From: an uncultured SAR86 cluster bacterium
Lineage (GTDB): Bacteria; Pseudomonadota; Gammaproteobacteria; Magnimaribacterales; D2472
Direction of reading: 5' to 3'
Assembly (NCBI GenBank): GCA_902608115.1
Contig: CACLMT010000007.1
Location: 1 to 64,000, forward strand
DNA length: 64,000 bases
Shown here: positions 1-64,000 of the stretch, one piece after another
Layout of the letters: each line of letters starts with the position of its first letter
Numbering within the stretch: the stretch's first letter is position 1
Made by a program: the position numbers and the translations under genes
The notes under the pieces: model-generated
What the model was told of the DNA's origin: nothing
The model's database searches: none
What the model saw: the letters and a program-made list of their open reading frames with translations, nothing else

Positions 1-802
1 TATCAAAATTTGGTCTAACTTGAAATATCGGTGCAAACGGCATATCACTGTAATCATAACTAGATGTATTTCCGGTGCTTGAAATATAGATTTTTAGAGG
101 AAAATTATGCTTTTTACAAACATTAAAAACATTGGTCTTTAATTTTGTGTTCATAAGTCCAATGCTGAGCATATCTTTGTCTGTTGAATCTTTTAAAGCT
201 TCCAACATTTTTGCTTCAATATTTTCAAAAATTAAATCTTCTTCCTTGTCTATATAATTTAAAAAAATATTCTTTTTTGATAACTCATCTTCTCGTTCTC
301 TTAGGGGGCTATGATTTCCAATATTGGCAATATGGAACAATCTGTCAACATCGAAAAATTCTTTATTTATTTCAAAGACATCACCTGCTGTTGAATTTTT
401 TTTGTCAATCCCTGTGCCAAGATCAATATTATTTGGCAGAAGCTCAATACTACTCTTAGCATTGGAAGTATCATAGAAAAGCAATCTTGTTTCTGACTCA
501 ACTGTTTTTATGTACGCATCTTTCTTCTTACGAATACCACAAAAGACACTTGGCCCTTTCGCAAAGAGGAGGCTTGGAGAGCTTGCTAGCTTTTTACCAT
601 ATGCATCCTTGTCATGATCGTAAGGAACTGGCACATCTAACAAATCGATGAATATATTCTTTCCAGCTATACCCCCATTGCTATTAATATCTTCTTCGAT
701 ATTTTTAATTACATATTTATAAAAAATTTTTAATTTATTTCGTGTTGTTGTTGATGCAATGTCATCAAAACGATACCAAGTTAAAAAACCAATTTTTTCC
801 AT
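1..802 (-). CDS. Hypothetical protein, periplasmic-binding-like N-terminal region; 3' end beyond window
   Basis: The reverse strand is open from an ATG at 802 to the window edge (267 codons, no stop), so the gene is cut by the boundary. The N-terminus begins MEKIGFLTWYRFDD and then reads NSNGGIAGKNIFIDLLDV. A 'GGI.GK.I.L' block after an N-terminal strand is typical of type 1 periplasmic-binding (Leu/Ile/Val-binding-like) domains. There is no signal peptide or membrane segment at the start, which is unusual for a transport receptor and would fit a cytoplasmic sensor domain. Similarity is judged by eye only and the C-terminal domain is unseen. That it is a real coding region is fairly certain; the fold assignment is weak. 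Confidence 0.6.
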   Translation of the reverse strand, partial: MEKIGFLTWYRFDDIASTTTRNKLKIFYKYVIKNIEEDINSNGGIAGKNIFIDLLDVPVPYDHDKDAYGKKLASSPSLLFAKGPSVFCGIRKKKDAYIKTVESETRLLFYDTSNAKSSIELLPNNIDLGTGIDKKNSTAGDVFEINKEFFDVDRLFHIANIGNHSPLREREDELSKKNIFLNYIDKEEDLIFENIEAKMLEALKDSTDKDMLSIGLMNTKLKTNVFNVCKKHNFPLKIYISSTGNTSSYDYSDMPFAPIFQVRPNFD

Positions 803-861
803 ATGCTAGATTAGAAGTAGTAGCTCTATAAGTTAAAGAAAGAATGAAAGAAAATATCTTT

Positions 862-1113
862 TTAAGACCAATTGATGCTCCATCTATCAGCACCCATTGT
901 GTAGCCGCTAGTATTTTTATTTATTTTAAAATAATGAGTCACATTCATATTATTGGATTTTGAGTACTTTATCTTCCAAGTGCTGCCTAGACCCACTTGT
1001 TCCATGCCTTTAATTACATAACCAGGCGGGGGTATGACAGTTGGTTTGTTATATACATTTTGATAGGTTTTTAGCCCAACTGCACCAAGCAATAAGTTTT
1101 TAAATATACCCAT
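862..1113 (-). CDS. Hypothetical small protein (83 aa)
   Basis: The protein begins MGIFKNLLLGAVGLKTYQNVY and ends WSINWS. The first 15 residues are mildly hydrophobic, but there is no convincing signal peptide or lipobox. The middle has a proline-rich PTVIPPPGYVIKG stretch, and the second half has the alternating polar/aromatic pattern of a small beta protein. It lies on the same strand as its neighbours, 49 bases downstream of the repeat protein at 1163-1414 in transcription order. I do not recognise a family. Amino-acid composition and strand context support a real gene more than a chance frame. Confidence 0.5.
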   Translation of the reverse strand: MGIFKNLLLGAVGLKTYQNVYNKPTVIPPPGYVIKGMEQVGLGSTWKIKYSKSNNMNVTHYFKINKNTSGYTMGADRWSINWS

Positions 1114-1162
1114 TTTTTAGATGCCTCAACCTACCATTGGATCAGGTTTTTAATTCTATTAA

Positions 1163-1414
1163 TTAAAATTTTCCCTTAGCCTTATATTCCTGTGTTACCT
1201 CACATACTTTGAGATCTGCTTTGTACTCTTTATCTGTCCACCAAATTTTTTTATCTGCCTTATATTCTTGCTTGACATAACACCATTTACAATCATCTTT
1301 GGCTTTATACTCTTTATCAGTCACCCAATATTTCATAGCTGCTTTATGGTCTTTAACCTCGCAAACTTTTACATCAGCTTTATACTCCTTATCTGTTACA
1401 TATATTTTTGCCAT
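1163..1414 (-). CDS. Repeat protein of the 7(1) septoil-knot (DUF6150-like) type
   Basis: This 83-residue protein is built almost entirely from short repeats: variants of VTDKEYKAD and QEYKAK recur about seven times, each followed by a hydrophobic strand such as VKVCEV or KKIWWTD. It starts MAKIYVTDKEYKAD. Short proteins of about 80-90 residues with repeating '.IY.VD.EY.AD.KVY.V' units are the 7(1) septoil-knot family (DUF6150), whose chain is deeply knotted. The match is by repeat pattern and length, from memory. The biological role of the family is not established. Several cysteines replace the usual hydrophobic strand residues. The neighbours do not suggest a function. Confidence 0.65.
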   Translation of the reverse strand: MAKIYVTDKEYKADVKVCEVKDHKAAMKYWVTDKEYKAKDDCKWCYVKQEYKADKKIWWTDKEYKADLKVCEVTQEYKAKGKF

Positions 1415-1542
1415 TATTCTCCTTGATTATAATTTACTTATTTATAGATTACCTTTATTTATAATACTTTTGCAAGTGATCAAAATCTAGAAATGGATCT
1501 ATCAAGTATAAGCATGGATGATTTTCTTAATAAGATTAATAT

Positions 1543-2106
1543 CTAATCAATAAACTTCTCCATTCGAATCATTGGAACAGTTTTACCAGTTTCAGTTTTA
1601 TATAAAATATCTTCTATGGGTTTATAACCTTGGGTTTCATATAAAAGTTTTCCAGATTGTGTAGCCATTAGTTCGCATTTTTTAAATCCTAGTTTTTTGG
1701 CTGCATTTTCACCTAAATGAATCACTAGCGATCCTATGCCTTGTCTTGTCCAATCTGGGTGGGTGTACATGGCACGTATCCGGGCAGAATCTTTTGCGGG
1801 GTCAAGAAAATTATCATCTCTGTTAGGGGTGTGATTGCCTCCAAATAGAGTTTCTCTGTTACTCCAACCACCACATCCAACAAAGGCATCTTCATTAAAA
1901 ATCATAAAGTAAGTTCCATCCCTAATCAGCTGATCATCTAAGCCCATGCTATCAAAGGATGCCTCTAATTGTTCCGGGGTTAATAAAGGACCAAGCAAAT
2001 CATTGATAGAGAGTTCCATTAATTTTTTGATTTCTGGAATGTCCTCAAGAGTTGCTATTCTATGTTTAAAATTTTTTGATTTATTTAGATTTTTATTCTC
2101 CATCAT
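1543..2106 (-). CDS. GNAT-family N-acetyltransferase
   Basis: The 187-residue protein has the GNAT order: an N-terminal strand and helix (IATLEDIPEIKKLMEL), then VGCGGWSN, then the acetyl-CoA binding block RAMYTHPDWTRQGIGSLVI (the R/Q-x-x-G-x-G/A loop appears as RQGIGS), then a C-terminal Tyr-containing helix LYETQGYKPI. The substrate cannot be told from sequence; small amines, amino acids or antibiotics are all possible for such proteins. It is divergent from the helicase gene at 2160, with about 50 bases between, so promoters for both probably lie in 2107-2159. Confidence in the family is high and in the function low. Confidence 0.85.
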   Translation of the reverse strand: MMENKNLNKSKNFKHRIATLEDIPEIKKLMELSINDLLGPLLTPEQLEASFDSMGLDDQLIRDGTYFMIFNEDAFVGCGGWSNRETLFGGNHTPNRDDNFLDPAKDSARIRAMYTHPDWTRQGIGSLVIHLGENAAKKLGFKKCELMATQSGKLLYETQGYKPIEDILYKTETGKTVPMIRMEKFID

Positions 2107-2159
2107 TTATATGGTAACTGTTAAAATTTTAACTTAAACCTCTATTAGTATTTTTATCA

Positions 2160-3467
2160 ATGACATCATCAAAACTGACTAATTCTGAAAGTTCATTTGA
2201 CCTAGTTTTGGATCAGGTTCTTAGATTGATAGTCGAAGAAGATAGGCAGCAGTTTATTTATATAACTGGAGCCGCTGGAACTGGAAAAACAACCCTAATT
2301 GAAAGAGTTAAAGATGAATGTTCATTAAAAAAAATGGTAGTAGCGCCTACAGGAGTTGCAGCATTGAATATTGGTGGTAGCACAATTAATTCAGCCTTCA
2401 GGATTGGTTTTGATACTTTTCCAGTTATACAAGAATCCAAAGATCCAAGATTTAAAAAATTACTAAAAAACCTTGAACTGTTAGTCATTGACGAAATTTC
2501 AATGGTTCGAGCGCCAATGTTAGATGCTATTTCTGAGACCCTGAAAATACATAGGAATTCTACAAAACCTTTTGGGGGAATTCATTTGCTTGCTTGCGGT
2601 GATTTATTTCAGTTACCCCCTGTTGTAAAGGATCATGAGGAGGGTTCAATTTTTGAAATATACGATTCTATATATTTTTTTAGTGCTCATAGTTTTCAAG
2701 CTATGAATTCACCTATTTATTTTGAATTGAGTAACTCTTTTAGACAAAAAGATGACCATCAGTTTTATGATCTATTAAATGATATTCGTTTAGGAAAAAA
2801 TCTAGAAGAATCTATTAGAACAATTAATGATGTATGTTTTAACCCTGAGTTTGAGACCGAATCATCTTTAATTATTACATCTAGAAAATATAGAGCCGAG
2901 CAAATTAATGAAGAGATGTTAGATCAAATTGAAGGTTCTGTTACTTGCATTAAATCAAAAGAGCAAGGAGAGTTTAATGAGAATGACTTGCCAGCACCTC
3001 GCGAGCTTCGTATTAAAGAAGATGCAAAAGTTATGTTTATAAAAAATGATAGTGAAGGACGGTGGGTTAACGGAACTGTAGGAGTTGTTATTAATTGTTT
3101 GGATAAAAATAAAAAAATCATTAAAGTTAAAGTGGGCTCAGATATCTTTAAAGTTAAAAGAGAAGAATGGAATAAGGTTAGATATGTTTACGATGACTAT
3201 AACGATGAAATGGAAGAAGAGATCGTTTCATCCTTTAAACAATTTCCCTTAAAGCTTGGTTGGGCTGTTACTATCCACAAAGCTCAAGGTTTAACTTTAG
3301 AGAGTTGCTCAGTTGATTTGGGTGAAGGAGCTTTTGCAACAGGCCAAGCTTATGTAGCTTTAAGTAGATGCAAAACCTTAGAGTCTCTAAATCTATATCG
3401 AGAATTAAAAATTAGAGATGCATTGGTTGACCCAGATATTCAGGATTTTCATGAAAAATTCTTTTAA
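2160..3467 (+). CDS. PIF1-like / AAA-type DNA helicase
   Basis: This 435-residue superfamily 1 helicase has Walker A GAAGTGKT (residues 37-44), the Pif1-type block APTGVAALNIGG, Walker B LVIDEISM near residue 110, GDLFQLPPV, and C-terminal motifs TIHKAQGLTLE and YVALSRCKTLESL. These are the signatures of the PIF1/RecD-like helicases, which unwind DNA 5'-3' at forks, gaps or G-quadruplexes. Length is near the minimal core, without accessory domains. The exact bacterial subfamily is uncertain. The gene stands alone, with 43 bases before the next gene. Confidence 0.88.
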   Translation: MTSSKLTNSESSFDLVLDQVLRLIVEEDRQQFIYITGAAGTGKTTLIERVKDECSLKKMVVAPTGVAALNIGGSTINSAFRIGFDTFPVIQESKDPRFKKLLKNLELLVIDEISMVRAPMLDAISETLKIHRNSTKPFGGIHLLACGDLFQLPPVVKDHEEGSIFEIYDSIYFFSAHSFQAMNSPIYFELSNSFRQKDDHQFYDLLNDIRLGKNLEESIRTINDVCFNPEFETESSLIITSRKYRAEQINEEMLDQIEGSVTCIKSKEQGEFNENDLPAPRELRIKEDAKVMFIKNDSEGRWVNGTVGVVINCLDKNKKIIKVKVGSDIFKVKREEWNKVRYVYDDYNDEMEEEIVSSFKQFPLKLGWAVTIHKAQGLTLESCSVDLGEGAFATGQAYVALSRCKTLESLNLYRELKIRDALVDPDIQDFHEKFF

Positions 3468-3510
3468 TTCATCTAATATAAATTTATAAGTCACTTTTAA
3501 AGGTTTTCTA

Positions 3511-4722
3511 TTGAGTCAGGTCATCATTATTGGAGCAGGCCCAGCTGGCGCCTGTTTGAGTTTAATATTTTCTCAACGAGACATACCAGTAACATTAATA
3601 GAAAGAAGGCGTAACTTTGATAGAGAATTTAGAGGCGAAATTCTTATGCCATCAGGCTTTGAGGCTTTAATGCAACTTGGTATTGATAAAAAATTAAATA
3701 AAGTTTCTAACCATTCACCGCGCCAGCTAAAATTTTATTTAAATAAAAAACAGATTTTAGAAATAAATCAAAAAGAGGTACTTGGCGAACAATCTATAAA
3801 AGCAATTTCACAAGTTGATCTTCTTGAAACACTGGTGAAGGAGTGTAAGAGGTACCCTTGTTTTAAATTTTATCGAGGGGCTTCAGTGAAGAGTTTAATT
3901 AAAGAAGATAATAGAGTTAATGGTGTGAATTTTCTCTTAGACGGAGGAGAGAAGAAAGAAATTTATGCAGATTTAGTTATTGGAGCTGACGGCAGAAATT
4001 CAATTGTTCGCAAAGAATGTGATCTAACTGCCTATGAATATAACACCCCAATGGACATTGTATGGTGCAAGCTTCCCAAACCACAAGATTGGCATGGAGT
4101 CAGTGTTTACGGCGGCCAAGGCAATCTTCTTTTTGCCTATCAGTCATGGGATGATCAGCTTCAATTAGCTTGGGTGGTTTTAAAAAGTCAATTTAAAGAT
4201 TTAAGAGATGAAGGGATTGAAGCATGGGTAGAGCTAATGTCTAATCATGTTGACCCAGTTTTTAGTCAACACTTAAGACAAAATACATCTTTTATATCAA
4301 ATCAATTTTTTTTAAATAGCGTTTCAGATTGCGTTGAAGAATGGTCTATTCCTGGTGCTATGGTTATAGGTGATGCAGCTCACACCATGTCTCCGGTTGG
4401 TGGTCAAGGGTTGAATATTGCTATGCGTGATGCGGTTGTTTCAGCCAATTATCTAGTTCCTATTTTTAAAAAAGATCCTTTGAATTTAAAAAAACTTGAT
4501 GAGGCTATAAAACAAATTGAGGCGGATAGAATGAATGAGTTAAAGTCAATCCAATATAAACAATCAATACCTCCAAAAATTATGCTCAATCAATCACTGT
4601 TAGGCGACTGGGCTCTAAGAGTTATGGCTTTGTTAGTTAAGCTGCCTTTTGTTGCAAGAGTTTTAGGAAAAATCAATAATGATTTTCTGTACGGGAAAAC
4701 AAAAATAGAACTCATAGTTTAA
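3511..4722 (+). CDS. FAD-dependent monooxygenase (UbiH/PHBH family)
   Basis: The protein is 403 residues with a TTG start. The N-terminal dinucleotide-binding motif is VIIIGAGPAGACLSLIF followed by TLIERR; the second FAD/NADH motif is VIGADGRNSIVRKE near residue 160; and the GD motif is VIGDAAHTMSPVGGQGLN near residue 290. This is the class A flavoprotein monooxygenase set, which hydroxylates aromatic or quinone-type substrates with NAD(P)H and O2. The C-terminus carries a hydrophobic stretch (WALRVMALLVKLPFVARVLG) that may associate with membrane. Substrate unknown: ubiquinone-biosynthesis-like or catabolic. The alanine symporter follows 11 bases later and may be co-transcribed. Confidence 0.85.
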   Translation: MSQVIIIGAGPAGACLSLIFSQRDIPVTLIERRRNFDREFRGEILMPSGFEALMQLGIDKKLNKVSNHSPRQLKFYLNKKQILEINQKEVLGEQSIKAISQVDLLETLVKECKRYPCFKFYRGASVKSLIKEDNRVNGVNFLLDGGEKKEIYADLVIGADGRNSIVRKECDLTAYEYNTPMDIVWCKLPKPQDWHGVSVYGGQGNLLFAYQSWDDQLQLAWVVLKSQFKDLRDEGIEAWVELMSNHVDPVFSQHLRQNTSFISNQFFLNSVSDCVEEWSIPGAMVIGDAAHTMSPVGGQGLNIAMRDAVVSANYLVPIFKKDPLNLKKLDEAIKQIEADRMNELKSIQYKQSIPPKIMLNQSLLGDWALRVMALLVKLPFVARVLGKINNDFLYGKTKIELIV

Positions 4723-4733
4723 TTTATATAAAT

Positions 4734-6071
4734 ATGGAAAATTTTATTAACGATCTTGCAGTATTTGTTTGGACATGGAATGTTCCTATTTTAGTGGGGT
4801 CGGGAATTTTCTTTTTGATTTACTCAAAACTCACTCCATTTAAATACATTATTCACGCATTTAACTTAATAAGGGGGAAGTACTCCTCTAAAGAAGATAT
4901 TGGTCAAGTCACTCATTTTCAAGCATTAACTACAGCTTTATCAGGAACCATTGGTCTTGGAAATATAGCTGGAGTTGCCATTGCAATTAAATTAGCTGGA
5001 CCAGGTGCTATTTTTTGGATGTGGTTAACGGCAATTGTTGGTATAGCTACTAAATTTTTTACTTGCACGCTATCTGTTATGTATCGTGATGTTGATGAAT
5101 ATGGCAATGTAAATGGAGGGCCAATGTATGTAATAAAAAATGCATTACCAGCATCAATGTTGCCATTGGCATATTTTTTTGCAGCAGCTGGGTTAATTGG
5201 CGCTCTGCCGGGTTTTCAAAGCAACCAATTAGTTCAAATAATTGGTGATTTACCAATGTTTCAATTTGAAAATTTTAATTTAATAGCTGGTGTTGTTTTG
5301 GCAATTATTACTGGAGTTATCATTCTTGGAGGCTTAATTAGAATTGCTAAAGTATCTGAGTGGCTTGTTCCACTTATGAGTGTTTTATACTTTGGTTCAA
5401 CTCTAGTAGCGTTAGTATTAAATTTTGAGGATGTAATTCCAGCCTTTAAAATTATTATTCAAGATGCTTTTACTGGTTCAGCTGTTGCCGGTGGGAGCAT
5501 CATTGCAGTAATTATTATGGGAGTTCGAAGAGGTGCACATAGTAATGAGGCTGGGATAGGAACAGAAACACTTGTTCATGGATCAGCAAAAACTTCTGAT
5601 CCAGTGAAGCAAGGTTTAGTGGCAATGTTAGGACCAATTTTTGATACTTTAATTATGTGCACATCTACAGCACTTCTTATAATTATCTCTGGAGTGTGGT
5701 TAAACTCGGATGCTAATGGAGTTACTTTAACTGCTGAGGCTTTTAGCATGTTGCTTGGTCCTATAGGTTATGCAGTTTTATTCATTTGCGTTATTAGTTT
5801 TGGTGCTAGCACTATTTTTACTTATTCTTATTATGGCTCCGCTTGCTCTAGATTTTTATTTGGTGAAAAAGGGGTTAGAGCATATCAATGGATTATTATT
5901 TTCTTTGTAATTGTGTTTGCAGTCATCCCCATCGAAGCTGCAATTAATATTATTGATATTTCTTTTGCATTAATGGCAATACCTACTTTAATTTCATCGG
6001 TTTGGCTTGCACCAAAGGTTATTGAAAGAGCTAAGGCTTATTTTGCAGCCTTGGAATTAGAATCTTCTTAA
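4734..6071 (+). CDS. Sodium:alanine/glycine symporter (AGCS family)
   Basis: This 445-residue integral membrane protein has about ten hydrophobic segments. Characteristic AGCS blocks are present: FQALTTALSGTIGLGNIAGV (residues about 62-81), GPGAIFWMW, GGPMYVIKNALP, RRGAHSNEAGIGTE and the late SFGASTIFTYSYYGS. The family imports alanine or glycine with Na+ across the inner membrane. Length is usual for the family. It ends six bases before the convergent oxidoreductase gene at 6078; I see no hairpin terminator between them. Substrate choice among small neutral amino acids is not readable. Confidence 0.92.
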   Translation: MENFINDLAVFVWTWNVPILVGSGIFFLIYSKLTPFKYIIHAFNLIRGKYSSKEDIGQVTHFQALTTALSGTIGLGNIAGVAIAIKLAGPGAIFWMWLTAIVGIATKFFTCTLSVMYRDVDEYGNVNGGPMYVIKNALPASMLPLAYFFAAAGLIGALPGFQSNQLVQIIGDLPMFQFENFNLIAGVVLAIITGVIILGGLIRIAKVSEWLVPLMSVLYFGSTLVALVLNFEDVIPAFKIIIQDAFTGSAVAGGSIIAVIIMGVRRGAHSNEAGIGTETLVHGSAKTSDPVKQGLVAMLGPIFDTLIMCTSTALLIIISGVWLNSDANGVTLTAEAFSMLLGPIGYAVLFICVISFGASTIFTYSYYGSACSRFLFGEKGVRAYQWIIIFFVIVFAVIPIEAAINIIDISFALMAIPTLISSVWLAPKVIERAKAYFAALELESS

Positions 6072-6077
6072 GAGAGC

Positions 6078-7670
6078 TTACTTATCTTTTAATATTTCTC
6101 TGGCTGCATTTTTACCTGGTAGTCCAGTTACCCCGCCTCCAGGATGAGTTCCGGAACCACACATATACAGTGATTTTAGAGGTCCTCTATAATTTCCATA
6201 ATTTAATAAGGGTCTAGCAGCCCACATCTGATCAAGCGTCATTTGGCCATGCATGATGTCACCGTCAATTAGCCCAAATTTTTCTTCAAGATCAGTGGGT
6301 GAAAGGATCATCATTCCTAATATAGAGTCTTTAAAATTTGGTGCATGCTTATTTATAGTTTCAATAATAGTATCTGCAGCAGCTAATCTATGATCAGTCC
6401 AGGACTTACCATCAGGTAAAGAGGGAGAGAATTGTTGACAGAATAATGATGCAACATGTTTTCCATCAGGCGCTAAAGTGTCGTCCATTGTTGAGGGTAT
6501 TAGCATTTCAACAATGGGCTTTTTTGACCATCCATGAGATTTAGCATCGATATAGGCTTGGTCCATGTAATCCAAGGTCGGGGCTATCACAATGCCGCTT
6601 TGGTGATGCTCTCCTATTTTCTTTCCCGGAAGGGCAGTAAAATCTGGTAATTCAGATAAGGCAACATTCATTCTAAAAGTTCCAGAACCGCATTTATAAC
6701 CATCCATGCTTCGATTAAATTCAGGCTCTAATTCTTCTTCAGAGATCATTTGTTTATAGAGAAGTTTAGGATTTAAATTTGAAATAATTTTTTTAGCCTT
6801 AATGGTTTCCCCATTTTCTAATTGAATGCCAGTTGCTGTGCCGTTAGATACGATTACTTTATTAACAGCAGAATTGGTATAAATATTTACCCCTAAATTT
6901 ATACAAGCTTGCTGCATAGCTTGGGTTATAGCTCCCATACCTCCAATCGCATGCCCCCATGCACCTTTTTCACCATCAACTTCTCCAAACACATGATGTA
7001 ATAAGACATAAGCTGAGCCTGGTGTGTCAGGACTAGCGTAATTACCAACAATTGAATCAAAACCAAAGGCAGCCTTTATATGTTCATTTTCAAACCATGA
7101 ATCTAGAAATGAGCGGGCACTTTTTGTAAATAAATTATAAACATCTCTATGAACTTGATTTCCTTTTATCGCAATAGGCCAAAGCTGAAGAGCGAATTCA
7201 ATAGCTGCCTTGATTCCTTGTTTTGGATTTGGTGGTGTCTTAACTGATAAATCTCTTAACACATCAGCAACAGCTTCAATGCGATCGTAATATTCAGGTA
7301 ATCTAGCGGCATCTTTAGCAGAAAATTTATTAAATTCTTGTTGAGTTTTCTCTAATCCACCACCTAATTTTAGATAAGATGAATCGTTTATGGGTAAGAA
7401 GTTTGAGATGGGGCGTTTAACAATTCTTAATCCATATTCTTTTAACGACATTTCTTCAATAATTTTTGGATTAAGTAAACTAACTGTGTAACTTGCAACT
7501 GAATTTTTAAATCCTGGATGAAATTCTTCGGTAACTGCAGCCCCGCCTACAATTGCTCTTTTTTCATACACACTTACGTTTAACCCAGCTTTTGCTAAAT
7601 AAAATGCGCAGACAAGTCCATTGTGACCACCACCAATAATTAAAGCATCAATATTTTGTAATGGTTTCAA
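6078..7670 (-). CDS. Phytoene-dehydrogenase-like FAD oxidoreductase
   Basis: This 530-residue flavoprotein begins with a dinucleotide-binding motif (ALIIGGGHNGLVCAFYLAKAG, residues about 9-29), then VYEKRAIVGGAAVTEEFHPG. It ends with the carotenoid-desaturase-type C-terminal block LYMCGSGTHPGGGVTGLPG. The internal Pro/Gly-rich motif GAWGHAIGGMGAITQAM is also typical of the CrtI/PYROXD2-like group. Proteins of this group are often found outside carotenoid clusters and their substrates are usually unknown; no crtB or other carotenoid gene lies nearby, so a carotenoid role is not supported. Convergent with the symporter gene; the region upstream of its start holds the lipoprotein remnant at 7800. 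Confidence 0.87.
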   Translation of the reverse strand: MKPLQNIDALIIGGGHNGLVCAFYLAKAGLNVSVYEKRAIVGGAAVTEEFHPGFKNSVASYTVSLLNPKIIEEMSLKEYGLRIVKRPISNFLPINDSSYLKLGGGLEKTQQEFNKFSAKDAARLPEYYDRIEAVADVLRDLSVKTPPNPKQGIKAAIEFALQLWPIAIKGNQVHRDVYNLFTKSARSFLDSWFENEHIKAAFGFDSIVGNYASPDTPGSAYVLLHHVFGEVDGEKGAWGHAIGGMGAITQAMQQACINLGVNIYTNSAVNKVIVSNGTATGIQLENGETIKAKKIISNLNPKLLYKQMISEEELEPEFNRSMDGYKCGSGTFRMNVALSELPDFTALPGKKIGEHHQSGIVIAPTLDYMDQAYIDAKSHGWSKKPIVEMLIPSTMDDTLAPDGKHVASLFCQQFSPSLPDGKSWTDHRLAAADTIIETINKHAPNFKDSILGMMILSPTDLEEKFGLIDGDIMHGQMTLDQMWAARPLLNYGNYRGPLKSLYMCGSGTHPGGGVTGLPGKNAAREILKDK

Positions 7671-7799
7671 GATATTTTTCTATAAATTAAAATGGAGATT
7701 ATAGATTTAATTTCTTCTAAATGACATGAGGTATGAACTAGTAGGGAAATACAGTACATTAGTCGCAGTATATTCTTATTGATTTAATCGAGGTAAAAA

Positions 7800-7985
7800 A
7801 TAAAAATTAGCTTAAAGACATTTTTAATATTAGCTCCTTTTATTTGTTTAATTTCATGTACTGATATAAGTAATAAAGATGAAGCTACAGTTACTTGGGA
7901 TGCAACAAATTACGCTTTTTATCAAGAAACAGGTTTTAAATCTTTAAAATTTTCTAAATCTTCAAGTTGCTTGAACATGTTTTGA
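7800..7985 (+). pseudogene. Degenerate lipoprotein leader with no canonical start codon
   Basis: A frame running 7800-7985 encodes KISLKTFLILAPFICLISC followed by TDISNKDEATVTWDATN, a textbook lipoprotein signal: basic start, hydrophobic core, lipobox LISC. A good Shine-Dalgarno (GAGGT, 7790-7794) sits five bases upstream, but the codon at the start position is ATA, preceded two codons earlier by an in-frame TAA; no ATG, GTG or TTG is available. After about 40 residues the frame runs into sequence antisense to the end of hflX and stops at 7985. Most likely a gene remnant that lost both start and body; AUA initiation or a single-base error are alternatives. Confidence 0.5.
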
Positions 7986-9217
7986 CTAATTTCAATAAAA
8001 GATTGATAGCAACCATTCTCATCAATTTTTTCTTCAATAACACACCCTGAATCAAATAGTTTTGAACGAATTGCTGCATGAATTGGAAGAAAGTGAACCC
8101 ATCCAGCCATAACTTCTCCAAATAGAGTTTCAGAAATTTCTTTCTTTAGTTTATCAATACCTTCCCCTGATTTAGTTGAGATTTTTAATTGAGGATATAG
8201 ATTGTTATTGAGTTGAGTGCATGGCTCATTAGGTAAATCAATTTTATTTAAAGCTCTAATTTGCGGAATTTCTGTTACCCCCAAATCATCAAGTATTGAA
8301 TCAACTTGATGAATTTTAAAATCAATATTTAGATCGGCTGCATCAATTACATGTATTAGAAGATCTGCAGAAGTTAAATCATCTAGCGTAGCTTTAAACG
8401 ATTCAATAAGATTAGTAGGAAGATTTGAAATAAAACCAACAGTATCTGAAAAAAGAATTGTATTGAAAGCTTTAGATTTAAAATTAGCTTTCCTTGTTGT
8501 GGTATCCAAGGTGGCAAAAAGCTTATCAGCTACATCTAAGCTACTTTTTGTAAGAACATTAAATAAAGAAGTTTTCCCTGCATTAGTGTAACCAACTAGC
8601 CCAACCAATTTATTCGACCCCTTTTTTCTTGAGTATCTATTAAGATTTTTTTGATTGTGTTGTTTATTAAGTCTTTTTTTTAATTGTTTGATTCGATCAT
8701 TGATTAACCGTCGATCAGTTTCAAGTTGAGTTTCACCTGGCCCTCTTAATCCTATACCACCTTTTTGTCTTTCTAAATGACTCCAGCCTCGCACTAGTCG
8801 TGTAGATAGAAAACTTAATTGTGCAAGTTCAACTTGTAATTTCCCAATATCGCTTTCAGCTCTAGATGCAAAAATATCAAGGATTAACCCAGTTCTATCT
8901 AGCACCCTTGCATGAAGTGATTTTTCTAAATTCCGTTCTTGTGATGGAGATAGCTCACAATCTAAAACTACTAATTTAATATTTTTCTCAGTTACAAGTG
9001 TTTTGAGCTCTTCCATTTTTCCTTTTGTTAGGAAGTGACTTACAGATATAGAATTTTGATTTGAAAAAAAATGATCTTCAATTTTTAGACCTGAGGATCT
9101 TATCAGTTCAATAAATTCATTAGACTTAAAATCATCTAGGTTTTTCGGAGGCGATCGATGTAGATTTATGGAGACAATTATAGATCTTAGGTCAATAGGG
9201 GTTGAGGTCTTTTCCAA
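7922..9217 (-). CDS. hflX: Ribosome-associated GTPase HflX
   Basis: The protein is 431 residues with a probable TTG start. The N-terminal HflX domain includes the glycine-rich GIGLRGPGETQLETDRR block. The GTPase domain has G1 GYTNAGKTSLF, G2-region threonines (DTTTRK), G3 DTVGFI and G4 NKID. HflX binds the large ribosomal subunit and rescues stalled or hibernating ribosomes. In many gammaproteobacteria it follows hfq; here it follows a DUF1330 gene instead, 18 bases upstream on the same strand, so the two are probably co-transcribed. Its 3' end overlaps the lipoprotein remnant at 7800-7985. Confidence 0.94.
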   Translation of the reverse strand: MEKTSTPIDLRSIIVSINLHRSPPKNLDDFKSNEFIELIRSSGLKIEDHFFSNQNSISVSHFLTKGKMEELKTLVTEKNIKLVVLDCELSPSQERNLEKSLHARVLDRTGLILDIFASRAESDIGKLQVELAQLSFLSTRLVRGWSHLERQKGGIGLRGPGETQLETDRRLINDRIKQLKKRLNKQHNQKNLNRYSRKKGSNKLVGLVGYTNAGKTSLFNVLTKSSLDVADKLFATLDTTTRKANFKSKAFNTILFSDTVGFISNLPTNLIESFKATLDDLTSADLLIHVIDAADLNIDFKIHQVDSILDDLGVTEIPQIRALNKIDLPNEPCTQLNNNLYPQLKISTKSGEGIDKLKKEISETLFGEVMAGWVHFLPIHAAIRSKLFDSGCVIEEKIDENGCYQSFIEISQNMFKQLEDLENFKDLKPVS

Positions 9218-9235
9218 ATTTCTAAAATTTTAAAA

Positions 9236-9544
9236 TTATTTTTTCAATACTTTTGTAAAAGTAATTGAGTGAGTTGTTGTTCCATTACGCCTATATTCTG
9301 ATAACTGTTGATATTCTGGATCATTAAACCAGCTTTGTGCATCTTCTTCAGTATTAAATCCAAAAATAATGATCCTTCCTTTTAAAGAAGAGTCCCCCTC
9401 TTTATGTTCAGGAGCATCATCAAAAGTAATAAATGAACCATTGTATTTTTTTAGGATTGGGAAAAAACCTTTTTCATATTTTCTATATTCATTTGCATCA
9501 TTAACTTCTAGGTTAGCGATAACAATAATTTCAAAGTTATTCAT
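9236..9544 (-). CDS. DUF1330 domain protein
   Basis: This 102-residue protein has the ferredoxin-like DUF1330 pattern: an N-terminal strand IIVIANLEVNDANEYRKYEK, a central GSFITFDDAPEHKEG, RIIIFGFNTEEDAQSWF, and a C-terminal strand containing SITFTKVLKK. Members are small dimeric alpha/beta-barrel proteins, mostly without known function. It precedes hflX in the same orientation and lies opposite the thioesterase gene at 9665; the 120 bases between them (9545-9664) are very AT-rich and probably hold both promoters. Confidence 0.82.
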   Translation of the reverse strand: MNNFEIIVIANLEVNDANEYRKYEKGFFPILKKYNGSFITFDDAPEHKEGDSSLKGRIIIFGFNTEEDAQSWFNDPEYQQLSEYRRNGTTTHSITFTKVLKK

Positions 9545-9664
9545 AATTTTTCTATAAATTAAATTTCTATTGTACTTAAATCGTTAAATGAAAAACATAA
9601 TTTTTTATTTGCAAATCTTCATTTCTTTCTCCACAATTCCTTTTTTAAATTATTTTGTATCGCT

Positions 9665-10138
9665 ATGAAAGATCTTTTTCCATATAAGGGAAAGAAGGTA
9701 ACTGTCACCCAAGATATGTGTGATTTTAATGGTCACATGAATGTTACTTTTATAAAAGAAGTTTTTGAGCAAGGCTGGGAATTTACACTCAAGGATTTTG
9801 GTTTTGATGAAAGCTATCTTGAACAAGGTTACTCATCATTTACCTTGGAAGATAATTATAGGTTTAAAAAAGAATTTCTTGTAGGAGATGATATTTTTCC
9901 TGTTTTTAGGCTTTTAAATGTTAATGAGAAGTTATTTCATATGATCGGAGCTTTATTTGATAAGGAGGGCACAATTAGCGCTATGTATGAGACAGTAGAA
10001 GGTCATATTGATATGGCTAAGAGGAAGATCATACCCATGGATTCAGAAAGACTAGATAGAGTCATAAAAATTAAGAAAGAGCATGATTCTAGGGGTGAAA
10101 TACCTTATGAGTTAAGATTAAGAATTAGGAATTTATAA
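9665..10138 (+). CDS. Hotdog-fold thioesterase (4HBT-like)
   Basis: The 157-residue protein contains the hotdog catalytic region QDMCDFNGHMNVTFIKEVFEQGWEF, where the D-x-x-G-H-M-N segment matches the active-site helix of 4-hydroxybenzoyl-CoA-type and acyl-CoA thioesterases. The later strands (FKKEFLVGDDIFPVFRLL, HMIGALFDKEG) complete the hotdog sheet. It probably hydrolyses an acyl-CoA. The substrate is unknown; proximity to the steroid operon (about 900 bases upstream, same strand) is suggestive only, because the MBL gene on the opposite strand separates them. Confidence 0.78.
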   Translation: MKDLFPYKGKKVTVTQDMCDFNGHMNVTFIKEVFEQGWEFTLKDFGFDESYLEQGYSSFTLEDNYRFKKEFLVGDDIFPVFRLLNVNEKLFHMIGALFDKEGTISAMYETVEGHIDMAKRKIIPMDSERLDRVIKIKKEHDSRGEIPYELRLRIRNL

Positions 10139-10202
10139 TTTAATGAATGAAATAATAAAGAACGAAACGAAATTAAAGCAAAATAATTCTTAAAAAACTA
10201 TT

Positions 10203-10853
10203 TTAACTAAGCACGGAATCAGCAACAAAAGCATTATCTTTTCTTTCTTGACCAAAGGTTGAGACTGGTCCATGCCCTGAAATAAATAGTACTTCTTCAC
10301 CAAGAGGCCATAACTTCTGAGTAATAGAATTTAGTAATTCTTGATGATTTCCCCTTGGTAAATCAGTTCTTCCAATTGAGCCTCTAAATAAGACATCTCC
10401 CACCGCAGCTAGCTTAGATTCTGGATGAAAAAAAATAATATGACCCGGTGTATGTCCTGGGCAAAAGAGTACTTTTAAAATTGCATCTCCTAGTTGAACC
10501 TCATCTCCATCATTTAGCCAGCGATTTGGAATACAGTTTTGTGCTTGCATCCCAAACATCTTTCCTTGAAGCTCCAATGAATCAAGTAAAAAAGCATCTT
10601 CTTTATGTGGCCCCTCAATTTCAATAGAAAGCATTTGAGCTAATTCATTAGCTGCACCAGCATGATCAGCATGCCCATGAGTGAGTAAAATTTTTTCGGG
10701 AATTAAATTATTATTTTTAGCTACTTCTAAGAGAATATCTATATCTCCTCCAGGATCAACAAATGCACATTTTTTTGATTTTTCACAAAATAAAATAGGT
10801 GCATTTTGTTGAAATGGAGTTACGGGGTTAATAATTGCTTTTATCATTGCCAT
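10203..10853 (-). CDS. MBL-fold hydrolase, glyoxalase II-like
   Basis: The 216-residue protein has the metallo-beta-lactamase metal motif THGHADHAG (H-x-H-x-D-H) near residue 59, then CPGHTPGHIIFF with the next metal histidine, GDVLFRGSIGRTDLPRG with the bridging aspartate, and a final histidine in FISGHGPVSTFGQE. This set matches the short YcbL/GloB-like hydrolases, which cleave hydroxyacyl-glutathione or related thioesters. It is divergent from the steroid operon; the 187 bases between (10854-11040) carry the inverted repeat described separately. Confidence 0.88.
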   Translation of the reverse strand: MAMIKAIINPVTPFQQNAPILFCEKSKKCAFVDPGGDIDILLEVAKNNNLIPEKILLTHGHADHAGAANELAQMLSIEIEGPHKEDAFLLDSLELQGKMFGMQAQNCIPNRWLNDGDEVQLGDAILKVLFCPGHTPGHIIFFHPESKLAAVGDVLFRGSIGRTDLPRGNHQELLNSITQKLWPLGEEVLFISGHGPVSTFGQERKDNAFVADSVLS

Positions 10854-10980
10854 TTCTTTATTTTATAGAATTTATACTTATTTAAGGAAAAGTTTTTGGT
10901 AAAGATAATGTTTTGTAAAATATTGGACTAAAATTATGCATAAATAAATTGAATGATAGAATTAATAGTGAAAATATAAG

Positions 10981-11007
10981 ATATTGCTTTGAATCTTAAA
11001 GCAATAT
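10981..11007. promoter_or_regulatory. Perfect inverted repeat upstream of the steroid operon
   Basis: ATATTGCTTT (10981-10990) and AAAGCAATAT (10998-11007) form a perfect 10-base inverted repeat with a 7-base spacer, ending 33 bases before the hsaC start. Possible promoter elements lie just upstream: TTGGAC (10923-10928) with TAAATT (10945-10950), or TTGAAT (10949-10954) with TATAAG (10975-10980). The position suits an operator for a dimeric repressor or a 5' UTR hairpin. It does not look like the published KstR or KstR2 boxes. Its function is inferred from position and symmetry only. Confidence 0.45.
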
Positions 11008-11040
11008 TCATTATTAATAGCTGCGAAGCAGGAGCCTAAA

Positions 11041-11943
11041 ATGAAAATAGAATCTTTAAGTTACATTTTAATTGAAACTACTGACATCCAAAAATGGGAA
11101 TCTTATGCTCATGATGTAGTGGGTTTGATGAAAAATGAGAAGAAGAGTAATGAAAATAATTTATTTCTTCGTATAGATGAAAGTCCATTTAGATTTCAGG
11201 TACAAAAAGGAGAAACTGAAAGGTATGTGTTGGGAGGTTTTGAGTTAGCTAATAAACAAGAGTTTGATGACGCCAAGAAACAACTTTCTGATATAGGAGT
11301 TTCTTATGAAGAGCAAGGTGATGATCTAGTTAATGTAAGATGTGTTGAAGAGTTAATAACTTTAAAAGATCCTGCTGGTAATTCTCTGGAACTTTTTTAT
11401 GGTCGGTCTTCTGATGAAGAGGAGTTTAAATCTCCGCAAGACATTTCAGGCTTTGTAACAAAGGGTTTAGGTTTGGGTCATCTTGTATTTGGAGCTTTAG
11501 ATATTGAGCCAGTACATGATTTTTATATTGAAGTTTTAGGCTTCGGTGACTCAGATATTATGCATATGAAGTTCAGCCCTAATCCAGAGGATCCAGAATC
11601 AGCTTTGTATTTTATGCATTGCAATAACCCCCGTCATCACACAGTTGCTTTTATTCAAGCACCATCACCGCCCTCAGGATTGGTTCATGCAATGATTGAG
11701 GTTGAAAATTCAGAACAGGTTGTTAAAGCATTGGATAGGGCAGTTGCAAATGATGTACATATTTCATCAACATTAGGAAGGCATATGAATGACAAAATGT
11801 TTTCTTTTTATATGCAAACCCCAGCAGGTTTTATGCTTGAATTTGGATGTGATGGCTTACAACCTGATTGGAATACATTTAAAACAACTAATTGTCCTGC
11901 TCCAAGTTACTGGGGTCATGAATTCAATATACCTGAAGCATAA
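11041..11943 (+). CDS. hsaC: Extradiol ring-cleavage dioxygenase, HsaC-like (3,4-DHSA dioxygenase)
   Basis: This 300-residue type I extradiol dioxygenase has two vicinal-oxygen-chelate modules. Iron ligands are visible as H147 (GLGHLVF), H216 (LVHAMIEV) and E267 (MLEFGCDG); second-shell residues H200 (NPRHHTVAF), H248 (LGRHMND) and Y257 also match. The CNNPRHH and ATLGRH-like blocks closely follow mycobacterial HsaC, which meta-cleaves the catecholic A ring of 3,4-dihydroxy-9,10-seconandrost-1,3,5(10)-triene-9,17-dione. A good SD (AGGAG, 11029-11033) precedes the ATG. It is the first gene of the operon, 3 bases before ipdA. A biphenyl-type role is less likely given the Ipd neighbours. Confidence 0.88.
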   Translation: MKIESLSYILIETTDIQKWESYAHDVVGLMKNEKKSNENNLFLRIDESPFRFQVQKGETERYVLGGFELANKQEFDDAKKQLSDIGVSYEEQGDDLVNVRCVEELITLKDPAGNSLELFYGRSSDEEEFKSPQDISGFVTKGLGLGHLVFGALDIEPVHDFYIEVLGFGDSDIMHMKFSPNPEDPESALYFMHCNNPRHHTVAFIQAPSPPSGLVHAMIEVENSEQVVKALDRAVANDVHISSTLGRHMNDKMFSFYMQTPAGFMLEFGCDGLQPDWNTFKTTNCPAPSYWGHEFNIPEA

Positions 11944-11946
11944 TAG

Positions 11947-12816
11947 ATGGATAAAACAATGAATCATCAAGAGGCTGTTGATCAGTTATCTGATGGAATG
12001 ACTGTTGGAGTTGGTGGATGGGGGGCTCGACGGAAACCGATGTCTCTAATCAGAGCAATATGTCAATCAGATCTAAAAGATTTAACTATAGTTAGTTATG
12101 GCGGTCCTGATGTAGGGCTTTTGTGCGCACATCAAAAGGTTAAGAAATTAATTTTTGGATTCGTTTCTCTTGATTTAATACCACTGGATTCTCATTTCCG
12201 GAAAGCTCGTCAGAACAAAGAAATTGAGGTTATGGAGTTAGATGAAGGAATGGTTCAATGGGGCTTGAGGGCAGCGGCTATGCGCTTACCATTTCTTCCA
12301 ACTCGAGTTGGGATTGGGACAGATGTATTAAAAAATAACCCAGAAATCAAATTTATTTCATCTCCTTACTCTGATGAAGAAAGTTTGGTTGCAATGCCTG
12401 CAATTAAATTAGATGTTTCCCTTTTGCATGTAAATAAATCAGATAAAAAGGGCAATACACAAATCTATGGTCCAGACCCTTTCTTTGATGAAATGTTTGC
12501 AAGAGCAGCTGATAAAACTTTTATTTCTTGTGAGGAATTAGTAGGAACAGATAACTTGGGTGGAAAAGAGGCGGCAATTTATAACCGATTTGAGCGCAGT
12601 TTAGTTTCTGGGATAGTACATTCTTTAGGAGGAGCTCATCCAACCTCATGTGCTCCTAATTATGGATTTGATTTAGAGCATTTAAAGATTTACTCGGCTG
12701 CAGCAAAATCTTTTGGAGATTACAGTCAAAATTTTTTACAAGGTTCAGCAGAAGAATATATAGATGCAGTAGGTGGCCACAAAAAAATACAAAACATCCC
12801 TTTACCTCAATTTTAA
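11947..12816 (+). CDS. ipdA: CoA-transferase-family ring hydrolase, alpha subunit (IpdA)
   Basis: The 289-residue protein carries GVGGWGARRKPMSLIRAI, IVSYGGPDVGLLC, LIFGFVSLD and ELDEGMVQWGLRAAAMRLPF. These follow mycobacterial IpdA segment by segment, including the acidic residue in DEGM (about E100) that corresponds to the catalytic glutamate. With IpdB it forms a heteromer that hydrolytically opens ring C of the COCHEA-CoA intermediate; despite the fold it is not a CoA transferase. An alternative ATG at 11959 would shorten the protein by four residues. The gene for IpdB begins one base after its stop codon. Confidence 0.9.
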   Translation: MDKTMNHQEAVDQLSDGMTVGVGGWGARRKPMSLIRAICQSDLKDLTIVSYGGPDVGLLCAHQKVKKLIFGFVSLDLIPLDSHFRKARQNKEIEVMELDEGMVQWGLRAAAMRLPFLPTRVGIGTDVLKNNPEIKFISSPYSDEESLVAMPAIKLDVSLLHVNKSDKKGNTQIYGPDPFFDEMFARAADKTFISCEELVGTDNLGGKEAAIYNRFERSLVSGIVHSLGGAHPTSCAPNYGFDLEHLKIYSAAAKSFGDYSQNFLQGSAEEYIDAVGGHKKIQNIPLPQF

Positions 12817-12817
12817 T

Positions 12818-13573
12818 ATGACAGACTCTATTTCATTGGCTGAAACATGTATTAGCGCTTCTGCAAAGGTGTGGAAAGATGATGGTGAGATTCTTGCAAC
12901 TGGTATTGGTTTAATACCAAGACTGGCAGTGGGTTTGGCTAAATTAACTACAAACCCAGATTTAATGATGACTGATGGAGAGGCATTTTTAATATCTAAT
13001 CCTGTGCCGATGGGCCCAAGAGATTCATCACAAGATTCTATTGAGGGTTATATGACATATAGTAGAGTTTTTAAGAATATCTGGAGTGGTTTTAGGCATG
13101 CCATGGTCACACCATCACAGATTGATTGTTATGGTCAAACAAACATTAGTTCAATTGGTAGTTATGATCAACCAAAAGTTCAATTACTTGGCGTTAGAGG
13201 GTTTCCAGGGAATTTTATTAGCCACAAGAATTCTATTTTTATACCAAATCACTCAACAAAGGTATTTGTGGAGGGTGAAGTTGATATGGTTTCTGGTATG
13301 GGATATAAGAATAAAAAATCTGATGATCTGATGCCTAATATTGTTGCAGTTATAACTAATTTAGGAGTTTTTGACTTCAATGGTCCTAATAATCAGTTAC
13401 AAATGCTTTCTTTGCATTCGGGGGTTAGCAAGGAGGAAGTAATTGAAAAGACCGGGTTTGAGTTTACTATTAAATCAGAAGATCAAACATTAGCCCCAAC
13501 TGAAGAGGAATTACACTTTATTCGAGAGACCTTAGACCCAAAAGGCCTTAGAAATAGTATTTTTGGAGATTAA
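12818..13573 (+). CDS. ipdB: CoA-transferase-family ring hydrolase, beta subunit (IpdB)
   Basis: The ATG at 12818 immediately follows the ipdA stop; the longer in-frame reading from 12773 would overlap ipdA and is not needed. The 251-residue protein has LMMTDGEAFLIS, GRVFKNIWSGFRHAMVTPSQ, YGQTNISSIGSYDQPK, LLGVRGFPGNFISHKNS, VDMVSGMGY and NLGVFDFNGP, closely following the mycobacterial IpdB order, and ends in the conserved FIRETLDPKGLR. It is the partner of IpdA in opening the last steroid ring (C). Tight spacing implies coupled translation and equal stoichiometry. Confidence 0.9.
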   Translation: MTDSISLAETCISASAKVWKDDGEILATGIGLIPRLAVGLAKLTTNPDLMMTDGEAFLISNPVPMGPRDSSQDSIEGYMTYSRVFKNIWSGFRHAMVTPSQIDCYGQTNISSIGSYDQPKVQLLGVRGFPGNFISHKNSIFIPNHSTKVFVEGEVDMVSGMGYKNKKSDDLMPNIVAVITNLGVFDFNGPNNQLQMLSLHSGVSKEEVIEKTGFEFTIKSEDQTLAPTEEELHFIRETLDPKGLRNSIFGD

Positions 13574-13575
13574 TT

Positions 13576-14448
13576 ATGGCAAGAAATAAACCAACGATTA
13601 AGTATAAAAAGAAAGATGATTTAGCAATTATCTCACTGAATCGACCTGAATATAATAACGCTCAAAATGGGAAGATGACCTACGATCTAGACAAGGCTTT
13701 CAAAAAAGCTGTTGATGATGATGCAATTAAGGTAATTATATTAAAGGGAAATGGTAAACATTTTTCTGCAGGTCATGATATTGGAACACCTGGAAGAGAT
13801 GTTGATGTGGAATATGATCGGAAGTCTATGTGGTATGACCATACGAATAAGCCAGGTGGAGAGTTTTGGTATGTTCGAGAGCAAGAGGTTTATCTAAATA
13901 TGTGTAGAAGATGGCGAGATATACCTAAACCAACCATAGCCATGGTTCACGGGGCTTGTGTAGCTGGGGGATGTATGCTTGCATGGGTTTGTGATTTAAT
14001 TGTAGCTTCTGATGATGCATTTTTTGCTGATCCGGTTGTTAGAATGGGTATTCCTGGAGTGGAATACTTTGCTCATCCATATGAATTAAATCCTAGGATT
14101 GCTAAAGAATTTTTATTTTTAGGCGAAAGAATGTCTGCACAAAGGGGTTATGAAATGGGTATGGTAAATAAAGTTGTTCCAAAAGAAGATCTTGAATCCA
14201 CAACAATTGAGATGGCGACTAAAATTGCGCAAATGCCAAGACTGGGCCTAACCTTAACTAAACAGGCAATTAACCATGTAGAAGATCTACAAGGAAAACG
14301 AAATGGTATGGAGGCAGCCTTTGCGTGGCATCACTTTTCTCATGCACATAATGATCTAACTACTGGAAATATCTTATCAGGGTTTGATGCCAAGAAAATG
14401 GCTAAATCACAAAAGACCAAAAAGAAAACTCATAAGAAAAAAAAATAA
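13576..14448 (+). CDS. Enoyl-CoA hydratase/isomerase (crotonase) with lysine-rich tail
   Basis: This 290-residue crotonase has the oxyanion-hole blocks KHFSAGHDIG (about residues 61-70) and HGACVAGGCMLAWVCDLIVAS (about 125-145), and ADPVVRMGIPGVEYF in the substrate region. An insert with WYDHTNKPGGEFWYVREQEVYL lengthens it beyond the usual 255-260 residues, as in the EchA13-type group. It is distinct from the EchA20 orthologue two genes downstream. It presumably acts on a steroid-derived enoyl-CoA, but the step is not assigned. The C-terminus ends in SQKTKKKTHKKKK, a strongly basic tail not normal for crotonases. Confidence 0.82.
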   Translation: MARNKPTIKYKKKDDLAIISLNRPEYNNAQNGKMTYDLDKAFKKAVDDDAIKVIILKGNGKHFSAGHDIGTPGRDVDVEYDRKSMWYDHTNKPGGEFWYVREQEVYLNMCRRWRDIPKPTIAMVHGACVAGGCMLAWVCDLIVASDDAFFADPVVRMGIPGVEYFAHPYELNPRIAKEFLFLGERMSAQRGYEMGMVNKVVPKEDLESTTIEMATKIAQMPRLGLTLTKQAINHVEDLQGKRNGMEAAFAWHHFSHAHNDLTTGNILSGFDAKKMAKSQKTKKKTHKKKK

Positions 14449-14460
14449 AGCGCGAGATCT

Positions 14461-15522
14461 ATTATTAACAAATTAACTCAAATTTTAGGCTGTCAATATC
14501 CCGTAATTCAAACAGCTATGGGTTGGGTTGCAACCCCTGAATTGGTTGCAGCGTCCTGTAATGCAGGGGCTTTTGGGTTTCTTGCTCTTGCAACAGCTGG
14601 TCCTGATGAAGCAATTGAGATGATTGATAAAACTTTAGAGCTAACAGATAAGCCATTTGGAATAAATTTTCATATGTTTCAACCTGGCGCTGAACAAATT
14701 GTTGAAGCTGTTATTAGTAAAAATATCAAAGCAGTCAGTTATTCACGTTCACCTACAGCTGATTTTATTTCAAAGTTTAAGAAAAATGGTGTTATATGTA
14801 TTCCAACCGTAGGGGCTTTAAAACATGCTTTAAAAGCTGTAGATTTAGGAGCTGATGCATTGGTGATTCAAGGTTCTGAGGGTGGAGGTCATACTGGATC
14901 CACTCCAACCACCCTTTTATTAAGTTCAGTTCTCCAACAAGTTGAGGTTCCTGTAATAGCTGCTGGAGGTTTTAGAGATGGTGCTGGTTTGGCAGCTGCA
15001 TTAGCTTGGGGAGCTGCTGGGATTGCTATGGGTACTAGATTTATGATGACTCAAGAAAGCCCAGTACCTCAAGTAACAAAAGATGCATACCTTTCTGCAA
15101 AAATTGAAGAAATTAAAATAACTAAAAAATTTGATGGCTTACCTCATAGATTAATTTTTAATAAATATATTCAAAAAATTGATCGTTCAAATCCCTTAAG
15201 CCTTTTATTGATTTCATTATCTTCGGCTTGGAGGTATAAACAATTAACCGAATCATCATTTAAGGATTTATTAAAAGCTTTTTTTGCAATGCTAAGAGGT
15301 GATGATCTCACAATTTCTCAATCAATAATGTCTGCAAACAGCCCAGCGATTATTCAAAAAGCAATGGTTGAAGGTTTTCCTAATGAGGGGGCTATGCCTT
15401 CAGGTCAAGTAGCTGGGATAATTAATAATATTCCTACTTGTAGTGAATTAATAATGCAGATTATGAGAGAATTTGAACTTTCATATACAAGATTTAAGGA
15501 AATAGGAGAAGCAGAATCATGA
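14461..15522 (+). CDS. ipdC: IpdC-like flavin oxidoreductase (nitronate monooxygenase family), apparent AUU start
   Basis: The TIM-barrel FMN protein has VIQGSEGGGHTG and VIAAGGFRDGAGLAAALAWG with GTRFMMTQES, matching the NMO/2-nitropropane dioxygenase family and specifically mycobacterial IpdC, which acts on ring-D intermediates of HIP catabolism. The first ATG is at 14518, but in-frame sequence upstream reads NKLTQILGCQYPVIQTAMGW, the conserved N-terminal FMN-site strand, and must be translated. Between the preceding stop (14446-14448) and 14518 no ATG, GTG or TTG exists in frame; the best-placed codon is ATT at 14461, giving 353 residues. Start is therefore inferred as AUU, unless a base error hides an ATG. 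It overlaps echA20 by four bases. Confidence 0.82.
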   Translation: MINKLTQILGCQYPVIQTAMGWVATPELVAASCNAGAFGFLALATAGPDEAIEMIDKTLELTDKPFGINFHMFQPGAEQIVEAVISKNIKAVSYSRSPTADFISKFKKNGVICIPTVGALKHALKAVDLGADALVIQGSEGGGHTGSTPTTLLLSSVLQQVEVPVIAAGGFRDGAGLAAALAWGAAGIAMGTRFMMTQESPVPQVTKDAYLSAKIEEIKITKKFDGLPHRLIFNKYIQKIDRSNPLSLLLISLSSAWRYKQLTESSFKDLLKAFFAMLRGDDLTISQSIMSANSPAIIQKAMVEGFPNEGAMPSGQVAGIINNIPTCSELIMQIMREFELSYTRFKEIGEAES

Positions 15523-16280
15523 GCGTAAATACTTCTATCAATAATGGAATTGCTGAAATAGTTTTAGACTGCCCTCCAGTTAACGCATTAGGTTCTCAGG
15601 AATGGCTAGATTTAGCATTTAATATTGATAATCTTTCTTATAATGATGAGGTTCGTGCAATCATTATCAAGGCTAATGGAAAAGGTTTCTGTGCTGGAGT
15701 TGATATTAAAGAGCTACAGTCAGATCCAACAAAAATCCATCAAGTGAATGATGGTTGTTGGAAAACTGCAAGAGCTATTCATGTTTGTAATATTCCAGTG
15801 ATTGCTGCTTGCCATGGTTTTGTTTTGGGAGGTGGAATTTTGATAGCAGGTGCTTCAGATATAGTTCTCTCAACAGAAGATGCTTATTTTGGGTTACCTG
15901 AAATTGATCGAGGCGCATTAGGTGGCGGGGCTCATTTAAGTCGTTTATTCCCTTTGCAGGCAGTTCGAAAAATGATGCTAACTGGTAAACCTATTTCTGC
16001 TACAAGAGCTTTTGAATATGGGTCTATAGAATCTTTACATAAGGATAAAACCAGTCTTGATAAAGCCGCCATGGAAGTAGCTGAAGATATAGCAACCAAG
16101 AGTCCATTAGCTATTAAATTAGCAAAAAAAGCTTTAAATCAAATTGAGAATAGCGATGTAGATAAGAACTATAAATCTGAACAAAAATTTACTTTAGAAT
16201 TATATAAGTCAAAAGATTCCCAAGAAGCAAGAGATGCATTTGTTGAAAAAAGAGACGCTAATTTTAAAGATGCAGATTAA
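15519..16280 (+). CDS. echA20: Crotonase EchA20 (steroid ring-D hydrolase)
   Basis: The 253-residue protein shows NGIAEIVLDCPPVNALGSQEW, KGFCAGVDIKELQ, GFVLGGGILIAGASDIVLS and FGLPEIDRGALGGGAHLSRLF, and ends with EQKFTLELYKSKDSQEARDAF. These follow mycobacterial EchA20 along its whole length, including the PPVNA start and the ERGALG-type active-site segment. EchA20 hydrolyses ring D of the HIEC-CoA intermediate (a C-C bond hydrolysis by a crotonase) to give COCHEA-CoA for IpdAB. It starts with ATGA overlapping the ipdC stop, and its end overlaps ipdE1. Confidence 0.9.
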   Translation: MSVNTSINNGIAEIVLDCPPVNALGSQEWLDLAFNIDNLSYNDEVRAIIIKANGKGFCAGVDIKELQSDPTKIHQVNDGCWKTARAIHVCNIPVIAACHGFVLGGGILIAGASDIVLSTEDAYFGLPEIDRGALGGGAHLSRLFPLQAVRKMMLTGKPISATRAFEYGSIESLHKDKTSLDKAAMEVAEDIATKSPLAIKLAKKALNQIENSDVDKNYKSEQKFTLELYKSKDSQEARDAFVEKRDANFKDAD

Positions 16281-17421
16281 GTTCACTGAAGCTCAAGAAA
16301 AATTTAGAAATGAAGTTCGTTTGTGGCTTCAAGACAACCTTCCCAAAAAACCTCTTCAGTCCTTGGATACACAGGAAGGATTTGAGCTGCATAGAGAATG
16401 GGAGAGAACTTTAGATTCAGGTAATTGGTCAATGGTGACATGGCCAAAGGAATACGGAGGAAGAGGGTTAAATCTTATTGAATGGTTAATATTTGAAGAA
16501 GAGTATTATCGCGCAGATGCGCCCACTCGGGTTAATCAAAATGGTGTTTTTTTACTTGGTCCAACTTTAATGGAGTTTGGCACTGATCAACAAAAAAATA
16601 AGTTTTTAAAGGCTATGGCATCAGGTGATCATATTTGGGCCCAAGGCTGGTCTGAGCCTGGCGCTGGAAGTGATATGGCAGCAATTAGATCTACAGCAGT
16701 TCATGAAGACGGGTTCTTTACAATTAATGGCCAAAAAACATGGTCATCTAGAGCTTCTTATGCTGATTGGATGTTTGGATTATTCAGAAGTGATTTATCT
16801 TCAGAGAGGCATAAAGGCTTATCTTTCATATTAACTCCTTTAGATCTTCCTGGTATTACAGTCCGACCAATTCCTCAGCTTGATGGTGAACCTGGTTTTG
16901 CAGAAATTTACTTTGATGATGTAAAGGTGCCTGTGGAGAATTTAATTGGTAAAGAAGGAGATGGTTGGAAAATTGCTATGGCAACAGCTGGGTTTGAAAG
17001 AGGTCTAATGTTAAGAAGCCCGGCTAGATTCCAACAAACTGCAGCTAAGCTTTTAGCTTTATATTTAGAAAATAAATCAGAATGTTCACCTGCTATGCAG
17101 TCAAAGATAGTTGATGCATGGTCTAAATCAGAGTCTTATGCTTTAAGTATTTACCAAACAGCATCTCATTTAATGGCAGGTGGATCAATTGGATCAGAAT
17201 CAAGCTTAGGAAAAATCTTTTGGTCTGAACTTGATTATATGATGCATGAAACAGCTTTAAAGATTCTTGGAGCCAGCGCTGAACTAGTCGATGAGGAAAA
17301 ACATAATGGCGCTAAATGGATTAAAGGTTTTATGTTTTCTTATGCTGGCCCCATTTATGCAGGTACCAATGAAATTCAAAAGAATATTATTGCTGAGAGG
17401 TTATTAGGATTACCAAGGTAA
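16270..17421 (+). CDS. ipdE1: Acyl-CoA dehydrogenase, large subunit of an IpdE1/E2-type pair
   Basis: I chose the ATG at 16270 (MQIKFTEAQEKFRNEVRLWL), overlapping the echA20 stop by 11 bases; an upstream ATG at 16234 only adds antisense-like residues. At 383 residues it has the ACAD blocks WPKEYGGRGLNLIEWLIFEEEY, QGWSEPGAGSDMA, NGQKTWSSRA and the C-terminal IYAGTNEIQKNIIAERLLGLPR. The residue before GTNEI, which is the catalytic Glu in classical medium-chain enzymes, is Ala, as expected where the base is supplied by the partner subunit. RADAPTRVNQNGVFLLGPTL resembles mycobacterial IpdE1 (FadE30). It likely forms a heterotetramer with the next gene product. Confidence 0.85.
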   Translation: MQIKFTEAQEKFRNEVRLWLQDNLPKKPLQSLDTQEGFELHREWERTLDSGNWSMVTWPKEYGGRGLNLIEWLIFEEEYYRADAPTRVNQNGVFLLGPTLMEFGTDQQKNKFLKAMASGDHIWAQGWSEPGAGSDMAAIRSTAVHEDGFFTINGQKTWSSRASYADWMFGLFRSDLSSERHKGLSFILTPLDLPGITVRPIPQLDGEPGFAEIYFDDVKVPVENLIGKEGDGWKIAMATAGFERGLMLRSPARFQQTAAKLLALYLENKSECSPAMQSKIVDAWSKSESYALSIYQTASHLMAGGSIGSESSLGKIFWSELDYMMHETALKILGASAELVDEEKHNGAKWIKGFMFSYAGPIYAGTNEIQKNIIAERLLGLPR

Positions 17422-17424
17422 ATT

Positions 17425-18462
17425 ATGAACTTTGTATTTACTGATGAACAACTTCAATTTAAAGAGACTATAAAAAGCTTTCTAGCTCAAGAATGTACCC
17501 CAGAGTCTATAAGGTTAGGATGGAAAGAAAATAGCCCATTTAACCAAAAAAGATGGGATGATTTAATATCTTTGGGTGTTATTGGTTCAAACCTTTCAGA
17601 GGAAGATGGTGGTTTAGGAGTTGATCAGGTAGCTTTAACATTAATGATTGAAGAAATGGGATATTCAGGTCTGCCTGAACCGGTTGCTGAGCAGAATTTT
17701 TTAATAAATGACTTATTAGATATTTTTCCTAAGGATATCAAAGGAGCTCTTATTGATAAATTTGATTGTGGGTCAAAATATATTGCTGTAGCTCATTCAC
17801 AAAACCCTCATCCATTGTTTGTGAATCAATCAAACGGTTTGATCCTTTTGGATGATAATTCCTGCCATTTTATAAATAAAGATGACTTGAAATTTAAAGA
17901 GCTTAAATCAAACGATCCCTCTAGATCTTTGTCTAAAATTCTTTCAATTAAAAATTCAATTGCTTCTTCTGATAATTTTGAAGTTTTGAATCAAGCTATG
18001 GCTTCAAGGGGCTCATTACTTAGTTCAGCATTATTGCTTGGCTTGGCTCAGAAAATGCTAGATTTAAGCTCTTCATATGTTTTAGATAGAAACCAATTTG
18101 GTAAGCCCATAGGATCATTTCAAGCTGTTAAACATATGCTTGCAGATATCGCAGTTGCTATAGAGTTTGCTAGACCAGCGGTTTATAGATCCGCATACTC
18201 TCTTAATGAAAACAACCCAAAGTCTTTTCTTCATTGTGCTCATGCAAAATATATGAGTATTAAAGCAGCTGAATTGGCATGCAGAAATAGCATTCAATCT
18301 CATGGAGCTATGGGCTACACATGGGAAATGGATCTTCATATTTTTATGAGAAAAGCCTGGTCTTTAATAGCTTGTTGGGGTAATGATGATAGCCAACAAG
18401 ATATAATTTTCAATACACTTAAATCATCCAAGGATGAAATTGGAGTTTTGTACACTTTTTAG
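17425..18462 (+). CDS. ipdE2: Acyl-CoA dehydrogenase, small subunit of an IpdE1/E2-type pair
   Basis: This 345-residue ACAD starts three bases after the large subunit. Blocks seen: MNFVFTDEQLQFKETIKSFL, LSEEDGGLGVDQVALTLMIEE, DRNQFGKPIGSFQAVKHMLAD (FAD/nucleotide region) and SHGAMGYTWEMDLHIFMRKAW. The shorter length and weak middle (beta) domain are typical of the second member of steroid-type alpha2beta2 dehydrogenases such as IpdE2 (FadE33). The pair would introduce a double bond into a HIP-derived CoA thioester. The subfamily is inferred from operon context; other FadE numbers are possible. Confidence 0.82.
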   Translation: MNFVFTDEQLQFKETIKSFLAQECTPESIRLGWKENSPFNQKRWDDLISLGVIGSNLSEEDGGLGVDQVALTLMIEEMGYSGLPEPVAEQNFLINDLLDIFPKDIKGALIDKFDCGSKYIAVAHSQNPHPLFVNQSNGLILLDDNSCHFINKDDLKFKELKSNDPSRSLSKILSIKNSIASSDNFEVLNQAMASRGSLLSSALLLGLAQKMLDLSSSYVLDRNQFGKPIGSFQAVKHMLADIAVAIEFARPAVYRSAYSLNENNPKSFLHCAHAKYMSIKAAELACRNSIQSHGAMGYTWEMDLHIFMRKAWSLIACWGNDDSQQDIIFNTLKSSKDEIGVLYTF

Positions 18463-18474
18463 AGGGAAATAATA

Positions 18475-19629
18475 ATGCAAGATGCATATATAGTTAGCGC
18501 TTTGCGAACACCAATTGGAAAAAAGAAAGGTTCTTTATCAGAGGTGCATCCAGCAGATTTAGGTGCTTCAGTTTTATCTGAAACCTTTGAAAAGATTGAT
18601 ATAGATCCGGCTTTAGTTGAGGATGTTATTTTTGGATGCGTTGATACGGTTGGACCTCAAGCAGGCGATATAGCTAGAACATGTTGGCTTGCTGCGGGTT
18701 TACCTGAACATGTTCCGGGTACAACAGTTGATCGTCAATGCGGCTCATCTCAGCAGGCCGTCCATTTCGCAACTCAAGCAGTTATGTCTGGAACATCTGA
18801 TGTTGTTGTTGCTGGAGGTGTTCAGAATATGAATATGGTTCCTATTTCTTATGCGATGCTGGCAGGGCAATCCTTGGGTTTTAAAGATCCATTTTCTGGA
18901 TCTGATGGATGGGTTAATCGGTATGGAACACAAGAAGTAAGTCAATTTAATTCTGCTCAGATGATTGCTGAAAAATGGGATATTTCTAGAGAAGAGATGG
19001 AGATATTTGCATTTGATAGTCATCAAAAAGCAATACAAGCAATAGAGTTAGGAAGATTTAAGGATGAAATTATATCGGTTGGTGATTTTCATGTTGATGA
19101 GACCCCTAGAGCAGAAACTTCTTTAGAAAAAATGGCTTTATTAAACCCATTAATCGAGGGGCATCGAATTACAGCAGCTATTTCATCTCAAAATGCTGAT
19201 GCTTCTTCGGCTATTTTAATAGTTTCAGAAAAAATTCTTAAAGAGTTTAATTTAACCCCTTTGGTTAGAGTTGCGCATATCAGCGTAAGAGCTGATGATC
19301 CTATCTGGATGTTAACAGCTCCAATCCCTGCTACTGAGTTTGCTGTTAAAAAATCAGGTATCAAACTTGAAGATATTGGTTTGGTAGAAATTAATGAAGC
19401 TTTTGCTTCAGTCCCTATGGCTTGGCAAAAAGAAACTGGATATCCACTTGAACAAATTAATATCAATGGAGGTGCAATATCGCTTGGGCATCCTTTGGGT
19501 GCAACTGGTGCAAGGTTAATGACAACCCTTATTCATTCAATGAAAAGAGATAACATTAAATATGGACTTCAGACAATGTGTGAAGGTGGGGGACAAGCTA
19601 ACGTTACTATTTTGGAGAATTGTTTATGA
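18475..19629 (+). CDS. fadA6: Acetyl-CoA acyltransferase (thiolase), FadA6-like
   Basis: The 384-residue thiolase has nucleophile Cys89 in TTVDRQCGSSQQAVH, the NEAFA motif (VEINEAFASVPMAW), the histidine loop GGAISLGHPLGATGAR and the second catalytic cysteine in MCEGGGQAN. The length and the DRQCGSSQQA form fit the steroid thiolases (FadA5/FadA6). Placed with the Ipd genes, it most likely thiolyses the linear dioxo-dioyl-CoA made by IpdAB. SD AGGGAAAT lies just ahead of the ATG. The last four bases overlap ipdF (ATGA), implying coupled translation. Confidence 0.88.
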   Translation: MQDAYIVSALRTPIGKKKGSLSEVHPADLGASVLSETFEKIDIDPALVEDVIFGCVDTVGPQAGDIARTCWLAAGLPEHVPGTTVDRQCGSSQQAVHFATQAVMSGTSDVVVAGGVQNMNMVPISYAMLAGQSLGFKDPFSGSDGWVNRYGTQEVSQFNSAQMIAEKWDISREEMEIFAFDSHQKAIQAIELGRFKDEIISVGDFHVDETPRAETSLEKMALLNPLIEGHRITAAISSQNADASSAILIVSEKILKEFNLTPLVRVAHISVRADDPIWMLTAPIPATEFAVKKSGIKLEDIGLVEINEAFASVPMAWQKETGYPLEQININGGAISLGHPLGATGARLMTTLIHSMKRDNIKYGLQTMCEGGGQANVTILENCL

Positions 19630-20408
19630 CAAAATTAATGAACCCTAAATACCCAGAAGGGAGAAATTTATTTAAAGATCAGAATATTTTATTAACTGCT
19701 GCTGCAGGTGCTGGAATAGGTTTTGCAACTGCGAAACGTTTTTTAGAAGAGGGATCTAATATTTTTATTTCTGATATGAATGAAGGAAGGCTTAATCAAG
19801 CTATGGATAAACTTAAGAAATTAGGTTTGGGAGAAGTAGATGGTTGTATATGTAATGTAACTAATGATTCTGATATAGATGATATGTTTACAGCTGCTAT
19901 TAATAAGTTTGGCTCTATCCATTCAGTAATAAACAATGCAGGGCTAGGTGGCGAATCAAAATTAGAAGATATGACCAATGATGATTGGAATTTGGTTATG
20001 GATGTAACCTTGAATGGTGCTATGAAAATTATGCGTGCTGCTATACCTGTACTTAGAAGTACTCAAGGAACAATAGTGAACAATGCTTCAGTATTAGGTT
20101 GGAGGGCTCAATCTGGTCAATCTCATTATGCTGCAGCAAAAGCTGGAGTTATGGCCTTAACTCGATGCGTTGCGTTAGAAACAGTTGAAGATGGGATTAG
20201 AATTAATGCTGTTGCACCAAGCCTGGCTATAAATCCACATTTAGTCAAAACAAGCTCTGATGAGCTAATTGATTCGCTTTCTTCAAAAGAAGCTTTTGGA
20301 AGGGGTGCAGAGCCATGGGAAGTTGCAAATGTTATCTTGTTTTTAGCTTCGGATCTTTCTTCTTATATGACCGGTGAAGTTATTTCAGTTTCATCTCAAC
20401 AAGCATAA
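19626..20408 (+). CDS. ipdF: Short-chain dehydrogenase IpdF (5-hydroxy-HIP-CoA dehydrogenase type)
   Basis: The start is the ATG at 19626 overlapping the thiolase stop; the ATG at 19620 lies inside fadA6 and adds only two residues. The 260-residue SDR has the cofactor loop LTAAAGAGIGFATAKRF, NNAGLGG, active-site NNASVLGWRAQSGQSHYAAAK (Ser, Tyr, Lys) and the C-terminal SSYMTGEVISVSSQQA. The unusual TAAAG.GIG loop and the NNASVLGWRAQ.SQSHYAAAKAGVMALTRC-like region match mycobacterial IpdF almost residue for residue. It acts on hydroxy/oxo HIP-CoA interconversion during ring-D side-chain removal. Confidence 0.9.
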   Translation: MTKLMNPKYPEGRNLFKDQNILLTAAAGAGIGFATAKRFLEEGSNIFISDMNEGRLNQAMDKLKKLGLGEVDGCICNVTNDSDIDDMFTAAINKFGSIHSVINNAGLGGESKLEDMTNDDWNLVMDVTLNGAMKIMRAAIPVLRSTQGTIVNNASVLGWRAQSGQSHYAAAKAGVMALTRCVALETVEDGIRINAVAPSLAINPHLVKTSSDELIDSLSSKEAFGRGAEPWEVANVILFLASDLSSYMTGEVISVSSQQA

Positions 20409-21101
20409 GTGGAAAAAATTGTTTATCAGGTTTGGAAACAAGATTCTGATTCTTTAGAAGAATTTAAAAATTTTCTTCTTATTGATTTACCTAATACTTT
20501 AAAATCATCTGTAACTGAGTTGCAAATTAATATTGCTGATGATGATGTGTCTGATGCATCTGGATTAATTCAATCTAATTACTCCCCCTCACCAAACGCA
20601 ATAATTTTTTTAAAAATTCCAAGTTTTTATTTCTTTGAGAATGATTTTTTAGATTTTTTTCAAAAAGTTAAGAAAATTGAGGGCTTCATTGTGAGCGAGT
20701 CTATTGTTTTAGAAGATGAGAAGAAGAATAAATTAGGAGAGAGAACGGAGGGGTTTTCGCAAATTGTATTTTTAGAGAAACCTGAAAATATGAATAAACA
20801 TGAATGGTTTGAGCATTGGACCCATTATCATACAAAAATAGCAATCGAGACACAGTCAAACTTTATATATGTTCAAAACACAATTGTGAGACCTTTACAA
20901 AATACTTCAGAAAATTTTATCGCCATTATTGAAGAATGTTTTCCACATGATGCTATGTCTGATCCAGCAGTTTTTTATAACGCAGCTAACAATCCAGATT
21001 TATTATTAAAGAATACTCAAATAATGATGGATAGCTGTACTAAGTTTATTGATTTTACTAAAATTGAAGTAATCCCTACGAGTCGCTATAGAATAATTTA
21101 A
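20409..21101 (+). CDS. EthD-domain protein of unknown function in steroid operon
   Basis: The GTG start at 20409 directly follows the ipdF stop. This 230-residue protein appears to hold two ferredoxin-like halves; the second has the EthD-type core NKHEWFEHWTHYHTKIAIE followed by FIYVQNTIVRPL. EthD-like proteins are small dimeric alpha/beta barrels; some assist P450 systems or act on polyketide and steroid-like rings, but most lack a defined reaction. The operon position, just before an SDR and a P450, suggests a role in early steroid oxidation; this is inference. Confidence 0.65.
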   Translation: MEKIVYQVWKQDSDSLEEFKNFLLIDLPNTLKSSVTELQINIADDDVSDASGLIQSNYSPSPNAIIFLKIPSFYFFENDFLDFFQKVKKIEGFIVSESIVLEDEKKNKLGERTEGFSQIVFLEKPENMNKHEWFEHWTHYHTKIAIETQSNFIYVQNTIVRPLQNTSENFIAIIEECFPHDAMSDPAVFYNAANNPDLLLKNTQIMMDSCTKFIDFTKIEVIPTSRYRII

Positions 21102-21118
21102 TATACAAGGAGTAAATT

Positions 21119-21892
21119 TTGACAGATATAAAAGTTGCATTAGTTACAGGGGCCGCAAGTGGCATGGGTAAAATTTCTACAAAAAGACTAGCAGCTGATG
21201 GAATCCATGTTGCTGCGGTTGATGTTAATGAAGAGGGTTTAAGTGAACTTAAGCAAGAATCTAATAATATTTCAGTATTTCCATGTGATTTATCTGATAC
21301 AAAAGCCGTTCAAGAAATGGTTCGACAGGTTCAAGCCGAAGTTGGATTTATTGATCGAGTAACAAATGCTGGAGCTATTATGCCTTTTGGAAAAGTAGCA
21401 GATCTTTCAGCGGATTCAATAAATCAATTAATGAGAATTAATTATGAGGGAACAGTAAATATTACTACTAGTGTATTGCCGTCGATGCTCGAAAGAAACT
21501 CCGGTCAAATTATTCTATTTGGATCAATTGCTGGGACATGCCCAGAAGTAAATATGTCTGCTTATTGCGCCTCTAAAGCTGCAGTAAATATGTATGGAGA
21601 AATATTAGCTAAAGAATTAGAGGAAACGAACATTCGAGTATTACTTGTTTGTCCTGCGATTACTGATACTCCATTAATGAGATTTGTTGATGAGACAGAT
21701 GCTCCTAAATCCATTAAGAAATCCGTGCAAAAAGGCGTTTTAAATGACCCCGAAGATGTAGTGACAGCAATAGAGAATGACTTATTAACGGATAAAGTAA
21801 TTTGTTACCCAACACCAGATGCTTTGTATGCAATTCGTATAAGAAGATTTTTTCCTAATTATTGGTGGAAATTAATTGCAAAGAACTCATAA
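21119..21892 (+). CDS. Short-chain dehydrogenase/reductase, possible hydroxysteroid dehydrogenase
   Basis: A TTG start at 21119 is fixed by a strong SD (AAGGAG, 21107-21112). The 257-residue SDR shows VTGAASGMGKISTKRL (cofactor), VTNAGA, SIAGTCPEVNMSAYCASKAA (Tyr-x3-Lys) and a long basic, aromatic C-terminus (IRIRRFFPNYWWKLI) that may touch membrane. DVNEEG after the second strand suggests an NAD(H) preference because an acidic residue is present. It could oxidise a 3-, 17- or other ring hydroxyl before nucleus breakdown; the specific substrate is not readable. Next to the P450. Confidence 0.82.
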   Translation: MTDIKVALVTGAASGMGKISTKRLAADGIHVAAVDVNEEGLSELKQESNNISVFPCDLSDTKAVQEMVRQVQAEVGFIDRVTNAGAIMPFGKVADLSADSINQLMRINYEGTVNITTSVLPSMLERNSGQIILFGSIAGTCPEVNMSAYCASKAAVNMYGEILAKELEETNIRVLLVCPAITDTPLMRFVDETDAPKSIKKSVQKGVLNDPEDVVTAIENDLLTDKVICYPTPDALYAIRIRRFFPNYWWKLIAKNS

Positions 21893-21900
21893 TATGATCT

Positions 21901-23250
21901 ATGACATCAGAATATTTATTAGCTCCTGATAATAGAGATCTTTCAAGGTTTCCTGGGGAATATGGTTGGCCATTTCTTGGTAAGACTCTTGAATTAGTTA
22001 AAGATACTTTGGGAACGTGTAACAAGCATTATGAGAGATATGGTCCTGTATCTCGTTTGGATATGGTTCGAAACCAGAGAGTGTTAATGTGTCTGGGCCC
22101 AGAATTTAATGAAGCTGCATTATTTGACCCTAAGGGTAATTTTAGTTCTGTTGGGGGTTATGCTAATTCTTTAGGTATTTTGTACCCTGATGGCATGCTT
22201 CTTAGAGATGGTAAAAAACATAAGAAAACAAGACGAGCTTCTCAGCCGGCTTTCAAAACAGATGCATTGAAAACTTATGTTGAAATGTTAATCCCAATTC
22301 AAGAAAGAAGGATTCAAGCATTACCCATTAATGAAGAATTTATTTTTTATGATAATATTCGAGAAACTCTTATGGATGTAGCTGCAAGAGTTTTTCTAGG
22401 TTTGGATGAGACAAGTCCAGAGGCTCAAAGGCTTAATGATGTCTTTGAAAGAATAAATAATGGCTTGATTACACCTTTACCTTATAACATTCCATTTAGT
22501 ACTTTTAATAGAGCTCTAAACGCCAGGGAAGAGCTTAGTAAATTTTTTAAATCGAATATATCGCTTAGAAGAGGGACAAATGCAGATGATATGTTTACTC
22601 GTTATTGCAACGCGGTAGATGAGGATGGTGAATATCTCGATGAAGAGGATATTGATGGGCATATGGCGTTTTTATTATTTGCTGCTTTTGATACAACAAC
22701 CAGCGCTTTAACTAACATTCTTTACTATTTAGGTAAAAATCCAGAATGGCAGGAGAAAGTTCGAAACGAAATTTTTAGTATTAAAAATGAAATGCCAACT
22801 TTTGATGATATGTCTGCAATGACTCTTACTGAATATGTTTTTCAAGAAACATTAAGATTTTATCCTTCGGTGATGATATTGAATAGACGCACAACAAGAG
22901 ATGTTCATATTAATGGTTATGATATACCAGCTCATACAATGATTATGTTAAGCCCACCTTTTACTCATAGAATGGAGGAATGGTGGACAAATCCATTAGA
23001 GTTTGACCCAATGAGGTTTTCTCCCGAAAGAGCTGAGGATAAAAGACATGGATTTAACTATATACCTTTTGGAGGTGGTGCACACAAATGCATAGGAATG
23101 CATTTTGCCATGATGAATGCAAAATTATACTTATTTAGACTTTTGAAAAACTATAAGGTTAATCTTAGACCCAATTATGATTCAGCATTTATGCATGTTC
23201 ATCTTCCTAGGCCAATTGATGGTTTGCCTATAACACTTTCAAAAATCTAA
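21901..23250 (+). CDS. Cytochrome P450
   Basis: The 449-residue P450 has I-helix AAFDTTTS (261-268), ExxR as ETLR (316-319), and heme loop FGGGAHKCIGMHFA with the proximal Cys397. No signal anchor is seen, so it is soluble. The heme loop and the helix-C WR/KK region (GKKHKKTRRASQPAF) resemble the CYP51/CYP120-like branch rather than CYP125/CYP142, which carry a different loop. No ferredoxin or reductase gene is next to it. In this operon it may hydroxylate the steroid nucleus or a modified side chain. Assignment to a CYP family needs a tree. Confidence 0.88.
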   Translation: MTSEYLLAPDNRDLSRFPGEYGWPFLGKTLELVKDTLGTCNKHYERYGPVSRLDMVRNQRVLMCLGPEFNEAALFDPKGNFSSVGGYANSLGILYPDGMLLRDGKKHKKTRRASQPAFKTDALKTYVEMLIPIQERRIQALPINEEFIFYDNIRETLMDVAARVFLGLDETSPEAQRLNDVFERINNGLITPLPYNIPFSTFNRALNAREELSKFFKSNISLRRGTNADDMFTRYCNAVDEDGEYLDEEDIDGHMAFLLFAAFDTTTSALTNILYYLGKNPEWQEKVRNEIFSIKNEMPTFDDMSAMTLTEYVFQETLRFYPSVMILNRRTTRDVHINGYDIPAHTMIMLSPPFTHRMEEWWTNPLEFDPMRFSPERAEDKRHGFNYIPFGGGAHKCIGMHFAMMNAKLYLFRLLKNYKVNLRPNYDSAFMHVHLPRPIDGLPITLSKI

Positions 23251-23254
23251 CTTT

Positions 23255-24064
23255 ATGATCCCAGAAGGTAAATATGTTGATGTCGCAGATAGTTTTCGTT
23301 TTCATTACTATGATGAAGGAGAAGGGGATGTAGTTGTTTTTCTCCATGGCAGTGGAACAGGGGCATCAGGGCATACAAATTTTAAAAATAATTTTAGCGC
23401 ATTAAGAGATGCAGGTTTTCGTGTTATATTGCCAGATCTTCCTGGCTATGGTTTTTCTAGTAAACCCGATGATGTCATTTATTCACTTGATTATTTTAAT
23501 GAAAAAATAATTCAATTTTTGGATTTATTGGGAATCAATAAATTTTCGCTTATAGGAAATAGTTTGGGTGGCGCCTTATCTATAGGCTTGGGTCTAAAAT
23601 ACTCTGATAGAGTTCAAAAATTAATTTTAATGGCCCCTGGCGGAATAGAAGAGCGTAAGGCGTATGACTCAATGCCAGGGATTAAAAAATTACTTACAGA
23701 TTTTCTTGGTGGGGACATGGATCAATCTAAGATTGAAGGCCTCCTTGAGCTTTTTCCTTTTGATGCTTCAATTGTGAATGAAGAAATGATTCAGGAAAGA
23801 ATGCAAATTTTACCTCTTATGAATACTCAAGTTATGGCAACAATGGATATTCCAAATATGGAAAATGACCTCCACCTTTTAAATCAACCTACATTGGCAT
23901 TCTGGGGCGTGAATGACCAATTTATTCCTGTGTCAGGTGCAATGAAGATAGGGAATGGGTGCCCAAATGCTCAGGTTATGCTTTTTAGTCAGTGCGGCCA
24001 TTGGGTGATGATTGAACGTGAAAAAATATTTAATGAAGCATGCATTAATTTTTTATTAAGCTAG
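23255..24064 (+). CDS. hsaD: Meta-cleavage product hydrolase HsaD
   Basis: This 269-residue alpha/beta hydrolase has oxyanion-region VFLHGSGTGASGHTNF, nucleophile elbow GNSLGG (Ser103), Asp221 (WGVNDQF) and His249 (CGHWVMIE), the catalytic triad of C-C bond hydrolases (MhpC/BphD/HsaD). The S-G-T-G-A-S-G stretch matches HsaD. HsaD cleaves 4,9-DSHA to 2-hydroxyhexa-2,4-dienoate and the HIP propionate carrying rings C and D. It is the next step after HsaC, and is followed three bases later by hsaE. Confidence 0.9.
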   Translation: MIPEGKYVDVADSFRFHYYDEGEGDVVVFLHGSGTGASGHTNFKNNFSALRDAGFRVILPDLPGYGFSSKPDDVIYSLDYFNEKIIQFLDLLGINKFSLIGNSLGGALSIGLGLKYSDRVQKLILMAPGGIEERKAYDSMPGIKKLLTDFLGGDMDQSKIEGLLELFPFDASIVNEEMIQERMQILPLMNTQVMATMDIPNMENDLHLLNQPTLAFWGVNDQFIPVSGAMKIGNGCPNAQVMLFSQCGHWVMIEREKIFNEACINFLLS

Positions 24065-24067
24065 CTT

Positions 24068-24853
24068 ATGAACATTCAAACTGTGAATGAAATAGCGTCT
24101 GAGCTTTTCTTGGCTTTAAGAAAACAAGAAAAAATTAAACCTTTGACTGATAGATATCCAGATATTGATATCAACGACGCATACCAAATCTCTAGGAAAT
24201 TTCTTTCATTAAGAGAAGATGAGGGAGAAGAAATTGTCGGTAAAAAAATTGGTGTAACAAGCAAAGTTGTTCAAGAAATGCTTGGGGTGAATCAACCAGA
24301 TTTTGGTTTTTTGACTAATGCAATGCAGATAAAAAATAAATCTAACTTTACGATAGCGGATTCTTTAATTCAGCCAAGGGCAGAAGCAGAGATTGCTTTT
24401 ATTTTAAATGAAGATTTATATGGTCCAGGTGTTACTAAAGATGATGTTATTTCATCTACTGCCAAAATTCTTCCTTGTTTTGAAATTGTGGATTCACGTA
24501 TAGATGATTGGCAAATTAAAATTCAAGACACAGTGGCGGACAATGCTTCTTGTGGAATATTTATATTAGGTGAGGGTGAATGCTCATCAGAGAAGTTTGC
24601 AATGGACGAATTGGAAGTTGAGGTTAGAAAGAATGGAGAATTCCTTTCAGAAGGCAAGGGTTCGGCAGTTCAAGGCCATCCAGCCGAAGCTGTTGCATGG
24701 TTAGCTAATACACTTGGCGAGTATGATATCCCACTTCTAAAAAATGAGATTATTTTGTCTGGTTCTTTGGTGCCTCTTGAACCAGCATTGCCAGGCGATA
24801 AATTTTTTATGGAACTTAAAGGAGTGGGCACTTGTGAGGTAGACTTTATTTAA
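24068..24853 (+). CDS. hsaE: 2-Hydroxypentadienoate/hexadienoate hydratase HsaE
   Basis: At 261 residues it fits the MhpD/HsaE hydratases of the FAH superfamily. Visible blocks: [43 protein letters not shown] (metal-binding glutamates), and [25 protein letters not shown]. It hydrates 2-hydroxyhexa-2,4-dienoate, released by HsaD, to 4-hydroxy-2-oxohexanoate, feeding HsaF and HsaG encoded next. Only small gaps separate these three genes. Confidence 0.9.
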
Positions 24854-24855
24854 TT

Positions 24856-25779
24856 ATGAAAAAAATTAATTGTGCAATTATTGGCTCTGGGAATATTGGA
24901 ACGGATTTAATGTTAAAGATAATTAACACCTCAAAGAGTTTGAATTTAAATGGAATGATTGGAATTGATGTTGAATCTGAAGGGCTCGCAATGGCAAAAT
25001 CTATGAAGGTTCCAATTTCAGATTCTGGTTTAGAAGGTTTTATATCAATGTCAGAATATCAGGATACTGAAATTTTCTTTGATGCTACATCTGCTGGCGC
25101 ACATCAAGCTCATCATGATCAGGTTACAAAAGATCAAAAACAAATGATTGATTTAACTCCTGCAGCAATTGGTCCATATTGTGTTCCAGTGGTTAATTTA
25201 TCTGAGCATCTAACAGAAAAAAATGTAAATTTAGTTACTTGTGGAGGTCAGGCCACTATTCCAATGGTAGCAGCAGTTAATGAAGTTTCTAAAGTTAGAT
25301 ATGCAGAGATTGTGGCATCAGTTTCATCTAGATCGGCTGGACCAGGCACTCGTGCAAATATCGATGAATTTACTCAAACAACTGCGTTGGGTTTAGAAAA
25401 GGTAGGTGGAGCAGATAAGGCTAAAGCAATTATTATTTTAAATCCTGCTGATCCACCACTATTGATGAGGAACACTGTGTTTACTTTATGCGATCCCATC
25501 GACCAGGCTCTTATTAAAGACAGTATTGAAACAATGGTTGCTAGAGTACAAGCATATGTTCCTGGGTATCGTCTTAAACAAGAAGTTCAGTTTGAGCGAT
25601 TTGGTTCAAACAATCCTTGTAGAATTCCTGGTTATGGAGAGTTTGAGGGTTTAAAAGCTTCAATATTTCTTGAGGTTGAAGGAGCCGGCCATTACCTACC
25701 TACTTATGCAGGAAATCTTGATATTATGACTTCTGCCGCATTGGGGACAGGTGAGGAGCTTGTAAGATTAAATAAATGA
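24856..25779 (+). CDS. hsaG: Acylating acetaldehyde/propionaldehyde dehydrogenase HsaG
   Basis: The 307-residue protein has the NAD motif [17 protein letters not shown] at the N-terminus and catalytic Cys129 in [16 protein letters not shown], and ends with [18 protein letters not shown], as in the MhpF/DmpF/HsaG family. It converts propionaldehyde (from the steroid A ring) to propionyl-CoA with NAD+ and CoA, receiving the aldehyde through a channel from the partner aldolase. The stop overlaps the hsaF start by four bases (ATGA), the usual coupling for this complex. Confidence 0.92.
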
Positions 25780-26789
25780 AAAAAAAATTATACATACAAG
25801 ATGTAACCCTGAGAGATGGAATGCATGCAATAAGGCATCAATATGGTTTGGATCATGTTGTGGAGATTGCCAAGGCGCTTGATGAAGCAAAAGTAGATGC
25901 AATTGAAGTAGCTCATGGAGATGGTTTGTCTGGCTCTTCTTTTAATTATGGCTTTGGAGCACATACTGATAAAGAGTGGATAGCTAGTGTTGCAGAGAAT
26001 TTGCAATTTTCTAAATTAGCAACATTAATTCTTCCAGGCATTGCTATTAAAGAAGACTTAAAATGGGCATGGGATCTAGGAGTGAGATCAGTTAGGGTTG
26101 CAACTCATTGTACGGAAGCTGATGTTTCTAAGCAGCATATTGAATATGCAAGAGAACTAGGAATGGATACCGTAGGTTTTTTAATGATGTCTCATATGAA
26201 TGATCCGGTTAATTTGGCCAATCAAGCTAAACTAATGGAATCTTATGGTGCTAAATGTGTTTATGTAGTCGATTCAGGCGGAGCCTTAAGCATGGAGGAT
26301 GTTGCGGATAGGTTCAAAGCTTTCAAAGATATTTTGGATTCAAAAACTCAAACCGGAATGCATGCTCATCATAATTTATCTTTAGGAGTAGCAAATTCTA
26401 TTGTTGCAGTTGAAAATGGAGCTGATCGAATTGATGCAAGTCTTGCAGGGATGGGTGCCGGTGCTGGCAATGCTCCTTTAGAAGTTTTTATAGCTGCAAT
26501 AGATAGATTAGGCTGGAAGCATGGCACCGATTTATTTAAGTTGATGGATGCTGCAGAAGAGCTTGTTCGACCGCTACAAGACAGACCCGTAAGAGTTGAT
26601 AGAGAGACTTTAACTCTTGGATATGCTGGAGTTTATTCATCTTTTTTAAGACATGCTGAATCTGTTGCAGAAAATTATAATCTTGATACTCGAGAAATTT
26701 TAGTTGAACTTGGAAAGAGGAAGATGATTGGTGGTCAAGAAGATATGATAGTTGATGTCGCATTAGATTTATTAAAGAAGAAATCATAA
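25776..26789 (+). CDS. hsaF: 4-Hydroxy-2-oxovalerate/oxohexanoate aldolase HsaF
   Basis: The 337-residue aldolase starts [18 protein letters not shown] (catalytic Arg and metal Asp of the HMGL-like barrel) and has [30 protein letters not shown] and [15 protein letters not shown], which supplies the metal histidines. The C-terminal helical communication domain ([20 protein letters not shown]) binds the dehydrogenase. It splits 4-hydroxy-2-oxohexanoate into pyruvate and propionaldehyde. It completes the A-ring branch. Confidence 0.92.
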
Positions 26790-26792
26790 CTT

Positions 26793-27662
26793 ATGAATAT
26801 TGGAATGACCCTGCCTGTGATGGAACCAGGGTTAACCAGGAAAGATCTTGAGACATGGACAAGTCTTATTGATACAGGCCCTTGGTCGCATATAGCGCTA
26901 GGTGAAAGAATTGTTTTTCCAAATCCTGAATTTATATCTACTTTGAGTGCAGTCGCCGCTTGGACACAGAATGTTGAAATTATTGCAACAGTGTCAGTTT
27001 TATCTATGCATGACCCTATTTTGTGCGCTAAACAATTTGCAACAATTGATTTGCTATCAGAGGGGAGATTTACCTTGGGAGTTGGGGTTGGTGGTCGTGA
27101 AGAAGATTACAAAGCAATTGGAGCAAATTGGTCAAAGAGAAGATGGAAAGTAATTGCAGAAAATGTTAAAGCCATGCAATCTATTTGGAAACATGAGCAT
27201 GATCTTAAGATTGGTCCCGATATTTCTAATGGTGGTCCACAAATATTGGCAGGAGCTATTGGGCCAAGGGCTATGGAGATGGCTGCAGAATTTGCCGATG
27301 GATTAGCTGGATTTTCTTTTAATGCGGATATTGAAGAAATTAAAGATTCATTTGATCGAGTTAATTTGGCTTTCAAGGCTAAGAATAAATCTCCGCGTTT
27401 AGTAACAAGTTTTTGGTTTGGGCTGGGAGATAATGGAAGAGAGATTGTTGAAAAACATTTAACTAGATATTTAGGTTGGATGGGGGATGATATTGCAGAA
27501 TCTTTAGCAAAAACAGCTGGAATAGCTGGAAATGAAAAGAGTTTAAAAGATCTACTTGTTAAGATTAAAGATCTTGGAGCTGATGATGTATTACTTGTTC
27601 CTACTAGCGCTGATATAGAACAACTTAAAAGGGCTACAGAAGTTGCATCCTTATTTGCTTAA
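26793..27662 (+). CDS. LLM-class (luciferase-like) flavin oxidoreductase
   Basis: This 289-residue TIM-barrel protein begins MNIGMTLPVMEPGLT and has the bacterial-luciferase/F420 pattern: VEIIATVSVLSMHDP, CAKQFATIDLLSEGRFTLGVGVGGREEDYKAIG, then GPQILAGAIGPRAMEMAAEFADG. Members use FMN or F420 for hydride transfer or monooxygenation. It sits between hsaF and the Rieske genes, inside the steroid operon. The reaction is unknown; it could replace a missing oxidoreductase such as HsaA, or act on a different ring. No F420-synthesis genes are in view. Confidence 0.82.
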   Translation: MNIGMTLPVMEPGLTRKDLETWTSLIDTGPWSHIALGERIVFPNPEFISTLSAVAAWTQNVEIIATVSVLSMHDPILCAKQFATIDLLSEGRFTLGVGVGGREEDYKAIGANWSKRRWKVIAENVKAMQSIWKHEHDLKIGPDISNGGPQILAGAIGPRAMEMAAEFADGLAGFSFNADIEEIKDSFDRVNLAFKAKNKSPRLVTSFWFGLGDNGREIVEKHLTRYLGWMGDDIAESLAKTAGIAGNEKSLKDLLVKIKDLGADDVLLVPTSADIEQLKRATEVASLFA

Positions 27663-27700
27663 GGTAAAAGCCAATATTATGATTGTTAAAGGAGAAAAAA

Positions 27701-28141
27701 ATGACCAACGATCAACTTATTGCACCTGAATTGCCTGAGCAATTAGATCCAAGTGTTGTAAATAAACCTTCTGGATGGTATGAGGTTTTATCTAGCGATC
27801 AATTAGAGAGTAAAAAAGCTGTTCAAATTGAAGATTTTCCAACTCAATTGGTGGCGTGGAGAGGAGAGGGCAATAAAGTTTGTGCTTTGGATTTATATTG
27901 TAAGCATATGGGAGCAGCACTTTCTTGCGGGGAGGTTGATGGTAATAGTATTAGATGCCCTTTTCATGCTTGGAGTTGGAATAAAGATGGGGATTGTGAT
28001 GACATACCCTACGCAAAAAAGATACCTGATAAAGCTAAAATAAGAAGCTGGGCTACTGATGAAAAAGATGGTTTAATTTATGTGTGGTTTGATAGGAATG
28101 GGAAAAAACCAGATCCAGAAGGATCAAGGTTTAATAAATAG
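27701..28141 (+). CDS. Stand-alone Rieske [2Fe-2S] protein, KshA-like cluster domain
   Basis: The start at 27701 is set by a strong SD (AAAGGAG, 27688-27694). The 146-residue protein is a single Rieske domain with C67-x-H69 (LYCKHMGAAL) and C86-x2-H89 (RCPFHAWSW), followed by GDCDDIPYAKKIP and IRSWATDEKDGLIYVWFD. This run matches the KshA Rieske domain (CRHMGG...CPFHDWRW...VPYA...RSW...G.LFVWHDHEG) rather than a free ferredoxin. It ends just where KshA would pass into the catalytic domain. With the next gene it appears to make a two-subunit 3-ketosteroid 9alpha-hydroxylase. The partner reductase is not in view. Confidence 0.88.
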   Translation: MTNDQLIAPELPEQLDPSVVNKPSGWYEVLSSDQLESKKAVQIEDFPTQLVAWRGEGNKVCALDLYCKHMGAALSCGEVDGNSIRCPFHAWSWNKDGDCDDIPYAKKIPDKAKIRSWATDEKDGLIYVWFDRNGKKPDPEGSRFNK

Positions 28142-28152
28142 GAGAATAGATT

Positions 28153-28995
28153 ATGAGCGGTTTACCAGATAGATTTCCTAGAGGCTGGTTTGTTCTAGGT
28201 CATCAAAGAGATTTTCCTATAGGCGAAGAAAAAATTATTTATGGGTTTAATCAAAAAATCTTAGTTGAAAGAACTGAAGAAGATGTCAAAGTTGATGTAG
28301 GCTCTGGGGCAGTTTGGCCGGTGTTAGAGATTAATCAAATGCTAATGGTCTGGCATGATCATGAAAATAAGGAACCGGATTTCTATCCTGAAAAAATTGA
28401 TGCTTGTTATTCAGATGAATGGTCTGATTACGGCATGGCAAGTTTTTTAGTGAAGAATAATTGTAGAGAATTAATTGATAATATGGCTGATAAAGGTCAT
28501 TTTGGGCCTGTCCACCAAGCACCTTTTGAAGGTTTTTGGAATGAGGCTAAAGACCATACTTACACTCAAGAGATGACTGCAGATAGCCCAATACTTGGAA
28601 GAGATCTTTTTTCAAGAGCAAAATATGAAGGTCCTGCTTATATGACCACATATATGAGTGCGGTTCATGATGGTGCGAAGGTTGAAAGTAGGCTCTTAGT
28701 GAGTCATGTCCCATTAACCCTTACTTCTTTTATGATTAATTTTGGAGTTATGGTTAAGAAAGCTCCTGGTATGTCACAAGAAGAAGAGGATACTTTTGTA
28801 CAAGGTTATGTAGATGCAAATAATTTTGCATTTGCACAAGATGTTGCCATTTGGGAAAACAAAATTTATATTCCTGATCCTCTAGTTTGTGATGGAGATG
28901 GTCCATTGCACAAATTAAGGAAGTGGTATGGACAATTTTTAGTCGATAGAGCTGATGTACCAAAAGGTTTAGATATGGAAATGAGAGAATTTTAA
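28153..28995 (+). CDS. Rieske-less catalytic subunit of KshA-type oxygenase
   Basis: The 280-residue protein has its own SD (AGGAG) after the Rieske gene. Residues 8-40 (FPRGWFVLGHQRDFPIG, then YGFNQKILVE) match the KshA N-terminus and residues 63-72 (MLMVWHDHEN) the KshA segment after the cluster, but the roughly 50-residue cluster-binding part between them is missing: no C-x-H or C-x2-H remains. The mononuclear iron site is intact: N110-x2-D113-x2-H116-x4-H121 and D230 (FAQDVAIWENK). It therefore needs electrons from a separate Rieske protein, evidently the gene just upstream. The C-terminus is about 40-50 residues shorter than KshA. Confidence 0.85.
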   Translation: MSGLPDRFPRGWFVLGHQRDFPIGEEKIIYGFNQKILVERTEEDVKVDVGSGAVWPVLEINQMLMVWHDHENKEPDFYPEKIDACYSDEWSDYGMASFLVKNNCRELIDNMADKGHFGPVHQAPFEGFWNEAKDHTYTQEMTADSPILGRDLFSRAKYEGPAYMTTYMSAVHDGAKVESRLLVSHVPLTLTSFMINFGVMVKKAPGMSQEEEDTFVQGYVDANNFAFAQDVAIWENKIYIPDPLVCDGDGPLHKLRKWYGQFLVDRADVPKGLDMEMREF

Positions 28996-29023
28996 TATCT
29001 AACTAAATATAAAATTCTTCAAG

Positions 29024-30556
29024 ATGGATAACCATTCTTTTACAATCCCTTCGCTTGTTAATGCTCAAGCAAGAGCTTTTGGAAATAAATTAGCTCTTAT
29101 TAGCAATCAAAACTCCTTTACTTATTTTCAAATTGATGAACTCTCATCCATCATTGCATCAAATTTAATTTCATTAGGCGTAGAGAAAGGGGATAGGGTT
29201 GCTATTTGGGCGCCCAACATGAATGAGTGGGTCTTGTCTGCTATAGGAATTCATAAGGCTGGTGGCGTATTAGTTCCTATAAATACTAGAATGAAAGGCA
29301 AGGAAGCGGCTTATATATTAAATAATTCAAAAGCTAAAATTCTTTTCAGCGTAAAAGAATTTTTAGATATAGATTACTTTTCATTAATTAATGAAGAAGA
29401 TTTGCCACATCTTCAAATTAAAGTTGTTCTAGATGAAGTATTGATAGAATCTGGTCAAGTTCCTTTTAATTCTTTATTACAAAAAGGAGATCAAACCTTA
29501 CCGGAAATAATCCCATCAGATCTTGCTGACATAATTTTTACCTCTGGAACTACCGGAAAACCTAAAGGTGTTATGACAACGCACGAACAAAACATAAAAG
29601 TTTTTGAGTATTGGTCAACGTATGTTGGCTTAAATAAGGATGATAGATATTTAATAGTTAACCCGTTTTTTCACACGTTTGGTTATAAGGCAGGTTGGCT
29701 TGCATCCATTATGAGAGGTGTAACAATTTATCCATGCCCGGTCTTTGATGCAGAGCAGATTATTAAAACGATTGATCAGCATAAAATATCAATGTTGCCA
29801 GGCCCACCAACTTTATATCAATCTATTTTAGCCAGTAATCAGTTAAAACAATTTGATATTTCATCACTTAGGTTGGGAGTTACAGGAGCAGCATCAATAC
29901 CGGTTCAATTAATCAAAGACATGAAAGAGCAACTTGGTTTTGAAGTTATTATTACCGCTTACGGTTTAACTGAAAGTACTGGAGTGGTAACAATGTGCTC
30001 TCCTGACGATGATTATGAAACTATAGCTACTACTTCAGGTCGCGCAATTGAGGGTGTAGAAATTAAATGTGTAGATGCAGTTAATAAAATAGTTGATCCT
30101 GGAGAGCCAGGTGAAATTTTGGTTAGAGGTTATAACGTGACACAAGGGTATATAGATAATCCTGAGGCTACAAGAGAGGCAATAGATACTGATGGTTGGT
30201 TACATACTGGTGACATAGGAATTCTTGATGAGAAGGGCTATATTAAAATTACAGATAGAAGCAAGGATATGTTTATTGTTGGCGGTTTTAATGTATATCC
30301 AGCTGAAATAGAAAATATTCTTTGTGATCATCCGGCTATTTCACAAGCTGCTGTTATTGGTGTTTCAGATGATCGGATGGGAGAAGTCGCAAAAGCATTT
30401 ATTATCTTAAAACCTGATCAAGAGACTTCGATAGAGGAATTAATTATCTGGTCAAGAGACAATATGGCTAATTACAAAGTTCCAAGAGAAATAGAATTTG
30501 TAGAAGAGTTACCAACAAATGCTGCAGGTAAAGTCATGAAATATTTATTGAAATAG
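29024..30556 (+). CDS. fadD3: HIP-CoA ligase FadD3
   Basis: This 510-residue AMP-forming acyl-CoA synthetase has P-loop FTSGTTGKPKGVMTTH, the FadD3-like segment NPFFHTFGYKAGWLASIMRG, PGPPTLYQSILAS, TAYGLTESTGVVTMCSPDDD, the GWLHTGDIG hinge region, KDMFIVGGFNVYPAEIE and the C-terminal catalytic Lys in NAAGKVMK. These segments follow mycobacterial FadD3, which attaches CoA to the HIP propionate left after HsaD and commits rings C/D to degradation. It lies directly downstream of the Rieske pair in the same operon. Confidence 0.9.
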   Translation: MDNHSFTIPSLVNAQARAFGNKLALISNQNSFTYFQIDELSSIIASNLISLGVEKGDRVAIWAPNMNEWVLSAIGIHKAGGVLVPINTRMKGKEAAYILNNSKAKILFSVKEFLDIDYFSLINEEDLPHLQIKVVLDEVLIESGQVPFNSLLQKGDQTLPEIIPSDLADIIFTSGTTGKPKGVMTTHEQNIKVFEYWSTYVGLNKDDRYLIVNPFFHTFGYKAGWLASIMRGVTIYPCPVFDAEQIIKTIDQHKISMLPGPPTLYQSILASNQLKQFDISSLRLGVTGAASIPVQLIKDMKEQLGFEVIITAYGLTESTGVVTMCSPDDDYETIATTSGRAIEGVEIKCVDAVNKIVDPGEPGEILVRGYNVTQGYIDNPEATREAIDTDGWLHTGDIGILDEKGYIKITDRSKDMFIVGGFNVYPAEIENILCDHPAISQAAVIGVSDDRMGEVAKAFIILKPDQETSIEELIIWSRDNMANYKVPREIEFVEELPTNAAGKVMKYLLK

Positions 30557-30561
30557 AATAC

Positions 30562-31530
30562 ATGAAAGTTTTAATTTCTGAAGCAACTGATAAATTTTAT
30601 CAATCTGATTTAATTGCATTTGATCAAGCCATAGAAATTTACTCAATTAACCCCAGTGATTCTAAAAGCCCTTCTTGGGAATTTGTTCCTGAATGCGATG
30701 CATTTTTTATGAATTATGAATTCATGTTTGCAGTGAGAGATAATCCTGAATTATTTGAACCATTATTAAGTCTATCTAAACGTATGAAGTTTATTCAAAG
30801 TGGATTTGCTGGCATGGATGCACCAATTCTTCAGTCAATATTGAGTGATACAGATGCCCTGATAGCTAATGCTGCTAGTATCTATGGTATTCCAATTGCC
30901 CATTATGTTTTTTCTCAAATCTTAAGATGGAATAAAAGAATTGATCAGCACATTAAATTGCAAGAGCTTAAGGAGTGGTCTCCATATGGAGGAGATGGAG
31001 AATTAACTGATAAAACTTTGGTTATCTTAGGTTATGGAGGAATTGGTAAAGAAATTGCAAAGTTGGGTAAGGCTTTTGGGATGAAAGTAATTGGAATCAA
31101 GCGTACTCCTACAGATTGTAGTTATGCAGATCAAGTTTTAGGATTAGATGACTTTGATGATTTATTACCTTTAACAGATTATTTGGTGCTAGCTCTTCCT
31201 GATAATGAGCAAACAAGAAATGTAATAAATAAGGAAATTCTTAATAAAATATCAAATTCAGCCATGTTAATTAATGTGGGTCGAGGGAGTGCAATCAATG
31301 AAGAAGATTTAGTAGACGCATTGAATAGTGAACAAATTGCTGTAGCAGCATTAGATACAACCAAGGTTGAGCCCTTGGAAAGCTCTTCTTCTCTATGGAC
31401 AGCAAAGAATTGTTTTATTTCAGCGCATGATTCTGCTCATTCACTTTTATCCATCCCTAGAGCTTTTAATTTATTTTTAGAGAATCTTAAAAATATTAAA
31501 GAAAATAAAGCAATTAAGAATCTTTGTTAG
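30562..31530 (+). CDS. D-isomer-specific 2-hydroxyacid dehydrogenase-like protein
   Basis: The 322-residue protein has the Rossmann motif LVILGYGGIGKEIAKLGKAFG (about residues 153-173), LALPDNEQTRNVIN, INVGRGSAINEEDLVDAL with the catalytic Arg region, and a final SAHDSAHS in place of the classical catalytic His-Ser/Ala-Ala. The family reduces 2-oxoacids with NAD(P)H. It is the last gene of the steroid run and could process a pathway oxoacid, or be unrelated. Its end overlaps the convergent serine hydrolase gene by 17 bases. Confidence 0.83.
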   Translation: MKVLISEATDKFYQSDLIAFDQAIEIYSINPSDSKSPSWEFVPECDAFFMNYEFMFAVRDNPELFEPLLSLSKRMKFIQSGFAGMDAPILQSILSDTDALIANAASIYGIPIAHYVFSQILRWNKRIDQHIKLQELKEWSPYGGDGELTDKTLVILGYGGIGKEIAKLGKAFGMKVIGIKRTPTDCSYADQVLGLDDFDDLLPLTDYLVLALPDNEQTRNVINKEILNKISNSAMLINVGRGSAINEEDLVDALNSEQIAVAALDTTKVEPLESSSSLWTAKNCFISAHDSAHSLLSIPRAFNLFLENLKNIKENKAIKNLC

Positions 31531-32719
31531 CTACAGCACGAAGGAACTCAAGCGTTTCTAATTCGCTCGACATGCTTTCTTCTGGAGAAGTTCCATAAGC
31601 ACTATTTGCAGATAGCTTAACAATTACCATATCTGAATTTGGAGCAACATAAATGAATTGGTTATAAACACCAATTGCACAAAATTCATTATTATTTCCC
31701 TCTGGTATCCACCATTGAAAGCCATATCCCATTGGATAGTCTGAGAGAGGGTTATCGCCAGGCATAAGATGAGGAGCATCAGGTGTAATAGATCTTTGTA
31801 CCCATAACTCAGGGACAATCTGCTGACCTTTCAATTTGCCTCCTAGACGATACAATTCTCCAAGTTTTGCATAATCACGAGCCGTTGCATTCAATCCTGC
31901 AAATGCCATTTCCATGCCCTCGGAATCAAGTAGCCAATAACTTTCATTTTCAGCACCCATTGGATGCCATAGCATTTCTGTCATGTAATTGGTAATAGAT
32001 TTTTCAGTAGCACGAGTCAACAGCATGCCGAGAGCTTGGGTATCCATAGAATTATAATGATTGAGAGAACCAGGTTTAAAGTCATTAGTTAAAGTGGTAA
32101 TAAACTCATCAAATGACCCTCCCAACGCAAAAATTTTACTCCAGCGATTAATATCTGAGTTTGGGTCACTATAATCTTCATTCCAAGAAGCACCTGAGGA
32201 CATTTGTAAAACATCTTTAATTCGAACATTGTTATAGGCAGAGTTTTGTAACTCTGGTACATAGTCTGAGATAGGTTCATCAATATTGTTGATATGACCT
32301 TGTTCTATAGCTATACCAATAAGAGTAGAGATAAAGCTTTTAGCCATTGACATGGATATCCATTGAACCGTCTTTCCACCAGTTAACCAATACTCTTCAA
32401 ATTGAATTTTTCCATCTTTAAGAATCAGTAGGGCGCTTGTATCTGTGCGTTCTATGAAACCCTGAGTATCAATTTTTACATTGTTATAATTAAAACTAAT
32501 TGGTAGTGATATAGCAGTACCAGAATTAAGTTTTATTGGATTTGGTGAAGAGGGCAATGTTGATGAATCAATAAATTTATAAAATCGATTAAAATTTTCA
32601 TATTGTTCAACACCAGTAAATAAAGTACTTATGGTGCTAACACGAGTATAAAGATCTTTATACATAAAGATCATAATTAGAAATATTATTACAAGTAACC
32701 CAAGAATTTTTTTAATCAT
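31514..32719 (-). CDS. Serine hydrolase, beta-lactamase class C-like, membrane-anchored
   Basis: The 401-residue protein has an N-terminal hydrophobic helix (ILGLLVIIFLIMIFMY) that would export or anchor it. The SxxK nucleophile is S124-M-A-K127 (SMSMAKSFIST), with a later YNSMD block (Y-x-N equivalent) and a glycine-rich YGFQWW region. These place it among the 6-aminohexanoate hydrolase/esterase EstB-like members of Pfam beta-lactamase (class C fold). The natural substrate is unknown: esters, amides or peptides. It reads toward the steroid operon from the other side. Confidence 0.83.
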   Translation of the reverse strand: MIKKILGLLVIIFLIMIFMYKDLYTRVSTISTLFTGVEQYENFNRFYKFIDSSTLPSSPNPIKLNSGTAISLPISFNYNNVKIDTQGFIERTDTSALLILKDGKIQFEEYWLTGGKTVQWISMSMAKSFISTLIGIAIEQGHINNIDEPISDYVPELQNSAYNNVRIKDVLQMSSGASWNEDYSDPNSDINRWSKIFALGGSFDEFITTLTNDFKPGSLNHYNSMDTQALGMLLTRATEKSITNYMTEMLWHPMGAENESYWLLDSEGMEMAFAGLNATARDYAKLGELYRLGGKLKGQQIVPELWVQRSITPDAPHLMPGDNPLSDYPMGYGFQWWIPEGNNNEFCAIGVYNQFIYVAPNSDMVIVKLSANSAYGTSPEESMSSELETLEFLRAVANKDS

Positions 32720-32738
32720 TATTATTCTCTTAAAATTA

Positions 32739-32813
32739 TGGTGCCCTCTCCAGGAATCGAACCTAGAACTACTCCTTAGGAGGGAGTTGTTATATCCGTT
32801 TAACTAAGAAGGC
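32739..32813 (-). tRNA. tRNA-Arg (anticodon CCU)
   Basis: The minus strand folds as a tRNA: acceptor GCCTTCT pairs with AGAGGGC (one G-U), the anticodon stem ACTCC/GGAGT encloses loop CTCCTAA with anticodon CCT, and the T arm has TTCGATT. Discriminator A and a genomically encoded CCA end at 32739. Anticodon CCU reads AGG (Arg). It lies between the serine hydrolase and thrS genes. Confidence 0.94.
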
Positions 32814-32920
32814 ATTATGTATCTGTTATATCTTATGCGAAAGAATGTTTAATGAAAAATTCACGTAAAATATACCTTTCGAGTTAAAAACATTAGAATA
32901 ACTCGCAAGGACTTATAAGC

Positions 32921-34864
32921 ATGAGCAAAGAAATAACAATTACTTTACCTGATGGAACTCAGAAGCAAGCTCAAGCAGGTATCACTGGTATAGAGATTGC
33001 TGAGTTGATTGGATCAGGTCTTGCAAAGGCTGCGATTGCATTTGAAGCCAATGGTGAACAAAGGGATTTAAGTGATTCTGTCTCAGAGGATTCTAATATT
33101 TCAATTTTTACGATAGATTCTGACGAAGGTTTAGAAATTATGCGACATACTATTGCTGCACAAGTTTTGGCTCGAGCAATTAAAAACCTATACCCTAAAG
33201 CTAAGCTAGCAATAGGCCCAATAATTGAAGATGGTTTTTATTATGATTTCTTAAGTGATGAACCTGTTTCCATAGATGATTTGCCTGCGATTGAACAAGA
33301 AATGAAAAAAATTGTTGGAACTAAAGCAGAAATTAATAAAACAACTCATTCTAAAAAAGATGCTGTAAAAAGTTTTAATGATTTAGATGAGCCTTATAAG
33401 GTACAAATTATTGAAGATTCTGAGCAATTATCTGGTTTTCAAATTTACAGTCAAGGAGAAACAGGTTTCATTGATCTTTGTCGAGGACCTCATTTGCCAA
33501 GTCTGGATAAAGCCGGATCTTTTAAACTTACTAAGATATCTGGTGCATATTGGAAAGGAGATTCTAGCAATGAAATGCTTACAAGAATTTATGGAACAGC
33601 ATGGAAGAATGAAAAAGATTTAAAAAAATATTTAACGCATTTAGAAGAAGCTGAAAAAAGAGACCATCGAAAATTAGCTCGAGTGATGGATTTATTTCAT
33701 CTGCAAGAAGAAGCTCCTGGCATGGTTTTTTGGCACCCAAAAGGTTGGTCTATGTATGTTGCTTTACAAAATTATATTAGAAGAAAACAAACTGAGAATG
33801 GTTACGATGAAATAAATACCCCTTTGGTTGTTGATAGAAAATTATGGGAGGCTTCAGGACATTGGGATAAATATAGAGAAAAAATGTTTATCACAGAAAT
33901 TGATGAAGAGCATGCTAATGAAAAAAGGGTAAATGCACTTAAACCAATGAATTGCCCTTGTCATGTTCAGGTATATAACCAAGGTCTCAAATCATACAGA
34001 GATTTACCAATTAGATTGGCTGAATTTGGTTCTTGTCATAGGTATGAAGCCTCTGGAACTATGCATGGTTTAATGCGAGTAAGAGGTTTTACCCAAGATG
34101 ACGGCCATATTTTTTGTACAGAAGATCAGATTGAAAGTGAAACGGCTGGTTTTATTTCACTCCTTTCAGATATTTATACTGAATTAGGGTTCACAACTTT
34201 TGATATTAAGCTTTGTACACGACCTGAAACGCGTGTTGGTTCAGATGAAGTTTGGGATAAAGCAGAACTTGCACTTGAATCAGCTATTAAAAAGTTAAAA
34301 ATTCCTTACACAATTGAAACTGGCGAGGGAGCTTTTTATGGCCCTAAATTAGACTTTGTTCTAACTGATGCTATTGGTAGAGAATGGCAATGTGGAACTT
34401 TCCAATCAGATTTTAATTTACCAGATCGTTTAGGGGCTGAGTATGTTGGGGAAGACGGAGAAAAACATAAACCAGTTATCATGCATAGAGCCATTTTAGG
34501 TTCATTTGAGAGGTTTATTGGTATTTTAATTGAAAATTATTCTGGCAAGATGCCCTTGTGGCTAGCTCCAACACAACTTGTTTTAATGACAGTCACAGAA
34601 GAAGTTATAGATTATGCCGCTGAACTAGAAACAGTCTTTAATGAAATAAATATTCGAGTTGAGTTAGATTCAAGAAATGAAAAGATTGGATATAAAATCA
34701 GGGAACATAGCAATGCAAAAGTTCCATTAATGGCCGTAATAGGTAAAGAGGAAAAGAGTAATGAATCGATCTCAATTAGAAGTTTGAGTAAGAATGATAC
34801 TAATACTTATTCGATTGATGAGGCTAAAGATTTTTTATTAAAAAATTCTGACTTTCCTAGTTAA
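32921..34864 (+). CDS. thrS: Threonyl-tRNA synthetase
   Basis: The 647-residue protein begins with a TGS domain (ITITLPDGTQKQAQAGITGIEIAE), followed by the second additional domain (editing; YYDFLSDEPVSIDDLP and HSKKD, with DLCRGPHLPSLDK). The class II core has APGMVFWHPKGWSMYVAL, LKPMNCPCHVQVYNQGLKSYRDLP, MRVRGFTQDDGHIFC and HRAILGSFERFIGILIE, and an anticodon-binding domain ends the protein. Length is standard. In many bacteria thrS leads an infC-rpmI-rplT operon; here it is followed by a MetY-type gene instead. Confidence 0.96.
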   Translation: MSKEITITLPDGTQKQAQAGITGIEIAELIGSGLAKAAIAFEANGEQRDLSDSVSEDSNISIFTIDSDEGLEIMRHTIAAQVLARAIKNLYPKAKLAIGPIIEDGFYYDFLSDEPVSIDDLPAIEQEMKKIVGTKAEINKTTHSKKDAVKSFNDLDEPYKVQIIEDSEQLSGFQIYSQGETGFIDLCRGPHLPSLDKAGSFKLTKISGAYWKGDSSNEMLTRIYGTAWKNEKDLKKYLTHLEEAEKRDHRKLARVMDLFHLQEEAPGMVFWHPKGWSMYVALQNYIRRKQTENGYDEINTPLVVDRKLWEASGHWDKYREKMFITEIDEEHANEKRVNALKPMNCPCHVQVYNQGLKSYRDLPIRLAEFGSCHRYEASGTMHGLMRVRGFTQDDGHIFCTEDQIESETAGFISLLSDIYTELGFTTFDIKLCTRPETRVGSDEVWDKAELALESAIKKLKIPYTIETGEGAFYGPKLDFVLTDAIGREWQCGTFQSDFNLPDRLGAEYVGEDGEKHKPVIMHRAILGSFERFIGILIENYSGKMPLWLAPTQLVLMTVTEEVIDYAAELETVFNEINIRVELDSRNEKIGYKIREHSNAKVPLMAVIGKEEKSNESISIRSLSKNDTNTYSIDEAKDFLLKNSDFPS

Positions 34865-34979
34865 AATATTTCAGCAATCTACTTCATAAATAAACAACAT
34901 AAATTGTTAGTTTGCTTTAGTCAAAATAGAGAATTTCATTTAAACTAGGCAACATCATTTAGCATTATTTGGAGAAAAA

Positions 34980-36278
34980 ATGTCAGATAAAATTTATAAA
35001 AATCCATCAACGATTGCATTACATACTGGTTGGAGAAAAGACGAGACTACTAATTCAGTTACTGTCCCAATCCATATGACCTCTAGTTATCAGTTTGATA
35101 GCACTGATCATGCTGCAAATCTATTTGCATTGGGTGAATTAGGAAATATTTATTCACGTATTATGAATCCAACTAATGCAGTTCTTGAAGATAAGGTTGC
35201 AGCTTTAGAAGGAGGAGTTGCTGCTTTAGGATTAGCGTCAGGTCAAGCAGCATCAGCTTATGCAGTTCAAAATTTATCTACTCAGGGCGATAACATTGTT
35301 GCTTCATCTCATTTGTATGGAGGTACTTATAATCAGTTTAAGAATCCGCTTTCAGATATGGGTATTGAAGTGAGGTTTGTAGATCCAGGTGATCCAGAAA
35401 ATTTTTCAAAGGCAACGGATGAAAAAACTAGAGCTTATTATGGAGAAGTTTTACCTAACCCAAGTTTTGAAGTTTTTCCTATTGAGGAAGTTGCTAATAT
35501 AGGTAGACCCTTAGGCATTCCATTAATTGTTGATAATACCGCTTCGCCATTAATTTGTAGACCATTTAGTCATGGTGCTGCAGTTTCAATTCATTCAACA
35601 ACAAAATATATTGGTGGTCACGGAACATCCATTGGTGGAATTATTGTAGATGGTGGAAATTTTGATTGGGAAGCACACCCAGAACGACAGCCAAAACTAA
35701 ATAAACCAGATCTGAATTATGATGGAGTTGTATGGACTGAAGCTGTTAAGCCTATGGGTCCGATTGCTTATATTTTGAAAGCAAGAACAACTATGTTAAG
35801 AGACATGGGAGCTGCCATGAGCCCATTTAATGCTTTTCTGTTTATTCAAGGTCTCGAAACTTTGACTTTAAGAATGAAAGAACATTCAGTGAATGGATTA
35901 AAAGTTGCACAATATTTAGAAAATCATCCTATGGTTCAAAGGGTTGCATACTCAGGTACTGCAAAAGGGTTAGCTAAAGAGAGAGCAGATAAATATCTTT
36001 CAGGTGGTCATGGTGGCCTACTAGGTTTTGAAATTAATGGTGGGATAGAAGCCGGTAAAGCTTTTATTAATTCTTTAGAAATGCTTTATCATGTTGCTAA
36101 CATTGGTGATTCAAGAAGTTTGGCAATTCACCCTGCAAGCACCACTCACTCTCAGTTAAATGAAGAAGAGCTCTTGTCAGCTGGGGTGAGTCCAGGATAT
36201 GTAAGATTATCGATTGGAATCGAGCATATTGATGACATTATTGCTGATATCGAACAAGCTTTAGAAAAGGCTGTTTAG
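34980..36278 (+). CDS. O-acetylhomoserine sulfhydrylase-type PLP enzyme (MetY-like)
   Basis: This 432-residue Cys/Met-metabolism PLP enzyme starts STIALHTGWRKDETTNSVTVPIHMTSSY and has YSRIMNPTNAVLE, ALEGGVAALGLASGQAA, VDNTASPLICRPFSHGAA and the PLP lysine in HSTTKYIGGHGTSIGG. The length (about 430) and the HTSIGG form fit MetY (O-acetylhomoserine plus sulfide to homocysteine) better than MetB or MetC (about 390). A gamma-lyase activity cannot be excluded. SD TTTGGAG precedes the ATG. I see no SAM-riboswitch-like fold in the 115-base leader. Confidence 0.88.
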   Translation: MSDKIYKNPSTIALHTGWRKDETTNSVTVPIHMTSSYQFDSTDHAANLFALGELGNIYSRIMNPTNAVLEDKVAALEGGVAALGLASGQAASAYAVQNLSTQGDNIVASSHLYGGTYNQFKNPLSDMGIEVRFVDPGDPENFSKATDEKTRAYYGEVLPNPSFEVFPIEEVANIGRPLGIPLIVDNTASPLICRPFSHGAAVSIHSTTKYIGGHGTSIGGIIVDGGNFDWEAHPERQPKLNKPDLNYDGVVWTEAVKPMGPIAYILKARTTMLRDMGAAMSPFNAFLFIQGLETLTLRMKEHSVNGLKVAQYLENHPMVQRVAYSGTAKGLAKERADKYLSGGHGGLLGFEINGGIEAGKAFINSLEMLYHVANIGDSRSLAIHPASTTHSQLNEEELLSAGVSPGYVRLSIGIEHIDDIIADIEQALEKAV

Positions 36279-36287
36279 TTAGAAGGG

Positions 36288-36803
36288 GTGTTAGAAAATC
36301 TTCCATATGTTAGCTATATCATCGTTGGATCTAAAGATAGATTATCAAAAATTAAGTCTTATCAGATAGAAGAAGGAGTGGAGTGCATCCTTTGCCCTTT
36401 TTCTGAATTCAAAGAATTGCCTTCTTTGTTAGATTCAACAATAGCTGCACTAGACTCTAAAGTTGTTGCTCTTATTCCAGCAGGAGCCTTTCCAAAGAAG
36501 GACGCAAGAGCACAATTATTAAATTTTGCAAGAAGTAATTATCAATTTTGGGGTTGGTATAACTTTGGTAATAGATATAAAGGATCTATCCAAGGTATTG
36601 GCAAGATAAATAATTTTTTAAATAAAACTCCTCAAATAGAACAAGGCATCTTTTTTTCTAAGTCTTTATATTTTTCTGTGGGAGGGATGGGAAAGATCAA
36701 CATTAATCCATTTTCTGAACTAGCGAAGAGATTTTATCTACGACTTGATCCGCAAAATCCTCTATCATCACTTACAATAAGAGCTAAATCTTTGTTAAAT
36801 TAA
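36288..36803 (+). CDS. Glycosyltransferase-like protein (short)
   Basis: The GTG start at 36288 follows an AGAAGG SD. The 171-residue protein has GSKDRLSKIKSY, then VALIPAGAFPKKDARAQLLNFARSN and a C-terminal GIFFSKSLYFSVGGMG, which resembles the acceptor-side 'F.....F...GG' block of family 2 glycosyltransferases such as the TIGR04283 group. It is shorter than a full GT2 enzyme and lacks a clear DxD. It lies between metY and ccmA and may be co-transcribed with both. Function uncertain. Confidence 0.55.
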   Translation: MLENLPYVSYIIVGSKDRLSKIKSYQIEEGVECILCPFSEFKELPSLLDSTIAALDSKVVALIPAGAFPKKDARAQLLNFARSNYQFWGWYNFGNRYKGSIQGIGKINNFLNKTPQIEQGIFFSKSLYFSVGGMGKININPFSELAKRFYLRLDPQNPLSSLTIRAKSLLN

Positions 36804-36809
36804 ATCTTC

Positions 36810-37397
36810 ATGTCACTAATTGCCGCAAATAGAATTAGCTACACAATAAATAATAAAAAGTTGTTTCATAATCTTTCCTTTACCATTGATGCTGGCAGCG
36901 CATTGCATATTAAAGGCGGTAATGGTTCTGGTAAAAGTACCTTATTAAGGATTTTATTAGGTATTACCACTCCATCCAAAGGAAAAATTGAATTACTTAA
37001 GCCAAATACAAAAATAACGTATCTAGGACATAAAAATGCAATTAAAAACTATCTAACACCGATCGAGAATTTAAAATTAATTTTTCATCAATCTAACCTT
37101 GAAAGTGCATTGGATTGGTTTCAGAGGCTAGGTCTTTCAAGAGTTCAAGATGAAATTTCAGCTAACCTATCTTTTGGACAGCAAAAAAAACTAGCTTTAA
37201 TCCGTGTCCTTGCAGCGCCTGCTGATTTGATTGTCTTGGATGAGCCTTTTGTAGGCTTAGATGATTCCTCAAGAAACTTGTTGAATAAATATTTGCAAGA
37301 AAGCATTTCGACAGGTTCTAGTTTGGCTTTAACTTCACATATAAGACCTGAAATCATTTCTAAAGAATTAATGTTAGAGAATTTTAGCAATGATTAA
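36810..37397 (+). CDS. ccmA: Heme exporter ATP-binding protein CcmA
   Basis: The 195-residue ABC ATPase has Walker A GGNGSGKSTLLRILLG, the signature region LSFGQQKKLALIRVLAAPADL (a non-canonical SFGQ form, as in other CcmA proteins) and Walker B LIVLDEPFVGLD. It powers CcmB/C in releasing holo-CcmE during cytochrome c maturation at the inner membrane. It overlaps ccmB by eight bases. First of a complete ccm run. Confidence 0.94.
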   Translation: MSLIAANRISYTINNKKLFHNLSFTIDAGSALHIKGGNGSGKSTLLRILLGITTPSKGKIELLKPNTKITYLGHKNAIKNYLTPIENLKLIFHQSNLESALDWFQRLGLSRVQDEISANLSFGQQKKLALIRVLAAPADLIVLDEPFVGLDDSSRNLLNKYLQESISTGSSLALTSHIRPEIISKELMLENFSND

Positions 37398-38040
37398 GAT
37401 TTTTCAATCAGAATTTTTTAAGCTTAGAAAAAAGTTAAGAACATGGTTAGGACCATTATTGATAATGGTTTTGGTTTTAATAGCTTTCCCTTTGAGCATT
37501 GATATATCTCAATATGATTTAAATAGATTTTATTTTTCAATTATTGTAGTTGCTTTATTAATGATTTCATTTTTGTCTACAGAGGGTATTTTTCTTGAAG
37601 ATTATGAGGATGGATCGTTAGAACAAGTCTATTTAGTAGAGCAAGATTTCTACAAGTTTGTCTTAGCTAAAGTTTTGACATTTGTTTTATTAATTGGAGT
37701 GCCAATGGCAGGAATTGGATCTGTTTTTTCTATTTTAAATGGGATAAGCATTAATGAGGTCCCAAAGATATTTTTTATGATGTTTTTATCTAACCTCTTA
37801 TTATTTAATTTATTTGCATTTGGAAGTTCATTATCAATAAATAAAGGGGCCATTTTAGGAGTTTTAGCTACTTTGCCATTGGCATTGCCAATTATAATTT
37901 TACTTGGGAGAGGAGTGCGTACAATCCAACATGGGATTGGATTTGAAGGAGTCATGGCACTTATGGTGGGAAGTGGATTATTGGTTGCCTCAATCACCCC
38001 CTTAATAATCTCAGCTACTTTAAAAACTCATTTAGAATGA
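37390..38040 (+). CDS. ccmB: Heme exporter membrane protein CcmB
   Basis: The 216-residue protein has six predicted membrane helices and the CcmB-type segments FLSTEGIFLEDYEDGSLEQ and ILLGRGVRTI. It begins with an amphipathic IKIFQSEFFKLRKKLRTWL typical of CcmB. It forms the ABC transporter of System I cytochrome c maturation together with CcmA and CcmC. Confidence 0.92.
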   Translation: MIKIFQSEFFKLRKKLRTWLGPLLIMVLVLIAFPLSIDISQYDLNRFYFSIIVVALLMISFLSTEGIFLEDYEDGSLEQVYLVEQDFYKFVLAKVLTFVLLIGVPMAGIGSVFSILNGISINEVPKIFFMMFLSNLLLFNLFAFGSSLSINKGAILGVLATLPLALPIIILLGRGVRTIQHGIGFEGVMALMVGSGLLVASITPLIISATLKTHLE

Positions 38041-38059
38041 ATAACTTCAGTTTATAATA

Positions 38060-38797
38060 TTGCTTGTGTTTTCTTCATTTGTTCATAGGTTTTCTTCACC
38101 AAAAAGTTATGTGGAGATTACTAGAAAATTTTTCCCATATATTTCTTTATTTGGTTTTTTATTATTATTAATTGGTTGGATATGGGGGTTAGCATTTGCT
38201 CCTGAAGATGCTGTCCAAGGAAACTCATATCGCATCATCTACTTGCATGTTCCCGCTTCAATCTTTGCTCAGTTGGTTTATTTTTTTATGTCTATTTGTG
38301 CATTAATACATCTTGTATGGAGGGTAAAGCTTGCAGCCTATTTAATTAAATCAGCAGCATTGGTAGGCGCCATGATTACTTTTATAGCTTTGTTTTCAGG
38401 TTCAATTTGGGGGATTCCAACTTGGGGTACATGGTGGCAGTGGGACGCAAGAATAACTTCTACCTTAATACTTTTTATTATGTACTTAGGAATAATTACT
38501 CTCCATGGATCTTTCTCTAATTTAGAAAAAGCAGATCGTTTGATGTCAATTTTGGTTGTTGTTGGTGTTGTTAATATCCCAATTATTAAGAAATCTGTAG
38601 ATTGGTGGTCAACACTTCATCAATCAGCATCAATTACTATATCTGATGGAACCTCAATAGACCCCAGCATGCTGTACCCTCTGTTGATTTCAATTTTTGG
38701 TATGGGCTTAACTTTAATTTCATTGGGAATTCTTTCAAGTAAATTTTACATATTAACTCGAGAAAAGAATAAGAAGTGGGTTCAATCATATGTCTAA
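38060..38797 (+). CDS. ccmC: Heme exporter membrane protein CcmC
   Basis: The 245-residue protein has six hydrophobic helices and the tryptophan-rich WWD segment GSIWGIPTWGTWWQWDARIT. The periplasmic heme-ligand histidines lie in YLHVPASIF and STLHQSAS. CcmC delivers heme to CcmE. The start is either TTG at 38060 or GTG at 38066; both are non-ATG and have weak SD. The stop overlaps ccmD by eight bases. Confidence 0.93.
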   Translation: MLVFSSFVHRFSSPKSYVEITRKFFPYISLFGFLLLLIGWIWGLAFAPEDAVQGNSYRIIYLHVPASIFAQLVYFFMSICALIHLVWRVKLAAYLIKSAALVGAMITFIALFSGSIWGIPTWGTWWQWDARITSTLILFIMYLGIITLHGSFSNLEKADRLMSILVVVGVVNIPIIKKSVDWWSTLHQSASITISDGTSIDPSMLYPLLISIFGMGLTLISLGILSSKFYILTREKNKKWVQSYV

Positions 38798-38960
38798 TTT
38801 AGCTTTCAGTAGTTTCAATGATTTTCTGCACATGGATGGTCACGGGGTTTATGTTTGGTCAGCTTATATAATTTCTACTTTTATAATTTTGTTAGCCTTT
38901 TTAACAATTTATAGAAATATTCAGCTCATTAGAAAAAGGATTAAAGATGCTCGAGGTTAG
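38790..38960 (+). CDS. ccmD: Heme exporter subunit CcmD
   Basis: This 56-residue ORF fits between and overlaps ccmC and ccmE. It begins MSNLAFSSFNDFLHMDGHGVYVWSAY, which contains the CcmD hallmark 'F..F..M.GHG.YVW', followed by one membrane helix and a basic tail (YRNIQLIRKRIKD). CcmD is a small inner-membrane protein that binds CcmC-CcmE and helps release holo-CcmE. Its short length makes it easy to miss. Confidence 0.93.
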   Translation: MSNLAFSSFNDFLHMDGHGVYVWSAYIISTFIILLAFLTIYRNIQLIRKRIKDARG

Positions 38961-39360
38961 AAGAAAACGTCTAGGGAAATTACTTGTTATTTTATTTATT
39001 TCTGCTGTAGGAATTTCTTTGATTTTATTCTCACTAAACTCAAAGTTAGATCTTTTTTATACGCCAAGTGAAATCCTTTCAGGAAAAATAAATTCTTCGA
39101 GTAGAATAAAATTAGGTGGAATGGTTAAAGCAAACTCAATTAAAAGATTAGGAACATCTACAAGTTTTTTAGTTACAGATTTTCAAGCAGAGGTCTTCGT
39201 TAAGTTTGAAGGAGTTACTCCAGATTTATTTAAAGAAGGAAGTGGGGTGGTGGTTTTGGGCTACTTTAAAGATCAAAAATTTTCTGCCGAAGAGATTTTT
39301 GCTAAACATGATGAGAATTACATGCCACCAGAACTTGAAATTGGAAGCCAATCGGAATGA
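38947..39360 (+). CDS. ccmE: Heme chaperone CcmE
   Basis: The 137-residue protein has a basic N-terminus, one membrane anchor (LLVILFISAVGISLILFSL) and an OB-fold domain with FYTPSEILSG, RIKLGGMV and VVVLGYFKD. The covalent heme-binding His121 and Tyr125 are present in AKHDENYMPPE. It carries heme from CcmC to CcmF/H in the periplasm. It overlaps ccmD by 14 bases and ccmF by four. Confidence 0.95.
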   Translation: MLEVRRKRLGKLLVILFISAVGISLILFSLNSKLDLFYTPSEILSGKINSSSRIKLGGMVKANSIKRLGTSTSFLVTDFQAEVFVKFEGVTPDLFKEGSGVVVLGYFKDQKFSAEEIFAKHDENYMPPELEIGSQSE

Positions 39361-41252
39361 TCGGAGAAATTGCACATTTTTTCTCTTTATCAGCAGCTTT
39401 ATTACTTATAATAATCTTGCTGCTTAATATTATTTTCTTTTTTTCAAATCCAAATTCTAATCAACTTATATTATCAATAAGACTATTTAATCAATCATGC
39501 TGGTTAATTTTTGTATCGTTTGGACTTTATATATATTTAGCAATCACAGATGATTTTTCAATTAGTTATATTGCTAGCCATTCAAATTCTCAATTACCAA
39601 TTTTTTATAAAATTGCTTCTATTTGGAGTGCCCATGAAGGTTCGATGTTTTTATGGATAGTATTCTTGGCTCTTTGGAGTTTATTGTTTATAAATGGATT
39701 GGATAAAAATAATCCATTAAAAAAGTTAACTTTGATTATGTTGATATTGGTTATTCTAGGGTTTCTTTTATTTCTTCTTATAACTTCAAATCCTTTTAGT
39801 AGAATCTTGCCTTTTGGTGTGATGGATGGTGCTGATATTAATCCCATACTTCAAGATCCTGCGCTAGCTATTCATCCGCCAATTCTTTATTTGGGCTATG
39901 TAGGTTTTGTTATTTCTTTTAGTTATGTAATGGCATATTTATGTAAAGGTAATTTTAAAATTGAATGGGAAGAAGATATCAGAGCTTGGTCTTTTGTTGC
40001 TTGGATTTTTTTGACAGTTGGGATCACTCTTGGAAGTTGGTGGGCTTATTATGAATTAGGCTGGGGAGGGTATTGGTTTTGGGATCCAGTAGAAAATGTC
40101 GCACTTTTGCCATGGTTAGCTGCTACTGCCTTCATGCATTCACTCTATGCTTCATCAAAATCAAATATTTTGAAAACATGGACATTATTTTTAGGAATTA
40201 TGATTTTTTCATTAAGTTTATTTGGCGCATTTATAGTTAGGTCAGGCATTATTGATAGCGTGCATTCTTTTGCAAATGACCCTCAGAGAGGGTTGTATCT
40301 TCTAGGATTTTCCGGGTTGATGACTTTGCTATCTTTAGTTATTTTTGCTTATAGAATACCTGCAATTAATTCTTCAAAGCCTGTGATCACAGGATCAAAA
40401 GAATCATTTCTTTCTATGAATAATATCTTGATGGTTACTTCAATTTTTTCAATTTTTCTTGGAGTCACTTACCCGTTAATTCTAGAATCATTCAGTGGAG
40501 AGAAAGTTAGTATAGGACCACCTTACTATAATACTATTTTTGCTCCTTTGATCCTGATAGCTTCAATTTTGATTATGATTTCAGTTGATTCATTGTGGCA
40601 AAGAAAAATGCTAGCAAGGAAATTCTTTAGATCAATAATTCCAACATTTATATTGGTTACAAGCATTATCTATATCTTTTGGTACTTGATTAATGAATTT
40701 TCATTACTTACTTATATTGGAATTTTTTCTGGGCTTATTATCTTAGTGGCTTACTTTATTAAAATTATTTCTTCTTTAAAGGCCAAAGAATATATTAATA
40801 AAGGCAGTGCATTTGCTCATATAGGCTTAGGAATTTTATTTTTATCCATATCCGTTAATAGCCTTTTAAGTTATCAAAAAAATATAAACTTATCTGTTGG
40901 TGAGAGCCTAAGAATTAATGAATCTATTGAAAGCTTTAAATTTTCTAATTTAAATGTAAGGACTGCTTCTAATCATGATGTTATTTCGGCGAATGTTTTT
41001 GTGTTGATGGATGGGGTATCAGTTAACTTAAACCCTGAGAAAAGAAAATATTCTACAAGAGGACAAATTACTTCTGAAACAGCAATCCATGCTACTCCAT
41101 TCAAGGATATTTATTTAAATATTGGTGATCAGCTTGAGGATGGGAGTTGGACTTTTTCATTAAAAATTAATTATTTTGTGAAGTGGATTTGGCTATCATC
41201 GGCACTAATGGTTCTTGGAATGGTTTTAGCAATGCAAAAGAGGAAAATTTAA
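39357..41252 (+). CDS. ccmF: Cytochrome c heme lyase subunit CcmF
   Basis: The 631-residue multi-helix membrane protein has the WWD heme-handling domain (WWAYYELGWGGYWFWDPVE), preceded by DPALAIHPPILYLGYVGF and followed by the RSGIIDSVHSFANDP block. With CcmH it attaches heme to apocytochromes in the periplasm. Length is near the usual 640-660. The stop overlaps the ccmG start by one base (TAATG). Confidence 0.95.
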   Translation: MIGEIAHFFSLSAALLLIIILLLNIIFFFSNPNSNQLILSIRLFNQSCWLIFVSFGLYIYLAITDDFSISYIASHSNSQLPIFYKIASIWSAHEGSMFLWIVFLALWSLLFINGLDKNNPLKKLTLIMLILVILGFLLFLLITSNPFSRILPFGVMDGADINPILQDPALAIHPPILYLGYVGFVISFSYVMAYLCKGNFKIEWEEDIRAWSFVAWIFLTVGITLGSWWAYYELGWGGYWFWDPVENVALLPWLAATAFMHSLYASSKSNILKTWTLFLGIMIFSLSLFGAFIVRSGIIDSVHSFANDPQRGLYLLGFSGLMTLLSLVIFAYRIPAINSSKPVITGSKESFLSMNNILMVTSIFSIFLGVTYPLILESFSGEKVSIGPPYYNTIFAPLILIASILIMISVDSLWQRKMLARKFFRSIIPTFILVTSIIYIFWYLINEFSLLTYIGIFSGLIILVAYFIKIISSLKAKEYINKGSAFAHIGLGILFLSISVNSLLSYQKNINLSVGESLRINESIESFKFSNLNVRTASNHDVISANVFVLMDGVSVNLNPEKRKYSTRGQITSETAIHATPFKDIYLNIGDQLEDGSWTFSLKINYFVKWIWLSSALMVLGMVLAMQKRKI

Positions 41253-41776
41253 TGAGTTTGTTAGCTAGAATTTTTTTAATTCTATTGCCAGTTTTAATTT
41301 TTATTTTTTACGGCAAGGTTTTATTGATTGATGATAAAAAATCTAATGATTATTTTGAACCAAAAGAATTTCCAGTATTTCAATTAAATAATTTTGATGG
41401 TATTCCGGCAAATCTTGACATTATAAGTGGAGTTAAATTGTTAAATGTTTGGGCAAGTTGGTGTATCACCTGCTTGGTTGAACACCCTTTTTTAAGTAAA
41501 TTGGCTGAGAGTCAAATAGAAATTATTGGATTGAATTATAAAGATGATAAAACCAAAGCCTTGGATTGGCTTAAGCGCCATGGCAATCCCTATACTTATT
41601 TGATCTATGATCCTCGAGGGGATTTAGCATTTGATTTAGGTGTTACTGGCGCCCCAGAAACTTTTCTAATAGTAGATCAAAAAATTGTTGGACATATTCA
41701 AGGTGAGTTCAATGAAGATAAATGGAAGTCTACTTTTCTTCCAATCATTCAAAATAGTCAAAAGGAGCTTAATTGA
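41252..41776 (+). CDS. ccmG: Thiol:disulfide interchange protein CcmG/DsbE
   Basis: I chose the ATG at 41252, which overlaps the ccmF stop; an earlier in-frame ATG at 41183 lies within ccmF. The 174-residue protein has an N-terminal membrane anchor and a thioredoxin fold with the active site WASWCITC and the cis-proline loop GVTGAPETF. It reduces the CxxCH cysteines of apocytochrome c, with CcmH. The CITC dipeptide differs from the common CPTC. Confidence 0.92.
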   Translation: MSLLARIFLILLPVLIFIFYGKVLLIDDKKSNDYFEPKEFPVFQLNNFDGIPANLDIISGVKLLNVWASWCITCLVEHPFLSKLAESQIEIIGLNYKDDKTKALDWLKRHGNPYTYLIYDPRGDLAFDLGVTGAPETFLIVDQKIVGHIQGEFNEDKWKSTFLPIIQNSQKELN

Positions 41777-42153
41777 AAATTAAAATCATATTTTCTTATT
41801 TTATGTTTCTGATTGCTTTGACTTCATCAGCAGAACTTATATATCAATTTGAAGACCAGCAACAAGAGGATAGATTTTATAGATTAATTAATGAGACTCG
41901 TTGCCCAAAATGTACCAGTGGAAGTATAGCTAGCTCAAATGCGCCTGTTTCTAGAGATCTTAAACAAAAAATTTATGAACTTATTCTCGCAGGCACATCA
42001 GATGAAGAAATAACAAATTATATTTCAGAAAGATTTGGTGCCTCATCTAGTTATAAGCCTGCTGTAAAGGGAATGAACTATTTTTTATGGTTTGGACCAT
42101 TTATTTTTTTAAGTCTTATTATTCTTATTTTTTACTTTAATAAACGGGTTTGA
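41773..42153 (+). CDS. ccmH: Cytochrome c maturation protein CcmH
   Basis: The TTG start overlaps the ccmG stop. The 126-residue protein has a signal peptide, the active-site pair in ETRCPKCTSGSIASSNAPVSRDL (usual form LRCPVCQNQSIADSNAP), the three-helix region KIYELILAGTSDEEITNYISERFG and a C-terminal membrane helix. It handles apocytochrome thiols and docks with CcmF. It corresponds to the short CcmH form, with CcmI encoded separately. Confidence 0.92.
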   Translation: MKIKIIFSYFMFLIALTSSAELIYQFEDQQQEDRFYRLINETRCPKCTSGSIASSNAPVSRDLKQKIYELILAGTSDEEITNYISERFGASSSYKPAVKGMNYFLWFGPFIFLSLIILIFYFNKRV

Positions 42154-42941
42154 TGTTGATAATTTTAGGATTTTCTTTAGTTATTCTGCTACCTATTTTT
42201 GCGTATTTATTGCATCCTTTATCTTCGCATAAATCTCATGTATTTCTTATTACGTTTTTTTTGTTTGGGGGTTTTACATTTAATTTTGTATCAAATAAAC
42301 CAATTTTTGGTTCATGGAAATTATCTTATCAATCAGATTCCATGAGAGAGATCATTGATAAAAATGTTGAATTCCCAAATAAAGTAACTACTGAACTAAT
42401 TTTTTCTAAACACTCTCATGAAGACTCATTTTTAATCGGAACTGAGATTTTTTATCAATCCTTAGATAAAAATTCACTTGTTTCAGCAGAAAGCATATTA
42501 AAATTTCTTAATACAAGTTTCTCTGATCCTCAATTTCAAGTACCTATATATAATTTGTTAGCTGATTTAAGGGATGCAAAATACCCAATCATCTCAAGCT
42601 CTAAAATTTTATTTTCCGTTGAACAGCCTTCATTTTGTAATTTAGATAGATTAGAGGTTGAAATCAGTATTCCAAATGGTCCAGATGTTGATATAGCAAA
42701 CAAGACAATTTTTATGCCAGATTTTAGCCAACAATTTTCACTAAATGGTTCTGATGCTGTGATAAAAGGATTTGATATTCCTTCTGCATTTTTAAATCAA
42801 GAAATGATTAAAATTGCATTAAGTGCTTATTGTAAAAATTTAACATTTTTTTCCATGAAAGTTCTTGATTTAAAGTATTCAAAAGACTACCAGGAAGAGG
42901 TTTTTATTTACTCAAACGAATGGTTAAAAAAGGAACAATAG
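42153..42941 (+). CDS. Membrane protein at the ccmI position (possible divergent CcmI)
   Basis: The ATG at 42153 overlaps the ccmH stop (TGATG). The 262-residue protein has two N-terminal membrane helices (IILGFSLVILLPIFAYLL and VFLITFFLFGGFTFNFV) and a periplasmic part ending in a beta-rich domain (RLEVEISIPNGPDVDIANKTIFMP, FIYSNEWLKKEQ). CcmI has the same topology, a TPR-like middle and a C-terminal domain of similar pattern, but the sequence here is too diverged to recognise TPRs. Operon position is the main argument. SMC follows 26 bases later. Confidence 0.6.
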   Translation: MLIILGFSLVILLPIFAYLLHPLSSHKSHVFLITFFLFGGFTFNFVSNKPIFGSWKLSYQSDSMREIIDKNVEFPNKVTTELIFSKHSHEDSFLIGTEIFYQSLDKNSLVSAESILKFLNTSFSDPQFQVPIYNLLADLRDAKYPIISSSKILFSVEQPSFCNLDRLEVEISIPNGPDVDIANKTIFMPDFSQQFSLNGSDAVIKGFDIPSAFLNQEMIKIALSAYCKNLTFFSMKVLDLKYSKDYQEEVFIYSNEWLKKEQ

Positions 42942-42967
42942 TTTAAAATAGGGAAAGGAAAAATTTA

Positions 42968-45166
42968 ATGCAGCTCAAACATATTAAATTGGCTGGATTT
43001 AAAAGTTTCGTGGATCCCACGAGGATATCATTCCCCACAAATATGGTCGCAGTTGTTGGTCCAAATGGATGTGGTAAATCAAACGTTATAGATGCAGTTA
43101 GATGGGTTTTAGGTGAGCTTTCTGCAAAAAATCTTCGTGGTGAATCAATGTCAGATGTTATCTTTAATGGTTCTGATTTAAGGCAGCCTTCTGGTCAGTG
43201 TAGCATTGAACTTCTCTTTGATAATTCATTAGGAAAGTTAGGTGGAGAATATGCAAAATACAATGAAATATCTGTCAAGAGATTGATAGAAAGAGATGCT
43301 AAATCAATTTATTCTATTAATAATATTTCTTGTAGAAGAAAAGATGTTCAGGACATTTTTCTAGGAACCGGTTTGGGACCAAAAAGCTATGCAATTATTG
43401 AGCAGGGCATGGTATCTAAAATTGTAAGCGCCAAACCTGAAGAAATGAGGGTTTATATTGAGGAGGCTGCTGGAGTTTCAAAATATAAAGAGCGTAGAAA
43501 AGAAACTGAACAACGTATTAAAAAAACAAAAGAAAATTTATCAAGAGTCAAAGACATCAGAGATGAAATAAAGCGTTTGATTAATAGATTAAAAAATCAA
43601 GCAAAAGCAGCTGAAAAATATAAAGAACTTCAGGTTGAGGAGAAAGGGTTAAAATTGAAAATTTCTATTGTAAATACTTTAAGGGCAAAGGCTCAAAAGG
43701 ATAAGCTAAGCTCTCAAATTTCTACTCTTGATAATCAGATTAAAGTTAAATTTTTAGAGGTTGAGACACACCAATCAACAATTGATCAAATAAAAACAGA
43801 GCATTCTGAAGTTCTTTCTGCATTTGAAATTGCTCAGAAAAATTTTTACTCAATTGGTGCGGATATAGCTAGAGTTGAAGCTAATCTTCAAAATCTAAAT
43901 AAGACTCAAGCTCAAAGCTCAGAAGATCTTGTTAGAGCCAAAGAAAATTATTCTAGGGCAATTGAAAAAGAATCAAGCATAGAGAATATTACCCCTCAAG
44001 AACATGCAATGCATCTACTTGATAACATTTTAGATGACCTTAAGAATCTTGGTATACAAGGCAGCTCAATTAAACAAAAAGCTCTTGAGTTGAAGGAATT
44101 ACTTATTAGTATTCTTAAAATAACATCGGATCAATCTAAAAGCCTTACCAATGAATATTTAGCTAGACAAAATACTTTGAGTGAACTTATTCAGCAAACT
44201 GAAGAAAAAAAACTTCAAATAGAAAAAGATTTATCTGTTGTAATAGAAAAGAGCTCAGCCGCTGAAGCTGAATTAAATTCAATTAAGCAAAAACAATCTA
44301 AGGTTGATGACTCTATTAGAGAGTCAGAAAACAACAAATCAATTGCTACTTTAGATTTGCGTTCTCTTGAAGAGAAATCTAACAATCTTAAGCTTGATTT
44401 AAGGACTTTCGAAGTAAATTTAGATAATGCATCTGAAATTCTTAGTAAGGCAGGTATATCTGTTGAAGAATTGAACCCATCTGAATATAAAGACTTAGAA
44501 ATATCTTTACTTGAGGAAACTCTTGGGGCAGTACAAGGAAAGATTTTATTGCTAGGAGCAATTAACTTAGCGGCACCCGATGAAATTGCCGAAGAGACAA
44601 AGAGAATGGAAGAATTAGACGCACAATTGGATGATTTGAATGAGGCCTTGAACAAGCTTCAAAGTGCAATTAAAAAAATTGATGTTGAATCTAAGTCAAA
44701 ATTTGATGAGAGTTTTGATGAAGTGAATTTAAAAATTCAAGAAATTTTTCCAAAGCTATTTGGAGGAGGGAAGGCTAGATTAGAGTTAATTGAGGGAGAT
44801 TCTTTAAATTCAGGGATTGCACTTTATGCCCAACCTCCCGGTAAGAAAAACTCAACAATATCGCAATTATCTGGAGGAGAAAAAGCAATGACAGCTCTAT
44901 CATTGGTTTTTGCTCTGTTTGAATTAAATCCTGCTCCATTTTGTATGTTGGACGAGGTTGATGCACCGTTAGATGATGTCAATGCAACTAGATTTGTTGC
45001 AATGGTAGAAGAAATGTCTGATAGAGTTCAATTTATCTTTATTACCCATAATAAAATTTCTATGGAAAAAAGTGATTATTTAATGGGTATTACAATGCAA
45101 GAAGCAGGCGTTTCAAGAGTTGTTTCTGTTGATGTTAATGAAGCGCTTGAATTAGCTGCTTCATAG
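42968..45166 (+). CDS. smc: Short SMC chromosome-condensation protein lacking a hinge
   Basis: This 732-residue protein is well short of the usual 1150-1190. The N-terminal head is complete (IKLAGFKSFVDPTRISF, Walker A GPNGCGKS at 31-38, FLGTGLGPKSYAIIEQGMVS), as is the C-terminal head (LLLGAINLAAPDEI, IFPKLFGGGKARLEL, signature LSGGEKA at 634-640, Walker B FCMLDEVDAPLDD at 658-670). Residues about 175-515 are coiled-coil-like, interrupted near 340-365 (ITPQEHAMHLLDN...NLGIQGS), with no glycine-rich hinge block and no zinc hook. The frame is continuous, so this is not a simple frameshift. SMC proteins dimerise by the hinge and organise the chromosome with ScpAB. Locus order smc-zipA-ligA is as in Pseudomonas. 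Confidence 0.88.
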   Translation: MQLKHIKLAGFKSFVDPTRISFPTNMVAVVGPNGCGKSNVIDAVRWVLGELSAKNLRGESMSDVIFNGSDLRQPSGQCSIELLFDNSLGKLGGEYAKYNEISVKRLIERDAKSIYSINNISCRRKDVQDIFLGTGLGPKSYAIIEQGMVSKIVSAKPEEMRVYIEEAAGVSKYKERRKETEQRIKKTKENLSRVKDIRDEIKRLINRLKNQAKAAEKYKELQVEEKGLKLKISIVNTLRAKAQKDKLSSQISTLDNQIKVKFLEVETHQSTIDQIKTEHSEVLSAFEIAQKNFYSIGADIARVEANLQNLNKTQAQSSEDLVRAKENYSRAIEKESSIENITPQEHAMHLLDNILDDLKNLGIQGSSIKQKALELKELLISILKITSDQSKSLTNEYLARQNTLSELIQQTEEKKLQIEKDLSVVIEKSSAAEAELNSIKQKQSKVDDSIRESENNKSIATLDLRSLEEKSNNLKLDLRTFEVNLDNASEILSKAGISVEELNPSEYKDLEISLLEETLGAVQGKILLLGAINLAAPDEIAEETKRMEELDAQLDDLNEALNKLQSAIKKIDVESKSKFDESFDEVNLKIQEIFPKLFGGGKARLELIEGDSLNSGIALYAQPPGKKNSTISQLSGGEKAMTALSLVFALFELNPAPFCMLDEVDAPLDDVNATRFVAMVEEMSDRVQFIFITHNKISMEKSDYLMGITMQEAGVSRVVSVDVNEALELAAS

Positions 45167-45168
45167 GA

Positions 45169-48497
<3,329 letters not shown>

Positions 48498-48498
48498 T

Positions 48499-51336
48499 TT
48501 AAACCTTGAAGGGCTTTAATTTTAAATCAACTGCTTGATCTTTATAGCTTTCACCTGCAAGAATTGATTTAGAGGAACTTTTTGTTAGGTATTTTTTATT
48601 AACTCTTTCGAGTTCTTTAATTGAGCAATTAATAATTTTTTGTCTCATTTTCAATCGTTCAGCTATATCTATTTTTTGTAAATTATAGTTAAAATCATTT
48701 TTTGCTTCTCCGACTGGTGATAATGGTTTATCTATTGCAGATATAACATTTAAAATTGCCTCTTCTAAATTCTGAGAGGTTATTGAATTTTTTGCCCAAT
48801 TAATTGAATTTTGAAACGCATTAAAAGTTTTCATGCATTCTGGATCGCGATAGGAATAGAATTTAAAAGTATTTGTAGAGGTATCATTAGTTGCACCAGC
48901 TCCATATGCACCACCTTTTTCTCTTATGGAAGGATGTAAATAACCCCACTTTAAAACTGCTGCTAGAACTGATAATAGAGGAGCGTCTTCATGCTCTCTT
49001 GGAACGCTTTGAAATGCCTCAGCGCAGTAACAAACTTGAGAGCCTGTAAACCATGCAATTTGAGATGCCGATGGTTTGATAAGTTTCTGCTCGTTTGAAT
49101 GTTCTGGCTCTTTAAAAGTATCAATTTTATTTTCAAGCGAGGTTTTTGAACATGCAGTAAAAATCTTATATGGTTTAGCAATAACTTTATTATGAATATT
49201 TTTTAAAATTTTAACTATAGGTTCAGGATTGTCAGTTTTTTGAATTTTAGAAATTATTTCTTTAGAACGGTGTAGCATTTGGAGACCTGACAGATGAAAA
49301 GATGTAGCCGCTAAATCATTGAGCGTACTTGCTGCTGAATTCATAGCAAGATAATGACCATTTTGATTTAAAGACTCATCATTTTTAGCAACAAAAATAT
49401 TTAAAAGATCTAGGATTCGTTTTTTTTCATCAAATCTAATACATTCAACGGTGTTAAAGATAAGATTTTCCATTGAGTAAAAATTTTCTTCTAGACATCT
49501 TGAAGAAATGCTTAGAAATAATTTTCTAGAAGATGAATTATTAGTTTGTAACTTAAAAGAAGCATTTATTCCCCCAGTTATTTTAGATTGATGGGCTTGG
49601 ATTTCTTCGTATGTTTTATTTTTTAGACCTACTTCTGTCAAGATGAACGTATATAGCGAGGAGAAGAGCAATTCATCATTTGTTAGATTTTTTAATGGAA
49701 AGAGAAAATCAGAGTATATTAATCCGTTAGTCCCAACTTCATAAATTGATCTATTGCCTAAGATTTTATTTTTTTCGGTATATTCTCTTTTTAGTGGAAT
49801 GTCATGAATGGTTACTTTTGGAAGAATCTCAATATCATCAATTGCTTCTTGTCTTAATTTCAATGCATCAGCCAATTGATTAATTGTTTCTTTGTCACTA
49901 TGAGTAAGCGAGCTTTCTTTCTCTTTTAAGGCAGAAGAAAAATATTGCTCTAAGGCCTTATTAAAATTTGGATCAGGTTTTAGTTCATAAGTAAGACGAT
50001 GAGGATTTTTAAGTAAATCAGAGGTAATTAATTTTTCTATATATCCATTCTTATTAATTTTAAGTTTCAGTTTTTTAAAATTTGACTCTGAATCCAACAT
50101 TGAAATTGGATTATCGTAATGGATGCATGCATTCATACATCCCAGCATTAATTGGAGCCCATACGGCATACTTCCACCAGAGATTTCTCTTTGATTAATT
50201 TCCAGTTGATGCAAAGAAGAAGATATTAATTCTTCTGGTATCCCATTTTGAGCCAAATTATCTAATGTTGAAATAATTAATTCCTCTACTTCCATAGCTT
50301 TGTTAGTTTTTACACCCTCTAAACCAGCCATGAAAACAATTTCTTTATTACTCGGTTCCACCCCTAGAAATGGAGAAGGAGATTTTCCTAGAGAGGAAAG
50401 TTCTAAGGCTTTTCTAAGAGGTGAAGCTGAGTTACCAAGCAGAATGTTTGATAAAAAATATTTTTCAAGCAAATTTAAAGGCTCATGACTATTTCCTAAT
50501 AACCAGCTAAGTAAAACATGATGATTATCTTCATCACCAGGCAGAGGTTGATACGTACCACTTGCATAAATTGGTTTAGAAAATTTATTAGCTGCTTGAA
50601 TTATTAGTTTTTTTGATACGGGAGTAAATTTATTAAAAACATTTTTCTCTAAGTGTTCATGTATCTCATCAATAGATAAGTTGCCAAAGGTAAAAAAAGT
50701 TGCGTTGCTTGGGTGATAGTGTTTTTGATGAAATGCAACTAAATCAGCATGAGTTAAGTTAATAATTTTTTTTGGATCACCTCCACTATTATGATGATAG
50801 GTAGTTCCTTCAAATAGATGTTTCGACATCCCATGCCACAATTGATCAGCTGGTGAACTCATAGCGCCTTTCATTTCGTTAAAGACAACGCCTTTTATTT
50901 CTAGCTTATTGTTTGGAGTTATTTCTAGGCGATGACCCTCTTGAGAGAAGTCTAGGGGGTCTAATTGAGGAAAGAATGCTGAATCAATATAGACATCAAG
51001 TAGGTTCTTAAAATCTTTATTGTTTTGAGTGGCAAAAGGGTATGCAGTCCAATCACTAGAAGTAAATGCATTCATAAAAGAGTTTAATGAGCGCCTAATC
51101 ATCATGAAGAAAGGATCACGAACTGGATATTTAAGAGAGCCACAGAGCGAAGTGTGCTCAAGAATATGGGCTACACCAGTTGAATCCTCTGGTATAGTTC
51201 TAAAAGCTACCATGAATACTTTCTCATCATTCGAGGAATCTAGATGGATATGTTGAGTATTAAATTTTGAATGCTGATAGATGTGCGCATTAATATTTAA
51301 TAATTCAATTGTTTGAGATTTTTTTAGTTCAAACAT
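48499..51336 (-). CDS. M16C metallopeptidase (presequence-protease/insulinase family)
   Basis: The 945-residue protein has the inverted zinc motif HILEH (H57-x2-E60-H61) in GVAHILEHTSLCGSLKYPV and the downstream metal-ligand segment KGVVFNEMKGAMSSPADQ. The C-terminal half carries the R/Y substrate-binding region (REKGGAYGAGATND, FYSYRDP) characteristic of PreP-like M16C enzymes. Size is close to the usual 970-1000. These enzymes degrade short peptides in a closed chamber. No signal peptide is seen, so it is probably cytoplasmic. Confidence 0.9.
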   Translation of the reverse strand: MFELKKSQTIELLNINAHIYQHSKFNTQHIHLDSSNDEKVFMVAFRTIPEDSTGVAHILEHTSLCGSLKYPVRDPFFMMIRRSLNSFMNAFTSSDWTAYPFATQNNKDFKNLLDVYIDSAFFPQLDPLDFSQEGHRLEITPNNKLEIKGVVFNEMKGAMSSPADQLWHGMSKHLFEGTTYHHNSGGDPKKIINLTHADLVAFHQKHYHPSNATFFTFGNLSIDEIHEHLEKNVFNKFTPVSKKLIIQAANKFSKPIYASGTYQPLPGDEDNHHVLLSWLLGNSHEPLNLLEKYFLSNILLGNSASPLRKALELSSLGKSPSPFLGVEPSNKEIVFMAGLEGVKTNKAMEVEELIISTLDNLAQNGIPEELISSSLHQLEINQREISGGSMPYGLQLMLGCMNACIHYDNPISMLDSESNFKKLKLKINKNGYIEKLITSDLLKNPHRLTYELKPDPNFNKALEQYFSSALKEKESSLTHSDKETINQLADALKLRQEAIDDIEILPKVTIHDIPLKREYTEKNKILGNRSIYEVGTNGLIYSDFLFPLKNLTNDELLFSSLYTFILTEVGLKNKTYEEIQAHQSKITGGINASFKLQTNNSSSRKLFLSISSRCLEENFYSMENLIFNTVECIRFDEKKRILDLLNIFVAKNDESLNQNGHYLAMNSAASTLNDLAATSFHLSGLQMLHRSKEIISKIQKTDNPEPIVKILKNIHNKVIAKPYKIFTACSKTSLENKIDTFKEPEHSNEQKLIKPSASQIAWFTGSQVCYCAEAFQSVPREHEDAPLLSVLAAVLKWGYLHPSIREKGGAYGAGATNDTSTNTFKFYSYRDPECMKTFNAFQNSINWAKNSITSQNLEEAILNVISAIDKPLSPVGEAKNDFNYNLQKIDIAERLKMRQKIINCSIKELERVNKKYLTKSSSKSILAGESYKDQAVDLKLKPFKV

Positions 51337-51397
51337 GGGTTTATAATAAAAATAAATGCATTATATTAGTCATATTAACGTTAGATTGCTATTTACA

Positions 51398-51913
51398 ATG
51401 AAAGATAAAAAAAACTATTTAATTTTTTATATTTTATTATGTTTTTCTGCATGTTCAACTACGCCATTTACTGAGTTGAATAGTCGCGATAATTTTCATC
51501 TTGAAGACTCATCAAATTTTCATGTTAGTTTGAACAAGGAAACATTACCTGTAGAAATGGATCCGATCTTGATAGAGAATCTAGGAGAGGCTGCAAAGAA
51601 TTATCTAATAGGAGTAGGGCATAAGTATTCTTCCGATGCTTCCTTAATCGTAGAGATCAGCGTGGATAGTAAAGAAAAAATTAGAGTTGATGACCATAGA
51701 TTTCATGCCTACCCAATTTATAGAAATTATATTTTTGAACCAGATAGAATAGATACAATTCCTGAGTTTTATCTACGTATTTCTATTCATAGTCAAGATG
51801 AAGATAAAACTTTGTGGACTGGTTTAACTAAATGGCGAAAAGGATCTAGTTATGCCCCAAAAGATATGTCTTCAGCAGAGCTTCTAGTTGAAAATTTACT
51901 AGTTAATTTATAA
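51398..51913 (+). CDS. Putative lipoprotein (171 aa)
   Basis: I chose the ATG at 51398, which gives MKDKKNYLIFYILLCFSAC, a clear lipoprotein signal with lipobox FSAC; the upstream ATG at 51356 would bury it. The mature part has FHVSLNKETLPVEMDP, SDASLIVEISVDSKEKI and a C-terminal LYLRISIHSQDEDKT-like strand region with LWTGLTKWRKGSS, a pattern reminiscent of DUF4136-type outer-membrane lipoproteins. Function unknown. It is divergent from the M16C gene and ends overlapping mnmC by six bases. Confidence 0.72.
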   Translation: MKDKKNYLIFYILLCFSACSTTPFTELNSRDNFHLEDSSNFHVSLNKETLPVEMDPILIENLGEAAKNYLIGVGHKYSSDASLIVEISVDSKEKIRVDDHRFHAYPIYRNYIFEPDRIDTIPEFYLRISIHSQDEDKTLWTGLTKWRKGSSYAPKDMSSAELLVENLLVNL

Positions 51914-53737
51914 CAATCTTCTTGGATCAATTGCCAGTGCTACCCCAGTAGATATAGGGTTTGGTGCATCATAAATTTGAGAAGCAAGAAATTCTCCGAG
52001 CAAAGGTGCCAAGCTAAAACCTCGCGATCCTAAAGCACCTAAGACATAAATGTTTTCATTGGAACAAATTTTTCCTGCTACCGGCAATCGATCTTTGGTA
52101 CCAACTCTTAGGCGAGCTTCTATCAGTACCTCTTCTTTTGTATTGAGCTTGAAATGAAAATTTTCTTCAGTTTTAGAGATTAATTTCATGCATTCTTCAG
52201 ATGAAGGGCGCAAGTCAGTGAATTCTCTTTCATAAGTTGAGCCAATCCATGTTACGCCATCTACCCTGGGTAATATATAACCCTCAGAATTGAGCGGTAA
52301 ATCAACTTTAAATTTTTGTTCTGCAGTTAATCCAACAAGTTGACCTTTAGATACTTTTAAATTTGGTATTAAATTTTTTAATCCTAGGCCATTTGCAATA
52401 ATTAATGCATCATAATTATTTTGCGATGGAAGGTTTGCAAAGTTAAGCTCAATTTTATTATTCCTTGAAAACCATTTTTTAAAACAATGATTAGTAGAAA
52501 CATTAATATTTGGATGATTGAGCAAAGCTTTGCAGAGAAGTTTCGGAAAAAAGTAACCTCCTGGATGAACTTTTAAACCCTTAGACTTAAAGCCATACTT
52601 GTTATGCATTTCATTAGCACTGAGAGTTTGAAAAATATCTTCCCTTTTTAGGTCAATCATACTTTGAACCCATTCAGCTTGATATGAATTAGAGTGAGTA
52701 AACAAAAGACCTGATCTTTTATACTCTTTAGAAAATTGAGCATATATTTTGTCTGCATAAAAATAGGTTTGAGCTATTAAATATGCGTAGGGGCTATTGT
52801 TAGAAGAGAATCTTGGATACAAGGCTGCAACAGGGTTACTTGAGGTGCCAGATGTAATTTTATTACTAGATTCATAAACATCAACTATTGCGCCTCGATT
52901 AGATAGGGCATATGCAGCTGAACCTCCAGCTATTCCTGATCCAATAATTGCTACTCGTGGAGCATTTTTTTGAATATTATCTTTTGTATCTTGAAGAATT
53001 CGTATCTGACCTTTAAGTTTATGTCTTTTGGCTGCGAATCCTTTCTCTTTAGTAACTTCAAACCCAAATTTTTTAAAATTCCTTTTAACAAACCCTGCTG
53101 CAGTGAATGTTGCAAAAGTAGCATATTGAGATGAAAGGAGGCTTACGTACTGAGCTATAGAAGAATTCCACATAGAATTGTTTTTTTTTGGATCAAATCC
53201 ATCTAAGAACCACGCATTGATTTTATTATTGCTATATCCGAGAAGATTTTTTAATGCGGGTTCTGCTTGATTTTGGATTAAGGTTAATTTTAGATTTAAA
53301 TCTGGAATATCAATTCGTTGCATATCATTATGCATAGGCTCATACCTTTCTAAAAAGTATTTACTAATTTCAGCCAAAGAAGAAAAGTTTTTTAGAACTT
53401 TAAGAATCTGATCTTTACTTGGCAGAGCTTCATCGATCGAAACGTATTCTAAAGTTTTTATTTGTGATTTTTCTTTATATTTATTCCATAAGTGTGCCGT
53501 AGCAAAGAAATTCAAACCAAATCCGTATCCTAATTCCCCTATGGTCATACTTGAGTCTTTTATCCAACGATCCTCTATATCATTGGGCTTAATAAAGACA
53601 TTATAAATTTCAGCTATGGTATTAGTTTGAAAAAACCGATCGTCATATTCTACTGATTGAGGTATATCTTTATCCCAGTTGACATCTTGAGATTTAATTT
53701 CAAAAGGATTGTTAAAAAAACTATGATGGGTTGTCAT
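51908..53737 (-). CDS. mnmC: Bifunctional tRNA mnm5s2U34 biosynthesis enzyme MnmC
   Basis: The 609-residue fusion has an N-terminal methyltransferase (DDRFFQTNTIAEIYNVFI, IGELGYGFGLNFFATAHLW as SAM site, AWFLDGFDPKKNNSMW) and a C-terminal FAD oxidoreductase (VAIIGSGIAGGSAAYALSNRG from about residue 262; VLGALGSRGFSLAPLLGEFL near the end). The two domains convert cmnm5U34 to nm5U and then mnm5U in the wobble position of several tRNAs. Domain order and length match E. coli MnmC (about 670) with a shortened linker. Confidence 0.94.
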   Translation of the reverse strand: MTTHHSFFNNPFEIKSQDVNWDKDIPQSVEYDDRFFQTNTIAEIYNVFIKPNDIEDRWIKDSSMTIGELGYGFGLNFFATAHLWNKYKEKSQIKTLEYVSIDEALPSKDQILKVLKNFSSLAEISKYFLERYEPMHNDMQRIDIPDLNLKLTLIQNQAEPALKNLLGYSNNKINAWFLDGFDPKKNNSMWNSSIAQYVSLLSSQYATFATFTAAGFVKRNFKKFGFEVTKEKGFAAKRHKLKGQIRILQDTKDNIQKNAPRVAIIGSGIAGGSAAYALSNRGAIVDVYESSNKITSGTSSNPVAALYPRFSSNNSPYAYLIAQTYFYADKIYAQFSKEYKRSGLLFTHSNSYQAEWVQSMIDLKREDIFQTLSANEMHNKYGFKSKGLKVHPGGYFFPKLLCKALLNHPNINVSTNHCFKKWFSRNNKIELNFANLPSQNNYDALIIANGLGLKNLIPNLKVSKGQLVGLTAEQKFKVDLPLNSEGYILPRVDGVTWIGSTYEREFTDLRPSSEECMKLISKTEENFHFKLNTKEEVLIEARLRVGTKDRLPVAGKICSNENIYVLGALGSRGFSLAPLLGEFLASQIYDAPNPISTGVALAIDPRRLL

Positions 53738-53803
53738 AGATTACTTTTAATGGAGAAATTTTTAAGAATAAATGCGTATAGTTTCTCCAATTCTTACTAA
53801 AAA

Positions 53804-55039
53804 TTAGACCTTCGTAGGGATATCTTTAAATGCAATACCTTTGTCAGCTCTTGGACCTTGAGGAAGTCCAAGTACTCTTTCAGCAATAATATTACGTAGA
53901 ATTTCATCTGTTCCACCAGCAATCCTTAGTCCTGGAGCTCCGAGCCAGGCGCCTTGAAAAGATCCTAATTCTGAATCTCCATCAACCAACATGCCTGCCA
54001 TATCACCTGAATCAATACCAAAATTTCCTATTGATTGTAGTTTGTTTGCACTAACAATTTTAGTGATTGATGCCTCAGGTCCAGGTGCTTCTCCTTTTGA
54101 AAGAGCAGAGATAGTCCTAAACTTTGTAAATTTCAGACCATTGGCTTCACAAAACCAATCTGCAAGTCTTTCTCTAACTGCATTATTTTTTATAAGAGCT
54201 TCACCGCCTTCATCTTTAGTTTTAGAAAGCACTAACGCTTCTTCAATATCGGATCCTCTAGCATCTCCTACAGCTAATCTTTCATTCATGAGGGTAGTTA
54301 TGGCAACTTTCCACCCATCTCCAATTTCTCCAAGTCTTTGAGAATCAGGAATCCTGACATTATCAAAATAGACTTCATTAAATCCAGATCCACTTCCAGC
54401 TTGACCAGTAATTTGTTTAATTGGTTTAACAGTGATTCCAGGAGATTTCATATCAACAAAAAAGAAGGTTAACCCCTTATGTTTTTCAACTTTAGGATCA
54501 TGACGAACAATTAAAATTCCAAAATCTGAGTAATGCGCGCCTGATGTCCATACTTTTTGACCATTAATGAGCCATTCATCTCCATCTTTTTCAGCTTTGC
54601 TTCTTAGACCGGCAACATCAGACCCTGCTGAAGGCTCAGAGAATAATTGACACCAAATTTCTTTGCCTTCGGCCATAGGCGCTAGATATCTCTCTTTTAG
54701 CTCTTCAGATGCGTATTGCATTATTACAGGCCCGCACATTCCAAGTCCTATTGCAAAGATTCCACCAGGAACATTGAATTTAGCTTCTTCTTGACCCCAA
54801 ATAATTCTTTCTATTGGAGAGGCTTCAATACCACCATATTCTTTAGGCCAATGCAGCATGGCCCATCCAGCATCGTATTTCTTTTTTTGCCATTTTTTTG
54901 CTATCTCTAGATGTTCTTCTAGAGATGATTCTCCAATATGATCCATGGATTGGCTATCTTTTAACTCTGCATTAGCTTCAAGCCATTCTCTGCATTGAGC
55001 TCTAAATTTAGCTTGTTCAGGCGTATCATTAAAATCCAT
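53804..55039 (-). CDS. Acyl-CoA dehydrogenase, large subunit of a second heteromeric pair
   Basis: The 411-residue ACAD shows LHWPKEYGGIEASPIERIIW, CQLFSEPSAGSDVAGLRSKA, NGQKVWTSGAHYSDF, VKPIKQITGQAGSGSGFNEVYF and a C-terminal LRIAGGTDEILRNIIAERVLGLP. Gly replaces the classical catalytic Glu before GTDEI, so the base probably comes from the partner. It follows the 373-residue ACAD gene by three bases. Such long/short pairs act on steroid side chains or other bulky acyl-CoAs; a steroid link is plausible but not shown, since it lies 22 kb from the operon. Confidence 0.88.
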   Translation of the reverse strand: MDFNDTPEQAKFRAQCREWLEANAELKDSQSMDHIGESSLEEHLEIAKKWQKKKYDAGWAMLHWPKEYGGIEASPIERIIWGQEEAKFNVPGGIFAIGLGMCGPVIMQYASEELKERYLAPMAEGKEIWCQLFSEPSAGSDVAGLRSKAEKDGDEWLINGQKVWTSGAHYSDFGILIVRHDPKVEKHKGLTFFFVDMKSPGITVKPIKQITGQAGSGSGFNEVYFDNVRIPDSQRLGEIGDGWKVAITTLMNERLAVGDARGSDIEEALVLSKTKDEGGEALIKNNAVRERLADWFCEANGLKFTKFRTISALSKGEAPGPEASITKIVSANKLQSIGNFGIDSGDMAGMLVDGDSELGSFQGAWLGAPGLRIAGGTDEILRNIIAERVLGLPQGPRADKGIAFKDIPTKV

Positions 55040-55042
55040 AAT

Positions 55043-56164
55043 TTATCCCCTTTCTAATGTATTGGTTTTTTCTAAATTAGTAACTAATTTTTCTTTCCAT
55101 GTCGATTCAGACCCTAGCAATATCGAAAGAACTTTTGATCTTTTATAAAATAGATGACAATCATATTCCCAAGTAAACCCGTTTCCGCCATGAGTTTGAA
55201 TATTTTCTTTTGAGCAGAGTTGAAATGCTTTTGTTGCGCTTACTCTTGCTGTAGCTGCAGCTAGAGGGAGTTCAGAGGACTCAGAAGAAAGTGCCCAAGC
55301 TCCATAATATGAATTAGATTTTGCCAGTGTCACTGAAATGTACATATCAGCAAGTTTGTGTTTTATGGCTTGATAAGATCCAATTTGTCTACCAAAAGCA
55401 AATCTTTCAATTGCATAGGCTTTAGCCATGTCTAAAGCTGCTTGAGCTCCACCAATTTGCTCAAATGCAAAAAGTACTGCTGCTTGGTTAAGGAGGTCTT
55501 GAATATAATCCCAGCCCTTACCTGTATCACCTAAAAGTTGAGAAGGGGTGTTATTAAATTCCACTTTATAAAATGCTTTTGAGGTATCTATATTTTTTTG
55601 AGGTGTAATTATGATTGAAGGATCACTTAAATCTACCAACCTCAGGTCAGTAGCCTGCTTGGAAGAAGCTACTACAATCATATGAGTTGCAATACCTGCA
55701 TCAGGGACTGCAATTTTCACCCCAGTTAACTTTTCAGAAGAAACAGACACTTGAAGGTTTGATTCGGTTGTTTGCTGTGTGTCCTCAGCTATTCCATAAG
55801 TTCCAATAATTGTTCCGGTTACTAGCTGAGGTAAGATATCTTTTTTTATTTCTTGATTAGCATATTTAATCAACGCTTCTGTAAAAAAATATACTGAAGA
55901 TGCAAAGGGAACGGGTGCCAAGGATCTTCCTAGCTCTTCTGCAATCACACATAACTCTAAATGACTCAATCCGAGACCTTCATATTCATCAGGAATTCTG
56001 ATACCCGTCCAACCCATTTCAATAATTTTATTCCATAGGTTTTGATCAGTATCTAGATTTTCATCCATTACTTTTCTAGCGTTACTCAATCCACCTTCTT
56101 TATCAAAGAATTTTTTTGCTTCATTTTGAAGGAATTTTTGGTCGTCCGAGAAATCTAAATTCAT
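55043..56164 (-). CDS. Acyl-CoA dehydrogenase, small subunit of a second heteromeric pair
   Basis: The 373-residue ACAD begins MNLDFSDDQKFLQNEAKKFF and has GIRIPDEYEGLGLSHLELCVI, ERFAFGRQIGSYQAIKHKLAD and IQTHGGNGFTWEYDCHLFYKR. The order small-then-large on the minus strand is the reverse of the ipdE pair. The central beta domain is weakly conserved, as in other heteromeric ACAD partners. Acts with the downstream large subunit; substrate unknown. Confidence 0.87.
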   Translation of the reverse strand: MNLDFSDDQKFLQNEAKKFFDKEGGLSNARKVMDENLDTDQNLWNKIIEMGWTGIRIPDEYEGLGLSHLELCVIAEELGRSLAPVPFASSVYFFTEALIKYANQEIKKDILPQLVTGTIIGTYGIAEDTQQTTESNLQVSVSSEKLTGVKIAVPDAGIATHMIVVASSKQATDLRLVDLSDPSIIITPQKNIDTSKAFYKVEFNNTPSQLLGDTGKGWDYIQDLLNQAAVLFAFEQIGGAQAALDMAKAYAIERFAFGRQIGSYQAIKHKLADMYISVTLAKSNSYYGAWALSSESSELPLAAATARVSATKAFQLCSKENIQTHGGNGFTWEYDCHLFYKRSKVLSILLGSESTWKEKLVTNLEKTNTLERG

Positions 56165-56257
56165 AATTGTCTTAATTAGTTTTAAGTTAGGGCTTATAAT
56201 ACAAAGCCTTATTAGAACATATAATTAAATACAATTTAACTTGTAAATTCTTTAGAT

Positions 56258-56884
56258 ATGGCTTTGAAAAAGATATCAGCAACAAAAGATGGAGATTTTT
56301 TTACCAGCAAAAATTCTGGGGGTTTGTTTCTAGGTATTGTTTTCGTACTCTTATTAACAGCTATTTTAGCTTTGATATTATGGATTAGCTCCCTAGCTAA
56401 TGAATCACAAAGTTACACTAAAAGACTTTTAATTCTTGAAGAGCAGTTACAATTAGCAGACTCTACATCAACTGATTTTTTGTCAGATATTAATACGCAA
56501 TTGCAATTTTTTGATAAAGAGATAAGAAAGTTATGGGACCTTAGCAATAAACGTAATAAAGTTAATATTGCTAAGCTCACCGAAGATTTAGCAAAACAAT
56601 CAAGGTTATTAAAAGAGATTGCTGTAACTCAAACTAATGATCAAAAAAATATTAATGCAATTAAATTGCAGACTAAAAAGTTGCAATCTTTAATTTCTGA
56701 ATTATCCAAATCTAATGAGCAAAATATTGAAATAAAAAATAAAATTTTTGAACTAGATAAAAGTATCTTGTTGCTTGAGGAAACGGTTCAGGCATTTGAT
56801 TCATATAGAATGCAAAATAATGAGCTATTGCAGGAACTTCAGCTTCAATTATTAGCTCTCAAAGAACAAAGAGAGCCTAATTAA
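56258..56884 (+). CDS. Membrane-anchored coiled-coil protein
   Basis: The 208-residue protein has a short cytoplasmic N-terminus, one membrane helix (LFLGIVFVLLLTAILALILWI, about residues 24-44) and then a long heptad-rich coiled coil (KRLLILEEQLQLAD to LLQELQLQLLALKEQRE). No enzymatic motif is seen. It would span the inner membrane with the coil in the periplasm. Similar single-helix coiled-coil proteins occur in many gammaproteobacteria without assigned function. It precedes the TonB receptor but has an apparently separate transcript. Confidence 0.7.
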   Translation: MALKKISATKDGDFFTSKNSGGLFLGIVFVLLLTAILALILWISSLANESQSYTKRLLILEEQLQLADSTSTDFLSDINTQLQFFDKEIRKLWDLSNKRNKVNIAKLTEDLAKQSRLLKEIAVTQTNDQKNINAIKLQTKKLQSLISELSKSNEQNIEIKNKIFELDKSILLLEETVQAFDSYRMQNNELLQELQLQLLALKEQREPN

Positions 56885-56967
56885 TCAATTTAAACAAGTC
56901 TTTTGTCAAGGCAAAATTTTTACTTTTTAGTAAAATGTTTGGGGTTTCGTTAAAAAGGAGGTATATT

Positions 56968-57006
56968 TTGCTATACATTCTTCAATTATGGAGGGGGGAA
57001 CCGTGA
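56968..57006 (+). promoter_or_regulatory. 12-codon leader ORF overlapping the TonB receptor start
   Basis: A near-perfect SD (AAAGGAGGT, 56954-56962) is followed six bases later by TTG at 56968, opening a frame of 12 codons (MLYILQLWRGEP) that ends with TGA at 57004-57006. That stop overlaps the GTG start of the receptor at 57003 as GTGA. The SD of the receptor itself (GGAGGGGGG) lies inside the leader. This arrangement would allow translational coupling of receptor synthesis to the leader. Alternatively the strong SD serves a mis-predicted start of the receptor, but the frames differ. Confidence 0.45.
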
Positions 57007-59486
57007 AGAGATTACTAAGTATGTTATTAATAGCAACATTTGTTGCAGTGCCAAACTATTCGTTTGCGCAAAATTCAGAGCTTGTTCTTGAGGAAGTTGT
57101 GGTTACAGCAACCAAGAAAGAAGAAAATGTTCAAGACGTTGCCCAAACCGTTAATGCGGTAACTGGTACAACTTTGGATGATTTTCAAATAAGAGATTTG
57201 AGCGAATTATCTCAGATTGTTTCAGGTGTAGAATTCACTAGAATTGATCCAAGAAGACAGACCATCATTATGCGTGGTCAAAAGATGGATCCAGATGGGG
57301 GTAATGATCAACCAATACAAGGTTATATTGATGAAGTGCCGCTTCGAGCTGGTCCAATGTTTATGCAAATGTTTGATACTGAGCGTGTAGAGATCCTTAA
57401 GGGAGCTCAAGGTACACTCCAGGGCGTTGTTAGTGTTGGCGGTGCATTACATATTCACACTCGTTCTGCTGATGTAGGTAGTGGCGAGCGTAACGGTTAT
57501 GTTAAAACTACATGGGCCGACAATATGACTGCCATCATTGAGGCTGCTAGTGACATTCATCTTTCAGACACTTTGGCATTAAGAATAGCCGGTGTAAAAA
57601 ATAATAATGATGGCAATGAAGTTAGAAATATAAGAAATCGCCAAGATGAAGGTCATGAATACGCATCAGGTCGTTTCTCTCTTTCTTGGGAGCCAACAGA
57701 TAATCTGTCTATTAAATTTAAATATCAAAATATGGAAAGTGATTCTGTTTATCCCCAGCCTGTTGCTGGATCTAATGGAACTCCTTCATATGCTCAAACA
57801 GCTGATGCATATGTAGCTCAGCTTGCATTATACGAGATGCTAGGCTATGCCCCTGCAGGCACAGCAGCCCAGATGACTTTTTTACATAGGCCTACATATG
57901 GAGATATTCCTACTGATGGACTCAAACCTGAAGATGGAGTAGCTTTACACTATCAAAAAGCTAGGCAAGATTTTAGCGTCTCAGTGCATAACCTTATGAT
58001 TGACTATGACATGGGTAGCCATCTTCTTTCTTTAAGACATTCTGGATCTGAGAGTGATTCAATGGGTATTATTGATAGAGATTATGCTGGTGCCTATGTT
58101 TATGGATACCCTCAAGAAGTAAGGACCAATGCCGGTATTGATACTTTTGAAATGCGAATTTCTAATCAAGATAATGACAAGCTTGAATATACCATTGGAT
58201 TTTTCTCTAGAGATTCTGAAACTTATACAGATGCCGATTTAGATCGTTCATTTAGCATTACTGAGGTTGCACCGCATTTATATAAGCCTGCAGTAGGGTT
58301 TACTCATGATACCCCTAATCAAGCTTGTATCGATGCAAGAGCAAATCCAGCTAATTTCGCAACAAGGCAGATTGTCTTAACTTGTATGGGCATTCCCGTA
58401 GATAATCTTACTGAAGCTTATTTTGGAAATTTTAAATACAACATAACTGAAAATACTTATATTCAGGTGGGTATGAGAGAACAAGAGATGGAAGGATTTA
58501 GAGCACAAGCTCTTCACCTTCCATTAACAGCTCTAGTTGGCGCTGCTTCAGGTGGAGGCTTGACCATAGCAAGAATTCCTGTGGCCCAACAGAAATCTTT
58601 TAATGATTCAACCACAGGAAGTTTTAAATTAGGTCATTACCTCAATGATGATGTTTTGATTTACGTTGCTAGAGAAAGTGGCTATAGAGCCCCAAGTTCA
58701 ACAATAACTCCTACCGCTATTCATCCTTCTTTAGTTATTTTCGATGCAGAGGAAAGTGACATGACAGAGTTTGGTTTGAAAGGTACGTTTATGGATGGTA
58801 GGTTAAGGTTCAATGTAGCTTATTATGATTATTCTTTCGATGGCTTTCAGTCTAAATGGGATAATATCACCGCAAGAGAATATACCGCAGCTGGACCAGG
58901 TAATATAACCCAGATTATGGGAGGCTTATTTACGAATAATAATGCTTCAATTGAAGGTATGGATCTTGAGTATGCTTATATCGTTAATGAAAATTTAACA
59001 TTAGGTGGAAGTTATACTTCAACTGATTCAGAGCATGATGCAGGCTCTATTGGGTATGTAAATGATACTTCATATACAGGATATTTAGCAGCTACTGCTG
59101 ATGTTAGTGGTGAGCCTTTGAGCGATGCCGCAGAATCATCTTGGACGTTTTATTTAGATCACACTGTTCCAGCTTATTGGGGTGGTGAGAGATACACTAG
59201 ATACAATCTAAGTTGGAGAGATGAGAGGACAAGCGTTATTAATGCTGATCTTAAAATTAGCGCTCTTTATCTAGCTAATCTTATTGTTGGTTGGAGATCG
59301 TCAGATGGTACATGGGATGCAAGTTTGTTTGTAAAAAATATGACCGATGATGTAGACCTTTCTCACATTCAAGGATACTTCTCAGATTATGCTCTTCCTG
59401 GTGGAAGCAGCTTACCTTCTAAGTTTTATGCAGCAAATACCAATATGGGTAGACAATTGGGAGCACAGCTCATATATAACTTTTAA
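57003..59486 (+). CDS. TonB-dependent outer-membrane receptor
   Basis: The start is best placed at GTG 57003, six or so bases after GGAGGGGGG; ATG 56988 has no SD. The 827-residue protein has a signal peptide (KRLLSMLLIATFVAVPNYSFAQ), TonB-box-like EEVVVTATKKEENVQDV, a plug domain (LSELSQIVSGVEF, IMRGQKMDPDG, RVEILKGAQGTLQGVVSVGG) and a beta-barrel ending in GAQLIYNF with terminal Phe. It imports a large or scarce solute with TonB energy. The ligand is not readable; nearby catabolic genes make a lipid, steroid or polysaccharide product possible. Confidence 0.93.
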   Translation: MKRLLSMLLIATFVAVPNYSFAQNSELVLEEVVVTATKKEENVQDVAQTVNAVTGTTLDDFQIRDLSELSQIVSGVEFTRIDPRRQTIIMRGQKMDPDGGNDQPIQGYIDEVPLRAGPMFMQMFDTERVEILKGAQGTLQGVVSVGGALHIHTRSADVGSGERNGYVKTTWADNMTAIIEAASDIHLSDTLALRIAGVKNNNDGNEVRNIRNRQDEGHEYASGRFSLSWEPTDNLSIKFKYQNMESDSVYPQPVAGSNGTPSYAQTADAYVAQLALYEMLGYAPAGTAAQMTFLHRPTYGDIPTDGLKPEDGVALHYQKARQDFSVSVHNLMIDYDMGSHLLSLRHSGSESDSMGIIDRDYAGAYVYGYPQEVRTNAGIDTFEMRISNQDNDKLEYTIGFFSRDSETYTDADLDRSFSITEVAPHLYKPAVGFTHDTPNQACIDARANPANFATRQIVLTCMGIPVDNLTEAYFGNFKYNITENTYIQVGMREQEMEGFRAQALHLPLTALVGAASGGGLTIARIPVAQQKSFNDSTTGSFKLGHYLNDDVLIYVARESGYRAPSSTITPTAIHPSLVIFDAEESDMTEFGLKGTFMDGRLRFNVAYYDYSFDGFQSKWDNITAREYTAAGPGNITQIMGGLFTNNNASIEGMDLEYAYIVNENLTLGGSYTSTDSEHDAGSIGYVNDTSYTGYLAATADVSGEPLSDAAESSWTFYLDHTVPAYWGGERYTRYNLSWRDERTSVINADLKISALYLANLIVGWRSSDGTWDASLFVKNMTDDVDLSHIQGYFSDYALPGGSSLPSKFYAANTNMGRQLGAQLIYNF

Positions 59487-59512
59487 GAATTTGGTCTAGT
59501 AAGACTTATATT

Positions 59513-59542
59513 AAAACGGCAACTCAGGTTGCCGTTTTTTTT
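59513..59542 (+). terminator. Rho-independent terminator after the TonB receptor
   Basis: AAAACGGCAAC (59513-59523), loop TCAG, GTTGCCGTTTT (59528-59538), then four more T. An 11-base perfect stem followed by a T run is a strong intrinsic terminator. It ends the receptor transcript and lies just ahead of the DUF3604 gene. Confidence 0.93.
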
Positions 59543-59546
59543 AGAG

Positions 59547-61370
59547 ATGGACGTTATGAAGCAGATAATTTTTTTAATAGGCATTATTTTTTTTCATCAG
59601 ATTATAAGTTCAGCTGAAGTTCCAGAATATGAAAATGAAGATAGGGTATCTTGTGAGACTTATGTTAAAAATAAGATGCCTTTATTTGGAGACCTTCATG
59701 TTCACACTGCTCTTTCGTTGGATGCAAATACGCAAGGCACATTAAATACTCCTGATGATGCATACAGGTTTGCCCAAGGACAATCTCTTTATTTACAGCC
59801 TTATAATGAAGATGGAACGAGCCCAAGAATTTCAACATTAAAACGACCCTTAGATTTTGCAGCTGTAACAGATCATGCAGAGCTTTTAGGTGAGGTAAGG
59901 ACGTGTACTGATGCAAATTATTATAAGTACAACAGTTTGAGTTGTAGAATTTATAGAAATTTCCCTAAATTTTCATATTTTTATATGAATACAAAAGCCA
60001 GCTTACGAAAACCTATTGGTTTTTGTGGAGATTCCAGAGAAATTTGTCTAGCGGCAGCACAGAATCCTTGGCATGAAATTATTAAAGCCGCAGAAGATCA
60101 CTACGATAGAAGCAGCAATTGTAAATTTTCTTCATTTATAGGTTATGAGTGGACAGGAGCAGCATACTCTGGCAACAACTTGCATCGGAATATTATCTTT
60201 GATGCTTCAAATGTTCCGAATGAACCAATAAGTTTTTATGAGGCGCCTACCCGCAAGGAATTATGGGATCAATTAGATGCAAGCTGTAAAGATAATTGTG
60301 ATTATGTGGTTATACCCCATAATTCAAATTTAAGTAATGGGTTAATGTTTGAAGAGCCTGATAGTGAGGAGATCTATCTTCTTGGTGCTAAAGAGCCATT
60401 GGTAGAGATTTTTCAACATAAAGGTAGCTCTGAATGTGCACAAGACATTAAAGACCCTTTGTGTGATTTTGAGCAACTTCCTTATAAAGATTTTAGTTCA
60501 AAATTTAGGAATGATTTTTCTTCTATTCCAACTGCAAGTTTTGTTCGAGATACGCTTAATACTGGATTAATTTATCAGGAAAGACGGCAGATTAACCCAT
60601 TTAAATTTGGTTTGATTGCTAGCACTGATACTCATCTTGGTACACCAGGATCAGTCGATGAAGAATCTTTTCAAGGTCATGGAGGCGCAGGTAAATCATT
60701 TCGCTCTTCAATTCCAGAAGGATTACCTGATGATATTGAATTTAATCCAGGAGGGCTTGCTGTTGTGTGGGCCGAAGAAAACAGTAGAACCTCAATTTTT
60801 AATGCTTTAAAGAGGAAAGAAGTTTATGGAACCTCTGGTCCTCGCTTTATAGTCCGTTTCTTTCTTGGAGATCAACTTAATAGACATCTATGTCAAAATC
60901 CAGATGCTATTACCTATGCTTATAAAAATGCTACCCCAATGGGTGGTAGTTTAGATTCTTCGGATTTGTTAGCACCAACGATTTTTATTTCTGCCTCAGT
61001 AGATTCAATGATTAAAGATCAATTTATAGAAAAGCTTCAGGTAATTAAAGGGGTTGTGAGGAATGGAGTATTAGAAACATCTGTAATTGATGTTAAGGAA
61101 ACTGAAAAACCAGCTTCATTAGATTTATCAGATTGTAGTATTAGAGGCAATGGAGTGAAATCGATGTGTGCATTATGGGAAGATCCTGATTTTAATAAAC
61201 AAGACAACGCATACTATTACGTTAGAGTTTTAGCCAATAAAACATGTAGGTGGTCACATGATTTATGCGTTAAAGACCCTAGATTTTGTTCTGCAGAGGG
61301 AGATACTTCCTTTCCCCAATATGTTCAAGAAAGAGCATGGACTTCACCTATCTGGCTTGAGAATAAATAA
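59547..61370 (+). CDS. DUF3604 domain protein, exported
   Basis: The start is ATG 59547 or 59556; an earlier frame opening at 59529 lies inside the terminator. From 59556, MKQIIFLIGIIFFHQIISSAE is a signal peptide. The protein (about 607 residues) has FGDLHVHTALSLDANTQG (PHP-like metal site), AAVTDHAELLGEV, YVVIPHNSNLSNG, LIASTDTHLGTPGSVDEESF and HGGAGKSFRSSIPEG, as in DUF3604. The fold is amidohydrolase/PHP-like with unknown reaction; marine members are common. A hydrolytic role in the periplasm is inferred. Confidence 0.85.
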   Translation: MDVMKQIIFLIGIIFFHQIISSAEVPEYENEDRVSCETYVKNKMPLFGDLHVHTALSLDANTQGTLNTPDDAYRFAQGQSLYLQPYNEDGTSPRISTLKRPLDFAAVTDHAELLGEVRTCTDANYYKYNSLSCRIYRNFPKFSYFYMNTKASLRKPIGFCGDSREICLAAAQNPWHEIIKAAEDHYDRSSNCKFSSFIGYEWTGAAYSGNNLHRNIIFDASNVPNEPISFYEAPTRKELWDQLDASCKDNCDYVVIPHNSNLSNGLMFEEPDSEEIYLLGAKEPLVEIFQHKGSSECAQDIKDPLCDFEQLPYKDFSSKFRNDFSSIPTASFVRDTLNTGLIYQERRQINPFKFGLIASTDTHLGTPGSVDEESFQGHGGAGKSFRSSIPEGLPDDIEFNPGGLAVVWAEENSRTSIFNALKRKEVYGTSGPRFIVRFFLGDQLNRHLCQNPDAITYAYKNATPMGGSLDSSDLLAPTIFISASVDSMIKDQFIEKLQVIKGVVRNGVLETSVIDVKETEKPASLDLSDCSIRGNGVKSMCALWEDPDFNKQDNAYYYVRVLANKTCRWSHDLCVKDPRFCSAEGDTSFPQYVQERAWTSPIWLENK

Positions 61371-61395
61371 TCAGTCTGATATAACCTTTAGAAGT

Positions 61396-61608
61396 ATGAA
61401 TAAATTAGTTCTTCAATTGTTTTTAGTCTTAGCCTTTATTCCGATATTAATTTTTATTGGAGGCCTGATCATTCTTTTAGCACCCTTGTACTGTTCTGGT
61501 CTTGCCATAAATGCTTATAGGTTTGGGAATACTAAAGAATTATATTTTTGGTTGGTCATGGGTGTTGTTGCATTTTTTCTTGCTTTATTTGTTTTAGGGG
61601 TATTGTAA
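61396..61608 (+). CDS. Small membrane protein (70 aa)
   Basis: The ATG at 61396 gives a 70-residue protein with two membrane helices (LVLQLFLVLAFIPILIFIGG and FWLVMGVVAFFLALFVLGVL). A longer frame beginning at 61258 overlaps DUF3604 and is rejected. No motif recognised. It ends one base before the next gene, so both are likely co-transcribed with the DUF3604 gene. Confidence 0.62.
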   Translation: MNKLVLQLFLVLAFIPILIFIGGLIILLAPLYCSGLAINAYRFGNTKELYFWLVMGVVAFFLALFVLGVL

Positions 61609-61995
61609 TTGTTAAAAACTTGTATTTTATTTTCTGCATTATGTTTGTTTGTAATCGGCTGTTATGTAATGTTTAAAACTGACCTTAATGATTTGGGTTT
61701 TATTCCAGCTGTGGCAACTAATGCTGAGACAGCTTCTGAATTTCGTTCATTATTTGCAGGTTCATTTATTGCATATTCCTATCTATTAACTCGTTATGCT
61801 TTTTCATACAACCCTTTGTCTATAGCAACAACTATTGCCTACATCATGGGTTTTATTGCTTTTGGTCGAATAGTTAGTTTTGCCTATGAAGGGGTTACTT
61901 CTTTTGGAGTAATTGTTTTGTTAGGCGAACTCTTTTTAATAGTAGTTTTGATTTTAGCTCATAAAAAAAGGAAGGATGAAATTCAATATTTCTAA
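61609..61995 (+). CDS. DUF4345-like membrane protein
   Basis: The TTG at 61609 starts a 128-residue protein with four hydrophobic helices. The order of an early LFVIGCYVMF helix, an EFRSLFAGSFIAYSYLL segment and a GFIAFGRIVSFAYEG segment fits DUF4345 (the conserved E-F-R-S/x-x-x-G and R-x-x-S blocks). Function unknown. It is coupled to the small membrane gene before it. Confidence 0.66.
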   Translation: MLKTCILFSALCLFVIGCYVMFKTDLNDLGFIPAVATNAETASEFRSLFAGSFIAYSYLLTRYAFSYNPLSIATTIAYIMGFIAFGRIVSFAYEGVTSFGVIVLLGELFLIVVLILAHKKRKDEIQYF

Positions 61996-62061
61996 TTTGA
62001 TTAGTTATTAAGAAAACTTCTTAACATTTATTAATTCTGTAATATAATTCTTTTTCTTTCT

Positions 62062-62146
62062 GGGGATGTGGTGGAACTGGTAGACACGCTAGGCTTAGAA
62101 CCTAGTGCCGCAAGGCGTGGGGGTTCGACTCCCTCCATCCCTACCA
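62062..62146 (+). tRNA. tRNA-Leu (anticodon UAG)
   Basis: This is an 85-base class II tRNA. Acceptor GGGGATG pairs with CATCCCT (first pair G-U), the D arm contains AACTGGTAGACA, and the anticodon stem CTAGG/CCTAG encloses CTTAGAA with anticodon TAG. A variable arm (TGCCGCAAGGCG) and the T loop TTCGACT follow, and CCA is encoded at 62144-62146. It reads CUA (Leu). It lies between the DUF4345 gene and the PQQ dehydrogenase gene. Confidence 0.96.
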
Positions 62147-62186
62147 ATTGATATATATTTTTTTGTAGCTTTGTTATATTAGCTGT

Positions 62187-64000
62187 ATGAAAAATTTACT
62201 TCTATCACCTTTATTTTTAATTCTTCTATTTTCATGCTCTGAAGCTGATTCTTATTTTTCAAGAGTCTTAAATGCTGATTCTGAAGAAGATTCATGGTTG
62301 CTTCATGGACGAACCTATGATGAGTCACGTTTTAGCCCATTAAAAGATATTAATGATTCGAACGTTCAAGATCTTGGTCTTGCATGGTCTTTTGAAACTG
62401 GAACAAATAGGGGTCATGAAACAACGCCTATTGTTGTTGATGGAATAATGTTTATTACTGCGCCTTGGAGCGTGGTTTTTGCATTAGACCCAGTGACAGG
62501 GAAGGAGATTTGGTCTTTTGATCCTCAAGCAGATAAAGCCTGGGCAAGGAATGCATGTTGTGATGTTGTAAATCGCGGAGTTGCTGTTTGGGAAGATCAA
62601 GTAATTGTTGCGACCATTGATGGTCGTTTAATTTCATTAGATAAAAAATCTGGAGAGGTAAACTGGGATATTTTGACCATTGATAAATCAAAGCCTTACA
62701 CAATCACAGGCGCACCTAGAATAATCAATGGCAAAATTATTATTGGTAATGGTGGAGCTGAGTATGGAGTGCGCGGCTATATTTCTGCCTATGACGTTAA
62801 AGATGGATCTATGTTATGGAGATTCTTTACAGTGCCTGGTAATCCTGATGAGCCTTTTGAATCTGAAGCTATGGCACATGCTGCTAAAACTTGGTCTGGT
62901 GGAAAATGGTGGGAAGTAGGAGGAGGCGGAACAGTCTGGGATTCTATGGCCTATGATCCTGAACTAAACCTTCTTTATATAGGAACTGGCAATGGCTCAC
63001 CTTGGAATCGGTATCAGCGCAGTCCTGGAGGAGGAGATAATCTTTATCTTTCATCTATAGTTGCTATCAACCCAGATAATGGAGGATATGTCTGGCATTA
63101 TCAAACAACACCAGGAGATACATGGGATTACACAGCGACTCAACATATGATTTTGGCAGACATTGAAATCAATGGAGAGCTTAGAAAGGTTATTATGCAG
63201 GCACCAAAAAATGGTTTTTTCTATGTAATTGATAGAACGAATGGAGAGTTTATTTCTGCTAAGAATTATGTCCCTATGAGTTGGGCATCTCATGTGGACC
63301 CAAAAACGGGAAGGCCGGTAGAGCTGGATGAAGCAAATCATAAGCTATCACCAGTTTTAACTACACCAGGACCACTCGGAGGTCATAATTGGCATCCTAT
63401 GTCTTATAGCCCTACAACAGGCCTAGTTTACATACCAGCTCAAGAGACTCTATTTATTTTTTCAACCGATACAAATTTTAAATATAATCCTAGAACTTGG
63501 AATACTGCTCAACAAATTGAAATGACATATTTACCAAAAGACCCTGAGGAGCTCGCGATGGTTGATTCAGCTACTGTGGGTTATCTTGTGGCTTGGGATC
63601 CTAAAATACAAAAGGAGGTTTGGAGAGCACAATATCAGAGACCATGGAGTGGTGGAGTGTTATCGACTGATGGTAATCTAGTTTTTCAAGGAACATCAGA
63701 TGGAAGATTTATTTCATATGCAGCAGATAGCGGGGATTTGCTTTGGAGTATGGACACTGGACAGGGAATTGTTGCTCCCCCAATAACCTACAAAATTAAT
63801 GGAGAGCAGTTTGTAGCAATTCAAGTTGGATATGGTGGTGCATATGCTCTATTAGGAGCTTTTGAGCCAGCAAATGAAAATCCAGGGCGTAATGGAAGAA
63901 TGATGGTTTTTAAATTAGGGGGTAAGCAGCTTGAAAAACCTATTAAAACTATTGCGCAATTACATCCGACAATAACAGAGCTTAATCCTGACTCATTGAT
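62187..64000 (+). CDS. PQQ-dependent alcohol dehydrogenase-type protein; 3' end beyond window
   Basis: The frame is open from ATG 62187 to the window end (about 604 codons). It begins with a lipoprotein-like signal (LLLSPLFLILLFSCSEAD, lipobox FSC). PQQ propeller features: SWLLHGRTYDESRFSPL, the vicinal cysteine pair in ARNACCDVVNRG, GNGGAEYGVRGYISAYD, GTGNGSPWN, and catalytic-Asp region GDTWDYTATQHM. Later blades include WSGGVLSTDGNLVFQGTSDG. The family oxidises alcohols or aldehydes in the periplasm using PQQ and Ca2+/lanthanide. A C-terminal heme c domain, if present, would be outside the window. Confidence 0.92.
   Translation, partial: MKNLLLSPLFLILLFSCSEADSYFSRVLNADSEEDSWLLHGRTYDESRFSPLKDINDSNVQDLGLAWSFETGTNRGHETTPIVVDGIMFITAPWSVVFALDPVTGKEIWSFDPQADKAWARNACCDVVNRGVAVWEDQVIVATIDGRLISLDKKSGEVNWDILTIDKSKPYTITGAPRIINGKIIIGNGGAEYGVRGYISAYDVKDGSMLWRFFTVPGNPDEPFESEAMAHAAKTWSGGKWWEVGGGGTVWDSMAYDPELNLLYIGTGNGSPWNRYQRSPGGGDNLYLSSIVAINPDNGGYVWHYQTTPGDTWDYTATQHMILADIEINGELRKVIMQAPKNGFFYVIDRTNGEFISAKNYVPMSWASHVDPKTGRPVELDEANHKLSPVLTTPGPLGGHNWHPMSYSPTTGLVYIPAQETLFIFSTDTNFKYNPRTWNTAQQIEMTYLPKDPEELAMVDSATVGYLVAWDPKIQKEVWRAQYQRPWSGGVLSTDGNLVFQGTSDGRFISYAADSGDLLWSMDTGQGIVAPPITYKINGEQFVAIQVGYGGAYALLGAFEPANENPGRNGRMMVFKLGGKQLEKPIKTIAQLHPTITELNPDSL

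Follow-up and report, generated by a model that had tools for sequence, protein, structure and literature searches.

The Rieske oxygenase KshA, an iron enzyme by which the steroid ring system is opened and with structures from M. tuberculosis (2zyl, 4qck) and R. rhodochrous (4qdc, 4qdf), carries its cluster and its mononuclear iron on one polypeptide, which is reduced by KshB. In the KshA trimer the iron of each subunit receives its electrons, via Asp178, from the Rieske cluster of a neighboring subunit (PMC4064121). For NdmA/B, distances of 12.1 Å between subunits versus 44.7 Å within one subunit were reported (PMC10380055). Since electrons cross between subunits, the cluster and the iron of the same chain are not direct partners, and the two sites of one chain do not work together directly in Rieske oxygenases. 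If these parts are located on separate proteins, the electron-transfer interface can be tested directly by titration, mixed mutants and dissociation of the cluster subunit.

The principle of a split-off cluster has one distant documented precedent, the caffeine N7-demethylase of Pseudomonas putida CBB5, in which the catalytic subunit NdmC has no cluster and obtains it from another protein, NdmD. NdmC/NdmD/NdmE was presented as the first Rieske oxygenase with a split-off Rieske domain, in this case fused to the reductase (PMC4408171), and a 3:3:3 complex has been reported (PMC10380055). Small soluble Rieske proteins that feed an oxygenase are also known as Rieske ferredoxins (CarAc, BphA3 type), but the oxygenases they serve have a cluster of their own. 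In the open-access literature, which leaves out most subscription journals, we found neither a split KshA nor a small Rieske protein acting as separate subunit of an oxygenase that lacks a cluster. The initial annotation of the locus likewise knew of no described KshA of this form, and NdmC/NdmD separates the cluster differently. Surveys of SAR86 genomes reported kshA, kstD, hsaA, hsaC, hsaD and fadD3 in part of one SAR86 family (PMC11582366, PMC4810484), and no mention of a two-gene form of kshA was found in the texts of these two surveys.

Here we analyzed a stretch of 64,000 nucleotides (the window) from an uncultured SAR86 cluster bacterium (GCA_902608115.1, contig CACLMT010000007.1), which contains two adjacent genes, termed R and C. 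The pair is like KshA with respect to its clade, cluster ligands, bridging aspartate, 2-His-1-Asp triad, five of eight steroid-contact residues, the predicted fold of C and its location in a steroid-ring operon; it is unlike KshA in having cluster and iron on two proteins. In contrast to NdmD, where the Rieske domain is fused to a reductase and the GST-like NdmE is needed, R is a separate 146-aa protein, and the pair belongs to the KshA family and apparently arose by duplication and complementary loss. We consider it probable that R and C are the two subunits of a single Rieske oxygenase, a 3-ketosteroid 9α-hydroxylase, the complex, the electron path and the activity being inferred. The pair is thus the likely 9α-hydroxylase of a very abundant ocean lineage, in genomes in which searches for full-length KshA would overlook it or score it wrongly, and its identification bears on how marine steroid degradation is judged.

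Two Genes Encode the Rieske Domain and the Catalytic Domain

The features of the pair in the window are as follows.

27701..28141, + strand: R, putative Rieske subunit consisting of a KshA-type Rieske domain only, 146 aa (ATG at 27701, stop at 28141)
27899..27907, + strand: cluster ligands C67-x-H69 of R, from the sequence; invariant among relatives (apart from one record with N bases)
27956..27967, + strand: cluster ligands C86-x2-H89 of R, from the sequence; invariant among relatives
28153..28995, + strand: C, putative catalytic subunit, a KshA without the cluster-binding subdomain, 280 aa (ATG at 28153, stop at 28995)
28159..28296, + strand: vestigial Rieske base strands of C, residues 3-48, based on the alignment to KshA 17-61, homology to R and pLDDT
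28297..28314, + strand: site of the missing cluster-binding subdomain of C (about 50 residues absent), based on alignments
28489..28515, + strand: bridging aspartate D113 and iron ligands H116 and H121 of C, corresponding to KshA D178, H181 and H186
28840..28842, + strand: third iron ligand D230 of C, corresponding to KshA D304

R is matched by the Pfam Rieske family (E = 5e-21), its top match in the PDB is KshA (4qdc, E = 6e-31), and it ends where the catalytic domain of KshA starts. H69 and C86 are separated by 16 residues, meeting the Rieske motif CxH-x16-CxxH, and this spacing is that of group I Rieske oxygenases (PMC4064121). C is matched by Pfam KshA_C (E = 1.6e-57). Its residues 3-46 align to KshA 17-61 and the alignment restarts at residues 53-61 (KshA 116-123), such that a stretch of about 50 residues containing both cluster motifs is absent. 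The strand with WHDHE is retained, as are the bridging aspartate and the 2-His-1-Asp site (D113, H116, H121 and D230). Both gene descriptions given in the initial annotation, a 146-aa gene with a full KshA-like cluster domain and no catalytic domain, and a 280-aa gene keeping the N-terminal strands, WHDHE and the iron site without the cluster stretch, are therefore borne out by the domain matches and the alignment to KshA.

The AlphaFold model of C has a mean pLDDT of 83.6, with the vestigial Rieske base strands mostly above 90, and residues 2-280 of the model superimpose on residues 16-354 of KshA 4qck (Z 30.2, 277 residues, 2.4 Å). Judged from this predicted structure, C is a KshA minus its cluster-binding subdomain. 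The two genes are separated by 11 bp and located in different frames, and a Shine-Dalgarno sequence (AGGAG) precedes C.

The Gene Pair Is Conserved in Two Families of the Order

Recurrence of the pair had been proposed as a check of the initial annotation, and the C form was found in 28 of the 203 genomes of the order (SAR86), spread over two families. Identity of C is 76-85% in the SAR86 genera g1, g6 and g10 and 54-55% in two genomes of the sister family. Wherever a checked locus includes the upstream side, be it from SAR86 or from the sister family, R directly precedes C, with an intergenic distance of 2-22 bp or an overlap of 17 bp. The same two-gene arrangement is seen at each relative locus that is fully covered and is therefore not due to chance. 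All relatives with coverage of this part of the gene lack the cluster stretch in C. Relatives with the cluster loops in the catalytic gene would have refuted the split; in none of the relatives of the pair clade do cluster and catalytic domain reside on one polypeptide, and two genes are present throughout. No relatives were found on viral contigs.

For an assembly or sequencing artefact, a frameshift or deletion, nothing was found in favor: independent single-cell genomes (many of them), MAGs and the complete genome CP097973 (G088) agree on the arrangement, each gene has its own start, with a Shine-Dalgarno sequence ahead of C at most relative loci, and C possesses N-terminal strands of its own, which cannot arise by a frameshift. 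Such an artefact can practically be ruled out. The start codon of R is TTG at 16 of 25 loci and ATG at the other 9.

In comparisons of close relatives R has dN/dS values of 0.02-0.09 and C of 0.01-0.05, and between the two members of the sister family the values are 0.29 and 0.13, respectively; R evolves faster than C throughout. The Rieske ligands of R and the iron site of C are kept in all relatives. This bears on the possibility that a duplicated KshA is decaying and has left R and C as remnants, which the initial annotation had named as a refutation: a full-length KshA in the same genome, with the pair decaying. The first part was met, since this genome encodes a full-length KshA beside KstD (C8:21846-22811, 44% to C). 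The second was not, since dN/dS values of the pair in close relatives (0.01-0.09) indicate strong purifying selection, the ligands are invariant, and the pair is conserved over two families and three SAR86 genera, with 22 of the 28 pair genomes lacking a full-length KshA of the KshA-proper clade. Decaying remnants are thus highly improbable, and the pair is real, conserved and very likely a working two-subunit KshA, although its activity is inferred. A shorter R of 132 aa, altered in its last strand, is encoded in the genomes represented by L054, L056, L058, L061, L064 and L065.

Origin of the Split

Both halves branch inside KshA, as had been predicted for a split KshA: in careful trees of each half, R forms one clade (support 99/97) and C forms one clade (95/92), both within the KshA-proper clade, which also contains actinobacterial and proteobacterial KshA. 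In the AU test neither half rejected a grouping of the pair with full-length SAR86 KshA (p 0.25 and 0.44), and the trees leave the parental full-length KshA of the pair unresolved.

In a profile alignment R and the N-terminus of C match along the entire Rieske base, interrupted by a gap where the cluster subdomain is expected (hhalign probability 95). Base strands are thus present in both products, which is not expected from gene fission, and duplication with complementary loss is favored. This origin, already preferred over fission in the initial annotation, is supported as the simplest account and the better fit, as far as sequence comparison can tell. Barring a transfer of the pair between the two families of the order, the split would date back at least to their common ancestor.

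A 217-aa frame in G162 gave the impression of a second split gene; this candidate was rejected, as the end of contig C9 (position 136741) truncates what is a KshA of the full-length type.

Genomic Context and Inferred Substrate

R and C are located near the end of an operon for steroid-ring degradation.

11041..31530, + strand: steroid-ring degradation operon containing R and C

Its first part encodes HsaC, an IpdA/B-like CoA transferase, EchA20-like, IpdC-like and ECH proteins, two ACADs and a FadA6-like thiolase; SDRs, a P450, HsaD, HsaE, HsaG, HsaF and a luciferase-like protein follow in the middle part, and R, C, a FadD3-like ligase and a 2-hydroxyacid dehydrogenase form the end. For several of these genes the name is based on gene order or on a family match that falls short of the curated cut-off. 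The order HsaG-HsaF-(luciferase-like)-R-C-FadD3 is conserved in CP097973 and, without the luciferase-like gene, in G155 of the sister family; G162 has these genes as well, distributed over two contigs. On a Streptomyces plasmid (Streptomyces sp. NBC_00841, L116) a full-length KshA directly follows HsaG-HsaF, the slot occupied here by R and C. Across the 203 genomes, the pair and HsaC occur together in 27, HsaC alone in 8, the pair alone in one and neither in 167 (Fisher 2e-25), a p value that overstates independence since the genomes are related and several are incomplete.

Further observations concern single neighboring genes. The luciferase-like gene between HsaF and R (26793-27662 in the window) belongs to SAR86 family f1 and is not found at that place in the sister family. 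A full-length KshA adjoins HsaC in L095 (G362) and lies near HsaF on a plasmid of Caballeronia sp. SBC2 (L115).

In the 9,10-seco pathway, 9α-hydroxylation is the step that depends on a Rieske enzyme. Of 28 genomes searched for KstD, 27 contain it, and HsaA was found in G087, G088 and the present genome, which leaves 9α-hydroxylation as the step for a Rieske enzyme. Replacement of HsaA by the pair was considered as well and rejected, since HsaA is present in these three genomes.

At the eight steroid-contact positions of KshA (V176, Q204, Y232, M238, N240, N257, F301 and W308) C has MQYMTVFW; five of eight residues are identical, and V176, N240 and N257 are changed. These eight residues, the triad and the bridging aspartate are invariant in the pair clade, and the full-length proteins L066 and L082 have the same residues. 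Two other KshA_C proteins of this genome (333 and 337 aa), distant paralogues that are also present in most pair genomes, fall outside KshA-proper and have only one and two of the eight contact residues. A full-length KshA of the KshA-proper clade is present in six pair genomes including this one, and near-complete genomes in which the pair is the sole member of KshA-proper found include G073, G087, G088 and G091.

The changed contact residues would also be compatible with a split Rieske oxygenase acting on another steroid intermediate (another ring position, a CoA-thioester, a 4-methyl or a side-chain-bearing sterol), with 9α-hydroxylation left to the full-length KshA or to the 333/337-aa paralogues. 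Both the HsaA-KshA-KstD island of this genome, with its full-length KshA, and the occurrence of two further KshA_C-family Rieske proteins here and in most pair genomes could supply such a second enzyme. We regard this as unlikely, since the full-length gene is missing from most pair genomes, the paralogues hardly keep the contact residues and lie outside KshA-proper, and the pocket of the pair matches that of its full-length KshA relatives L066 and L082. The preferred reading remains that the pair is the 9α-hydroxylase; because six pair genomes also encode a full-length KshA, the pair may act on a second or different substrate in these, the present genome included.

Two further observations were made on KshA-family genes. 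The full-length KshA of this genome is part of a second steroid island (L130; G000 contig C8, 18000-36000) with HsaA, KstD and another FAD dehydrogenase. In G073 a distant KshA_C paralogue (C4:75739-76383) contains an in-frame TAA stop and may be decaying there.

Proposed Complex of R and C

In the proposed two-subunit enzyme C would form a head-to-tail ring, with its mononuclear iron as the site at which steroid and O2 are bound. R would bind at the subunit interfaces where C misses the cluster-binding subdomain, in an inferred ratio of 3R:3C, and electrons would pass from the [2Fe-2S] cluster of R across D113 to the iron of C, as they do from the Rieske domain of the neighboring subunit in ordinary KshA. 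A model of a linked R-C chain (read-through of L040) was too poor to place R (pLDDT 52, pTM 0.36). The base strands of C may occupy the usual position of the Rieske domain and exclude docking of R exactly as in KshA; R may therefore dock on C in a new way.

Electron Supply

A KshB-type reductase (FAD_binding_6 plus plant-type Fer2) was not found in five other genomes searched: their sole FAD_binding_6 match has the size of NqrF (411-444 aa), and Fer2 matches gave no KshB. In the present draft genome one weak FAD_binding_6 match of 308 aa and no Fer2 match were obtained. Exactly one BphA4-type ferredoxin reductase is encoded in each of the six genomes searched and, with no KshB-type reductase found, it is the best candidate for the donor. 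It probably reduces R, directly or through a ferredoxin, and the reduction route of SAR86 Rieske oxygenases looks unusual.

R might also be a free Rieske ferredoxin shared by several oxygenases, with C being fed by R only transiently or by another carrier. R resembles Rieske ferredoxins in being a small protein of its own, the single BphA4-type reductase is of the kind that reduces such ferredoxins, and KshB was not found in the genomes searched. By sequence, however, R is KshA-type (the E-value against CarAc is only 1e-4, compared to 6e-31 for KshA) and branches inside KshA, it always adjoins C, and the other KshA-type oxygenases of this genome have Rieske domains of their own, making a freely shared ferredoxin unlikely. 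For R as the partner of C, a tentative possibility is that it is dissociable, taking up electrons from the BphA4-type reductase and then docking in the gap of C, whereby it would replace both KshB and the built-in Rieske domain. The gene for the BphA4-type reductase adjoins an SDR gene in L156 and L158; L154 and L155 are also among the BphA4-type loci.
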